64,000 nucleotides of DNA from Turnera subulata (lineage: Eukaryota; Streptophyta; Magnoliopsida; Malpighiales; Passifloraceae), in NCBI GenBank assembly GCA_028386065.3, contig JAKUCV010007353.1, positions 1 to 64,000 of the forward strand. Reading direction: 5' to 3'. This document shows positions 1 through 64,000 of the stretch, in pieces. The notes under the pieces were generated by a model. It did not search any database. It saw only the letters and a list, made by a program, of their open reading frames with translations, and was not told the DNA's origin. The position numbers and the translations under genes are program-made. Numbering within the stretch: position 1 is the stretch's first letter; each line of letters opens with the position of its first letter.

Positions 1-609
1 AATAAGAACAGTAATACAAAAAAAATGTTTATGTGATGGTGTGTGATTCTGATTTGCTTGTATGCTGTACTTGTGCTCGTAAGCTACTCACCCTACGAGC
101 ATGACTTCACTTTCATGTATATTTAGACTTTTTAATGTTCACTGAGTAGGCGACTCACATAATCGCCACCGTTGTTTTTCAGACTTTAGTTAGCGTGCAA
201 ACTCACTTATACCTTCGACTCGGAGATCAGACGCAGTCAATTCAGCAGGTAGTTGTGCTTTATCTCTCGGTGGGATCCATAGGGCCATATGCGTGATATT
301 TTCTATCTTGAGTATTATTATTATTTTCATCTTCCGCTGCATGCGAAATGACTCGAGATGTCATAGATATTTTATCTTTATATCGGCAGTTAGCCGGACT
401 TGATTTTGTGATATTATGTCGGCGTGATGCCGTGATGGCTTATTATTTGTTAAGCCGGTTGATCTCGTTTATTTTTTTTATGACATCTCGTTGTTAATAC
501 ATTTTCATGGAAAATGTTTGTATGCCGAAGCATCGGTTTTTGTACCCCGTGTTTTCAAGAGTATTTTGGTAACTCTTTTTCATTTAGTTATTTTATTTTT
601 ATTTAATTG
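1..609 (+). other. LTR-like repeat remnant, partial
   Basis: No coding frame of note is visible. The stretch has the texture of the U5 half of a plant Gypsy LTR: short imperfect inverted repeats around 60-110, a 'cttccgctgcatgcg' block near 332, AT-rich filler, and a final 'ggggtacggg' that resembles the last bases of many plant LTRs. It stops abruptly where the SINE-like unit begins. The left end lies outside the window and no partner LTR is visible, so the family is unassigned. Confidence 0.3.
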
Positions 610-797
610 GGGTACGGGCTTCCACAGCAGATGAGTTGGTGAAGGTGCTCTCCTTGAGGGGGATAAAAAGCATCACGTCCCGAGTTCGAATCCCTAGTGC
701 TGCAGCATGGTAAAGGATTAAACCCAAGAGGTGTGGGCTGAGGGATGTGATGTAACAATACCTAAATATGGTGGGTCCCTCGGGGAGAGGGCCTTCA
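610..797 (+). mobile_element. tRNA-derived SINE-like unit
   Basis: An A-box-like motif (gatgagttggtg, 630-641) and a B-box-like motif (gagttcgaatccc, 682-694) are spaced as in the internal RNA polymerase III promoter of a tRNA-derived SINE. The body then runs to about 797, where the truncated copy 1 begins. No clear 3' tail or target duplication is visible and no second copy lies in the window. A decayed tRNA pseudogene is the main alternative. Confidence 0.4.
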
Positions 798-800
798 CAA

Positions 801-1428
801 CCCTGATGCTATCATTCCGCGAGAACCACATACCGCCCGTGTTGTTCTGGCCAGGAAGCTCGAACCGGTTTGCTGGAGGAAAACGAAGTGGGATGACACC
901 ATGATCATCTTTGGGCTACCACTGGGTCTCCGTGAGTAGAACCATGTTGGACTTGTACTGGTTTTTCAGATCTCTCAAGGTAAGCATGAACTCCTGGGAA
1001 CGCCTAGCGATTCCTCTGCAGTTCCAAACCAGTAGATGGGCCTTTGGCCAAGTTGGTGGTAACCGAGTTACTCTGGGCATGCTCTAGGCAGTCATTGAAA
1101 GCTGGTAGTAGGTGCCTTGGTCCAGGAATTGGCAAGTAGGCTCTAGGTTGAATTCCTAAAGTCTTTCAGAAATGAAAAACATGACGGAATTGGCCGAGCC
1201 GTAGAAGGAGATTCTCAGAGTGCTTTGATCCTCCAGGAAGAACGTCTCTTCCATGGGAGTGACAAAGAACCTGGAGGAGTAGAGTTCGTCGATGAAGACC
1301 AGACGAGGCATCCTGCTGAGCTCGTTAGGTAGTTCCTCTGGACGTTCGCTGATTAGGTTGTAGGCCAACCGATTCCTTCTTCCGAGGGAGGCACCCTCAA
1401 CGAAGAAGACAGATGATGGAGCAGGCAT
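801..1428 (-). pseudogene. Antisense ORF2 of the non-autonomous Gypsy family, copy 1, 3' truncated
   Basis: Starts with MPAPSSVFFVEGASLGRRNR at 1428. The N-terminal domain of about 90 residues is open to ...MFFISERL, then a TAG replaces a glutamine codon present in the other families. After further stops the same frame runs into the WNCRG-type endonuclease-like segment and is cut off at the SINE boundary. A TATA box (tctataaaat on the minus strand, 1525-1533) lies about 100 bp upstream, the same place as in copies 3 and 4. The function of the N-terminal domain is unknown to me. Substitutions relative to copies 3 and 4 look largely synonymous. Confidence 0.7.
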
Positions 1429-1578
1429 GTTGTCTCGACGCGTTGTGTTTTTCTTTTTTTTTTTTTTTCTGAACGTTGTGTTTTCTTTCAAATGAATTGT
1501 GGTTTTTGCTTTCCGTTATTTTGCATTTTATAGAATTATGGTTACCTATTTTTCAAAGTATAGACCCCACCTATTCCT

Positions 1579-1762
1579 AAAAAAAAAAAGAAGGTAAAGA
1601 AAAAAAAGAAAGAAGAGAAGAAAAAAAAAAGAAAGAAAAGAAGAAAAAAAGAAGAAGGAAATAGAAAAGAAAAGAAAAAAATAAAGTAAAGGAAAAGAAA
1701 AGGAAAGAGAAAAAAAAAAGAGAAGGAAGCAGTAAAAAAAAAGAGAAAAAAATAAAATAAAA
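1579..1762 (+). repeat. Purine-rich low-complexity tract
   Basis: Nearly pure A/G sequence (aaaaagaag-type units) between ORF1 and ORF2 of copy 1. It has a length-variable twin in copy 2 (about 7852-8060). Apparent Phe-rich reading frames on the minus strand are composition artefacts. Confidence 0.9.
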
Positions 1763-2484
1763 TATTTTTCGGGGATAGGGAACTAGATTTCTTACCACAA
1801 AACTCCAAACCATTTACGATCTTCAGGATTTTGCTTTTTAAAAATTTTGCCATGGTTTGAAATTTTACTTCGTCACTTTATATGTATTTTGGGCTACAAA
1901 TGCAAGTGTTTTTCAGCTCGTTTTCATCTTACGTTTTCTTTCACGTTTGGCTACCTTGCTTTATTCTTTTTTATGGCTTTTTCCTACATCTTTTATCATA
2001 TGCATCGTTACCGCTGTGGCTAGATTGATGGGACCATACCTCGGGTAGAGTGTATGTGTGACAGGTTGCACCTGTTTGGACATCATGGTGGGATACGATA
2101 TCTGGAAGACGTTTTTGGCTTGTGGACAGGTGGATATCGTTTCTTTCGAGGAACACAGGACGTGCTCCTGATCATCGCCTTGCGAGTTAAAGGAAGTCTT
2201 TTCACAAGGAGAACCGATATCTCCGTCAGTTATGTGAGTTGCGTTTCTCGGGTTCGAGGACCTATACGACCGATCTAGAACGCTGATCATTCAAAACAAG
2301 TTTTGTTTTGTTTAACTTTCTTATGTTTGATTTTATTTCCTTCTTATTGGTTTTGTTCTACTTTAAAATATTTTGTTTTTCTGTTTAACATAAGTTTTTA
2401 TATTATAAAGAGAGATTTGTCTTAAAAAGGAAAAAGCTTGTTTATTTATTTTTCATAACGGTTTTACAATAGAGAAGAAGTACT

Positions 2485-2881
2485 CTATGGAGTTACTTGC
2501 TTCTCTAGATCTTTTACAAGTTTTTGTATGTTCTCGACCTGGGAGGAGAGTTCCGCACTCCAGTTCGATCTGCATCACTGCAGAGCTGACCTTCCTCAGT
2601 GAAGTGTTCAGTTGCGTCAGTGTCTGCAGTGATGTTTCGCTGGGAGCAGTTGCCTTGCCCTTTCTATCATCAGCATCCGTGCGACCGGAAGGCTCCTCCT
2701 TGCCGACAGGTTTCTTTCTCCGTCTTCTGGAGACGACCATATGTTCCTTGAGACCGATGATGTTCGTCTTGAAGCGTTTCTTCGGAGGTTCTTCATCGGA
2801 GTCCGTAAAGGGATTAACACCACCGGTATAACTTAACTACTCTGAGTCAGAGGTAGTTCGAGTTCTTATTGGTGAGTCCAT
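2485..2881 (-). pseudogene. Antisense ORF1 of the non-autonomous Gypsy family, copy 1
   Basis: ATG at 2881 begins MDSPIRTRTTSDSE followed by an in-frame TAG, after which the same frame continues into an acidic patch and the NLS-like DSDEEPPKKRFKTN, a basic cluster (SRRRRKKP) and a helical tail. A frameshift near the end separates it from the ancestral C-terminus (...KDLEKQVTP), which is still readable in the next frame to the stop at 2485. A TATA box (cttataaaaacc on the minus strand, 2915-2927) sits about 40 bp upstream of the ATG and is conserved in copies 2 and 3. Product unknown; the composition suggests a small nuclear nucleic-acid-binding protein, which is inference only. Confidence 0.65.
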
Positions 2882-3066
2882 GGCAGAGAGTGAGTTTGCC
2901 AGGTTTTGAGGTTTGGTTTTTATAAGGGAGCCAGAGACGCGTAAGGGTATAAACGGGATATCGTGTTGAGTTCGGACAGCTGGAAGAGTGTACCAGAAGC
3001 TTATCGTTGTAGGACCCACAGATAAGACGGAATTTCGAGGACGAAATTCTTTTTAAGGTGGGTAGA

Positions 3067-3619
3067 TACGACTTTTAACTCTTGGCTTAATATAATATCC
3101 CTTTTGGCCCCCTAATTTGGCAACCACTTAGACATAATGTTTCGGGAGACTCACCCACCATAATGTGCGACTTGGATCGAAAAATTATCCAATGATGAAA
3201 AACCAAAAAAAGATATACTGCTTTCAAATGTCTAAGTTTCAATTTTTTTTTTCTTTCACACTGGTTTCCTGAGCCAAATGGCCAATCAACATTTAGAGGA
3301 TAACAACCGGTCTAGAACAATCTAGATAAAGCATGTTTAAGTTTCTAGCTTGGCACGTAGTTGAACCGCCAAAAAACATCTTAATTAGTATCAAACAGCC
3401 TGTCAATTGTGTCGTCAAATACTTATAATTACGTTATTAATGTAGCCACATTCATGTTATTTGATCATAATGAGGCTTAGGGTATATAGGTTAATGGAGT
3501 CACAGATTGGACTGGAGCATACTTTTTATTTCTTAATGCTCCACCCGACTTTTATATGTCTCATTCAGTAACTGAGAAAGCAGGTAGAAAAATGTGAATT
3601 CGTGATATAATTCTGATAT
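3067..3619. repeat. Non-coding flank shared by copies 1 and 2
   Basis: No gene is visible. The block starts exactly where the polypurine tract of copy 1 ends and is repeated at 9371-9918 after copy 2 with only scattered differences. It has no LTR start (TGTAAC) and no similarity that I can see to the LTRs of A-B, D, E or F. It ends at the target site of the Copia remnant (gatat, 3615-3619). Confidence 0.6.
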
Positions 3620-6600
3620 TGTTATAAAATTGGAAGAGAAATTCACTTCTTGATGGAATGATACAAGCTTGATCAAGGTAATAATCTAACCTTGATGGAA
3701 GTAATACACCATTAATAGTAACAATACAACTTTGATAGTAATAGTAATAATGAAGATTAATAAAATGTAGATGAAGGGAGATGGTGAGGAGAGGTGTATG
3801 TGTATGGAAATGAAGAGAGTAATCTTATGGTAGGATGTAAGTATATGAAAGTGAAGGAATAAAGGGGTATTTATAGTTGGAAATGGGAGGATAAAAACAA
3901 ATAAGTATGATTAATTTAAAAGGATAAAATCAAAGGGATGTTAGGTAAAGGAAGATGATATTAGGATTATGACAAATGGAATTATGGAGGATAATTAGCC
4001 AAAGAGATAGTTCCAAGTAGAAGTTTGGTGTATGTGTAAAGTATTTACCGGGGGTAAATTCGGGTATGGTAAAATTGAGTTTTACTAGACGGTAACAATG
4101 ACATTCACCATAATTTATTTATAACACTCCCCCTTGAATGTCATTGCACCTTAAATAGAATACGCTTAGGAAGTACTGCCTCGTTAAAAACCTTACCAAG
4201 AAAAACCTAGTGGGACAAAAACTTGGTGAAGGAAAAAAGAGTGCAGTGCGTATTCTACTCTCCTGATTTTGGCATCCCTTGATATCTGGAATCCTCCATA
4301 AACCAATCCTCTTCATCAATTCTTCAAAAGTTGTAGTAGGAACTGATTTTGTAAATATTTCTGCCAGATTGTTACTTGAATGATTCTTGATGTATCCTCC
4401 CTTCAATTGGGCAATGCAGCTATCATTATCTTCATAAATCATCGTTGGAACATCTTTCTTGCTAACTAATCCATATGAATCTTGACAATACTGCATCATC
4501 GATCTTAGCCAAGCACATTCTCGGCTAACTTCATGTATGAACACAATTTCTCCATTATTTGAAGAGGCAACAACGATACTTTGTTTTCTGGTCACCACGA
4601 TACTTGATGTATCTGCCTGTGCTTTATGTGGATCAAATAAAAGACCTATATCTGCAAAACCAACTAGATGCACCTTGGCCTCACAAGGTTAAAATAATTC
4701 CATATACCAAAATAATAGAATATGTATTTATATATTATATTCCAATATAAATACGTTAGAGCAAAATTATATTTTGCAAATAAATTTATAGCAAAAGCTT
4801 CAGGCTTTATGTTACTAGCAAGATAAATTGCAGTGTGATGTGGTACTTCAAGACCAATCGATTAATCTAATCTTTTCAAAATTTTTTATCTTAAACTTTT
4901 TCCTTAAATATAGCACGGATTTGGAAACCTCTTCAGGAGTTCCAATAGTATTCAGATCACAAAAATAATGAAAACTTCACATATAGATCTAAATCATAAA
5001 CATAAGCAACAATAATAATAAATTCACACATATACTGATTAAATAAAACACATAGAGCATATATGCAAGAATAATTATACATCACATATCCAAATTGGCT
5101 CAAACCATGTAAAGATCAATTTAGTTTAATTGAATATATATATCCCGGGAATTAGTTACTTCAGGCAACGTGAATCCTTCAAGGATTCTCGTGTATATGT
5201 CATGACTTATGGATCCACAGATGTAGACTGTAATAGCATCCATTTGATGCATCTCTAATTCTTTTCACATTATGCTAGACTTACAAAAAATAATTGCATC
5301 CACCACAGGGGAGTATATCTATATCCTCACAATTAATACTAAGTCGTTTGGGTAAAACCTTGTGCGATAAGCTGTGCTTTGTATCTCTCTATTATAATTC
5401 TCTTTTCGCACAAATACCATTTTCAATCGACTGGTTCCACACCATTTGGTGTACGGACTACAGGTCCGGATAGTATCTTCCTTCACAACGGACTACAGGT
5501 CCGGAAATTATCTCGCTTCACAAGCGATTCTAACACAGCCTTAATCATGTTTCTCAATTTGGCCAATCATACTGCGCCTACATTCATCAATAGATGTAGG
5601 TTCCTGATCCTCATTTTATTTCAAAATATTTAGCGCTACATAAAATAAATAAAAATAGTATTCCGTCGACGGTTATTTCACGTCGGTTCCATCTTGTTTC
5701 TGACACTGTAGTTGAGATCTCATCATACTCATTTGTTTCAGGTACCTGAGTTACTTCTGGAACTTTATCAATTTTGTCAGAAAAACCTCTTCTGAAGGAT
5801 TTTCCTCTTCTTGAGGACTTTTAATATGAACCTCTACTAGAGGTCTTATTTTCTTACTAGGGCCACATTATCTCTTTGCTCCTTCTTCTGGCATACTTTA
5901 GATTCGTTTGCATATTATACTTGTTCTTCTGGAACATTAATTTGAACAGGAACATTTGCAGCTGGTATATAAGATTTGGTCACTTTATGTGTCTGGCAAT
6001 TGACAAAATATTTTGCAAATAAATCATCTTCTGAACTTCAGGTTCATACGAATTCATTTGAGGATCAAAACTAAACACTGAATAATATTTCAATAATATC
6101 TTGATCCAGCTGCTTATTTTCTCCCCCTGATGTTGGGTAAACTCTTTTTATCAAATTAACAATAAAAAATTCTCCAATCGCTAGTCAATGATTTATGTAG
6201 ATTCATACACAATATATATTTCCAGTCTTCTTTAAGGACCAATTTCACTATACTGTGGTGGAGCATTATATACTATACAACCAACGGTCCGAAGATGGGA
6301 GTTACTAGGTTCGTGACCATGAACCAATTAAATGGGGAGACCTTATGATAACTTGTTGGCTTGATGCACACAAGTGCTGCTGCATGTAAAAATATCAATT
6401 TCTCAAACAGCAATATTTCATTAACAATGGTCCTTCAATCAGTTGGAAATGTTCGCCGAGATCTTTTTGGGTTTATTGCCAATGATATACATTTTCCATT
6501 GAAGAAATATACCAGCATTATCTAGACATATAGTCTAATAACATAAGTAGGGATATGTACCCGCAAGTGGCTTAATCATTAAAATAAGTGCGCACAATGC

Positions 6601-6833
6601 CAACTTGCATCACACAATAGACCATCTAGTCAATGCATCGTAAAAAATTACCTAGATGGTCAACACGGCAGATTTATCAGTCCGCGTACATGTCCCTGAA
6701 TTATTCTCAAAATTGCTGGTGATTCTAGGCCAACCTCATCTTAGGAAGGCCAAACAATTAATTTTTGCAGCAAATTAATACATGGAAATTCATTGATTGT
6801 AAAAACTTCTGGTTTTTCAATAAACTTCTGGCA
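3620..6833 (-). mobile_element. Decayed Ty1/Copia element with one LTR
   Basis: A 507-bp LTR (3620-4126) begins TGTTATAAA and ends TTTATAACA, followed by a polypurine tract (ctcccccttgaatg in plus sense, 4127-4140), so the element reads on the minus strand. A recognisable RNase H remnant follows, then about 2 kb of AT-rich degenerate sequence in which I can follow no long frame. The 5' LTR is missing: the sequence joins directly to copy 2 at about 6834. 'gatat' before the LTR is the probable left target duplication; its partner is lost. Confidence 0.7.
4127..4673 (-). pseudogene. Copia RNase H remnant
   Basis: On the minus strand the open segment carries the Copia RNase H signatures: a GFADIGLLFDPHKA block with a hydrophobic strand, then ASSNNGEI...HEVSRECAWLRSM, then TMIYEDNDSCIAQLKGGYIK. 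About 35 residues that normally follow the GGYIK block are deleted, so the sequence jumps straight to NLAEIFTKSVPTTTFEELM near the normal C-terminus. The tail beyond runs through the polypurine tract into the LTR. No reverse transcriptase is readable upstream. Non-functional. Confidence 0.75.
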
Positions 6834-7022
6834 AGCTCGCTCCATATGTTTATTATTTTGCATTTATATCATTTAGTTAGTATATGATGGATCCAGTCGA
6901 TGGACGCCAGCTTGTCACAGAACATTCACATAAGAGGTAATTGATGCTATAAACATGCAGAAACTTAAATATTATTAATATTACTAATATTATTATTACA
7001 TTATTATTATTATTAAAATTAT

Positions 7023-7706
7023 TTATCTTCTTGGTACAACGTTGACCCTGAAGCTATTAGGGTCATTGGTAATGTTGACCCTGATGCTATCATTCCGCGA
7101 GAACCACATACCGCCTGTGTTGTTCTGGCCAGGAAGCTCGAACCGGTTTGCTGGAGGAAAACGAAGTGGGATGACACCATGATCATCTTCGGGCTACCAC
7201 TGGGTCTCCGTGGGTAGAATCATGTTGGGCTTGTACTGGTTTTTCAGATCTCTCAAGGTAAGCATGAACTCCTAGGAACGCCTAGCGATTCCTCTGTAGT
7301 TCCAAACCAGTAGACGGGCCTTTGGCCAAGTTGGTGGTAACCGAGTTACTCTGGGCATGCTCTAGGCAGTCATTGAAAGCTGGTAGTAGGTGCCTTGGTC
7401 CAGGAATTGGCAAGTAGGCTCTAGGTTGAATTCCTAAAGTCTTTCAGAAATGAAAAACATGACGGAATTGGCCGAGCCGTAGAAGGAGATTCTCAGAGTG
7501 CTTTGATCCTCCAGGAAGAACGTCTCTTCCATGGGAGTGACAAAGAACCTGGAGGAGTAGAGTTCGTCGACGAAGACCAGACGAGGCATCCTGCTGAGCT
7601 CGTTAGGTAGTTCCTCTGGACGTTCGCTGATTAGGTTGTAGGCCAACCGATTCCTTCTTCCGAGGAAGGCACCCTCAACGAAGAAGACAAATGATGGAGC
7701 ACGCAT
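7023..7706 (-). pseudogene. Antisense ORF2, copy 2, full length but with in-frame stops
   Basis: From the ATG at 7706 to the TAA at 7023 is 684 bp, 228 codons, the same length as in element E. Residues 1-90 form the conserved unknown domain. A linker rich in Pro, Thr and Arg follows, then a C-terminal segment starting WNCRG, with PTETQW and GGMWFS further on. This resembles the first half of the endonuclease/exonuclease/phosphatase domain of plant LINEs; the catalytic C-terminal half is absent. In-frame stops fall where other copies have Gln or Trp codons, as expected from C-to-T decay. A TATA box lies upstream as in copy 1. Confidence 0.65.
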
Positions 7707-7851
7707 GTTGTCTCGACGCGTTGTGTTTTTCTTTTTTTTTTTTCTGAACGTTGTGTTTTCTTTCAAATGATTTGTGGTTTTTGCTTTCCGTTATTTTGCA
7801 TTTTATAGAAATATGGTTACCTATTTTTCAAAGTATAGACCCCACCTATTC

Positions 7852-8060
7852 CTGAAAAAAAAAGAAGGTAAAGAAAAAAAAAAGAAAGAAGAGAAGAAAA
7901 AAAAGAAAGAAAAGAAGAAAAAAAAAGGAAATAGAAAGGAAAGAAAAAAAAAAGAAGAAGGAAATAGAAAAGAAAAGAAAAAAATAAAGTAAAGGAAAAG
8001 AAAAGGAAAGAGAAAAAAAAAGAGAAGGAAGCAGTAAAAAAAAAAGAGAAAAAAATAAAA
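7852..8060 (+). repeat. Purine-rich low-complexity tract
   Basis: Counterpart of the tract at 1579-1762, longer by partial internal duplication of the aaaagaagaaggaaatag unit. Phe-rich frames on the minus strand here are artefacts. Confidence 0.9.
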
Positions 8061-8788
8061 TAAAATATTTTTCGGGGATAGGGAATGTAGATTTCTTACC
8101 ACAAAACTCCAAACCATTTACGATCTTCAAGATTTTGCTTTTTAAAAATTTTGCCATGGTTTGAAATTTTACTTCGTCACTTTATATGTATTTTGGGCTA
8201 CAAATGCAAGTGTTTTTCAGCTCGTTTTCATCTTACGTTTTCTTTCACGTTTGGCTACCTTGCTTTATTCTTTTTTATGGCTTTTTCCTACATCTTTTAT
8301 CATATGCATCGTGACCGCTGTGGCTAGATTGATGGGACCATACCTCGGGTAGAGTGTATGTGTGACAGGTTGCACCTGTTTGGACATCATGGTGGGATAC
8401 GATATCTGGAAGACGTTTTTGGCTTGTGGACAGGTGGATATCGTTTCTTTCGAGGAACACAGGACGTGCTCCTGATCATCGCCTTGCGAGTTAAAGGACG
8501 TCTTTTCACAAGGAGAACCGATATCTCCGTCAGTTATATGAGTTGCGTTTCTCGGGTTCGAGGACCTATACGACCGATCTAGAACGCTGATCATTCAAAA
8601 CAAGTTTTGTTTTGTTTAACTTTCTTATGTTTGATTTTATTTCCTTCTTATTGGTTTTGTTCTACTTTAAAATATTTTGTTTTTCTGTTTAACATAAGTT
8701 TTTATATTATAAAGAGAGATTTGTCTTAAAAAGGAAAAAGCTTGTTTATTTATTTTTCATAACGGTTTTACAATAGAGAAGAAGTACT

Positions 8789-9185
8789 CTATGGAGTTAC
8801 TTGCTTCTCTAGATCTTTTACAAGTTTTTGTATGTTCTCGACCTGGGAGGAGAGTTCCGCACTCCAGTTCGATCTGCATCACTGCAGAGCTGACCTTCCT
8901 CAGTGAAGTGTTCAGTTGCGTCAGTGTCTGCAGTGATGTTTCGCTGGGAGCAGTTGCCTTGCCCTTTCTATCATCAGCATCCGTGCGACCGGAAGGCTCC
9001 TCCTTGCCGACAGGTTTCTTTCTCCGTCTTCTGGAGACGACCATATGTTCCTTGAGACCGATGATGTTCGTCTTGAAGCGTTTCTTCGGAGGTTCTTCAT
9101 CGGAGTCCGTAAAGGGATTAACACCACCGGTATAACTTAACTACTCTGAGTCAGAGGTAGTTCGAGTTCTTATTGGTGAGTCCAT
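8789..9185 (-). pseudogene. Antisense ORF1, copy 2
   Basis: Same structure and same lesions as copy 1: ATG at 9185, an in-frame TAG at codon 15, the NLS-like PPKKRFK segment, a basic cluster, and a frameshift before the ancestral C-terminus. The shared lesions show that they predate the 2.8-kb duplication. The TATA box is at 9219-9231 (minus strand). Confidence 0.65.
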
Positions 9186-9370
9186 GGCAGAGAGTGAGTT
9201 TGCCAGGTTTTGAGGTTTGGTTTTTATAAGGGAGCCAGAGACGCGTAAGGGTATAAACGGGATATCGTGTTGAGTTCGGACAGCTGGAAGAGTGTACCAG
9301 AAGCTTATCGTTGTAGGACCCACAGATAAGACGAAATTTCGAGGACGAAATTCTTTTTAAGGTGGGTAGA

Positions 9371-10830
9371 TACGACTTTTAACTCTTGGCTTAATATAAT
9401 ATCCCTTTTGGCCCCCTAATTTGGCAACCACTTAGACATAATGTTTCGGGAGACTCACCCGCCATAATGTGCGACTTGGATCGAAAAATTATCCAATGAT
9501 GAAAAACCAAAAAAAGATATACTGCTTTCAAATGTCTAAGTTTCAATTTTTTTTTTTCTTTCACACTGGTTTCCTGAGCCAAATGGCCAATCAACATTTA
9601 GGGGATAACAACCGGTCTAGAACAATCTAGATAAAGCATGTTTAAGTTTCTAGCTTGGCACGTAGTTGAACCGCCAAAAAACATCTTAATTAGTATCAAA
9701 CAGCCTGTCAATTGTGTCGTCAAATACTTATAATTACGTTATTATTGTAGCCACATTCATGTTATTTGATCATAATGAGGCTTAGGATACAGGTGAATGG
9801 AGTCACACATTTGGAGCATACTTTTTATTTCTTAATGCTCCACCCGACTTTTATATGTCTCATTCAGTAACTGAGAAAGCAGGTAGTAAAATGTGAGTTC
9901 GTGATATAATTCTGATATTATTTTAATTCCAATATTCAACCAAAAAAATAGTAAATAATTACTCCCTTTGAGAAAATAGGGAATAAAAGCTCATAGTCCT
10001 CAGAAAATTACTGAAGAGTTATTTCCATATACAGCAATTGAACCATACTTTCCCCAATTTTTTTAGTTTCTTTTACTTTAGAAAAGAATGTCTCGGTCCT
10101 TTTCTGGACGGGCTGGGATGGTGGTGAGATTTCTTTGCACAAAGTAGATGCAAACTAGTCAAGCTCTCTATTAGTGATTCGCATCAACAAGAAGTGACCG
10201 TCCCCCAACACGCCATCGTCTTTCCATCTAAAAGTGTTGTATTTGTCAAGGCACTGACTAGTTGGAGCTCTACTCTAATTATGCACCGAACTGAAGAAAG
10301 ATAAGAACAACTCGGTGATATGTTTCTAAACATATCCTTTACCATTATTCAATAGTTGGAATAGCTCAGTAAAATTTAACAACGATGTAAACACAGTCTA
10401 AGAAACAGCCGCAGAATTTGCTAATAAATAATCATTATGTGATTGTATGAATATGGCGTTTGATAATATTATAAAAGAATGGATACATTTCTAACAAAAG
10501 TAAACATTACTTACTTTTACAATTATGTAAACCTCAAAGAAGAATAAAGAAAAACAAATAAAGCTATCACTCACAAGTCATCAACGAATCTAAAAGTGTC
10601 CAACGCGTTTTTCCACTCTACTACGGGCAATGGGCAACCAATAAAAGTCCAAAATCGTGTCCTTTGCTCTTTGCCCGCACATCTTAGAAAAAGTTGCCCC
10701 CCGCTTAGCTGTTTCTCATTTTCCACTTCTTTCCCTTTCTTTTTATCTTCAACGAAAAGAAACAATGTAACTCCAATTAATAAAAAAATAAATAAAGAGA
10801 ATGAATCCCTCTCCAGCATCCCCCAAAATC
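9371..10830. other. Non-coding: duplicated flank, then intergenic DNA
   Basis: 9371-9918 repeats the block at 3067-3619. From 9919 the DNA is unique, AT-rich and without a convincing frame or repeat. The part closest to 10830 should include the 3' UTR of the LEA_2-type gene on the minus strand; no single polyadenylation signal stands out. Confidence 0.5.
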
Positions 10831-12008
10831 TCAATCGTATGTGCACGAATTCTTGAGTGAGATTGGAACATTGACTTTCTTGGGACCAAACGTAATGTTA
10901 CACCCGATCTTCTTGTAGAATTTTGGTTTCACCAGCTTTCCCAGAACATAAGCTCTTGATCGGACAACAAAGTTGAGCTTTAGAGACACTGGCAATGTAG
11001 TTGTCCCCGTTGAACTGCTCAAACTAGCCCCACTTCCGTACAATGGAATCTTACTGCCCATCACCGGTATTAGCACCAATCTCTGGCTCTTCCTCGACTG
11101 GTAAAACCTTTTGATCTGCCCAATAGATTAAAACCCAGATCATCAAATTAGAGATAAAACCCCGGATCAGAATCTTTGATTCTCTAGCAATTACTGAAGA
11201 TAATAAAAGGTTAATCAGAAGTTTAATGACTCACAGATCCTGAGGCTATAGTGATCTCAGAGTAGGAAAGATCCACGGGGGTTGATGTTACGTGGACGCC
11301 GAAGAATGTGCCTGTGTTACGATAGTGCATCCTTACTGTTGCGTTGACTGTGATCATATCAGTTGCCACTCCAGTAGCATCAGACCCAGCTTGGATCCTG
11401 AATTGCTCAATTGTTATACTCTGCGCAAAAAGAAAAAAGATGAAACAATGGATCAAACCCAAATCCCAGTGCAAGACAAAATGTGAAGTAAGATTAACTA
11501 CAAATACAAACGCCCATACCTTCATTGTGATCTTGGGTTTTTGAGGCTTACTAGCACCCCAAAGAATCAAAGCAAAGAAAGAGAAGAGAACAAAGAATCC
11601 AAGGACGAAAGCAGGGAAGTAGCAGCGGCGAGGGATTAAGCCTGTTTCACGCTCTTCATCCTCAAGCAGGCCTTCTTCTTCGATCACATCACACTCTTTC
11701 TTCTGCCCCTTCCTGTTCCCGCCGCCCCTGGACGCATCGTTGGGCGAGATCTTACGCGATCCGGGCTTCAACGACCCGGAAAACCTGCTGGAGGAGGACT
11801 GCCGGGAGTGGCGACCCACGGAGGAGTGGGAGTGGGGAGGGGATCCCATGGGGCTGAGCACCGGGGTGGAGTGGAACGACGTCGTGGTCTTCTCCCCATC
11901 GTGCGAGTCTCGGGAGGGGCTCTGCACGTAGTACACCGGCCGGCGAGGGGACCTGGTGGGCGACGACGGAGCAAGGCTGGTCACCTCGGAGTCTGTCTTG
12001 GCGTGCAT
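10831..12008 (-). CDS. LEA_2 / NHL-type single-pass membrane protein (three exons)
   Basis: Coding exons are 11520-12008, 11235-11420 and 10831-11115; both introns have GT-AG borders and phase 0, giving 319 residues. The ATG at 12008 is chosen because it gives the family's conserved start MHAKTDSEVTSLAPSSPTRS; the frame open further upstream has no ATG. The N-terminal 140 residues are cytosolic, Ser/Pro/Arg-rich (YYVQSPSRDSHDGEK). A transmembrane helix follows (CYFPAFVLGFFVLFSFFALIL, about 142-162). The C-terminal half is the extracellular LEA_2 beta-sandwich domain: TDMITVNATVRMHYRNTGTF, then FVVRSRAYVLGKLVKPKFY. It matches the Arabidopsis At1g45688/At5g42860 family, whose precise role is not settled. 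It lacks the Pro/Lys-rich insert I recall in the Arabidopsis proteins. All domains are intact, so the gene is probably functional. Confidence 0.9.
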
Positions 12009-13928
12009 TCTGTGGTGTTTGTGAAAATCCTCACCCACAAACTAACACAAACCCAAAACAAAGCTCTTTGTCAAAGAAGCAGTCTTTGTCAGAATTAATA
12101 CGCAAAGAATACAACTTTTCTTAGTGGGTTTATGTCAAAACCTGAAGGAGATTTAATTTTCGGGGGATGGGGAGGAGGGTATAACGGGTGGAATGTTTTT
12201 AGAGTTTAGAGAGAGCAGGAGAGGGAGGAACACAAGTGCGGTTTGTCAGATTAGTGACAGTGTCATATGATGATATTGTGGTCTGAGGAAAAGAAGGTAA
12301 TAAGGAAGGAAGTAAACTAAACTAATTAGTCTCACCCGACAGCCACGTTACAGTTGGCACCGCACCACGAATCTTCGAAGTTGAGCCATTATTGTAGTGT
12401 GCGCTGCTGCTTCTATTGCCTGGATTGGAAAAAAAATAATCATAATGGTCCTATGGTTTGGTGGAATTTAAGAAGAGAGAAAATAATTGATTAGGGAAAT
12501 AATTTGTTTTTTGCAGAAAGTTATAGGGTAATCAGTTTAAGCTGTTTCCTTATTATGAAAAGAGGTTTTTCAAGTGGGAGTAACATCAATCGTTCCATAA
12601 TTTTTTTCCTGAGCAGATGTTTTTACAAACAGATATGAGATATTATGTATTGTGAAAGAAAAAGAATCGCATCCAAAAATTGTTTAATCCCATGATTAAT
12701 GTATTGGCTGGCAGGTAAAGGACATATAAGCGCATTGGAACAACTTAAATTTGGCTGGCAGACATATAAAAGCATTAATGAAGCAGCGTAATTTTGAGGT
12801 CCATCGTGCTTTAAAATTTTTGTTGAGGTCCATTAATGCAAAATTTATGCTACTAGTACTAGTTAAATAAATGTGAATGCGAAGTTTAGATGCGGACATT
12901 CTTTTAAGCAATGAAAAATTTACTTGTTTTCTACCAATTTATTCACTCCGATCCCAATTCCCAAAATTGATATTGTTTGTACCATTCTACTATGAGTTTG
13001 TCTAAATTAAAAAAAAACAAAGGCGAATGTTTCTTTTTAAAATTATTTATGTTTTTTGAAATACCATGATAAGTGAGACATATGATCTCCTATGCTCCAA
13101 TGGAAAAATATCATGGCCGAAGGCAAAACATGCCTGACAAATTTAAAAGATTTTTATTGCACATCATTATTTAAATGAAATGCAACCCCCAACAAGTTAC
13201 TCAAATTCTCAGCATATATCCTTGTTTTTTTTTTTGTCGAAAGTATCATAGGATTTTCTGCACTACAGAAACATAATGGTCGTTCCCTTAATTTTTCCTG
13301 TTTATGCCCCATCAGAATGGCAAAAGGAAAGGAAAGGAAGACAGAGTTCGTTCGTTCATCAGTATCTGAATGGGTTCCACTCCACATGAGACAGGTGAAG
13401 CCATATGATAGGATAAGAGTTCACATTATTCTAACCGACATCGGATTTATCCCTCGTTTGTTTAATTTCCTTTGCCTTTTTCTTTTGTCTTCTCGCCGTT
13501 TTGGGCATATTATTACTATTAATTTGCACCAAATGAAGAAACACAATATAACGGGATGGACAAAGATCCATTTTGAGGTTAGCTTGAAAAAGTAACGAGG
13601 CTGGCCCAAATGTTAATTAAGGGATACGGGACCTTTGAGTGTAGATTTTAGCAGGCCGCCGAAGCAACTCCCACGATCGAAGAGCCCAAATGAACAGGCC
13701 GACAATAACGTTTAGCTTTGCAAACTTGTGTCCCTTCCCATGTATTATCCACCGCCTAAGATAGAAAGAAATTCCGGCATCAGAAGATAAATAGCCCGAA
13801 GGCGGTGATGTGAAAGTAAAAGTGCCCAAAGAAACAATAACGGGAGTGAATAATCCAATCAAACTGTACATGTTTAAGGCTTAAGACATATGGGCAAAAT
13901 GAACATGCCAGTCTCCACAGAGAGGTTC
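12009..13928. other. Promoter side of the LEA_2-type gene, then intergenic DNA
   Basis: No gene is visible. The first 250 bp carry the 5' leader and a purine-rich stretch (gagagagcaggagaggg, about 12208). A small repeat, 'ggctggcag...acatata', occurs twice near 12708 and 12755. The rest is AT-rich with no recognisable element, up to the hAT target duplication. Confidence 0.5.
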
Positions 13929-13936
13929 CTCCTAAT
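13929..13936. repeat. hAT target-site duplication (left; right copy 15085-15092)
   Basis: Both copies read ctcctaat and directly flank the TAGGGATGGC termini. Confidence 0.9.
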
Positions 13937-15084
13937 TAGGGATGGCAAAAATCCCCATCAGCGCGGATCCCTGCGGGGATGGGAAATTTTTTTGCCCCGT
14001 GGGGCGGGGATGGGAGGATTTTTCTACCCGAGGATAATTCGCGGGGCGGGGCGGGGATCACACTCCCCGCCCTGCGTGGACCCGCAAAATTTGAAAAGGC
14101 CATTTTACCCCATATTACTAATGAATATATTTTTATAATTTTGGTATTTTAGTCATTTAATGTATATAAAAAATAATAAATCTAAACCTAAATCTTATCT
14201 TCTAAACCTCTCGCCGCCACACACCACACTCCATCTCCTCTTCCAGCTATCTCTCCCTCCCTCCCTCCCTCTTTCAATTCTTCATCATCCCTCACCCTCC
14301 ATCAATTTCTCCCTCTCTGTTCACTATCATCAACGCCGCCGTTCATAGGTCGGCCTCCGCCATTGTCCTCTCCCTCAATCTCTTCCCTGTCTCCCATCGC
14401 TGCCACTACAACAACCGGCACCCGATCTCTCCTCCTCCTCTGCAGCTCGCACCGCCGCCGCGACGATCACTGTTGGTCTCCACTTTGGCTTCTGACCCTC
14501 CGCCGATCTGCTGCTCGCCCTCCCTGACCACGTGGGTGTGTGGGTAAGGCCCAACAACAACCTCTACTCCTCTCCTCTCCACGATTTCTTTCTCTTTCTT
14601 TAACCGGATTTTTGTTGGATTAGACTAACCAGACTTTCGTTGTTGCTGTTTTGTGTTCTTTGGATGTGGCTTTGTTAATTTGGGTGCGATTTTGGGGGTT
14701 GTGGTGTCGGTGGATGGGAATCGTTGTGTGGGTGCTTGGTGAAGGTATTTCTGTGAAATCCGTCTTCTTTTTTGTTCTTATGTTTAGTTCTAATTCCTTT
14801 AGTTTTTTACTCGATATAGTTGTTGGATTAGTATGGACTATGTCTTATTTTTGTGGCCTGTGCTTTCTTGACAGAGATTTTGCCAGTGTTATGGTGTGTG
14901 TGATACCCGTATTTTGGATTAACTGGTGTTATTTTGTTCGGGGAATGGGGATCCGCGGGGATCTGCGGGGATCGCGGGGAGCGGGGACGGGGCTAAATTT
15001 TCCCCCGAGTGCGGGGAGCGGGGCGGGGCGGGGCGGGGCGGGGATTACTCTACCCGCTAATTCCCCGCCCCGTTGCCATCCCTA
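13937..15084. mobile_element. Non-autonomous hAT element with GC-rich ends and a possible captured gene segment
   Basis: The ends are inverted repeats starting TAGGGATGGCAA, flanked by a perfect 8-bp duplication ctcctaat (13929-13936 and 15085-15092), which is the hAT signature. Just inside each end are G/C-rich simple repeats (gcggggcggggcgggg type, about 13975-14080 and 14940-15070). There is no transposase frame. The centre (about 14200-14650) looks like the start of a cellular gene: a CT-rich leader, GC-rich sequence with ctccgcc and cgccgcc clusters, and a donor-like 'gtgggtaaggc' at about 14538. Only inference supports capture, as no protein is recognisable. Confidence 0.85.
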
Positions 15085-15204
15085 CTCCTAATACCGCGTA
15101 CAACGAGGTAGTTCCCAATAAAAAGCAGAATCATCCCTTGCATATCAAGTTAGTAGCCAAAGCATTACAATGCAGAAAAGCTAGATGACAAGCTGTATCC
15201 CTTC

Positions 15205-15995
15205 TGTTAGGGAAAATCGCACCAATTCAAGACAACAACAATCAACCGCAATCAAATGTGCAGCGAAATAACCCAATTAAACACTTTCTCCTCTTTGTGC
15301 CACCAAAATGAGATATCATAACCAAGCAATAAAATGCTAGCAATCAAAACTAACACAAGCACAACACTGAATATACGTGGAAAACCCCCAAGATGGGCTA
15401 AAAACCACGGGACCGAAGTCCGTCAATCTCCACTATCACAAATAACAATGGGTTTACAACAAATGTTCCTCTCTAGATAAAACTAGAGGCTAACACACTA
15501 GCAGCAACATCAAGACTAATGATCTTGGCTCTAACAACAAACTCATCACTATACAAGTAGATTACAAGCAACAAATTAGAGTGGAGGTGCGGGTAAGTCT
15601 CACCAAATGGGTATACATGAACACCCAGAAACATGAAGCTTCTCAACGATCAGCTCGTTCACTTTTTAGAGCTTGAAGAGGAGAACAACATACTGAAATT
15701 TCATCCAAATCGGACTTAGTTTGCTATCCGATCAACGCTTGCAAAGAGGTGAAGCACTCCCCCTTTTCTTCCCCTTTCAGCTCGTCAAAACTCCCACACT
15801 CTCCTTCTATTTTTTTCTTTCTTTTTGCTGCTACTGCACACAATACCACTCACTGTATTTTTATTCTTTTTTTTTTTGTTTTACCAACCAAGTCACGTGT
15901 GTGACTTGTCAAATGGCCTTACACCTTTTTTTTTTTTTATTAACCTACATTACTTGTTTACCCTTGGTCCATATGGGTTTGGACCTACCACAACA
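15205..15995 (-). repeat. Copia 3' LTR
   Basis: 791 bp. It starts tgttagggaaaatcgc and ends acctaccacaaca in plus sense. A polypurine tract (ctcctcctccaaac in plus sense) follows immediately inside at about 15998-16011, as expected for the 3' LTR of a minus-strand element. Confidence 0.93.
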
Positions 15996-16011
15996 ATCTC
16001 CTCCTCCAAAC

Positions 16012-17385
16012 TCATATGGAGGGCTCTACCAAGCCCGCTTGCTTTCGGTAAAAAACAAGCTTTTCCTTCGGTAGTGGCTTAGTCATCATATCGGAGCCAT
16101 TATCCTCCGTATGGATTTTCTCAACACACAATTGCTTCATCTCAATAGCTTCCCGTATCCATTGATACCGCACCTCAATGTGCTTGGACCTTGAATGAAA
16201 GGTAGGATTCTTACTGAGATAGATGGCACTTTGACTATCACAATGCACAACAAACTTGTCTTGACTAAGACCAAGTTCCTCAAGAAGTTTCTTCATCCAC
16301 ATAACTTCTTTTCCACCCTCTGTCAGGGCAATATACTCGGCCTCTGTAGTGGACAATGCTACACACTTCTGCAACTTTGATTGCCATGACACGGCACCCC
16401 CTGCAAAGGTCATCATAAACCCAGAAGTAGACTTCCTAGAATCAACATCTCCTGCCATATCCGCATCTGTGTACCCCTCAAGTATCGGAGTCCCATGGCC
16501 AAAGGATAAACACAAACTAAAAGTACCCCTGAGATACCACAATATCCATTTCACGGCCGACCAATGCTCTTTACCCGGATTAGACATGAACCGGCTAAAA
16601 ACCAACGACATAGGCAATATCCGGCCTAGTGTACATCATGGCGTACATCAAACTACCCACGGCTGACCCATAAGGCACTTTGTTCATCTCTTCCTTCTCT
16701 TGGTCACTTGTAGGACTTTGCTTGGAACTAAGCCTAAAGTGAGTCGCAAGTGGAGAACACACCGGTTTTGCCTTGCTCATGTTAAACCTATCAAGAATCT
16801 TCTCGATGTATCTTTCTTGAGACAACCATAATTTCTTCTTGTTTCAGACTCGTAGAGATTTTCATACCAAGTATTTGCTTTGCCGGTCCCAAATCCTTCA
16901 TTGCAAATGAAGTACTCAAAGCTTTCTTCAAACTTCAGATTTTCTTTGCATCATGGCCAACAATCAACATATCATCCATATATAGCAAGAGGATAATAAA
17001 ATTATCATCAGAATACCTCTTGACATAGACACAATGATCAGAGGTAGTCCTGCTGAACTCATGATCTACCATGAATGAGTCAAACTTCTTGTACCATTGC
17101 CTTGGAGCTTGCTTAAGACCATATAAGCTCTTCCTTAGCTTGCATACAAGGTTCTCTTTTCCCTTGACTTCAAACCCTTTCGGTTGCTTCATGTAGATTT
17201 CTTCCTCTAGCTCACCATGGAGAAAAGCCGTCTTCATATCTAGTTGTTCAATCTCCAAGTCCAAATGGGCGGCCAGACCCAAAACAACCCGGATAGAAGA
17301 CATCTTCACAACGGGAGAAAAGATTTCATTAAAATCAATCCCCTTCTTTTGACCAAATCCTTTTACAACCAATCTCACCTTGTAC
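16012..17385 (-). pseudogene. Copia pol, left part: reverse transcriptase and RNase H
   Basis: From the insertion junction the frame reads KVRLVVKGFGQKKGIDF, then FSPVVKMSSIR and QLDMKTAFLHGEL, then GLKQAPRQWYKKFD, then the catalytic LLLYMDDMLIVG (YMDD). After a stop or frameshift (about 16830-16930) it resumes at RYIEKILDRFNM and SPTSDQEKEEMNKVPYGSAV. A second frameshift near 16600 leads to RNase H: YTDADMAGDVDSRKSTSG, VALSTTEAEYIALTEGGKEV, HIEVRYQWIREAI. All Copia landmarks are present and in order. The N-terminal end of the reverse transcriptase lies across the 29.6-kb insertion at 46951 onward. Confidence 0.9.
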
Positions 17386-18030
17386 CTTGGTGTGAACACC
17401 CAAATTTGACCCATGTATTTCCTACTAAAATTGAATTTTGAACATGTTGGAACTTAGGATTAATGAGATGATTTGGTCCTAGGAGTAAGGCACGTCAAGA
17501 ATTTATTTTAGTGGAAATAATGCATTTTGGGTGATTTGAGCCCTTGTATATTGGAATGCTAGGATTAATTAAGATGATTTAATCTTAGGGTAAAAATATA
17601 TAATAAGGTTTATTTACACTAAAATGTGTTTATTTCATTACTTGGGCCTTTTATCTATCTTTAATCCAATTTTAATGAGATGATTTATCTTTGGGTTGAG
17701 GATGGGTTAAAGGGCACAAGTTAATGAATCCTCCAGAGTTTGATTAGCCCATTAACACATTTCTTGCAGGTTAATTTAAGCTCTGATTTTCATGGAAAAT
17801 CAGAGTTAAATCATCATTTAATTAGATTTTGTGTTTTTGGTATGATTTTGGCTTGAATGGGTGTCAATGTGTAATCTATTAATTAGGAGATGATTGAGAG
17901 GAGTAGTAATCAAGAAAGCAGAGGATTCTAGGCAGTATAGGGGTTAATTACACGGTAGGATCAATCAGGGAGGAATTAGGGGAGAATCGGGACCGAAAAA
18001 GAAAAGAACGGGTGAGACGAGTAGGCGCGG

Positions 18031-18135
18031 GGCGGTCATCACGGGATGACCGCCGGGCCTGGGCGGTCTTCCACCCATGACCGCCCGGCCTGGCTGTCAT
18101 CCATAGGATGACCGCTGGCCATGGCGGTCATGCAC
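18031..18135 (+). promoter_or_regulatory. Cluster of GCGGTCAT/ATGACCGC palindromes in U3
   Basis: Three consecutive inverted repeats: arms GGCGGTCATC / GATGACCGCC (18031-18054, 4-nt loop), arms GGGCGGTC / GACCGCCC (18061-18086), and an imperfect third with the same core (18093-18115), then a lone half site near 18123. They lie 130-230 bp upstream of the TATA box. The first two pairs are kept in the right LTR at 23878-23933; the third has decayed there. Confidence 0.7.
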
Positions 18136-18258
18136 ACCTAGAAACGCATTTTCTCCCCGATTTTCGCCCGTAATCTGATTCTACTCGGTTTTGGCCCAGA
18201 TTTTTTTGCCATTACCTTGATCATTAAGTTGGTCCACGACCCTAGGCTACCCAGAACA

Positions 18259-18269
18259 CTATAAATAGG
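18259..18269 (+). promoter_or_regulatory. TATA box of the Tat/Ogre-like LTR
   Basis: ctataaatagg, a strong plant TATA consensus, with the same motif in the right LTR at about 24106-24116. Transcription would start near 18290, setting the R region. Confidence 0.75.
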
Positions 18270-18330
18270 ACCCTTCTCTCACATTTCAGAGGACACGTTC
18301 TATTACACAAACACTCTTAATAATGCTTTG

Positions 18331-18361
18331 AAGCTTGGAGAAACTCTATCTCTCCAAGCTT
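18331..18361 (+). other. Long-stem hairpin in the predicted R/U5 region
   Basis: Arms AAGCTTGGAGA and TCTCCAAGCTT pair over 11 bp around a 9-nt loop, about 70 bp downstream of the TATA box. The identical hairpin is at 24178-24208 in the right LTR. It would be present at both ends of the genomic RNA. Confidence 0.75.
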
Positions 18362-19018
18362 AAGAAATAGTTCCATAGGCAAAACTCTGGCAGAATTTCG
18401 TGGGTAGCATCATCCATTGAAAGCAGATAAAGGGAAAATCAAGAAGAACTCCAAGATTGAGATGAGGAGTGGGAGGAAATTGTGTGGGAGGCACAACCCA
18501 AACCAAGGAGCTAGAGGAGGGCTACGAGAGGTAATCCTAATCCCTTTTTGTCTGACCAATTATTGTTGAGATGTTGATGTTGATGATGATGTGACTGTTG
18601 TGATGCCATGTCAAGAACTACGTGGGCTTTGAACCCGGTCGCCGGGGTACGTAGGTGGTTTCTAGTAGTGGAAACTGAAGCCCAATCTTCTTCTTCTCCC
18701 CTTTCTTTTTAATATTCAGTTATTATGTGTTTTGGTGCTCACACTTGCACAAGGCATACAAAATCCTCTAATTGCACAAAGTTTTACCCCAACATGGATG
18801 GGTGCCTAATACCTTCCCATCCATGATGAATCCCCGGGTCCAGCATCTTTGGTTCGTTATCCAGTTTCCTAAATGGAGTCACATGAAGGGGTTTTCCTAA
18901 GTTTTTGTCCCTTAATAAAATTTGGGTGGCGACTCCAAAGATGTTGGATGATGGTTATGAAGAAGGTGTAAAGGAAAAGTGAATAGGCCCAAGTGATTTT
19001 AGGTCGGGTATTCACAGC

Positions 19019-19036
19019 TGGCGACTCCACTGGGGA
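19019..19036 (+). other. Primer-binding site of the Tat/Ogre-like element
   Basis: TGGCGACTCCACTGGGGA two bases after the LTR end. It differs from the iMet-type sites of the other elements here and is the type I recall for Tat/Ogre elements (tRNA-Arg). Confidence 0.75.
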
Positions 19037-21700
19037 TTTTGAGGATTCAAGAAACTTTGTGCAATTATTGAATTTTGTATGCCTTTTTATGTGTCATCAT
19101 AAATGCCCTGCATTCATGATAAATATTGTGAAGCCCTTACCGTAAGAAGGCCTGGGGATCCAAGTCCGTTACAATGCTTTCTTTAAGCGATAGTGGCTTG
19201 TGTGAACCGGTTTCTCGCTGCTCAAGCAATGATAGGGATTAATGGGCCCCAGACCTCACGATATCCTTTATAACATGTCAGTAGGTCAAAGTATTCCTTA
19301 GCAGCAGTCTTTCAGCCCCCAACCAGCTGCATACCCTGAGCATCTCATACATATTGAATAAATAAGTGGTACGTGCATTTTTTTGTGTGATTATTTTTGT
19401 GGATTCGTGTATGTGTAAATAGAGTGTTTTTATTTTGATAAATCAGAAAAACAAATAAAAAAAATATAGCGGGACCGCCGTGCTAACTCTGCGTAGGGTG
19501 CTACATCGCATGGTGTGAATTGATGAGTCTAGGAAAGGAACCCAAGGGGAGTAAGTATGCATGTCTAAGCCGATGATATTTTTTCTGGTGTTGCTTCCTA
19601 GTTGATATGTTCAGTTGGTCTACCTTGTTTTAGGGAATCTCTATTTGCATACATTGAACATTGCATCACATGTTTTTCAAATCAAACAAATCGAGCCGAG
19701 GTGTATCGTCCTTGTTGAAACTTAAGTTTTCTTGAAAAGGAAAAGAGATTATTTTTAAAGAAAAGAAACATGTTTTGCGAGTGTATTCCAACATGGTTTC
19801 CACCAATTGTTTTCTTGAAATAAAACAAAGCTTAAGTCTAGGACTCTTGATGGCCATAAACCGATCGATTGAAAATCCTACATTTAGGACACCATGAGTG
19901 AAAAAATAATTTTTTAAAAACCCACCAATTGCCATGATTAAGGGGAATTTTGTTGATGGATGGCCAACGATGATTCTTGGAGTTTTGAACTTTTTGTGCT
20001 GCTTAACCCGACGTTTGTTTTTCCGAACACCCTATGCATATCTTTTTGAAAAACATCTTGACGTCAACATCTGTATCCTAGAACAAATTGCCAGGCCTTT
20101 TCAAAGCAAATTTCTCATATGGTTTCTCGATAAAGGATATGATTTAGGCCCTCTTTGCTTAAGCCTGCATGCCAACAAAAGCCTACCCAGTAGCATCATC
20201 CCTCGATAAACTCTCTTTGAGCCTATAACGTGATAGACGACTTTTCTTTGACTACCTACATCAACTCACCATTAACCCTTTGAGCCCTCTCTATGGCTAT
20301 TGTATATTTTTCTTTCATGAATCATACCCGTTTCAAAACCCATTGGGAAGATCCCATTACGAGCTTTTACCGAAGAATTTTTCAAAGTCAAGTGCACATC
20401 GATCTCTAGACATCCAAGATGGTCCATGCAACGAATTGCTTCAAGAATAGTATGAAATGCCGAAGTACACACAAGGAGAAATCACCAGATTCAGATAACT
20501 AATGACAGAAGAAAAAAGCAAATATGTGCACAAGTAGAATTGTTTTGAAGCAAGAAGAATTTTCAAGAATGGTATAAAATGCCAAGGTGCACACAAGGAG
20601 GAATTGCAAAATTCAATCACCGAAGGTCCTTAAATACAAAGGAGAAATCGTCAAAGCTCCCGAAGTTGATATCAGCAATCCAAACAAAGACAAAAGAGGA
20701 ACGAATGTGTGCACAAACAATCATTTTGAAGAAAGAAAGATGATCAACTCAAGATTGGATGTCAATCAAAAAGTGCACTTTGAGAATACTTTGGTTTTCT
20801 TAGTAGAAGCTCGACCTTCCTAAACGTGATTTTGAACTTTGAATCCCTCACTATCCTCTCTTTGATGAACCTCTACACATAACCCCATTACAACCTTTGA
20901 TGAAAGACCTATTGATCTTTTTGAGAATGTCTATATACAATAGTGGAGTTTAGGCCTAGAATTTGCCTATGGGTTTTTTTAAAATTTTTTTTATGACGTC
21001 AAATCATACTTGCATATGGGATCTTTCCTTTTTAGGGTTGTTACTCTAAAATGTTTTTTTTGAACTCTAAAGAGAGTCCTTGATTGGGTGTCTTGATCTA
21101 AGTCCTCTTCAGTCAGCGATTTGGTGGAGATTTTCAAAACCTCTAATTTGAAGTATCTTTTCACTACTCATGGGGTACTTATGGAAGAAGAAAAACATTC
21201 ATGGTCATCGGGAGTCTTTAGCCTCAAGCTTTTTCATTTTAATGGGATAACTCGCTCTTTGAAATTGTTTAACTTTCACCTTGGCCTGAATAACTTCCAA
21301 TGCTCATGCATCATACTAGGGGCACTTGCATCCAAACGCACTATGTAAATATAAGGTAGCACTTGCTTTCAAGAAGCAGACATATCATGTAGAGCTAGGA
21401 AGCACTTGCATTCGAGGAGAAAAGAGAGAAGATGAGAAAAGAGAAGAAGAAGAGCGAGAGATAGAAAAAAGGAGAGAGAAGGGATCGAGAGAAGAGAGGA
21501 GGAGAGAGAAATGAAAGAGAGAGGAAGAAGACAAACATGTCATGGCACTCACATGTAGAAACTAGGGGCATCTCCATGCATTGAAAAGACAAACACATTA
21601 TAGGCATGCTCATGCATCACATACATATAGACTAGGGATTCCTTGCTAAGGTAGATTTTATTGAGAATAGATGATCAATGAAGGTGACAACATCATAAAT
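19037..21700 (+). other. Non-coding internal region of the Tat/Ogre-like element
   Basis: No frame resembles gag, protease, reverse transcriptase or integrase on either strand; the longest frames are under 95 codons and unconserved in character. A short internal duplication ('tgaaatgccgaagtacacacaagg' type) lies near 20452 and 20575. A GA-rich tract runs about 21410-21535. Confidence 0.6.
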
Positions 21701-22079
21701 CCATCATTTAACGTAAAATTGCATTCCCAAGGGCTCATGACTGGAGGGGCATGGCATGCCCGACTTCTTAAAAGACCTCATTTGTAGAATTACGGGCATG
21801 TCATGCCCGCACCTGAGATGTAGATCACCTGTAGACTCTAGGGGCATGGCGGTCCTCAGCTTTTGATGTTAATGATTGATGTTGGGCATTCTTAAGAAGA
21901 TGTAAGGCCCAGTTTTTCATAAAATTGATGTGTGTTGTCTTGGGCATTCAAGGAGATGTAAGCCCTAACTTTTGTTGATGAGTTTGGGCATTCTCAATAA
22001 AACGAGTTGTAAGGCCCTACCTTTTTTGTGAAATGATGCCAGGGGCATGCTACCCCATGATTTGAATTGTATAATTTTC

Positions 22080-23340
22080 GGGGCAGGCTACCCCATTAGA
22101 GTTAATGTCTGATTCTAAGGGCATAGCTGCCTAAGTTTTTGGAATGAGTGGACAAAGGGCATAGCTGCCCTAGTTTTTTTGAACTTGAATAAGGGGCATA
22201 GATGCCCTAATTTTGAAAGTTGAACAAAATGATAGCTTTCTAGATTTTTGAACATGAGGGGCATAGCTGCCCTAATTTTCTGATGTTGAAGCCATGGGCA
22301 TAGTTGCCCAAATTTTTGATTTAAGTTTATCAGGGGCATAGCTGCCCGAGGTTTTATACATCTGAGGGGCATCGCTGCCCGAACCTTTTGAGTGGATTTT
22401 AAATCAAGGGCATAGCTGCCCAAGTTTATGATTGCATGGTGGGCATAGCTGCCCGGATTTCTTTCGGTATATCAGGGGCATAACTGCTCGAGTTTTTAAG
22501 CACAAGGGGCATAGCTGCCCAAGTTTTTGAATTTGTTTGCATGAAAGGCATAACTGCCTAGGCATAGCTGCCTGTGTCATTGAGAAGGACATAGCTGTCC
22601 CGATTCTTGATTTAAGTACATCAAGGGCATAGCTGCCCGGACTTTTTTGAACATGAGGGGCATAGCTGCCCTAATTATTGAAGTTGAGGAGGGCATAGCT
22701 GCCCATATTTTCAAAGTTGATTACACCTTGGGCATAGCTGTCCAAATTATTGAGGGCATAGCTGCCCGGATGTTTTTGAAGTAGAGCATATGAAGGGCAT
22801 AGCTGCCCAAATATTTGAATTTAAAGGGCATAGTTGCCCGAGTTCTTAACTTGGTTGTATGATGGGCATAGCTACCCGGTGTTTTTGAATTTAATTGCAT
22901 GAAGGGCATAGCTGCCTGAGTTTTTACTTTGATCGTATAAAGGGCATAACTGCCCAAATTTTTAAATTTGAAGGGTATAGCTACCCGAGTTTTCAAAATT
23001 TAATTAATGGGCATAGCTGCCCGAGTTCTTAAGTTGGTTGCATGAAGGGCATAGCTGCCCGTGTTTTTTGAATTTGATTACATGGAGGGCATAGCTGCCT
23101 GATTTGTTAATTTGATCATGTTAAGGGCATAGCTGCCCGATTTCTTCAAGATGATTTCAAACCAAGGGCATAGCTGCCCGAATTTGTAAAGCTAATTATG
23201 TCAGGGGCATAGCTGCCCAAATTTTTGAAGTTGACTACATCGAGGACATAGCTGCCCGAGTTTTCGAAAATAGTTACACCAGGGGCATAGCTGCCTAGTT
23301 TTCTTAAGTTTATTGCAAACTGAGGACATAGCTGTCCAAG
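22080..23340 (+). repeat. Tandem hairpin array, about 35 units with core GGGCATAGCTGCCC
   Basis: Units of about 30-50 bp, each with a 14-bp core of arms GGGCA and TGCCC around a TAGC loop, separated by AT-rich spacers often reading cgagtttttgaattt. I count about 35 cores. Precursor-like palindromes (GGGGCATGGCATGCCC near 21747, GGGCATGTCATGCCC near 21795, GGGGCATGCTACCCC near 22041) lead into the array. Several units change both arms together (GGACA/TGTCC, GGGTA/TACCC, AGGCA/TGCCT). It sits just before the right LTR, where Tat/Ogre elements are known to carry satellite-like 3' UTR repeats. Reading frames through it are by-products of the repeat. Confidence 0.92.
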
Positions 23341-23372
23341 TTTCTAAAATTGGTCACGTCCAAGTTTCTAAA

Positions 23373-24574
23373 ATTGGGTGATTTGAGCCCTTGTATATTG
23401 GAATGCTAGGATTAATTAAGATGATTTAATCTTAGGGTAAAAATATATAATAAGGTTTATTTACACTAAAATGTGTTTAAATCATTACTTGGGCCTTTTA
23501 TCTATCTTTAATCCAATTTTAATGAGATGATTTATCTTTGGGTTGAGGATGGGTTAAAGGGCACAAGTTAATAAATCCTCCAGAGTTTGATTAGCCCATT
23601 AACACATTTCTTGCAGGTTAATTTAAGCTCTGATTTTCGTGGAAAATCAGAGTTAAATCATCATTTAATTAGATTTTGCATTTTTGGTATGATTTTGGCT
23701 TGAATGGGTGTCAATGTGTAATCTATTAATTAGGAGATGATTGAGAGGAGTAGTAATCAAGAAAGCAGAGGATTCTGGGCAGTATAGGGGTTAATTACAC
23801 GGTAGGATCAATCAGGGAGGAATTAGGGAAGAATCGGGACCGAAAAAGAAAAGAACGGGTGAGACGAGTAGGCGCGGGGCGGTCATCACGGGATGACCGC
23901 CGGGCCTGGGCGGTCTTCCACCCATGACCGCCCGGCCTGGCTGTCTTCCATAAGATGATTGCCGGCCATGGCGGTCATGCACACCCAGCAACGCGTTTTC
24001 TCCCCGATTTTCGCCCGTAATCTGATTCTACTCGGTTTTGGCCCAGATTTTTTTGCCATTACCTTGATCATTAAGTTGGTCCATGCCCCTAGGCTACCCA
24101 GAACACTATAAATAGGACCCGTCTCTCACATTTCAGAGGACACATTCTATTACACAAACACTCTTCATAAAGCTTTGAAGCTTGGAGAAACTCTATCTCT
24201 CCAAGCTTAAGAAATAGTTCCATAGGCAAAACTCTGGCAGAATTTCGTGGGTAGCATCATCCATTGAAAGCAGCAAAGGGGAAAATCAAGAAGAACTCCA
24301 AGATTAAGTTGAGGAGTGGGAGGAAATTATGTGGGAGGCACAACCCAAACCAAGGAGCTAGAGGAGGGCTACGAGAGGTAATCCTAATCTCTTTTTGTCT
24401 GACCAATTATTGTTGAGATGTTGATGTTGATGATGATGTGACTGTTGTGATGCCATGTCAAGAACTACGTAGGCTTCGAACCCGGTCACCGGGGTACGTA
24501 GATGGTTTCTAGTGGTGGAAACTCAAGCCCAATCTTCTTCTTCTCCCCTTTTTTTTTAATATTCAGTTATTATG
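23373..24574 (+). repeat. Right (3') LTR of the Tat/Ogre-like element, first segment
   Basis: Matches the left LTR from 17529 onward. The first 138 bp are missing; the junction with the hairpin array falls at a shared 'ttgggtgattt', consistent with a microhomology deletion that also removed the polypurine tract. The LTR is interrupted at 24574 by element A-B and resumes at 46658. Confidence 0.88.
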
Positions 24575-27354
24575 TGAAACGCCCCGACCTGTATTTACCG
24601 TACACTGTAAACACATGCCGGAACTGTGACGACCCAACCATACCAAGCCCAGCATACAGTGTATACAACAGAAATCCGGGCTCAACAGCCCAAAGTAAAA
24701 ACAACAATAATAACTCAACCGGCCCAATGACCCAGTAATATCAAAAAAATTGCACAGCGGAAGACTTAATAACTCACATAAACACTGTATGCGACTTAGA
24801 TGCAAACTATAGATTCAAGTCCTGTCGAAGGGATAACGTCGCAGCCTGTCTGGAATGCACCAAACCTGTACCACAAATAACTCATCCTACAGGATGAAAG
24901 CCCGCAGGTGAGGGGTGAGTCCGAAGTGTTCACCGACGAAGGATAGACAATCAATATGCAACCCTAAAATTACTCAAGTCAAAAACAAGGAAAAACCGAC
25001 AATATACACCAAATCGAAAACAAGACCCAAAACCGGTCCGAGACAAAAAAGACTCAGATAAAATCCAATTTCCAATTTTATCTTTCCGGGCCCCGTCACG
25101 GATAAGCTAGAGGTCAGACCTGGTTATCAACATATTCCGGGTGCCAGACCAAATCCAGAGAACCCAGGGATCGACATCCCAAAAATACGAACCTAGGGAT
25201 AGACATGCTTATCACAAGTAACCCAGGTCAAGGCCACCACGAAACAATCTTAAACCATCGAGTCGTACCACTACTTATCTCGTGACATTTATGTTATCAT
25301 CATCAAAATCAAACTCAGGGATTAACATCCCTAACCAAAATACCGGGATAGACATCCCATCCAAAACCGAGGATCAACATGCTTATCACAATTTATTATT
25401 TAACTCATTATCTGTTGTACCAAAAAGACTCAAGATAAACATCCAAAACTCGACGTACGGGGATAAACATCCCAAAAACAAATCATGACACTAGGATTAA
25501 CATCCCGAAACAAATCACAGCAAACGCAACAACCAATAGAACAATAATCATCAAACACAATAACCAAGTAATGTAGGCACATATTGAAGGAAATCTATCC
25601 TCACCTTGGCCGATTACTCAACTCTGGAAACAATGACCGGTCCGACGCCGGCTCCCCGGGAAACTGCCCGATATCCAAACCTATACAGCAAAACAACATA
25701 TACACATAAATGCACATAATCGGTATGCTATGATGCCAAAATTGCGAAATAACACATCCCGGCTCATATCTCTTTTATTATCAACTTTTACCGAAAATAT
25801 AATACCGTACGTATATCCGAATATAATTTCGGTACCATACTTTAATTAAAAATCTTTTCAAAATAATTTCATAAATTAATTATACTTTGTCTTCCAAAAT
25901 AATAACAATCTAATTTTCCTAGATATTATATCATAAATATGTATTTTCCAAAATAATTTCATAAAAATTATTTACCATAATATTATTTTCTAAAAGAAAA
26001 TAATTATACATGTATATATATTTTCCCAGAAATAATAACATATTTATATAATATTCAAGAAAATATTTTCTTAATACATATCTTTTCTAAATAACCATAA
26101 TATTAATTTTTCAAACAAACATAGTTATTTTAATTTTCAAGGAATCAAAGAATATATTTATATATATACACATATATTCCAAAATACTATAATTAAAACC
26201 CTTTTATATTTTTCTCGAAATAATATATATTTTTTTCCAAAACTGATTTTATTCCAGAAAATAAATAAGTAAATAAATAAATATATTTTTTTACTGGACT
26301 GGGCCATGAACAGTGAGTCCATGCCCAGCCCAAGTCCAACCAAACAACCCAGCCCAAACAACAGCAGATCCAAGGCGCGACCCGACCAGATGAAACAGGC
26401 CGGACGCGGCTCACCTCACGGGTTCAGCAATGGTGGCGCGACGAGCGGCAGGGACGGGCGAGAGGAAGGCTAGCGCGGGGTCGGCGACATCGAGGCGACT
26501 CGTCTGGCGGTGGAAAGGCGGCGCTACGTCACCGGTGTCGTCGTCAGCGGCGCAGAGAGGGAGATCCGCGGGTTTCGCCGCGGGTCAACGGCTCTGCGGT
26601 GCGCGTCCGGCGGCAGAATCAAGCGGGGGAGGCGGCGTTGGGATCGCGACGGCTTGGGGAAGGCCATGGTGTGGGCGGTGCGGCGAACGGCGGCGCGGAG
26701 GCGTTCGACGTGAACAGTATCCGAGGGCAGCCGGGTGACGCACTGTTCACTCTATTTTTTTCTTTTTCTTGTATTTTCTTTATTTTCTTTCTTTTTTTCT
26801 GTATTTTCCCTCTTTTTTTTCTTTTCCATTATTCTTCTTCTTTTTTTTCTTCTATTTTTCTTCTTTTTCTCTAGGTTTCCTTTTTTTTCCTTTCTTTTTT
26901 TTTTCATTCCTTTTTTTCTCTTTTTTTTCTCTCTTTTTCTTTTTTTTTTCCTCTCGTTTTTCTTTTTCCTCTTCTTTTCTCTCTTTTCCTCTTCTCTTCT
27001 TCCCCTCTCCTGCTTTCTTCTTTTTATAAACGTAATATACTGTTAAACCTGTGATTCATCAATAATGCAGCCTGTCTGCATTATAGAGCGAGTCCAGTCC
27101 GGACCAGGAAATAACTGATACCCCCTTAGTTATTTTCCAGTGTGATTTTTCCGAAAATCCCGGGACCCGAAAAATACCAACTTAGGCCCGAAAAATCCAC
27201 AGAAAAATCACGAGCGCGGGAAAACTCTCGGTTTCGAAAAACAACGCCCGATTTATCTTGAATTAATTACCCAAGATTAATTCAACAGTAAATCACGGTA
27301 AAAAGACTTTTACAGTCCCGGTAAAAATCTAAAATTTTTACCCGGGCTGTTACA
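24575..27354 (-). repeat. LTR A (3' LTR of element A-B)
   Basis: 2780 bp, TGAAACGCCCC...GGGCTGTTACA in plus sense. In plus order it contains a zone of short palindromes (about 25150-25510), AT-rich DNA, a CpG-rich block (26390-26740), a polypyrimidine tract (26738-27025) and a TATA box (tttataaaaag in sense, about 27021-27031). In sense the transcript would start with the polypurine stretch. Confidence 0.9.
25150..25510 (-). repeat. Short-palindrome zone GGGAT-nnnn-ATCCC in LTR A (also in B, E and F)
   Basis: Repeated 14-bp cores GGGATAGACATCCC, GGGATCGACATCCC, GGGATTAACATCCC and GGGATAAACATCCC in irregular spacing, with arm variants that stay paired (AGCAT/ATGCT at 30065, AGGAT/ATCCT at 43692, AAGGAT/ATCCTT in the E LTR near 36466). 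The homologous zones are 29946-30375, 36340-36715, 41345-41710 and 43505-43830. Confidence 0.8.
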
Positions 27355-27373
27355 GTCTACCCACCTTAAAAAG
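27355..27373 (-). other. Polypurine tract of element A-B
   Basis: In sense the bases just before LTR A read ctttttaaggtgggtagac. The same block closes copies 1 and 2 at 3066 and 9370. It defines the element's minus polarity. Confidence 0.75.
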
Positions 27374-27539
27374 AATTTCGTCCCCGAAGTTCCATCTTAT
27401 CCGTGGGTCCTACCACGATAAGCTTCTGGCACACTCTGCCAGGTGTCCAAACTCAACGCGTTATGTCGCTTATACCCTTAAGCGACATCTCATCCTCTAT
27501 AAAAACCAAACCTCATGACTGGCAAACTCACACACAGCC

Positions 27540-27916
27540 ATGGACTCTCCAATCCGATCTCAAACGACCTAAGGCTCCGAGAACAACAGCTACATCGGTG
27601 GCACTGCCTTCCCGACAAGCTCCGATGAAGAACCTCCCAAGAAGCGGTTCAAGACAAACATATCGGCTTGAAAGAGCACATGGTCGTCTCCCCAAAACGG
27701 CGAAAGAAGCGTGCCAATAAGAAGGCTAATGATCGAAAGGGCAAGGCAACGGCCGAAAGTAGCACTCCGCAGCAGACTCTGACGCTGCTGAACGTCTCAC
27801 TGAAGAAGATCAGCTTGGCGGTGATGCAAATAGAACTGGTGTGCGCGGAGCTCTTCCCTCACGTGAAGAACGTACAAAAGCTTGTAAAAGATCTTGAGAA
27901 GCAAGTAACTCCATAG
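27540..27916 (+). pseudogene. Antisense ORF1 of element A-B
   Basis: ATG at 27540 gives MDSPIRSQTT then a TAA; the frame continues through an acidic stretch into DEEPPKKRFKTN. A one-base loss then shifts frame before LKEHMVVSPKRRKKRANKK, and the open frame continues to ...KNVQKLVKDLEKQVTP, stop at 27916. The layout is Ser/Thr-rich N-terminus, NLS-like basic motif, basic linker, and a C-terminal amphipathic helix with heptad-like Leu/Val spacing. The TATA box ctataaaaacc (27497-27507) is about 40 bp upstream of the ATG; 'aataaataaaata' follows the stop. No family recognised. Confidence 0.65.
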
Positions 27917-28734
27917 AGTACTTCTTCTCCTGTTGTAAAACTGTTATAAAATAAATAAAATAAGTTTTCTTCTTAAATCAAGACCTTTTATGTTGCGAAA
28001 TCTTATATTAAACAGAAAAACAAAACATCTCAAAGCAGATTAAAAATCAATAATAAGATTTTGAAATCAAACATAAAAAATTAAAAATAAAACTCGTTTA
28101 ACAAAATCAAAACAAAAAGAAATTAAAACAAAACATGTTTTCATGATCAGCGCCCAAATCGGTCCTAAGCATCCTCGATCCCGAGAAACGTGACATACGG
28201 AGCTAACGGTGACGATCACGAGAGCGTCCTGTGTCCCTCGAAAGAAACGTACCCACTTGTTCACAATTTCCGCATAAGCCAAAAACGTCTGTCAAGACAA
28301 CGTATACCCCCATGATGTCCGAACAGGTGCAAGCTTGTCGCTCATGCACTCTACTCGAGGTATGGTCCCATCAGTCTAGCCTCAACGGTCACGGATGCAT
28401 GTGATAAAAGATGCAGGAAAATATAGAAAAACCATGAAAAGAAAGGACAAAGTAGCCAGGGCGAAAGAAAATTATGGGATGGGAAAAATCTGAAAAACTC
28501 TGGCATTGGTAGCCTAAAAAAATGTATAAAGTAACAAAGCAATAAATAAAGCAACGGCAAAATTTTCAAAAAGCAAAATCTTGAAAATCGAAAACAGTAA
28601 TCACGCTCCCCATAAGAGTATAAAAGACGGAGCGGTGAGAAGCAAATCATCAAAAGCATCTAAAAGCAAACAACGCTCAGAAAAACAAAACCACAACGCT
28701 CGGAAAAACAAAATACCCACGCGTCCAAAACACG

Positions 28735-29407
28735 ATGCCTGCTCCATCATCCGTCTTCTTCGTCGAAGGTGCCAACCTAGGCAGAAGGAACCGACTGTCC
28801 TACAGCATGATCATGGAGCGTCCAAAGGAACTTCCGAACGAGCTCGGCAGAATGCCACGTCTGGTCTTCGTCGACGAACTCTACTCATCGCGGTTCTTCG
28901 TCACTCCCATGGAGGAGACGTTCTTCCTGGAGGACCATGGCACTCTGAGGACATCCTACTATGGCTCGGCCAACTCCACCATGTTCTTCATCTCCGAAAG
29001 ACTTCAGGAGTTCAACCTAGAGTCCACTTGCCATTTCCTGGAGCAAGGTACCTACTACCAGCTCTCGATGACTGCCCAGAGTCACTCGTCTGCCCGTAAC
29101 TTGGCCAAAGGCCTGACTACTGGTGTGGAACTGCAGAGGAGTCGCTAGGCGTTCCCAGGAGTTCTCGCGTACTCTGAGGGACCTGAAGAACCAATACAAG
29201 CCAAACATGGTTCTTCTCACGGAGACCTAGTGGCAGCCTCAAGACGATCACGGTCTCATCCCACTCTGGTTCCCTCAAGCAAACCGGTTCGAGCTTCCTG
29301 GCCAGGACAACAAGGGCGGCATGTGGTTCTCGTGGAGTGGCAACATCCAAGTCAACATCAACAACGACCCCAACAGCTTCAGGGTCAACGTCATTCCAAG
29401 GAGTTGA
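28735..29407 (+). pseudogene. Antisense ORF2 of element A-B (unknown domain plus LINE-endonuclease-like segment)
   Basis: MPAPSSVFFVEGANLGRRNR opens a 137-codon frame, the best preserved copy of the N-terminal domain. It includes MPRLVFVDELYSSRFFVTPM and YYGSANSTMFFISERLQEF. Here the codon that is TAA in element E is CAA, so the ancestral frame ran on. A deletion near 29090 shifts frame; the C-terminal segment (residues around RTLRDLKNQYKPNMVLLT, then GGMWFSWSGN and NDPNSFRVNVIPRS) is readable in another frame to the TGA at 29405. A TATA box (tataaaaga, 28619-28627) lies about 110 bp upstream. Function unknown. Confidence 0.7.
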
Positions 29408-29662
29408 ATGTATTTTTATTTTTATAAAATATCAATGTAATATTTCTGTTTGTAATGAAAATATTAGTATTATTAATAATATTTATATTTTGGCTTATTT
29501 ATGGCATCATTACCTCTTATGTGTATGTTCTGCAACAGCTGGCGTTCCTTGACTGGATCCATAATGCACTAACTAAATGATATAAAATAATAAACAAATG
29601 GAGCGAACTATGCAAACAAGGACAACAGGCACACAAGGACTGCCCAACAAGACCTAACGCCC

Positions 29663-29677
29663 GCTCCGCTACCAAAA
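29663..29677 (-). other. Primer-binding site of element A-B
   Basis: Sense TTTTGGTAGCGGAGC directly after LTR B. It is like the initiator-tRNA-Met site TGGTATCAGAGC but with two substitutions shared by E and by the Copia element. Confidence 0.7.
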
Positions 29678-30799
29678 TGAAACGCCCCGACCCGTATTTA
29701 CCGTACACAGTAAACACGTGTCGGAACTATGACGACCTAACCATACCTAGCCCAGCATATAGTGTATACAACAGAAATCCGGGCTCAACAGCCCAAAGTA
29801 AAAACAACAATAATAACTCAACCGGCCCATTGGCACAATAATATCAAGAAAAACTGCACAGCGGAAGACTTAATAACCCACATAAACACTGTATGCGACA
29901 TAGATGCAAACTATAGATCCAAGTCCTGTCGAAGGGATAACGTCGCAAAAATACGAACCCAGGGATAGACATCCCAAAAATACGAACCCAGGGATAGACA
30001 TCCCAAAAATACGAACCCAGGGATCGACATCCCAAAAATACGAACCCAGGGATAGACATCCCAAGCATAGACATGCTTATCACAAGTAACCCAGGTCAAG
30101 GCCACCACGAAACAGTCTTGAACCATCGAGTCGTAGCACTACTTATCACGTGACATTTATGTTATCATCATCAAAATCAAACTCAGGGATCAACATCCCT
30201 AACCAAAATACCGGGATAGACATCCCATCCAAAACCGAGGATCAACATCCTTATCACAATTTATTATTTAACCCACTATCTGTTGTACCAAAAAGACTCA
30301 AGATGAACATCCAAAACTCAACGTACGGGGATAAACATCCCAAAAACAAATCATGACATTGGGATTAACATCCCGAAACAAATCACAGCAAATGTAACAA
30401 CCAATAGAACAATAATCATCAAACACAATAACCGAGTAATATAGGCACATATTGAAGGAAATCCATCCTCACCTTGGCCGATTACTCAACTCTGGAAACA
30501 ATGACCGGTCCGACGCCGGCTCCTCGGGAAATTGCCCGATATCCAAACCTATACAGCAAAACAACATATACACATAAATGCACATAATCGGTATGCTATG
30601 ATGCCAAAACTGCGAAATAACCCATCCCTGTTCATATCTCTTTTATTATCAACTTTTACCGAAAATATAATACCGTACGTATATCCGAATATAATTTCGG
30701 TACCATACTTTAATTAAAACGTTTTTCAAAATAATTTCATAAATTAATTATACTTTGTCTTCCAAAATAATAACAATTTAATTTTCCTAGATATTATAT
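29678..30799 (-). repeat. LTR B (5' LTR of element A-B), first segment
   Basis: Matches LTR A from its start to the 'gatattata' target of element D. At 29946-30062 it contains four in-register copies of an approximately 30-bp unit (acgaacccagggatagacatcccaaaaat type) where LTR A has fewer, so the array expanded after integration. Confidence 0.88.
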
Positions 30800-30911
30800 G
30801 TAACGTCCCGGCTTATCGACTGTCACTACAGACCAACACGAGACCTTTCCAACGTGCTTTGTCCTCACTCGCACGTTTCCGGGGAAAACTTCCCAGGAGG
30901 TCACCCATCCC
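30800..30911 (-). repeat. 5S-rRNA-containing, Cassandra-like LTR tail
   Basis: In sense it begins with the 5S rRNA 3'-domain motif GGATGGGTGACCTCCTGGGA (30891-30910) and runs on through an unrelated GC-rich stretch to ...AAGCCGGGACGTTACA at 30800. Cassandra TRIMs are the known plant LTR elements with 5S sequence inside their LTRs. Only the 3' part of such an LTR would be present. The match to 5S box C is from memory of the plant 5S sequence. Confidence 0.75.
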
Positions 30912-30914
30912 AGA

Positions 30915-32185
30915 ATTGCTCCAGGATCAATCAATGTGAAAGCAACACTACCATATACTGTAAAGATACCTGCTATAACTTGAGAAGCATCAGGGTCCTC
31001 CTCTGTGGTGATGACGAAAGCTCTAGGAACTGCTGTGCTCTAGTTGGCTCCAGATTGGGTCCTTGCGAAAGGGTTCCCACGACCACGACCCTGACCTTGT
31101 CCTTGTGCTCTAGATCCACCTGGCATACTAGCCACAGAGGCCTAAACAGTTGGTGTCGATGCAGAGTTACTGACTCTCCCAAGCTTGGGGCAGGCATAAC
31201 GGTAATGTCCCAACTCATTGCACTCAAAGCATCTGACTGATGATATGGGACGTCGGAAGCGGTTATCTCCAGAACTAGTCACTCTAGGTCCACTCCGTCC
31301 TCCAATCAAAGCTCCGCGGTTGTTAGTCCAACCACGTCCATAGGTCATATGCTGATACTGTCCACGTCCAGCTACAGGTGCACTAACGGCAGGTACATAT
31401 GGCTTCTTGTTCTGACTAGGTGGAACCTGCGGTGCACTCCTCTTCCGGCGATACTCCTGTTGATCACGCCAGGTAACTTTGGACTTCTGAGCATCCCTTA
31501 CCATGTCCTGATAACCTGCAAAATCCTTACATCCCATGATAGCTCGGATGTCAGGATGCAAACCTCTCCAGAAACGTTGGCATCTGGCTTTGGTAGTTGC
31601 TACCAGATCTCCAACATATAGGAATAGGTGGTCAAACTTCTTCTCATACTCTGTCACGGTCATATTATCCTATCGCAACTCCAGGAATTCGCGCTGCATG
31701 CGTTCCTGGAATTCCTCGGTAATGAACTTGTCCTTAAACATAGCCGTGAACTCAGCCCATGGCATCACCACTGGTTTCGACAGGTCTCTTGTGGTAGATT
31801 CCCACCAGGTTGCTGCTTCCTCACAGAAAAGAGAAGCGGCATAGTTCGCCCACTGGTCGGTCGTGCACTTGATCTTAAGCATGACCCTGGCAATCTGACG
31901 TAGCCACTCGTCTGCCTCACGAGGATTAGTCGCTCCTGAAAAAGGCTCAGCTCCAAGCTCAGATAGCTTGGTAAAAACAGGGTCCTCGACGGGTCCCCTA
32001 GCTGTCTGTCAGTGAAGAATCTGGGTCATCATGTGCATCATCTGCAGAGACATCTGGTATGGCATACCTGGTACCCCCTCGTAGACATGTGGATCTTCCA
32101 CGTAGGTATGCGGTTGACCGATTGACACTTGGTCCTCTTCCAAGTGCTGTTGGGCGGCTTGCTGGTGTCCCTCAACCGGATCCAT
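30915..32185 (-). pseudogene. Gypsy gag and protease start of element D
   Basis: Frame starts MDPVEGHQQAAQQHLEEDQ at 32185. After a TGA it reads EADEWLRQIARVMLKIKC and AATWWESTTRDL, the plant retrotransposon gag core. After a TAG comes MTVTEYEKKFDHLFLYV, then an RG-rich linker and a CCHC knuckle (CFECNELGHYRYAC). After two further TAGs it enters protease up to FTLIDPGA, where the usual active site is DSGA. The stops are all explained by C-to-T or G-to-A changes (Trp or Gln codons). The frame ends at the junction with the 5S-like tail. This family is a plausible source of proteins for the gag-less A-B and E elements, whose LTR ends are alike. Confidence 0.85.
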
Positions 32186-32298
32186 CTCGTCCTACCTATA
32201 TGAAAATGTCTGCATGAGTATCATATAACATGTGGAGCAGGATATGCGCAAACAATCAATCAACAACCAATGACCTACAGCCCGCTCTGCTACCAAAA

Positions 32299-34426
32299 TG
32301 AAACGTCCCGATCCGTATTTACCGTTATACACAGTAAACACGTGGGACCACATACTATTACAATAACCATGGCAGTAGATATCACAACCAACAGATTTAA
32401 TACATTAAAAGTACATAATACATCAACCGTACTTATCCCGGTACGGGAACATTATTACAACAAGCATTAATCCACAGAGTTATTAAATACAAGCAGCGGA
32501 AGTCTTAATACAACACAACAATAAACAACAGAATAAACATGATGGATCCGGGCAATAGGATGGAAACAGGGATGGTTGTGATGCAACGTAGGATGGATCC
32601 GGGCCTGGCAGAGGGTGCGCCATAGCTTGCCTCAAATGTACCTGAGCTACGCACAATCAAACTATGCGACCAGGTCGCACAGGCGAGGGGTGAGTCCGAA
32701 GTGCTCACCGGGTAAAAGCAATTATACATATACTAGCAGCCGTAAATAATCCAAGTCTCAACAATAGCAAATAACTAAGGTTCGCATGAACCCTAAATAA
32801 CACATCCGGTGATTCTAGACACGCTATACCAATTTTATTATCAGGGCCCTTATCACTAGTTAAATGATGGCCGTCGCCTGGTAGTCAAGCTAGCTAGCCC
32901 GTGGACCCCGCCCTGGTACCTCCACGTAAAACTGGCACAGACAGGGAGCAGACCCCAAGCACACTCTCCCCCAGCGCCTAAAATAAAAACTGGTACAGAC
33001 AGGGAGCATACCCTAAGCATACTCTCCCCCAGCACCATAAAATAAGACTACCATCTGGCTATTCCAACATTTAACTGTGATTTACTAGATGCCTAAGTGT
33101 GACCAAATTTTATTATTCCTAGTTACTTAGTTTCAACTATCCACCACTCTCCCATTATCCCGAGCAGGCTCACAGCCTCTCCGCTCGTCTGGATGATACC
33201 AACTCACTTAACCGGTACCCTCGGTACTCTACTTCCACAATTTCACAGCCAACAACAACAGCAGTAATAATCTACTAGTACCAACATTTCTAACATTATC
33301 AATAACATCAATTCAGCAACATCAACGGCAACAAATATCATTTAAATTCAATTCACAACAACCATTCACAGCCACAAGAATTATTCAAGCATATAACTCA
33401 CAAACAGCAACTTGGCACTACGGCAATATATAAATAATTACTTATCCTCACCTTAGCTGATTTCTTATTCCTGATAGTCCTCAAAGTGTTCCGGCTCAGG
33501 CTCCTCGGGGTACTGCTCGTTATCAATTCCTACATCAAACAACAATTTATGCACATATAAGATGATATGCAAATGCTCGACTAATACTATAAGCCGTAAA
33601 ATAATTACTGGACCTACTTGGTACTTCCCCGGGTTATTCCCATTATCATCATCATTCGCCATTTGATTACATAGGACGGAATTATTTTATCATATCCGGT
33701 CATTATTCCGGTACGTATTTACTTGATAATACCCTTCTCATTTTTATTTTCTTTGAGTATGTACTTTCCAAAATTATTATTATTACCATGTATATATATT
33801 TCAAAGTAAATATTTCCATTTAATATCCATATACTATTTTCTTATATTTTTTCCAGATTATTCCTATAATTATTATTTTCTAGATTTTATTTCTTATTTA
33901 TTTTTAATTAAAACGGACTGGGCCACGCTTTTCAGCCCAGGTCAAGGCCCAAGGACAGGCCCAGGTATCAAGGTTGCCTAGACCAGCAGCAGGCCCGTGC
34001 ACAGCCAGCAGCCCGCCAGTCCAAGGCCCAGCCCAAGACCGAACCTCACAGCCCAAGCTATACCCCTACTACACGCGGGTTGACTCGTTACCTCGACCAG
34101 CCAAACGGGTCGTCTACCTCATTCTGCTCACCTTCGTCGACGGCGGCACGTGAGCAGACGTGGCGAGGGTGGCGCTACGAGGAGACGGTGACGGCGTAAG
34201 GAGGTGGAAGGCGGTGCGACGAGGAAGGCGATGGCGGATCCGGGTGGCCCTACTCGTCGGGTCCCGCGGCTGCAGCGAGGGGAGCGTCGTCGGTGGCTCG
34301 TTGCAGGTTGTCGCGCACGGAAGGATGACGACGGCGTGGGCTCCAGGTGGCTGCGGCGAGGAGGTGAGGAAGAGGACAGAGGGCGGCTGATGGCGGCCCG
34401 ATGGTAGAGTGAAGGAAGATGACGAA
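32299..34426 (-). repeat. LTR C of element D, first segment (second 42308-42938)
   Basis: TGAAACGTCCC at 32299 to the target site acgaa (34422-34426); it resumes at 42308 and ends GGGCTGTTACA at 42938, in total about 2.76 kb. Its terminal 60-70 bp match A, E and F but the middle differs: it has a two-copy repeat of about 65 bp (32925-33045, 'ggtacagacagggagca...actctcccccagc'). It shares the CpG-rich block (34060-34420). Confidence 0.85.
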
Positions 34427-37298
34427 TGTAACAGCCCGGGTAAAATTTTGAATTTTTACCGGGACTGTAAAAGTCTTTTTACCGTGATTTACTGTTGAAT
34501 TAATCTTGGGTAATTAATTCAAGGTAAATCATGCGTCGTTTTTCGAAACTGAGAGTTTTCCAGCGCTCGTGATTTTTCCGTGGATTTTTCGGAACTAAGT
34601 TGGTATTTTTCGGGTTTCGGGATTTCTCGGAAAATCACACCGGAAAATAACTAAGGGGGTATCAGTTATTTTCTAGTCCGGATCGGACCCTCCTGCATTA
34701 TTGATAATTCACATGATTAATAGTAGATTTACAGTTTATAAAAGAAGCAGAGAAGGAAACCGGTGGAGAAGGAGAGGAAGAGAGGAGAGGAGAAAAAAAG
34801 AAAAAAAGAGAGAAAAGAAAAAAAAGTGAAAAAGAAAAAGGAAAGAAAAAAAAAGAAAGAAAAGAAAAAAGAAAAAGAGGAAAATCAGAAAAAAATAGAG
34901 AGGGGGAAATAAAAAAAAAGAGAAGAAAGAAAAATAGAAAAAAAAATAGAAACAGAAAAAAAAAAGAGAGAAAAGAGAATCAGAAGAAAAAAAAAAGAAA
35001 ATAAAGAAATTCTGAAAAAGGAAAAAAAAAATAGGAGTGAACAGTCGTCACCTTCGCCGCCTCCACTGCCACTGTACACGCCGTGACGATCCGGCCGTTT
35101 TCTCGCCACACCACCGCCGCCATGGCGGTCCTCTCGTCGCCTTTCGACCCCCGTCGCCCGCGTCGCCTTACGCCGTCCGACGCGCCGTTAAGGGCCGTTG
35201 ACCCGCAGCAAAACCCATGGATCCGCTTCTCCTCCGCCTTCTGCATAGCTGTCGTCGCCGCCGCGCCCTCGCTGCTGCCGTTCTGGAGTCGCCTCGATGT
35301 CGCCTTCCCCGCGCTTCCTTCCTTCCTTCTCGCGCTCGCCGTTGCCGTCACAGCCGCTGCAACCCGCGAGGTAAGCCGATCCGGGTGCTTGACCCGTGTG
35401 GTATCCGGGTCGCACTATCTGGGCTTGGATTCCTTTTGGGCTGGGTTGTTCGGGCGTGGGCCGAACTGTGCTGCTGGGCTCTGCACGGGCCTGGGCTGGG
35501 CACTGTGCAGGGTCTGGGCCGGCACTGTTCATGGCCCAGTCCATTTAATTAAAAAAAACAATTATAATATATATTTATTTATAATCTGATATATAATTTT
35601 GGAAAAAAATATATATATTTATTTTGAGAAAATTATGGCTAATTTAACTATGGTATTTTTTAAAAAATATAAATATATTTACTTGATAAATAATTAAGTT
35701 TTGTTTTGGAAACTATTTTTAATTAGGAAAAATAAATATATATGTACCTTGAAATAATTTCTGAAATTCTATATACATATATTATTTTGCCTGGAAAATT
35801 GTGGTTGTGGAAATTATATATATATATGTACTTTGTAAATTAAAGGTAATTATATTTTGTGTTGGAAATATTATTATATATTTAGAAAAAGATAAATACT
35901 ACATATATTTCTGGAAATTATAAATATGTTATTATTTTTCTGGAAAATTATGGAGATTATAATTTTGGAAATTATAATTATTTTATGGAAGTATATTCTA
36001 AAAGAAGTTTTAATTAAAGTATGGTACCGAAATTATATTCGGAAATACGTACGATTAATTATTTTCGGTAAAAGAAGAAAATAAAGAATAAGAACCGGGA
36101 TGGGTAATTTCGCAGTTTGGGCATCATAGTATACCAATTATGTGCATTTATGTGAGTGTATATTGTTTTGTGGTATAGGTTTGATATCGGGCAGTTTCCC
36201 GAGGAGCCGGCGTCGGACAGGTCATTGTTTCCGGAGTTGAGTAATCGGCCAAGGTGAGGATGGATTTCCTTCTATATGTGCCTATATTACTCGGTTATTG
36301 AGTTTGATGTTGCATTTGCTGTGGGTTGCTGTGGTTTGGTTCGGGATGTTTATCCCATGGTCTTGATTGTTGTCGGGATGTTTATACCATGTTGGTTTAG
36401 GATGTTTATCCTTGTGTCTTTTTGGTCTAAGAATAATGGGTTAATAATTATTAAATTGTGACAAGGATGTCGATCCTTGGTATTTTGGATGGGATGTCTA
36501 TCCCAGTATTTCGGTTAGGGATGTCGATCCCTGTGATTTGATTTTAAATGATGATAATATAATTGTCAGTGGTAAGTAGAGGTACGACCGGATGGTTTGA
36601 GACTGTTTTGTGGTGCCATGATCTGGGTTACTTGTGATGGGCATGTTGATACCGGTTTGATTGGGATGTTGATCCCTGAGATTGTTATTGGGATGTTGAT
36701 CCCAGGTTCTTTTTGATCTGGCACCAAGAACAGGTTGATAACCTGGTACGACCCTAGCTTATCCGTGACGGGGCCCGGAAAGATAAAATTGGATAATTGG
36801 ATTTTATTTGTGTCTTTTTGGGCTTGGACCGGTTTTGGATCTTTTCCCTGTGTTTGAGTCTTTTGATTTATTTTGGCGGTTTTGCCTGTTTTTGGACCTT
36901 GAGTTTTATAGTTTTCATATTGATTGTCTTTCCTTCGTCGGTGAGCACTTCGGACTCACCCCTCACCTGCGGGCTTTCATCCCGTAGGTTGAGTTATTTG
37001 TGGTACAGGATTGGTGCATTCCAGACAGGCTGCGGCGTTATCCCTTGGACAGGGCTTGGATCCATAGTTTGCATCTATGTCGCATACAGTGTTTATGTGA
37101 GTTATTAAGTCTTCCGCTGTGCATTGTTTTATTATTGTTGGGCCATTGGGCCAGTTGATTTATTATTATTGTTTTTACTTTGGGCTGTTGAGCCCGGATA
37201 CCTGTTGTATACACTGTATGCTGGTCTTATTTTGGTTGGGTTGTCACAGTTCCGACACGTGTTTACTGTGTACGGTAAATACGGGTCGGGGCGTCTCA
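34427..37298 (+). repeat. 5' LTR of element E
   Basis: In order: U3 with TGTAACAGCCCGGGTAAAA, a TATA box (ttataaaagaag, about 34736-34747), a polypurine tract (34765-35037), a CpG-rich block (35040-35400) and a TGGGCC/TGGGCT-rich block (35415-35550), AT-rich DNA, then a palindrome zone (36340-36715) and a U5 end. Confidence 0.92.
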
Positions 37299-37313
37299 TT
37301 TTGGTAGCGGAGC
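37299..37313 (+). other. Primer-binding site of element E
   Basis: TTTTGGTAGCGGAGC directly after the 5' LTR, identical to that of A-B. Confidence 0.7.
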
Positions 37314-37578
37314 AGGCGGTAGGTCCTTGGGTGTTTGTTGTGCTTATTTGTTGTGCATTGCTCGCTCCACATGCTTAACATGATTGCATGCAAATTCATA
37401 TGGTTAGTGCATTATGGATCCAGTCAAGGGACGCCAGCTGTCGCAGAGCATACACATATGAGGTAAATGATGCCATAATAAGCGGAAATACAAATATTAT
37501 TAATATTGATAATATTGATATTACAAAGGGAAATATTATATTGATATTTGATATTTTATACAAATAAAGAAAATACAT

Positions 37579-38262
37579 TTAACGCCTTGGAACGACGTTG
37601 ACACGAAAGCTAGTGGGGTCATTGTTGATGTTGACCGTGATGTTGTCGCTCCACGAGAACCACATGCCGCCTCTGTCGTCCTGACCAGGAAGCTTGAACC
37701 GGTTTGCTTGAGGGAACCGGAGTGGGATGAGACCGTGATCGTCCCGTGGTTGCCACTGTGTCTCCGTCAGAAGAACCATGTTCGGCTTATATTGGTTCTT
37801 CAAGTCCCTCAGGGTACGCGAGAACTCCTGGGCACGCCTTGCAACTCCTTTGCAGTTCCACACCAGCAGTCATTCCTTTGGCCAGTTTGGAGGTAACCGA
37901 GTCATTCTGGGCATGCTCTGGGCCGTCATCGAGAGTTGGTAGTAGGCACCTTACTCCACAGTCTGGCAAGTGGACTCCAGGTTGAACTCCTGTAGCCTTT
38001 CGGAGATGAAGAACATCACTGAGTTTGCCGAGCCGTAGAAGGATGTCCTCAGAGTGCCATGGTCCTCCAGGAAGAACACCTCTTCCATTGGAGTGACGAA
38101 GAACCGCGATGAGTAGAGTTCGTCGACGAAGACCAGTCGCGGCATCCTGCCGAGCTCGTTCGGTAGCTCTTCAGCACGTTCGTTGACAATGCTGTAGGCC
38201 AGACGGTTCCTTCTGCCTAGGTTGGCACCTTCGACGAAGAAAACGGATGAGGGAGCAGGCAT
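37579..38262 (-). pseudogene. Antisense ORF2 of element E, full length with two stops
   Basis: 684 bp, 228 codons from the ATG at 38262 to the stop at 37579, one continuous frame interrupted only by a TAA (a Gln codon in A-B) and a TGA. Residues 1-102 are the conserved unknown domain (VFVDELYSSRFFVTPMEEVF, GSANSVMFFISERLQEFNL). A Met/Pro/Arg-rich linker follows, then VWNCKGVARRAQEFSRTLRD, NMVLLTETQWQPRDD, GGMWFSWSDNITVNIN. The last part matches the N-terminal half of the LINE/APE endonuclease fold: Asn in WNC, Glu in TET, and the GG.W strand. The domain stops before the catalytic Asp/His. A TATA box (38376-38385, minus strand) is about 115 bp upstream. Confidence 0.7.
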
Positions 38263-39072
38263 CGTGTTTTGGAAGCGTGGGTGTTTTGTTTTCTTTTGAG
38301 CATGGTGGTTTTGTTTTTCTGAGCGTTTGTTTGCTTTTAAAATGCTTTTGATGATTTACACCTCACCGCTCCGTTTCTTTTATACTCTTATGGGGAGCGT
38401 GTTTACTGTTTTCGATTTTCAAGATTTGCTTTTTGAAATTTGTCGTTGCTTTCATTTATTGCTTTGTTACTTTATACGTTTTTCGGGTTACCAAGGCCAG
38501 AGTTTTTCAGCCTTTTTCCATCTTATGATTTTCTTTCACTCTGGCTACTTTGTCTTTTCTTTTCATGGTCTTACTATATTTTTCTGCATCTTTTATCACT
38601 TGCATCCGTGACCGTTGAGGCTAGACGGATGGGACCACACCTCGAGTAGAGCGCATGTGCGACAAGTTTACAGCTGTTCGGACACCGTGGAGAGATGCGA
38701 GACTTGACTGACGTTTTTGGCTCATGCGGAAATTGTGAACAAGTGGGTAACGTCTCTTTCGAGGGACACAGGACGCTCTCGTGATCGTCACCGTTAGCTG
38801 CGTACGTTACGTTTCTCGGGATCGAGGATGCTTAGGACCGATTTGGGCGCTAATCATGAAAATATATTTTGTTTTAATTCCTTTTTGTTTTGATTTTGTT
38901 AAACGAGTTTTGTTTTTAATTTCTTTATATTGGATTTTATATTCTTATTATTGATTTTTGTTTTGCTTTGAGACGTTTTTATCTTTCTGATAGCATAAGT
39001 TTTCACAATTTAACAAGAGTTTTTGATTTAAAAAGGAAACTTATTTTATTTATTTTATAATAGTTTTACAAC

Positions 39073-39822
39073 NNNNNNNNNNNNNNNNNNNNNNNNNNNN
39101 NNNNNNNNNNNNNNNNNNNNNNNNNNNNNNNNNNNNNNNNNNNNNNNNNNNNNNNNNNNNNNNNNNNNNNNNNNNNNNNNNNNNNNNNNNNNNNNNNNNN
39201 NNNNNNNNNNNNNNNNNNNNNNNNNNNNNNNNNNNNNNNNNNNNNNNNNNNNNNNNNNNNNNNNNNNNNNNNNNNNNNNNNNNNNNNNNNNNNNNNNNNN
39301 NNNNNNNNNNNNNNNNNNNNNNNNNNNNNNNNNNNNNNNNNNNNNNNNNNNNNNNNNNNNNNNNNNNNNNNNNNNNNNNNNNNNNNNNNNNNNNNNNNNN
39401 NNNNNNNNNNNNNNNNNNNNNNNNNNNNNNNNNNNNNNNNNNNNNNNNNNNNNNNNNNNNNNNNNNNNNNNNNNNNNNNNNNNNNNNNNNNNNNNNNNNN
39501 NNNNNNNNNNNNNNNNNNNNNNNNNNNNNNNNNNNNNNNNNNNNNNNNNNNNNNNNNNNNNNNNNNNNNNNNNNNNNNNNNNNNNNNNNNNNNNNNNNNN
39601 NNNNNNNNNNNNNNNNNNNNNNNNNNNNNNNNNNNNNNNNNNNNNNNNNNNNNNNNNNNNNNNNNNNNNNNNNNNNNNNNNNNNNNNNNNNNNNNNNNNN
39701 NNNNNNNNNNNNNNNNNNNNNNNNNNNNNNNNNNNNNNNNNNNNNNNNNNNNNNNNNNNNNNNNNNNNNNNNNNNNNNNNNNNNNNNNNNNNNNNNNNNN
39801 NNNNNNNNNNNNNNNNNNNNNN
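39073..39822. other. Assembly gap (750 N)
   Basis: By alignment with A-B the gap covers ORF1 of element E, the polypurine tract and the beginning of the 3' LTR up to the polypurine stretch. The exact length of 750 suggests an estimated or scaffold gap. Confidence 0.95.
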
Positions 39823-42302
39823 GAAAAAGAAAAAGGAAAGAAAAAAAAAGAAAGAAAAGAAAAAAAGAAAAAGAGGAAAATCAGAAAAAAAGAAAACAGA
39901 GAGGGGGAAATAAAAAAAAAAAAGAGAGAAGAAAGAAAAATAGAAAAAAAATAGAAACAGAAAAAAAAGAGAGAAAAAAATCAGAAGAAAAAGAAAAAAA
40001 AATAAAGAAATTCTGAAAAAGGAAAAAAAAATAGGAGTGAACAGTCGTCACCTTCGCCGCCTCTACTGCCACTGTACACGCCGTGACGATCCGGCCGTCT
40101 TCTCGCCACACCACCGCCGCCATGGCGCTCGTCCTCTCGTCGCCTTTCGACCCCCGTCGCCCGCGTCGCCTTACGCCGTCTGACACGCCGTTAAGGGCCG
40201 TTGACCCGCAGCAAAACCCATGGATCCGCTTCTCCTCCGCCTCCTGCATAGCTGCCGTTGCCACCGCGCCCTCGCAGCTGCCGTTCTGGAGTCGCCTCGA
40301 TGTCGCCTTCCCCGCGCTTGCTTCCTTCCTTCTCGCGCTCGCCGTCGCCGTCACAGCCGCTGCAACCCGCGAGGTAAGCCGATCCGGGTGCTTGACCCGT
40401 GTGGTATAGGGGTCGCACTATCTAGGCTTGGATTCCTTTTGGGCTGGGTTGTTCGGGCGTGGGCCGGACTGTGCTGCTGGGCTCTGCACGGGCCTGGGCT
40501 GGGCACTGTGCAGGGTCTGGGCCGGCACTGTTCATGGCCCAGTCCATTTAATTAAAATAAAACAATTATAATATATATATTTATTTATAATCTGATATAT
40601 AATTTTGGAAAAAAATATATATTTATTTTAAGAAAATTATGGCTAATTTAACTCTGGTATTTTTTAAAAAATATAAATATATTTACTTGATAAATAATTA
40701 AGTTTTGTTTTGGAAACTATTTTTAATTGGGAAAAATAAATATATATGTACCATGAAATAATTTCTGAAATTCTATATACGTATATTATTTTGCCTGGAA
40801 AATTGTGGTTGTGGAAATTATATATATATATGTACTTTGTAAATTAAAGGTAATTATATTTTGTGTTGGAAATATTATTATATATTTAGAAAAAGATAAA
40901 TACTATATATATTTCTGGAAATTATAAATATGTTATTATTTTTCTGAAAAATTATGAAGATTATAATTTTGGAAATTATAATTATTTTATGGAAGTATAT
41001 TCTAAAAGGAGTTTTAATTAAAGTATGGTACCGAAATTATATTCGGAAATACGTACGATTAATTATTTTCGGTAAAAGATGAAAATAAAGAATAAGAACC
41101 GGGATGGGTAATTTCGCAGTTTGGGCATCATAGTATACCAATTATGTGCATTTATGTGAGTGTATATTGTTTTGTGGTATAGGTTTGATATCGGGCAGTT
41201 TCCCGAGGAGCCGGCGTCAGACCGGTCATTGTTTCCGGAGTTGAGTAATCGGCCAAGGTGAGGATGGATTTCCTTCTATATGTGCCTATATTACTCGGTT
41301 ATTGAGTTTGATGTTGCATTTGCTGTGGGTTGCTGTGGTTTGGTTCAGGATGTTTATCCCATGGTCTTGATTGTTGTCGGGATGTTTATCCCATGTTGGT
41401 TTAGGATGTTTATCCTTGTGTCTTTTTGGTCTAAGAATAATGGGTTAATAATTATTAAATTGTGACAAGAAAGTCGATCCTTGGTATTTTGGATGGGATG
41501 TCTATCCTGGTATTTTGGTTAGGGATGTCGATCCCTGTGATTTGATTTTAAATGATGATAATATAATTGTCACGTGGTAAGTAGAGGTACGACCGGATGG
41601 TTTGAGACTGTTTTGTGGTGCCATGATCTGGGTTACTTGTGATGGGCATGTTGATGCCGGTTTGATTGGGATGTTGATCCCTGAGATTGTTATTGGGATG
41701 TTGATCCCAGGTTCTTTTTGATCTGGCACCAGGAACAGGTTGATAACCTGGTACGACCCTAGCTTATCCGTGACGGGCCCGGAAAGATAAAATTGGATAA
41801 TTAGATTTTATTTGTGTCTTTTCGGTCTTGGACCGGTTTTGGATCTTTTCCCTGTGTTTGAGTCTTTTGATTTATTTTGGCGGTTTTGCCTGTTTTTGGA
41901 CCTTGAGTTTTGTAGTGTTCATATTGATTGTCTTTCCTTCGTCGGTGAGCACTTCGGACTCACCCCTCACCTGCGGGCTTTCATCCCGTAGGTTGAGTTA
42001 TTTGTGGTACAGGATTGGTGCATTCCAGACAGGCTGCGGCGTTATCCCTTGGACAGGGCTTGGATCCATAGTTTGCATCTATGTCGCATACAGTGTTTAT
42101 GTGAGTTATTAAGTCTTCCGCTGTGCATTGTTTTATTATTGTTGGGCCATTGGGCCAGTTGAGTTATTATTATTGTTTTTACTTTGGGCTGTTGAGCCCG
42201 GATACCTGTTGTATACACTGTATGCTGGTCTTATTTTGGTTGGGTTGTCACAGTTTCGGCACGTGTTTACTGTGTACGGTAAATACGGGTCGGGGCGTTT
42301 CA
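39823..42302 (+). repeat. 3' LTR of element E (5' part in the gap)
   Basis: Matches the 5' LTR from about 34825 onward with few differences, including the CpG-rich block (40045-40400), the TGGGCC-rich block (40430-40550) and the palindrome zone (41345-41710). Confidence 0.92.
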
Positions 42303-42941
42303 ACGAAGGTGGTGGTGCTTGGTACCAAACGGCGGCGTCTAGGGGCTTGTGTGGGTGTGTTATGTTTTTCTTTTTTTCTCTCTTTTTTTTTTACATTTTA
42401 CTATTTTTAGTTAACTGGTTATTTGTGAGAATGAAGGGGTACTGGGTTTCTTGTGCTTTTGCAGGTGAAGGTTTTGCAGGAGAAGAGAATGGTTGTAGGC
42501 AGTGGAGTTTTTTTTTGCAGGGTAAGGGTGTAGAGGTTGGTGATGGATTTCCTCTGCAGGCAGCAAAATAAAACACAGAGTCACGTTCTACACAGGAGGG
42601 AGACAGTCATTCACATGCGCACAGGAGAAAGGCGGCTGCGTAATGCAGTCGTGTCCCGTCCGGTCCAGAAAATATCATTAATACCTCCCTTGACTTATTT
42701 TTGGTCCGTTAATTCAAGGTTAAGCCTGACTTTTTTGAAGATTCCTGAACCCGGAAAATTCCAACTTGGGTCCGTAAAATCCGCAGAAAAATCCCGAGCG
42801 TGGGGTAAGGGTCGGTTTTGGAATCCGATGCATAATTTACCCTGAAATAATTACCCAAGATTATTTTACATGGTAAATTACTGTACAAAGCGTTTTTATA
42901 GTCCCGGTAAAAATATAAATTTTACCCGGGCTGTTACATTA

Positions 42942-45722
42942 TGAAACGCCCCGACCCGTATTTACCGTACACAGTAAACACGTGCCGGAACTGTGACAAC
43001 CCAACAAGACAAAACCCAGCATACAGTGTATACAACAGTTATCCGGGCTCAACAGCCCAAAATAGTAAACATCATAAAAACTCAACCGGCCCAATGGCCC
43101 AATAATAGTAAAAACAATGCACAGTGGAAGACTTTAATAACTCACAAACACTGTATGCGACACTGATGCAAACTATGGATCCGAGCCCTGTCCAAGGGAT
43201 AACGCTGCAGCCTGTCTGGAATGCACCAACCTGTACCACAAATAACTCATCCTACGGGATGAAAGCCCGCAGGTGAGGGGTGAGTCCGAAGTGCTCACCG
43301 ACGAAGGAAAGACAATCAATATGAACACTAAAAATTACTCAAGTCGAAAATAACAGTCAAACCAAAAGACTCGACCCAAAACCGAAAAGACTCAAAAAAC
43401 TAATTATCCAATTTTATCTTTTCGGGCCCCGTCACGGATAAGCTAGGGTCATACCAGGTTATCAACACATTCCGGGTGCAAGACCAAATCTAGAGAACCC
43501 ATGGATCGACATCCCAAAAATAATCACGGGATAGACATCCCAAGCATAGACATGCTTATCAAGTAACCCAGGTCATGGCCACCACAAAACAGTCTCTAAC
43601 CATCCGGTCGTACCTCTACTTACCACGTGACAATTATATTACCGTCGTCAAAAACCAAACTCAGGGATCGACATCCCTAACCAAAATACTGAGGATCGAC
43701 ATCCTCGTCACAATTCATTAATTATACCATTTTATACTTAAACCAAAAGACGCAAGGATAAACATCCAAAAACCAACATGGGATAAACATCCCGAACCAC
43801 AATCAAGACAATGGGATAATCATCCCGAAACCAACCACATAATACTCAACAATGCAATAATCATCAAAACATAATGACCGAGTAATATAGGCACATATTG
43901 AAGGAAATCCATCATCACCTTGGCCGATTACTCAACTCCGGAAACCATGACCGGTCCGACGCCGGCTCCTCGGGAAACTGCCCGATATCAAACCTTTACC
44001 ACAAAACAATGTATACACATAAATGCACATAATCGGTATACTATGATGCCAATACTACGAAATTACCCATCCCGATTACTTATCCTTGACTTCCATCTTT
44101 TACCGAAAATAATTACCGTACGTATATCCGAATATAATTTCGGTACCATACTTTAATTAAAACTCTTTTTCAAAATATTTTCATAAAATAACTATAATTT
44201 CCCAAAATAATAATCTCCATAATTTTCCAGACAAATAATAACCTATTTATAATTTTCAGAAAATATATATAATATTTATTTTTTTCTAAATATATAATAA
44301 TATTTCCAACACAAAATATAATTATCTTTAATTACCAAAATACATATTTATATACATATACCATAATCATAATTTTCCAGACGAAATAATGTACATTTTA
44401 AATTTCCAGAAATTAATTTCATGATATATATATATATTTTCCAAGTAATATTAGTTTTTCCAAAACATAACTTAATTATTTATCAAAGAAAATATGTTTA
44501 TATTTTAATGCAAATACCAGAGTTAAATTGGAAATAATTTACTCAGAATAACTATATAATTTTTTCCAAAAATAAATACCAGAATATTAATAAATATATA
44601 TATATAATTTGTTTTTTTATAAATGGACTGGGCCATGAATAGTGCAGCCCAGACCAAAGTAGCAGGCCTGTAGCACAGGCCCACTCCCTAGGCCTGGCCC
44701 GACACCAATCCGGCCCAACCCAACCCATACAGCAGCCCAGAACTAGGATCTGCGACCCGCCCGAAGGAAACAGGTCGACGTAACCCGTGGCTCACCTCGC
44801 GGGTTGCGACGGTGGTGGAAGGCGCGACGCAGCGCGAGGTCGGCGTGAGGCGGCGACTCCAAGGGTGGTGCAAGCTCGGCGCGGCGACGGCATGGGCTGA
44901 GCGGCGACGCGGATGAAGCAGATCAGCGGGTCTGCTCGCGGGTCGTCGGCGCGTCACGGCGGCTCCGGCGGTGGATCAGCTTGGCGACGACGGGGGTGAG
45001 CTCGCAACGGCGTGGGCTTCCTGCTGGTGGCGGCGGTGTGACGATCTGCGGAGGGGAACGGCTTCGTGTGCACAGTAACCGCCCGGGAGGAAGGTGATGC
45101 ACTGTTCCTCTATTTTCTTTTTTTTTTTCTCTGAATTTTTTTATTTCTTTTCTTTTTTTCTTTCTATTTTTCTTCCCCTTTTTTTATTCTCCGTTTCTTT
45201 CTTCTTTTTTTTTCTTTTTCTTTTGTTTTCTCTCTTCTTTTCTTTTTTTTCAATTTTCTGTGTTTGTTGTTTTTTTTTCTTTTCCCCCCTTTTTTTTTCC
45301 TCTCTTCTTTTCTCTCTTTTTCTTTTTCTCTCTTTTTTTTCTCTTCTCCTCTTCCTCTCTTCTTCTTTCTTCCTTCTTCTTATAAATCGGAAAAGTTATT
45401 GTGCATCACTGTTAAACTTGTGATTAAACAATAATGCAGCTTGTCTGCATTATTGAAGCGAGTCTGGTCCGGACCAGAAAATAACTGATACCCCCTTAGT
45501 TATTTTCCGGTGTGATTTTCCGAGATATTCCGAAACCCGAAAAATACCAACTTAGTTCCGAAAAATCCACGGAGAAATCACGAGCGCGGGAAAACTCTCG
45601 GTTTTGAAAAACGACTCCCGATTTACCTTGAATTAAATACCCAAGATTAATTCAACAGTAAATCACGGTAAAACGACATCTACAGTCCGGTAAAAATCAA
45701 AAATTTTACCCGGGCTGTTACA
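42942..45722 (-). repeat. Solo LTR F of the A-B/E family
   Basis: 2781 bp, TGAAACGCCCC...GGGCTGTTACA, flanked by catta (42937-42941 and 45723-45727). The left copy of the duplication includes the last two bases of LTR C, so F inserted after D. No internal region is attached, as after LTR-LTR recombination. Palindromes lie at 43505-43830, the CpG-rich block at 44760-45090 and the polypyrimidine tract at 45105-45382. Confidence 0.9.
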
Positions 45723-45729
45723 CATTATA

Positions 45730-46652
45730 TCATAAATATGTATTTTCCAAAATAATTTCATAAAAATTATTTATCATAATATTATTTTCTAAAAGAAAAT
45801 AATTATACATGTATATATATTTTCCCAGAAATAATAACATATTTATATAATATTCAAGAAAATATTTTCTTAATACATATCTTTTCTAAATAACCATAAT
45901 ATTAATTTTTCAAACAAACATAGTTATTTTAATTTTCAAGGAATCAAGGAATATATTTATATATATATACACACAAAATATTTACTGTTCACGCGTTCGG
46001 CGTGAACAGTAACCGAGGGCAGCCGGGTGACGCACTGTTCACTCTATTTTTTTCTTTTTCTTGTATTTTCTTTATTTTCTTTCTTTTTTCTGTATTTTTC
46101 CCTCTTTTTTTTCTTTTCCATTATTCTTCTTCTTTTTTTTCTTTATTTTTCTTCTTTTTCTCTCGGTTTCCTTTTTTTCCTTTCTTTTATTTTTTTCATT
46201 CTTTTTTTCTTTTTTTACTCTTTTTTTCTCTCTTTTTCTTTTTTTTCCTTTCTTTTTTCTTTTTTCCTCTTCTTTTCTCTCTTTTTCTCTTCTCTTCTTC
46301 CCCTCTCCTGCTTTCTTCTTTTTATAGACGTAATATACTGTTAAACCTGTGATTCATCAATAATGCAGCCTGTCTGCATTATAGAGCGAGTCCAGTCCGG
46401 ACCAGGAAATAACTGATACCCCCTTAGTTATTTTATGGTGTGATTTTTCCGAAAATCCCGGGACCCAAAAAATACCAACTTAGGCCCGAAAAATCCACGG
46501 AAAAATCATGAGCGCGGAAAAACTCTCGGTTTCGAAAAACGATGCCCGATTTACCTTGAATTAATTACCCAAGATTAATTCAACAGTAAATCACGGTAAA
46601 AAGACTTTTATAGTTCTGGTAAAAATCCAAAATTTTTACCCGGGCTGTTACA
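45730..46652 (-). repeat. LTR B (5' LTR of element A-B), second segment
   Basis: Resumes the match to LTR A at 'tcataaatatg'. At about 45980 it skips some 500 bp present in LTR A (about 26180-26710), losing most of the CpG-rich block, then continues through the polypyrimidine tract (46040-46325) to GGGCTGTTACA. Confidence 0.88.
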
Positions 46653-46657
46653 TTATG

Positions 46658-46945
46658 TGTTTTGGTGCTCACACTTGCAAACTTGCACATGGCACACAAA
46701 ATCTTCTAATTGCACAAAGTTTCGCTCCAACATGGATGGGTGCCTAACACCTTCCCATCTATGACGAATCCCCGGGTCCAACATCTTTGGTTCGTTATCT
46801 AGTTGCCTAAATGGAGTCACATGAAGGGTTTTTCCCAAGTTTTTGTCCCTTCATAAATTTTGGGTGGCGACTCCAAAGATGTTGGATGAAGAAAGTGTAA
46901 AGGAAAGGTGAATAGGCCCAAGTGATTTTGGGTCGGGTATTCTCA
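46658..46945 (+). repeat. Right LTR of the Tat/Ogre-like element, second segment
   Basis: Continues the left-LTR match from about 18729 (tgttttggtgctcacacttgc) to the end ...GGTCGGGTATTCTCA. ttatg at 46653-46657 duplicates 24570-24574. Confidence 0.88.
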
Positions 46946-46950
46946 CTTGG

Positions 46951-49590
46951 CTGTGAAGTACTTTCTTCTGTCTTTAGGCTAAAGGCCTATTTGTTATTAA
47001 GTGCTCTCCTCCCCTTTGGCAACTCAACTAACTCATAAGTGTTGTTCTCATGCAAGGAATTCATCTCATCTTGCATGGCTTCCAACCGTTTTCTTCTATC
47101 AGCAAGTGAAATGGCCTCTTTATAGCTTTCTGGCTCTCCTTCATCTGTAACTGTCACCCACTCATTGGATGGATACCGTGTAGATGGTTGAGGCTCTCTT
47201 GATGATCTTCTCAACTGTGGCTGTGGTGGTGGTTCTACATCAACACGCTCCGGTGCATCATTATCAAATGTAGGAACATCATCGGGCTCATGACCAATTG
47301 CATCACCATCATCATTCTGCATATCTCCCCCGTGATCAGCATGGACAAATGGAACTGTACTCGGGCCACCTAGTACATCACTAGAAGAAGAGGAAGAAGT
47401 ACTAGGCTTTTCCATCTCATCAAAATCTTCTAGTGTCTAGTCTTCAAAGAACACCACATCTCTGCTCCTTATGATCTTCTTGTTCTTCAAATCCCACAAT
47501 CTATACCTGAACTCATTATGCCCATATCCAAGGAAGATACACTGCTTAGTCTTGCTATCAAGCTTGGACCTCTCATCTCTAGGCACATGAATAAATGCCT
47601 TGCAACCAAACACCTTCAAGTGCTTATAGGACACATTCTTTCCACTCCACACTCTATCTGGAACATCACCATCAAGTGCCATGGAAGGAGATAAATTGAT
47701 CAAATCAACTGCAGTCCTTATTGCCTTACCCTAAAATGACTTAGGCAATTTTGCATGAGAGAGCATACTAACAACTCTGTTGCAAATGGTTCTGTTCATT
47801 CTCTCTGCTACACCATTGTACTGCGGTGTTTTGGGAGGTGTCTTCACAAGCTTGATGCCATAAGAATTGCAATACTCTTCAAATGGCCCCTGGTATTCGC
47901 CATCATTGTCCGCTTTAACAGCCTTCAACTTCATCCCAGTTTCTCTCTCAACACTGGCATGGAACTTCTTGAACACATCAAGCACCTGATCTTTACTCTT
48001 CAACACAAAAGCTCACGCTTTTCTAGAGTGGTCATCAATAAAGGTTACAAAATACAAAGCACCTCCATTGGATCTATCACTCATGAAACAAACATCAGTG
48101 TGAACTAAATCAAGAGCATTACTTTTTCTAGATGGAGGAAAAGTATGGAAAGACACTCTATGTTGCTTGCCAACTAAACAATAAGTGCAAGATTTAGACA
48201 AGGTACCTGACAAGCTTGGCACAAACTCTTTCTTTGCAAACAATTGTAGGCCTTTCTCACTCAAGTGTCCAAGTCTCTTATGCCACAACTCCATAGAGAC
48301 TTCATGCTCAACGGCATTTACTTCATCATAGCAAGGCTTTGCTTGAGTTCGGTAAAGAGTATTCTCCTTTTTCCCTTTTGCCAAGACAATTGCACCTTTT
48401 CCTCGAGTAAGCTTCCAAACTCCATTACCAAAGATACTGTGATATCCCGCATCATCAAGAATACCAGTGGAGATCAAATTCAATCGAAGATCCGGAACAT
48501 GTCTTACATCCTTGAGTAGCAACTTGAATCCAAGATTAGTTTCTAGACAAATATCACCGACTCCAACAATCCGAGCATCAGACTTGTTACCCATCTTCAA
48601 TGAGCCAAAGTCACCACTCTTGTATGTACTAAAGAACTCTCTACAAGGTATGACATGTTGGGAAGCACCACTATCTAAAATCCATGTGTATTCTTATTGT
48701 GCAACATTAATGCTCTCCTCCTCATATAGAAGGAAGGAATCATCTTCGGAATCAATTGCCACTGCACTTGAATCTTCTTTGGCAACCTTCTTGCTTTCTT
48801 CATTTTCTTGATCTCTCTTGAAGCTTCTACACTCTCTTTGGATATGTCCCGACTTATCATAATAATAGCATCTAATCTCACTTCTGAATTTAGAATTTCC
48901 TCTAGGCTTCCACTTTGTCTTCTTGTCACGAGACTTGGAATGTTTTCTTCCTTGCGGCTTTTTGCTCTTGCTCCTCCCCCTGTTCTCTATAACAAGGGCC
49001 TCTGACTCAGTGGACTTAACCCCCAGTTCTTTCCTCCTGGCAGCTTCATTCATCACACTATCCTTCACTGTATCTAAAGTGAGCTTTACAGCACGAGCAG
49101 AATTGCTAAGAGATACTGTCAAAGTCTCCCAACTGTCTGGCAAAGAACTCAACAAAATCAATGCTTGCACTTCATCATCTAGATTTATCCCCAAAGTAGC
49201 CAAGTGGTTCAAGATTCCTTGTAAGTTGTTTAAGTGCTCTGACATATCATGCCCATCTGAATACTTCAGGTTCAAAAGTCTTTTAATAAAAAAACCCTTG
49301 TTCTGCGCACTCCGCTTCTCAAACAAATCTTCCAGCTTCTTCCACAACTCATAAGCATTTGTGATCTGACTAACATGATGAACCACACTAACATCAATCC
49401 ACTTCCGCATATTAGCAACAATTTTCCGATTCAAAGAGTTCCACTCTTTATCACTTGTACTTGCATCCTTTCGGCCCTCACACTGAATAGGTCCAAACAT
49501 GTCATTGCAATACAAATGATCCTCCATATACATCTTCCATACACAATAATTCGATGAATTGAGTTTTATCAAGCTAGTTGTATCCTCCAT
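46951..49590 (-). pseudogene. Copia gag, protease, integrase and start of reverse transcriptase (right part)
   Basis: ATG at 49590 gives MEDTTSLIKLNSSNYCVWK, a Tork/Tnt1-like gag of about 298 codons, ending with a zinc knuckle at residues 241-254 in which the second Cys is Tyr (CYYYDKSGHIQREC). After a stop at about 48694 the frame enters protease (WILDSGAS), then the integrase zinc-binding part (LWHKRLGHLS, CTYCLVGKQH) and the catalytic core (HTDV, KADNDGEYQG, PQYNGVAERMNRT), then FGCKAFIHVPRDERSKLD and the acidic/Ser-rich linker to reverse transcriptase. Further in-frame stops lie at TGA (after HSRKA), TAG (after LPKSF), TAG (after FFED) and near 46985. All are explained by single C-to-T or G-to-A changes. 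Confidence 0.92.
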
Positions 49591-49627
49591 TTTGATATGC
49601 ACAAGAAACCACAAACAATGAACCTTG

Positions 49628-49642
49628 GCTCCGCTACCGGTT
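49628..49642 (-). other. Primer-binding site of the Copia element
   Basis: Immediately inside the 5' LTR the sense strand reads accGGTAGCGGAGCC then aaggtt. It corresponds to the usual TGGTATCAGAGCC-type site but carries the same two internal substitutions as the Gypsy elements here. Confidence 0.65.
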
Positions 49643-50434
49643 TGTTGGGAAAAATCGCACCAATTCAAGACAACAACAATAAACCGCGCATTCAAATGCG
49701 CAGCGGAATAACCCAATTAAACACTTTCCCCTCTTTGTGCTACCAAAATGAGATATCATAACCAAGCAATAAAATACTAGCAATAAAAACCAACACAAGC
49801 ACAACACCGAATATACGTGGAAAATCCCCAAGATGGGGTAAAAACTACGGGACCGAAGTCCGTCAATCTCCACTATCACAAATAACAATGGGTTTACAAC
49901 AAATGTTCCTCTCTAGATAAAACTAGAGGCTAACACACTAGTAGCAACATCAAGACTAATAATCTTGGCTCTAACAACAAACTCATCACTATACAACTGG
50001 ATTACAAGTAACAAATTAGAGTGGAGCTGTGGGTATGTCTCACCAAATGGGTATACATGAACACCCAGAAAAATGAAACTTCTCAACGATCAGCTCCGTT
50101 CACTTTGTAGAGCTTGAAGAGGAGAACAACATACTGAAATTTCATCCAAATCAAACTCAGTTTGCTATCCGATCAACGCTTGCAAAGAGGTGAAGCACTC
50201 CCCCTTTTCCCCTTTCAGCTCGTCAAAACTCCCACTCTCTCCTTCTATTTTTTTCTTTCTTTTTGCTGCTACTGCACATAATACCACTCACTGCATTTTC
50301 ATTCTTTTTTTTTTTGTTTTACCAACCAAGTCACATGTGTGACTTGTCAAATGGCCTTACACCCTTTTTTTTTTTTTATTAACCCATATTACTTGTTTAC
50401 CCTTGGTCCATGTGGGTTTGGACCTACCACAACA
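49643..50434 (-). repeat. Copia 5' LTR
   Basis: tgttgggaaaaatcgc...acctaccacaaca, paired with 15205-15995. Differences are scattered substitutions and short indels. Confidence 0.93.
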
Positions 50435-50874
50435 CCTTCTGCATCCAAAGGCAACATAATATAGAATGTCCCGAGTAGTTACGTAACAAGTGTTTTTTTT
50501 TCCCTCTTTCTCTTTTTTTTTTAAAAAAAATAACAGAACCACTCTTGATTACAATTTTCTTCAGCTTAAAAGCACTTTCTTATAAGTGTACCCAGTAGGG
50601 ATGAGCATTTAGAAATTTGGATTAGAATATCGAAATTTCGGTGTGTCCAATTTTAATTCAAATTACAATTCGAGATAGTTCGTACCGAATTATTTACTTA
50701 TTTGGACACTATTTGGAATTCTAAATTAAGTACCAGTTGCAATGGGGATTCAGAATTTTTGGATTGTTCGGAATCGGTGTTCACCGTGGTTGTATTCATA
50801 TTGTACTAGAGTGTTGTATTCAGATTGAAGGTCTCGAGTAGTTCTGAGACCATCATAGCCTATAAAAAAAGAAA

Positions 50875-52453
50875 GGGATAAGGACCTTTTTGGGTCATTG
50901 GGTTTGGCGTTTGTCCTGTTTCTATACCCGCGAGTTTTCCTGTCCCTTTTAGAAACCTCGGGTTTATGATTTTGGCCCTTTTCTATACCTCGGGCAGCCT
51001 GGCCAGGCAGACCTGACACGTGTGACTCTCCCATTGGACCAAGTCAGCAAAAAGTGGGGCCCACCTTGTCCCACAGATTTTTATTTTCCGAAAAATTGAA
51101 AATTCTTTTTCCTATTTTTAAAATCCCTTACCGATTGACGGCCCGATTTTACACCCGGTTTGCCCAAATTCATAAGAAACAAAACCCACCCATATTAATT
51201 TAAAATTAGTTCTTATTATCCCAGAAATTATTAACAAAATTATTATTTAATCCATTATTAGGATTGTATATATATTTAACCCACATTAATAAACCATATT
51301 GTGCTTTAATTAATCTCATAATTAGTAAACCTATGTTAATTAATCTCCTTCTCCAAAACCCTCACCCCTCCCCTCCTCCCTCTCCGCAGCCGCCGCCTCT
51401 TCATCTCGCACGCCCACCACCACCCCTACCGCCATTTCACCACCGTCCGAGCTTCCATGCCCCACAACATCAATTAATTGGGCTAAACCCCAACGTCAAT
51501 TGCCCAAACCTGGGCATCAGTTACCCAATGAACCAATGAATTGCAAAAACAAATGAACATCAATTGTCCAAACCCGAGACTTAAGGGCGGCGTGTGTTGC
51601 TTGTGTCTTGTGGTTGTGGTTGAGTTTTTGTGCAGGTGGTGTGTGGGCTGTTGGCGGTGGCTCGCCTTGAGCGGAAGCAACGGCCAAGCTTTGAGCTCGT
51701 GCTCCCGCACTGCAGGTGACGGTTCACATGGAGGTCCTTAGGGTGGCGAGATCAAAGCGGTGGTCGCCGTGCTCAACGCCCCTGCTTCGATTTTCTCTGG
51801 CCTTGGGCGAGAACGCGACTGAGAGTCTCGGTGGTTCCCGATGCAAGGCGACGGCGGATCGATTTTTGTGGCTGCTGCGCTCGTGCCTGCTATGCTCGCT
51901 GGGAGAAGATGGCGGCGACGTCTCCTCTGTGGAGATCGTCTTCTCCGGCGACGAGCGAGAAGAGGCAGAAAGGATAGAGGCGGAGGAAGCGTGGGTGACC
52001 GGAGGGTGGGGAGGAAGAAGAAGAGAAAAAGAAAAAAGGAAAAAAAAGAACAAAAGAGAGAAAAAAGAATAGAATAGGAAGCGCATTAAAACAGGAATTA
52101 AATTATTTGGGTTGGGTTTTTTTTCTAACTGAGACCGTATTGGACAAACCGGAAATAAAATCGGGTCAACCAGCCGGTAAGGGATTTTAAAAATAGGAAA
52201 AAGAATTTTCAATTTTTCGAAAAATAAAAATCTGTAGGACAAGGTGGGCCCTACTTTTTTGCTGACTTGGTCCAATGGGAGAGTGATACGTGTCAGGTCT
52301 GCCCGGGCAACTGGCCACATCATCGGCCGGGCTGCCCGAGGTATGGAAAAGGGCCAAAATCTTAAACCCGGAATACCTAAAAGGAACAGGAAACTCGCGG
52401 GTATAGAAACAGGACAAATACCAAACCCGAGGACCCAAAAAGGTGATTATCCC
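50875..52453. mobile_element. Mutator-like element (MULE) with approximately 300-bp terminal inverted repeats
   Basis: Left end gggataaggacctttttggg (50875) and right end read in reverse gggataatcacctttttggg. The inverted repeats continue for about 300 bp (50875-51200 and 52130-52453) with moderate divergence. A 10-bp direct repeat aaaaaagaaa flanks both ends (50865-50874 and 52454-52463), within the 9-10 bp typical of MULEs but of low complexity. There is no transposase. The interior (51340-52075) is GC-rich with exon-like open stretches and may be captured host DNA (Pack-MULE). Confidence 0.85.
51716..52072 (+). other. GC-rich open stretch inside the MULE, possible captured gene fragment
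   Basis: 118 codons, Arg/Glu/Gly-rich, ending in a Lys/Glu run encoded by an A/G-rich tract. The opposite strand is also open (51724-52323). I recognise no domain. The high GC against AT-rich flanks suggests captured exon or leader sequence, but the long frame may be a composition effect. Confidence 0.3.
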
Positions 52454-52463
52454 AAAAAAGAAA

Positions 52464-54529
52464 ACATTCTCGTCACAATGGATATCCACCCAAATATTGT
52501 TCATACTTATCTTTTTTTTTTTTGTGAATTCTAAAACAATAAAGAACTTATATTCTTATGATTCCAAAAATGAGGAAGAGTTACGCCACTACTACACTTC
52601 GACACTACCCATTCTCCAATGGGACGAAGATAAAAATATTGGAACCGAATCTGAATTATACCCTTAAAAGTAATACCCATTCTTGCGTATATGGAACATG
52701 TCATGGATGATGACACTAACACTTACGGACATTATTTTTTTTATGCACACTCTATTTCCCAGAACTTGAAGGTTTGAAAACTAGCCCTATCCAATCTCCT
52801 TTCTTACACCATCATCAGGATTCAGGCATGCGGGCACCCAGTGATAAGATTTTGTAGGATCATCCAGTTGACCGAACCACTGCAAAATGTAGACAGTCTC
52901 TCATCTTGATAATTGAGCTAGAGATGGATCAAATTCTAAAAAAGCCTGTAGATTATATATAGGTTCTCTATTAGTGTATGGGCTCTATTCGGTTCTTCTG
53001 GCATTCTTGGTGCCTGCTTGTTTCGTCCACCCAGAGGACGTGAGGGTATGGGCTGAAATTATAAATTTGCACACAAAAATGGGGTGGACCCGAAAACGTG
53101 GAGATATTCCGGATCGTGGACCTTTGGTTCTGTCTGTCAACCTGTTAGAGGCTTAAGCAAAACTTTGTACAGGAATTTCTTTTTCCCTTTCTGTGACGGC
53201 ATCTTTACTTTCAGGAAATGAGGACCATTTTTGGATTTTTCTTCTTCAGGAGTGAGTCACGGAAACTTCTTCTTCTTCTCTCTCCTTTTCTTTTTCCTTG
53301 GATGAGGATTCGACACTATCATAAATTTAACGTATTTCTTGACTTAGACAATTCATGATTCAATTGATAACCGCGCATGTGGGATATTTCCCCCCGGTAC
53401 TCCGGTCTATAATTGTACCTGTGGTACTTATCTCCTATATATAGGTTTCTTTTGAATTTCTTTTTCCCTCAACCTTTTAGTGTTCATATCAGCGATGTAC
53501 TTGTGTATGTTCAGATTAGCTTTTATGTATTATTTATGATAAAAATGAGCATTTCAAGGAGCTAAAATCCAATTTGTTTAATCAGAGCGCGGAAAACCGT
53601 GCATTTATTTTCTGCTGCTGTTTCAGTGATTCTCATATTCAAGTCTTCTTGGGCTATAAACTGACACATTTTATGAAGAATAAATGGCTTTTCTTAAATC
53701 TTAATAATTGCTCACCTCTGGGATCAGAGCTTAGTTCCACGAGGAGGATTGTGAACTTTCTCTTCGATATTAATTTGGCCAAATCTAAAATTCACATTTG
53801 ACCAATTAGCTTCTTGCTGTACTACTGTGGTAATTAACCAGAAGAAAGTAGCTAGTAATTCAATTATGTACTCCTACTGTGTTTTATCGGTACTGTGGTA
53901 TATACTTGAATGTGATTAGTGCCAATCTATAAATCCTAACTAACTACTTATATAAATGAGTTAATTATTGATTGATAAAAGAAAAGAGAGAGAAGTTGTA
54001 ATTCAAACACATTCGCTGCAGAATGAAAGTCTTGAACCAGAAGTGTTGATTACAATACATTATCGGTTAGTGCAACCTAACTTTTATCTAATCTAACAAC
54101 CATAAAATTAGCCCAAGTTGATGATATAATAAGGCCTGACGAGATATGCTAGCCAGAGTAAGATTGTGACATCTTCGCTACCGAGTCCAATAATGAAACA
54201 GAGAAATTAAACCATCTGAGATACCATCTGCACATGCATCAATTAACTGTTTCTTGTCCGGCCACAAAAACCAATTATCTGTGTTCAATCAATATGTCAA
54301 CAAAAATCTGGAAAAAAAAACACTGGTTGTTAGGATGTTGATGTTTTATTCCCGTGCATGATAGGAAGACAAAGTGGTAAAGCAAGCAACCACATATCCA
54401 CCACACGATATCCTGTCCATCCACCATTAAAGTGAGAGTATAGGTAAAATACTAATTTAACATATTATTCAACATACATTGGTGATTCGTAAACTTTTTG
54501 ATTGAAGTGTACAAAGAAGGGGGGTTTAA
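52464..54529. other. Intergenic DNA
   Basis: No gene or element recognised on either strand; all frames are under 80 codons. The part next to 54530 should hold the 3' UTR of the SBT protease. Confidence 0.5.
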
Positions 54530-56854
54530 TTAGTTCTTCTGCACCGACAACAATGGATCTGAGCTCAGGCTTGTTGCCACTATAGGACTTTTCACGACAT
54601 GTTTGGCCCCAACATCAACCCAACTGAGATAACCAAAAGCTACTGTGTCTTTCAACAGCGACGGGCCTTCTATAGTCAACTTATAGCTTAGCTTCTCCTT
54701 CATTGATTTGAACTGCAACTTTTCTGGTTCAACACTTACCTTCAATCCATTCACGCCTGTTATATGTGCAGTGTAAGTTGCACTGGCCGCTCCAACATTG
54801 GTCACTGTCCTATGAAACTCTTGCACAATGGTCGAATCGGATTTCGAGTTGTTCACGTTGAAAAAGGCAATAAAAGAAGGATAATTAAGGTCCAGGGACT
54901 TGCCAGAACAATTGTAAGAAGATGACCCTGTGATAGTCTTGATTCGCTTTTCTGTATAGTTTAACGCGCAAAGTAAGTTCACGTAATCAATTGAGTCAGC
55001 GTCATAGATTAGCCCGGGGTCTAGTGCCTTGTTAGGATTAACCTGGCCAGCACCTATAGCTAGAGGAGTAGCTGCAGATTGGTCATCATCCCCAGCGTCT
55101 TTGATAGGTTGCAATGTGTTGTCCATTGTATCAGCAGTAGTCATCATGGCCGAGCGGATGGCTGCAGGACTCCATTCTGGGTGTGCTTTTTTCAAGAGTG
55201 CAGCTACTCCTGCTAAATGTGGACAGGACATAGATGTTCCTGACAGTAAATTGAAGTTACTGAACAGAGATTGAGAATTGACCACGGAAGCTGCAACATT
55301 TTGTGGCCATGCAGCCAAAACTAATGCACCAGGACCCATGATATCTGGTTTCAGGACAAATGGACAGCTTGGAGATGGTCCTCGTGAGCTGTAGCTGGTA
55401 ACACTTGGTGCTCCTTTGACACCCAAATTTGTTTTTTTGAATTCTAGGACACCCTGCGGGTTGGTATTACTCTTGATGTAATCTTTAATGATGTCACCAT
55501 CTTTAGGCTTCATAAGTACTGCTGGGAATGAGGTTTGGATGGCGAATTCGACCTCGGTAAGATTTGTGATGAAGACACCTCCAGTAACATTTGCTTTGTG
55601 GATGTTATCCATTTGGACGCCTAGCGACTCATTCTTGTCCTGACAAACTATAATGCTTTGTCTAAATTTGCTCAATTCTTTCAAATTGAGGCATGTGTCC
55701 ATGAAAACAATAGGAAATTTACTAGAGGAGAAATTTCCAGGGTAGAGAGAAGAGCCAGATACTGAGACTCCACTGCCAAGTGTTAAAACAGCACCAAACT
55801 CACGGTCCATATTACCAGCAGCAACAGTTAGCACCCAAGGCGTGCCATTATGCAGTGTAGCAGAGAAAGGCCCTTCATTTCCTGCAGATGTTGACACAAA
55901 GATATTTTTCCTTACAGCTGCAAATGTGGCCAAGGCAATAGGATCTTCGTCGAAAGGAACACCATCCAAACCCAAAGACATGGACAATACATCCACACCA
56001 TCACTAATTGCTTGATCAATGGCAGCAATTATATCAGAAGCAACAGAACCTTCCTCCCATAGAGCCTTGTACATGGCTACATGTGCACGTGGAGCAACTC
56101 CGCTTGCAGTTCCTGGGGCATAGCCAAAGAATGATGCACCTGTCACAAAGTTTCCTGCAGCTGTACTAGACGTGTGAGTCCCATGGCCATCCGTGTCTCG
56201 AGTAGAATTCATGGATATTGTGATGTTACGATTCTTTGCAATGAGACCTTTGTTGAAAAACCGAGCTCCAATGAGCTTCTTGTTACACATTGAAGAGTTG
56301 AATTGGGTGCCACTTTCACATGCTCCCTTCCAAGTTTTAGGAACTTCAGGCATCCCATTATCGTTATAGCTCTCACTTTCAGGCCAGATGCCTGTATCCA
56401 CCACCCCGATGATGATGCCTTCACCATAGTTAGATTCCTTCCATGCTCCATAGTGGGAAGTAAGGCCAAGGAATTGGTCTGAATGAGTTGTGTCAGCTTT
56501 AACAGGCAAGTCTCTAAAGGAAGAAATATAGCCAGGAGATTTCTTTAAGGCTTCGAGCTCATCAGGAGTGAGATTGACACTAAAGCCATTAATGACATGG
56601 TTATAGCTATACAAAAGCTTAGAAGAGGCAATTGGGACGGTATTAAAGGAGTTACTGGCAGTAGAAGCTTCTACAACAGAGGTTAGAGTGGATAAATACC
56701 AACTGTGCTGGTTAGAGAAGGCTTTTGGCATGGTTGATAAGTCCATGTGAACAATGTAATTGTCTGAATATTGAGATAATGTGGGAATGAAGTGAGAGAC
56801 AAGGATAATGGAAAACAAAACATATAATGGCATGATATTATAACTAGGGGCCAT
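54530..56854 (-). CDS. Subtilisin-like serine protease, SBT1.9/SlSBT3-like, intronless
   Basis: 774 residues from the ATG at 56854 to the stop at 54530. Residues 1-27 are a signal peptide; 30 to about 118 the I9 propeptide (DNYIVHMD, LLYSYNHVINGFSVNLT). The mature protease starts near TTHSDQFLGL (122). The catalytic residues are Asp153 (GVVDTGIWPES), His224 (DTDGHGTHTS), oxyanion Asn326 (TSAGNEGP) and Ser541 (LSGTSMSCPHLAGVAALLK). The PA domain is inserted between Asn326 and Ser541. A fibronectin-III-like domain ends the chain (about 655-765; RTVTNVGAASATY). Several N-glycosylation sequons are present. It is a secreted apoplastic endopeptidase by family; substrate unknown. Length and all motifs are normal, so it is predicted to be functional. 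A paralogue lies at 62360. Confidence 0.95.
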   Translation of the reverse strand: MAPSYNIMPLYVLFSIILVSHFIPTLSQYSDNYIVHMDLSTMPKAFSNQHSWYLSTLTSVVEASTASNSFNTVPIASSKLLYSYNHVINGFSVNLTPDELEALKKSPGYISSFRDLPVKADTTHSDQFLGLTSHYGAWKESNYGEGIIIGVVDTGIWPESESYNDNGMPEVPKTWKGACESGTQFNSSMCNKKLIGARFFNKGLIAKNRNITISMNSTRDTDGHGTHTSSTAAGNFVTGASFFGYAPGTASGVAPRAHVAMYKALWEEGSVASDIIAAIDQAISDGVDVLSMSLGLDGVPFDEDPIALATFAAVRKNIFVSTSAGNEGPFSATLHNGTPWVLTVAAGNMDREFGAVLTLGSGVSVSGSSLYPGNFSSSKFPIVFMDTCLNLKELSKFRQSIIVCQDKNESLGVQMDNIHKANVTGGVFITNLTEVEFAIQTSFPAVLMKPKDGDIIKDYIKSNTNPQGVLEFKKTNLGVKGAPSVTSYSSRGPSPSCPFVLKPDIMGPGALVLAAWPQNVAASVVNSQSLFSNFNLLSGTSMSCPHLAGVAALLKKAHPEWSPAAIRSAMMTTADTMDNTLQPIKDAGDDDQSAATPLAIGAGQVNPNKALDPGLIYDADSIDYVNLLCALNYTEKRIKTITGSSSYNCSGKSLDLNYPSFIAFFNVNNSKSDSTIVQEFHRTVTNVGAASATYTAHITGVNGLKVSVEPEKLQFKSMKEKLSYKLTIEGPSLLKDTVAFGYLSWVDVGAKHVVKSPIVATSLSSDPLLSVQKN

Positions 56855-56927
56855 GGAGATCAGATGAGTAAAGAAGGCCAGGGGACAAACTGTTTTAGTA
56901 CGTTATGGTCGAAAAGTTTGTGTGTGC

Positions 56928-56936
56928 TTATATAGA
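56928..56936 (-). promoter_or_regulatory. TATA box of the SBT gene
   Basis: Minus-strand CTATATAAG about 75 bp upstream of the ATG, a sound distance for a short plant 5' leader. Confidence 0.6.
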
Positions 56937-59748
56937 GAATTGTGAGATTCTTTTTTTAAGTTTGATAAGAGTACCGAGACGCTTGGAACCTCAAGAATTT
57001 CCTGCAGAACCACCCAGCTTCTTTCTTTCTTATTTTTTTTTTAGTTGTTTAAATTTCTCCACACTGTATATTCGGTGGACCCTCTATGATTTGTGCCCAT
57101 GTTTGTGAAAGTCTTGATCAATCAGTACTCATGGCAATGTTTCCATAAGCTGTCAAACTAGCTGGTTGCAGTATTGCAGAATGAGGCCACGCTCTTCTTC
57201 ATCGCCAAGCAAAAGGGTCAATCTAATCTTCCATAATATTTTTTTTACAGTGATGGGGGAATTGTTGTTTTGTATCCTTGTATGTGCATGGACCGCCACG
57301 CAACTTAGCTTTTAGTAGGCATCGCGTGCAAATAAAGCTTTTGCACACCCACAAAAAGAATCCTAGCAAACCATGCATTATCCAACTCTACTGGAATTGG
57401 ATAACACTAGCTATTTTAGCTTTTCTTCATCGAGATATACACACCACTCTTCCTTATAAATTGGTTTGGTCTGCAAGGAGCGTGGCAGATTAGTTATGAG
57501 GAAGAAGACGACAGAGAAACTCTGATTGGAATCATAATAGAGCCCCCACCATGTGCCAACAGCTCGGCAACCGTATGACTTCAAGAAAATATTGAGAGAT
57601 AAATACAGGAGCAGGAATTTGCGTGAAGATTTGATGCAACTTTCTGCAAGGTCACAAGGAGGGAATGAATTTTTCAGGCCATTTATTGTCATGATTTAGC
57701 ACTCCCTTTTTCACATCCTAATTAACACGCAGTACCCTGACATGTCCGCATAACATTCTAATTGACTAGCACTTGTAGTTTTTACGCAATGATATGACAA
57801 ATCTTATAATTAGAATAGGGCCTTGCTCAATCCTCCATGTAAATTTGGGGTGCGGAAGTGATTTATTCATTACTACTTTAAAAGGATTTATATGCAAAGA
57901 GATCGTTAATTAATAACACAACTTTACCTTCTAATTGTATCCGATGAACATTTTTCTTCTCTTAGTTATGTGAAAATTGACAAAATGATCCGTATTGATC
58001 AAGAAGCAAGAACAAGAATAGACATTTTCTACAAGGAAGGTTTTGCTCTGTCTTTAGCTACGAGGTAACGATTACATATGGACCCCTAGCCAGAATTTGA
58101 GGCAGAAATCGAAAAGGATCTTTCAAGTGTTGATATGATATATGATATATTTGGTTCCAAAGCGTAAATTAGAGGGGTTCTGGTTTTGGGATGGTTATAA
58201 TTAATATTGTCATGCACCTTACCGCAGCTTTGTGTTTAGTTGCGGGTGGCTTCGGCAATCTGTCGTCTATGGGTTTCATAAAAGTTAACTTGCAAGAAAA
58301 CTACAAAAGTGAGGTTTCCATTCACGGGAGAAAGTAATCTTCTCAGCAACTACACCTTGGTTGGTGGTTATACTACCAATTTCCTTGTTATCTATAGCAA
58401 AGTTTAGGAGGCTGCTAATTATGAATTCTTGGCTAATGGCTACGCAAGCCTTATTTACTTTGTAGGCAATGATCCACATTTTCAAAACATCGAGTTGGGA
58501 GTAAAGAGATATCCACATTTCTTGGATCTTTTGGCATCGATAGGCAAGAAAGCGTGAAATTGAATATATCGCGTTTCACCTGAAATTGAATTATAATTGA
58601 CCAACAGGCACAAGGGTCAAGGGTCGCCTTGGGGGCATCCAATAATATTAGTCTTCTCCACCTGTTTCATGCACTTCACAGCCTGACACAACTGGAAACT
58701 GCCTGATGGAATGAAGCATTTCTCTTCTTTTTCCTTTTTTTTTTCCCCACATTGAGTTCAAAATTTTATCCAACTTTATATATGTGCCTGTGCAATGAAA
58801 AAAAAAGGGAAAAAAATATAAGATCCTTTGTTTCAATGGTAAATCAGGAAAATGAAAGATTGACAAAGAACCAACTGCAATTGAGAATCGTGCTTAATTT
58901 CCTCCTAACCAAACAATCATATCTTTCTTCGTTTTCGATGCCTTCCAGTACTTTGTGATGTAGCAGCAAAGTAAGCGAAAAGCTGGCACTCCAAAATACA
59001 ATCCATGCATATTGAATAGTACTATATAACTGTCAGCTAAAACATAGTTGACTTGCTCCAGTCGCTGCTAGACTCTGTAGGCATCAGCCATGGCTGAAAG
59101 ACAGCCTCAACATGAAGCTAGAGAGCCAGTGAGACATCCAAACAGATTCGTTCCCATTCCGAGCCAAGGTTATCAATCATTTTATCCAAAAGCAATAATG
59201 ATTGTCCAGTAAAAAACCGATAATCAGCCGACTCCAACAATACTGCTCTACAAAATTACTCATTTCATGATAATGATGTGCAGAGAATTCAAACTGCGAT
59301 TACCTCATAATAATGAACTTTGTTGCCCGTCAAATGAGACATCCATTGACATGAGAAAGCAGCAACAACATCAACAGCTTTCAACATAGGAGTCAACAAA
59401 ACTCATGCAGTAACTGAAGTAACAGAAGATCTACAAGCAAGCACTCCAAGGATTCATGAGACAAGAGAATGTACAGTATATCATATGATGACGAAACATA
59501 TCATGTGTCAGAATACGTGGATGTACAACATTGATGGAGAAGGTGACAATAGTGGCATAACGTGTCTGCATTTAAAGATAGTAAGAGTTCAAGAGTGTGT
59601 ATCCAGATCAATTAAATATAAAATCTTATCACACAAGATTGTACACTTGACTGAGTATCTTGTGAATCGCACTATTATGACTAAGTGACATTTATTTCTT
59701 TTGATCTTTGATGACTCAAAATCTCCAAAACCACGCTTTTACATTAGA
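56937..59748. other. Intergenic DNA between SBT and UFC1
   Basis: No gene supported. A 40-codon frame at 59090-59212 (plus) begins MAERQPQHEAREPVRHPNR and looks protein-like in composition, but it has no visible continuation. Confidence 0.45.
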
Positions 59749-60480
59749 CTAGGACTCAGTGGATGACGCTGCATCATCCTTGTGCTTAATCATGCCCGAA
59801 TCCACTAGAATCGGAACCTCTGCTGCAAGCCATGGGGCTAGTCCCAAACACAGAGCATGTGCTATACCAAATCTTGGACTGCCAAATCCAAAATAATGTA
59901 ATCAGTACAAAGTCGTAGTTAATTCCTCAAAAATACAAGGATATCACATTAATCATTCATCAACATCAGAAAATTTAGAAACAATACCAATTTTTGGCCC
60001 AAAGTGGTTTGAAGTGGACAGTCAAGCAAATCTTCCCTCCTCTATACATCTGCAGAACATCATCAGTGAATACGTTATTCCACAAATAGAAACTGGAGAA
60101 AAGACATGAAAGAACAAAAGAAACAAGAGGAAAGAAGAAGAAACCCTTGCCTTCTGTGTTTTACCGTCGAGCTGTGGTAACTCAAGCTCTGGAGCAGTGG
60201 AGGGATAAGTGACCGGAATGTCAAACTGTAGATCAAACTCATACTTGAGGAGGTTATGCACATACCAGCACTTCCCAGTCCAACGTGTCCCCTCAGGATT
60301 GGCTGCTGTGATGCGGAACCAGTCATTGTCATTTGACTTGTTCATCTGTGTGTAAGCAATCAATGCCTTGTACTCCTCCTTCAGCCTCTGCGTCCATCCA
60401 GCATCTCGGGGACCAGCTTTTGTTGCCAACAACGGGATCTGTGTCAGCGTTGATTTCGTATTTGGGTCCCATCCCTCCAT
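59749..60480 (-). CDS. UFC1: UFM1-conjugating enzyme 1 (E2 of ufmylation), three exons
   Basis: Coding exons are 60151-60480, 59988-60049 and 59749-59878, giving 173 residues. UFC1 takes activated UFM1 from UBA5 as a thioester and passes it on with UFL1, at the ER surface in ribosome quality control and ER-phagy. The sequence starts [20 protein letters not shown] and includes [20 protein letters not shown] and [20 protein letters not shown]. The catalytic Cys is C118 in [17 protein letters not shown], encoded by exon 2; the end is [16 protein letters not shown] and an acidic/Ser tail. Intron 1 (60050-60150) has a GC donor (AAG|GCAAGG) and AG acceptor; using it gives the exact family sequence across the junction. 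Intron 2 is GT-AG, phase 2. Length is normal for plants. Confidence 0.96.
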
Positions 60481-60523
60481 CCTTCCGCTCCGTTTTCTCT
60501 TGCGTCTCCCTCTACTTTTGATA

Positions 60524-60532
60524 AACCCAACC
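60524..60532. promoter_or_regulatory. Telo-box-like motif upstream of UFC1
   Basis: The plus strand reads 'acccaaccctaac', containing AACCCTA, about 45-55 bp upstream of the UFC1 start. Telo boxes are common in promoters of housekeeping plant genes, but this is a short motif and may be chance. Confidence 0.3.
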
Positions 60533-61286
60533 CTAACTAGGGTGCAATTGTAACTCTTTTTGCTTCAGGTGACTCAATGTAGACAATGTGGTCTGTTTGA
60601 AGTCCAAATCGAGGAGGATCAAACAATCAGGACAGAAGCCATTGCAAGTATCATAAGCATGTAGTACATATCAAAAGCATCAAAGTGCAAAATCAAGCAA
60701 ATTCAGTCCTAAACTAAGTGCCGCACCTAATCTTCATTCCAAAACCCAAGCTTTCCAGGTCAAATAAGGTTGATAACCTTTAAAATTCATCTTCCGACCT
60801 CAAATACTGTCATTTATTCGTGTCTACCGACCCCAGGAATTAATGCGTACAACAAATAATGCCTACAAACACTTCAACTCAAACAAGACAAGAAGAGTAT
60901 AAATGAATCCAAACCCTCCGAGGATCAACAAAGATGTCCTCAAATTTGCTAGCCCTCTCAAGTTATAAGTTCCCAAACCCTACCCTACCCAATCTAATCA
61001 AGCAGATGGCACGACCCACAAGCATGCAGACTACATCGATCATTCTGGCAAGCAAATTACTCATTGATATGTTGAGATTCCAAAAGCAAAAAAAAAAAAT
61101 CACATTACCCACATCTAATGCCTCGGTCACATGCAGCTCTCCAGACAAGGATGGAATTTTAAGTTCAACCCATTAGACACAAGAGCGCTTATTCAAATTC
61201 ACATCTAATCAAAGACACAACACAAACTTATATTCAAGACAGAGCATACCAATTCCTTGAGGATTTCAAAACCAATCGCCACTTAC

Positions 61287-61440
61287 CTCTCGGCGCTGTC
61301 TGTTCTAGATGAAAGAGGAACAAAAGGTGCTGGAGGTAGCTCCCTGGAGATCTCCGGCGACGCCCAAATGGAGGGAAGAGGAAGAGGAAGAGGAGGAGAA
61401 AGAAAGGGACGCTTGTCTGGAGAGAATATTATATTCGCCG
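61287..61440 (-). other. Possible non-coding first exon of UFC1
   Basis: On the minus strand a CT-rich, leader-like stretch ends in a strong donor (GAGAG|GTAAGT at 61287). It is the only such signal upstream of UFC1 and would give a 5'-UTR intron of about 0.75 kb. No acceptor near the ATG clearly stands out, so this may instead belong to an unrecognised transcript. Confidence 0.3.
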
Positions 61441-62359
61441 CGTGGTTGTGCAGCCAAAGAAAGATACCAAAGGGCTTTTTTACGTTTTAAAGTTTTACGT
61501 TTTAGAGTTTGGTGTTGGGTTGGTCTGTAAGAAGATGGCTTAGGCTTCGTTCTCTTATCATGGTCCTTGTGGAATCCTGGGCTCTAACATGGGTTTGGGT
61601 TTACACAGACGTAATTAAGATTTGGGCCCGATTGGACTTGTTTGGGAACAGAAGAAAATGTTCTAATATCGAAACACACAATTTTAACGGGATGGAAAGC
61701 ATCATACGAAATTGTCAGGGGCATGATTGGATTCGAGATTATTATCATCTTTACTAGTCTCGGATAAAAATACTATTTTTATACAGTACTAGAGATCAAT
61801 AAACTGATATAGTAAGGTTTATTCCGAGGACATAGACTCAAAGAAGAGGCCTAGAGGCTAGAGCACCCCCCGCGGGAATGTCCACCTTATTCAAAGGAAA
61901 TCCGAGTTTATTATGCAATTGAAGCAGAGCCAATGACAAAGTAAGTAGTGATACATGACAATTTCTGTTATCCCCTATACATATTCTCTACTAGCATGTA
62001 ACTAGGGAGATATTTTACTTTGGATTTCCAAGCCTGATTTACTATTTGTCGTCTCCCTCTTTTGTAATTCATACAGTCTTAGTAAAATTGGGCCTGGTTG
62101 ATGATTTATATCAATTTCTTACCTGGAGAAATAATGCAAACCGCACCTTTTCATTTAGGATGTAGATCAAGAACAGTAGATTGTCATTGTAACGCTTCTC
62201 TTTTTTTTTTTTTTTTTTTTTTGGTAAAGAACGCTTCTCTTTTTAAGATATTTTGAAATGTAATATATTTCAATGTGAAAAGCTGTAATAGGATTCAAGA
62301 CAAGCAGAAAATAATTTTTATTATGATCATGTCTGCAGTAGGACAGTACTCCATGCAAC
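61441..62359. other. Intergenic DNA
   Basis: No gene recognised. It includes a 22-bp T run at about 62201-62222. The last 100 bp should contain the 3' UTR of the second SBT gene. Confidence 0.5.
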
Positions 62360-64000
62360 TCAAGCAGTGACAATAGGTGAAATCACAATAGGACTCCTAA
62401 CTGTGTGTGGACCATTCTCTTCAATCCAAACAATTGAACCATGTCCTATCTTGCTTTTGTAGATACTTTTGTACTTGATGGTTACCGTGTAGCTCTGCTT
62501 CTCATATTTCTTTTCAAACACCAAAGTTTTAGGCCAGACTGTAACTTTCGAACTTTTTGGAGCAATCACCTTAGCCTTGTAGGTTGCAGCTTCCCCTCCG
62601 ACATTTGTTACTGTCCTACTAAAACTTTGAACCACCGAAGATGTTTCATTCGTGTACAAGGAAATAAATGATGGATAGTTGAGATCTAGAGAAGGGTTTG
62701 AGCAAGTGTATCTGTTTGATCTGGTAATTGCTAGAATTTGTTTCACGGTGTAGTTCATAGCACACAGGAGATTTACGTAATCTTGTGGACCAACATCGTA
62801 AATCAAACCTGGGTCCAATGCTCGATTAGGATCAATATGACCTGCTCCAATAGCTAAAGGAGATGCGTATTCTTCATTGCCATTGTCCCTGATTGGATTT
62901 AATGTGTTGTCTAATGGATTTGCAGTGGTCATCATTGCTGATCTAATCGCTGCAGGAGTCCACTGTGGATGTGCACCTTTCAAAAGTGCAGCTACGCCAG
63001 AGGCATGAGGGCAAGCCATTGATGTACCAGAAATCATATTAAAATCACTGGAGAGGAATACGTTTTGCCCAATTTGAGCCGAATAGTCATTAGGAATCCA
63101 AGATGCTAAAACAAGTGATCCTGGTGCCAATATATCTGGTTTCAAGATACCTGGATAGCTTGGGGAAGGACCTCTTGAACTGTAAGAAGCTGCAGCTGGT
63201 GCTGGCTTTGTACCAAAAATGGTTTGTTGAAACTTCATACTAGCCGAAGCATTTTTTTCAGTTGTGGCATATTTGATAATCCCAGGACCATCAATGGGAC
63301 TGATTACAACTGCAGGACATGTAACGCCCCAAAGAGATGATTCAGGATCATTGGAAATAAAAATTGCACCAGCCACATTTGATAAGCCTGCAATGGTGTT
63401 CATCTGATCATAAACAGAGCCTGTATCGTCACATATGATGATGCCAAATGGAGCTCGAGATAACAATTGAGTTGAGTTACATGCTGAGAAGGACTTGTTG
63501 TAAATCAGAGGTTGATTTTGTACAAAGGCATTGGCTGGAAATAATGTCCATGCTTTGATGATGTGGCCATTTCCAAGGGTTAAAGTCCCTGCAAAAGAAC
63601 GGGCAATAGTTCCTGCAGCAACTGTCAAAACCCATGGGATGCCATTATGCAACCTCCCAATATCTGGCCCTTCATTCCCTGCTGAAGATGAGACAAGTAC
63701 TCCTTTCTCCATAGCGGCAAATGAGGCTACTGCTATAGGATCCTCATATAATGGCACCCCATCAAATCCCATTGAGATAGAGATTACATCAACACCATCA
63801 GCAATAGCTTGGTCCATACCAGCAAGAACATCAGAGGCGTAACGACCCTCTTTCCATAAGACTTTGTACATTGCCACATGAGCTTGTGGAGCCATTCCTC
63901 TAGCAGTACCTGTAGCGTAGCCAAAGAATGAGGCTGTATCCACATAATTACCAGCTGCCGTGGACGAAGTGTGTGTACCATGGCCGAATATATCCCTTGG
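62360..64000 (-). CDS. Subtilisin-like serine protease, SBT1.9-like paralogue, 5' part beyond the window
   Basis: Open without interruption from the right edge to the TGA at 62360, about 546 residues. Readable from the catalytic His region (DIFGHGTHTSSTAAGNY) through SSSAGNEGP (oxyanion Asn), the PA domain, SYSSRGPSPSYPGILKPD, the nucleophile GTSMACPHASGVAALLKGAH, and the fibronectin-III-like domain (RTVTNVGGEAATYKAKV) to the end SPIVISPIVTA. The signal peptide, propeptide and catalytic Asp are outside the window. It is clearly a paralogue of the gene at 54530 with the same strand and domain order, diverged throughout, so an old tandem duplicate. The true start cannot be given; the GTG near 63943 is internal. 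Confidence 0.94.
   Translation of the reverse strand, partial: PRDIFGHGTHTSSTAAGNYVDTASFFGYATGTARGMAPQAHVAMYKVLWKEGRYASDVLAGMDQAIADGVDVISISMGFDGVPLYEDPIAVASFAAMEKGVLVSSSAGNEGPDIGRLHNGIPWVLTVAAGTIARSFAGTLTLGNGHIIKAWTLFPANAFVQNQPLIYNKSFSACNSTQLLSRAPFGIIICDDTGSVYDQMNTIAGLSNVAGAIFISNDPESSLWGVTCPAVVISPIDGPGIIKYATTEKNASASMKFQQTIFGTKPAPAAASYSSRGPSPSYPGILKPDILAPGSLVLASWIPNDYSAQIGQNVFLSSDFNMISGTSMACPHASGVAALLKGAHPQWTPAAIRSAMMTTANPLDNTLNPIRDNGNEEYASPLAIGAGHIDPNRALDPGLIYDVGPQDYVNLLCAMNYTVKQILAITRSNRYTCSNPSLDLNYPSFISLYTNETSSVVQSFSRTVTNVGGEAATYKAKVIAPKSSKVTVWPKTLVFEKKYEKQSYTVTIKYKSIYKSKIGHGSIVWIEENGPHTVRSPIVISPIVTA

Follow-up and report, generated by a model that had tools for sequence, protein, structure and literature searches.

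Several plant Ty3/gypsy retrotransposons carry extra open reading frames antisense to the element, as the initial annotation of this DNA had correctly noted. These aORF-3R genes are described, in the available part of the source, for maize Grande (gene23), rice RIRE2, Silene Retand and bean PvRetro13, and the product of Grande gene23 is reported there to be nuclear and its gene to have its own promoter (PMC7264820). For both Grande and Retand, the antisense products have been proposed to act as regulators (PMC7264820; PMC11963269). Like the aORF-3R elements as described in PMC7264820, the family analysed here has protein genes that run antisense to the element and lie on its 3' LTR side, and like Grande gene23, with its reported promoter (PMC7264820), these genes have TATA boxes of their own. 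Antisense extra ORFs are already known; the literature searched yielded no family without gag-pol that has retained such a pair under selection. Among the literature matches listed, which comprised titles and the starts of abstracts under open licence and are no proof of absence, there was no gag-pol-less element with an antisense gene pair.

The window, by which we mean the whole stretch of 64,000 nucleotides analysed, appears to be plant nuclear DNA with nested LTR retrotransposons and host genes. It contains an uninterrupted subtilase reading frame (54530-56902, minus strand; Peptidase_S8 and fn3_6), a UFC1 reading frame (60022-60564, minus strand) and, recognised by eye, adjoining copia gag-like and protease/integrase-like frames (48013-49716, minus strand).

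In the retrotransposon family described here, the internal region, from just past the gag start to near the polypurine tract (PPT), is an inverted two-gene cassette, and the same arrangement is found in three lineages, with LTR insertions flanked by target duplications (TSDs) for copies 3 and 4 (Table 1). Using copy 3 as a BLAST query, we located related regions at four sites, in agreement with the four copies annotated initially, but these represent three lineages and not four because copies 1 and 2 are one duplicated locus, being 93.5% alike and bordered on the outer side by matching sequence (3067-3627 versus 9371-9926, 97%). A direct duplication of 800-9930 with a spacing of ~6.3 kb brings these two copies together; the stretch that separates them contains a frame resembling copia RNase H (4119-4688, minus strand; by eye). 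Pairwise identity among copies 2, 3 and 4 is 73-88%, with mismatches at 12-27% of the aligned positions. Of the two LTR insertions, copy 3 lies on the minus strand and copy 4 on the plus strand, each with a 5-bp target duplication (TTATG and ACGAA, respectively), and their LTR pairs are 93.7% identical over 2,021 columns in copy 3 and 97.2% identical over 2,467 columns in copy 4. The hallmarks of a non-autonomous LTR element (an LTR pair with TSD, a primer-binding site (PBS) and a PPT) are present in full in copy 3, while copy 4 has the LTR pair, TSD and PBS, the assembly gap at 39073-39822 covering the expected sites of its ORF1 and PPT. No LTR or PBS was recognised in copies 1 and 2, in which the PPT-side end is present.

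Table 1. Positions in the window of the cassette copies, their genes and signals, and the gag of a related element.
Feature	Positions	Strand	Remarks
Copy 1, internal region	813-3066		located by BLAST
Copy 1, ORF2	813..1428	-	tail lost
Copy 1, ORF1	2485..2881	-	
Copy 2, internal region	6831-9370		located by BLAST
Copy 2, ORF2	7023..7706	-	227 codons; four in-frame stops
Copy 2, ORF1	8789..9185	-	one stop, one frame break
Copy 3, left TSD	24570-24574		TTATG
Copy 3, 3' LTR	24575..27354	-	TGTAACAGCCCGGG ... GGGGCGTTTCA
Copy 3, internal region	27355-29677		2,323 bp
Copy 3, PPT-side 27-mer	27356..27382	-	same letters in copies 1, 2 and 3
Copy 3, TATAAA of ORF1	27498..27503	+	42 bp before ATG
Copy 3, ORF1	27540..27916	+	early stop, 1-bp frame break
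Copy 3, overlapping AATAAA motifs	27950..27959	+	34 and 38 bp after ORF1 stop
Copy 3, TATAAA of ORF2	28619..28624	+	116 bp before ATG
Copy 3, ORF2	28735..29407	+	11-bp deletion, two in-frame stops
Copy 3, EEP-like part of ORF2	29117..29404	+	PF03372 profile positions 2-81 of 225, below curated cut-off
Copy 3, gag-start remnant (MDPV...)	29548..29562	-	ATG at 29562
Copy 3, PBS	29663..29674	-	TGGTAGCGGAGC; 3 nt from 5' LTR
Copy 3, 5' LTR, part 1	29678..30799	-	LTR split by ~15-kb nested insertion
Copy 3, 5' LTR, part 2	45724..46652	-	right TSD TTATG at 46653-46657
Relative, gag	31145..32185	-	two stops in stretch; stand-in for helper lineage
Copy 4, 5' LTR	34427..37298	+	left TSD ACGAA at 34422-34426
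Copy 4, PBS	37302..37313	+	
Copy 4, internal region	37396-39072		by BLAST; then N gap 39073-39822 (assembly gap)
Copy 4, gag-start ATG	37414	+	after PBS
Copy 4, ORF2	37579..38262	-	227 codons and stop; two in-frame stops
Copy 4, 3' LTR	39823..42302	+	start lost in gap; right TSD ACGAA at 42303-42307

The readable ORFs run opposite to the element in every copy. In copy 3 the PPT-side 27-mer and the PBS are on the minus strand and ORF1 (from 27540) and ORF2 (from 28735) on the plus strand, and in copy 4 the PBS is on the plus and ORF2 on the minus strand; the polarity opposite to LTR, PBS and PPT that had been annotated for all copies can thus be read in copies 3 and 4, copies 1 and 2 being without LTR or PBS. 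ORF1 has a length of ~125-131 codons and ORF2 one of 227 codons in copies 2 and 4. Each gene is preceded by a TATAAA motif. Upstream of ORF1, the motif starts 43 bp from the ATG in copies 1 and 2 and 42 bp from it in copy 3 (3/3 readable copies), as the annotated distance of ~40 bp had it. Upstream of ORF2, its distance from the ATG is 104 bp in copy 1, 101 bp in copy 2, 116 bp in copy 3 and 122 bp in copy 4 (4/4), so that the 100-115 bp given earlier for ORF2 were slightly narrow for a measured range of 101-122 bp. The ORF strand has 4-6 TATAAA motifs per whole internal region versus 0.6-1.1 expected; the ORF2 boxes of copies 1 and 2 and those of copies 3 and 4 occupy different columns of the alignment. 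The start context of ORF1 is GCCATGGAC in copies 1-3 (3/3), and AATAAA motifs follow the ORF1 stop by 34-39 bp in the three readable copies, the distances in both copy 1 and copy 2 being 35 and 39 bp; no AATAAA-type motif after ORF2 is consistent across copies. ORF1 and ORF2 had been presented as usable reading frames. Every readable copy is disrupted, ORF2 in 4/4 copies by two to four in-frame stops each and ORF1 in 3/3 (copies 1-3) by an early stop and a frame-breaking indel. The ORF1-ORF2 spacer of copies 1 and 2 also holds a purine/pyrimidine tract of ~234 bp (1555-1790; 7837-8099), which is absent from copies 3 and 4 and by BLAST resembles a tract within the LTRs.

What the cassette replaced can be seen from a gag-bearing relative placed at 30802-42938, in whose LTR copy 4 sits. 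The gag of this relative begins at 32185 and matches PF03732 (Retrotrans_gag, 2.9e-16) and PF19259 (Ty3_capsid, 5.8e-07), both above cut-offs; this gypsy-type gag is that of the relative and not of the cassette element itself. Relative and cassette elements are alike at the LTR end (88-90% over 46-49 bp), the LTR start (77-80% over about 200 bp) and the PBS and leader (74% over 148 aligned columns), and the match extends through a common gag ATG, after which the peptides read MDPVEGHQ in the relative, MDPVKGRQ in copy 4, MDPVKERQ in copy 3 and MDPVDGRQ in copy 2, where the PBS and the beginning of the leader are absent. After this gag start the cassette elements depart from the gag frame, the cassette beginning a few codons inside gag. 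Given the shared LTR ends, PBS, leader and gag start codon, the cassette therefore occupies the place of gag-pol. The junction between gag start and ORF2 3' flank is identical in copies 2, 3 and 4, and that between PPT and ORF1 flank in copies 1-3. A search of the relative's gag against all copies, part of copy 4 being in the gap, returned only its own locus and a chance-level match (E 0.37) at 48.9 kb. The internal region has no gag-pol, again with copy 4 partly in the gap, and the description of the family as non-autonomous stands for the copies here. The PPT, PBS and LTR start resemble those of Tekay, and the family may belong to a Tekay-like chromovirus lineage. The left end of the relative (30802-30920) does not match its own LTR end and holds a stretch reminiscent of TRIM elements derived from 5S rRNA, among them Cassandra. 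The cassette family also has a solo LTR (42942-45722, minus strand), flanked by CATTA at 42937-42941 and 45723-45727, next to the LTR start of the relative.

The simplest history of the three lineages in this one window would be that gag-pol was replaced once and that the element then propagated in trans for a long time. A different history, possible but in our judgement rather unlikely, would place the two genes, as antisense extra ORFs, in an autonomous gypsy family like Grande, RIRE2 or Retand, with the copies here as deletion derivatives and selection having acted in gag-pol masters. In its favour, antisense extra ORFs near the 3' LTR are known, from the available parts of the sources, in several plant gypsy families (PMC7264820; PMC11963269), and our evidence comes from a single window. 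It has to contend, however, with the junctions, which are the same in copies 2-4 on the gag side and in copies 1-3 on the PPT side despite 12-27% divergence; it needs the same deletion several times, or a loss of gag-pol exactly from the spacer. By tblastn the relative has no cassette, a result that says little because it lacks the 3' part in which a cassette would be expected; nor does the relative show any pol.

To see how the genes have changed between lineages, NG omega was computed on the ORF2 pairs among copies 2-4 and, for ORF1, on the single pair of copies 1 and 3. Raw omega was 0.116 (copies 2 and 4), 0.156 (2 and 3) and 0.184 (3 and 4) for ORF2 and 0.231 for ORF1. Where DNA looks methylated, third positions rich in C/G can imitate the pattern of selection, and we therefore used a neutral null of 400 simulations per pair with a mutation spectrum derived from the LTR pairs; it takes 80% of transitions as coming from a C/G ancestor, an assumption under which the LTR pairs show ~5% transitions at C/G versus 0.7% at A/T. 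This null shifts the neutral expectation from 1 to ~0.47 (simulated means 0.48, 0.47 and 0.46 for the ORF2 pairs in the above order and 0.49 for ORF1) and makes the constraint weaker, yet the result still stands: omega lies below the neutral expectation in the three ORF2 pairs and the one ORF1 pair, with 0/400 simulations at or below the observed value in each ORF2 pair and 5/400 for ORF1, and the observed third-position share of changes was reached in 0, 0 and 0 (ORF2) and 1 (ORF1) of 400. In-frame stops are low compared with the simulations, yet not exceptionally so, as few or fewer occurring in 29 (copies 3 and 4), 41 (2 and 4) and 64 (2 and 3) of 400 simulations for ORF2 and in 36/400 for ORF1.

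Rates corrected for mutability point the same way for ORF2. Between copies 3 and 4, codon positions 1, 2 and 3 change at 2.86, 1.97 and 5.20, position 3 behaving like the LTR (4.32) and the ORF2 3' flank (5.29; spacer 3.65), and between copies 2 and 3 at 3.58, 2.84 and 7.06 versus 9.06 in the spacer. For ORF1 the rates are 5.49, 6.27 and 9.37, positions 1 and 2 being slower only than its position 3 and not than the preceding flank (4.85). Between copies 2 and 4 there are no indels in 681 ORF2 columns versus 18 in the spacer (751 aligned columns; a nineteenth gap run is the edge of the assembly gap). Copies 1 and 2, split by local duplication, differ by 12 changes in 204 codons (5, 6 and 1 at positions 1-3), with no excess at position 3, as expected of dead copies; over the whole length, which includes the non-homologous tail of copy 1, the counts are 11, 13 and 11. 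Copy 1, as a duplicate of copy 2 that has lost its tail, was left aside when ORF2 was simulated (raw ORF2 omega 0.190 with copy 3 and 0.129 with copy 4). The antisense frame of ORF2 that shares third positions also has a low omega (0.26-0.29) but contains 12-14 stops. A neutral codon-position pattern, which the initial annotation had named among its refuters, is thus not what these genes show: there is firm support that ORF2 was maintained as a protein gene in the ancestors of these copies, and less support that ORF1 was as well.

As to what the genes encode, ORF2 residues 134-219 match at most positions 2-92 of the 225 of PF03372. The best tabled score is 19.3 bits versus a cut-off of 24.5, with E values of 0.017 for the whole copy 4 ORF2, 0.0019 for a copy 4 piece and 0.001 for a copy 3 piece; an alignment scan gave a best E of 0.00083, with 2/5 members matching and 3/5 holding that part, and the corresponding parts of copies 1 and 2 had no PF03372 match. 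ORF2 does not contain a whole EEP nuclease domain above the curated cut-off, and its last two-fifths weakly resembles the start of one. Like the EEP (APE-like) endonuclease of LINEs, this part has the domain start including WNC.G and TET motifs, and it looks like the kind found in LINEs. The LINE domain is N-terminal, whereas ORF2 has ~90 of 225 profile positions at its C-terminus, and therefore no nuclease is expected. The suggestion of a captured gene pair keeps this resemblance in copies 3 and 4, but ORF1 and the first ~130 residues of ORF2 matched nothing in anything searched; likewise, the homology and structure check proposed for ORF2 yielded the sub-cut-off PF03372 match and an uninformative AlphaFold model (mean pLDDT 30.5). 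Homology searches gave 60 candidates for copy 4 ORF2 alone, none at E<=0.01, and 781 for the ORF2 alignment, none at E<=1. A control with the gag piece of the neighbour was also null at a stricter limit (26 candidates, none at E<=1e-5); the collection may therefore lack such plant elements, and the ORF nulls are not evidence of novelty. The first 111 residues of copy 3 ORF2 had 4 pattern matches in viral_contigs and 54 in genome_contigs, none confirmed in either. PDB matches of the ORF2 alignment (5 sequences, best E 0.9) were rejected as noise and a ULK4-like Pfam match of ORF1 (16.5 bits versus a cut-off of 27) as chance. ORF1 is basic (computed pI 9.4 and 10.3 for two parts), its KKRFK and RRRRKK stretches resembling nuclear signals, and its C-terminal stretch is amphipathic (moment 0.56, highest of 11 windows).

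These findings bear on the view that the cassette is made of pieces of captured genes, one perhaps from a LINE and another from a host gene, which have no function and are passengers of a non-autonomous element. We consider this improbable. Of the EEP domain only the first ~40% is represented, no readable copy is without disruption, and plant LTR elements hold captured gene sequences by the hundreds to over a thousand per genome, according to the available part of PMC13317346; against these points stand the constraint beyond the mutation-spectrum null in three ORF2 comparisons, the avoidance of indels by ORF2, the TATA boxes of the genes and the start context of ORF1, constant in copies 1-3. 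Very improbable is a role of the antisense transcript itself, which would pair with genomic RNA and feed small-RNA control with the proteins incidental, for although regulation by antisense transcription has been proposed for such elements (PMC7264820, in the part available), RNA pairing predicts neither slower codon positions 1 and 2 nor a lack of frame-breaking indels, and 24000-33000 has no Rfam family at gathering score, a collection from which a new regulatory RNA would be absent.

We favour, with a probability of roughly 0.55, an old non-autonomous Ty3/gypsy family that was mobilised in trans and carried two antisense accessory genes under their own promoters. In our model, the LTR transcript would be packaged and copied by helper gag-pol via the common LTR ends, PBS and leader, while each gene would have a TATA promoter that drives transcription in the direction opposite to the genomic RNA, ORF1 and ORF2 being made from separate antisense mRNAs. 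Placing a gene in inverted orientation is established practice in the design of retroviral vectors and retrotransposition reporters, since the RNA is otherwise cut short; inversion could similarly let a gene that has a promoter and poly(A) signal of its own ride the retroelement RNA without truncating it. ORF1 is predicted to be a small basic nuclear coiled-coil protein and ORF2 a 227-aa protein combining an N-terminal domain without known match and part of an EEP domain, too short for a nuclease. Both would act as accessory factors that raise the element's own spread, most likely in the nucleus, possibly by maintaining its chromatin or its transcripts in an active state or by directing the helper's machinery towards it, the function being a guess; the cassette may also supply a regulator of the partner element, as suggested initially. 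A transposon-encoded anti-silencing factor is cited in the available part of PMC13317346. Counting against our preferred reading, it is hard to see how a copy would benefit from encoding a trans-acting protein unless that protein acts preferentially in cis; moreover, the readable copies are all disrupted, the three lineages come from one window and ORF1 was compared on one pair. By analogy to phage satellites, it is tempting to go further and speculate on a retrotransposon satellite, a gag-pol-less element that long carried two genes manipulating its helper or host silencing, an idea we regard as unlikely.

LTR elements that are non-autonomous are commonly seen as passengers that play no active part. 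Should a family lacking gag-pol maintain selected protein genes as it multiplies, then selection acts on what the passenger itself produces, and our result suggests that accessory genes can belong even to a parasitic element. A small cassette with its own promoters would also make the role of plant antisense extra ORFs testable free of gag-pol.

The aORF-3R genes lie between pol and the 3' LTR (PMC7264820, in the part available), whereas the cassette element has no gag-pol, two genes and a TATA box for each. Bdelloid LTR elements carry extra ORFs, one family without most of pol having an env-like ORF (PMC5408684), and orchid gypsy elements contain a demethylase domain (PMC9289625); like the cassette family these are LTR elements with acquired extra protein domains, but the available parts of their descriptions make no mention of antisense genes with their own promoters. 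Unlike Retand, the cassette ORFs have no match to Transposase_28 (PF04195), which is absent among the Pfam matches of the ORF1 and ORF2 pieces.

Like LARD, TR-GAG and Dasheng elements, the cassette elements are without complete gag-pol and have retained from a helper lineage the LTR ends, the PBS and the leader. TR-GAG keeps gag, and LARDs and Dasheng are not known to have a conserved coding region. Unlike in these elements, unrelated genes stand in for gag-pol in the cassette element.
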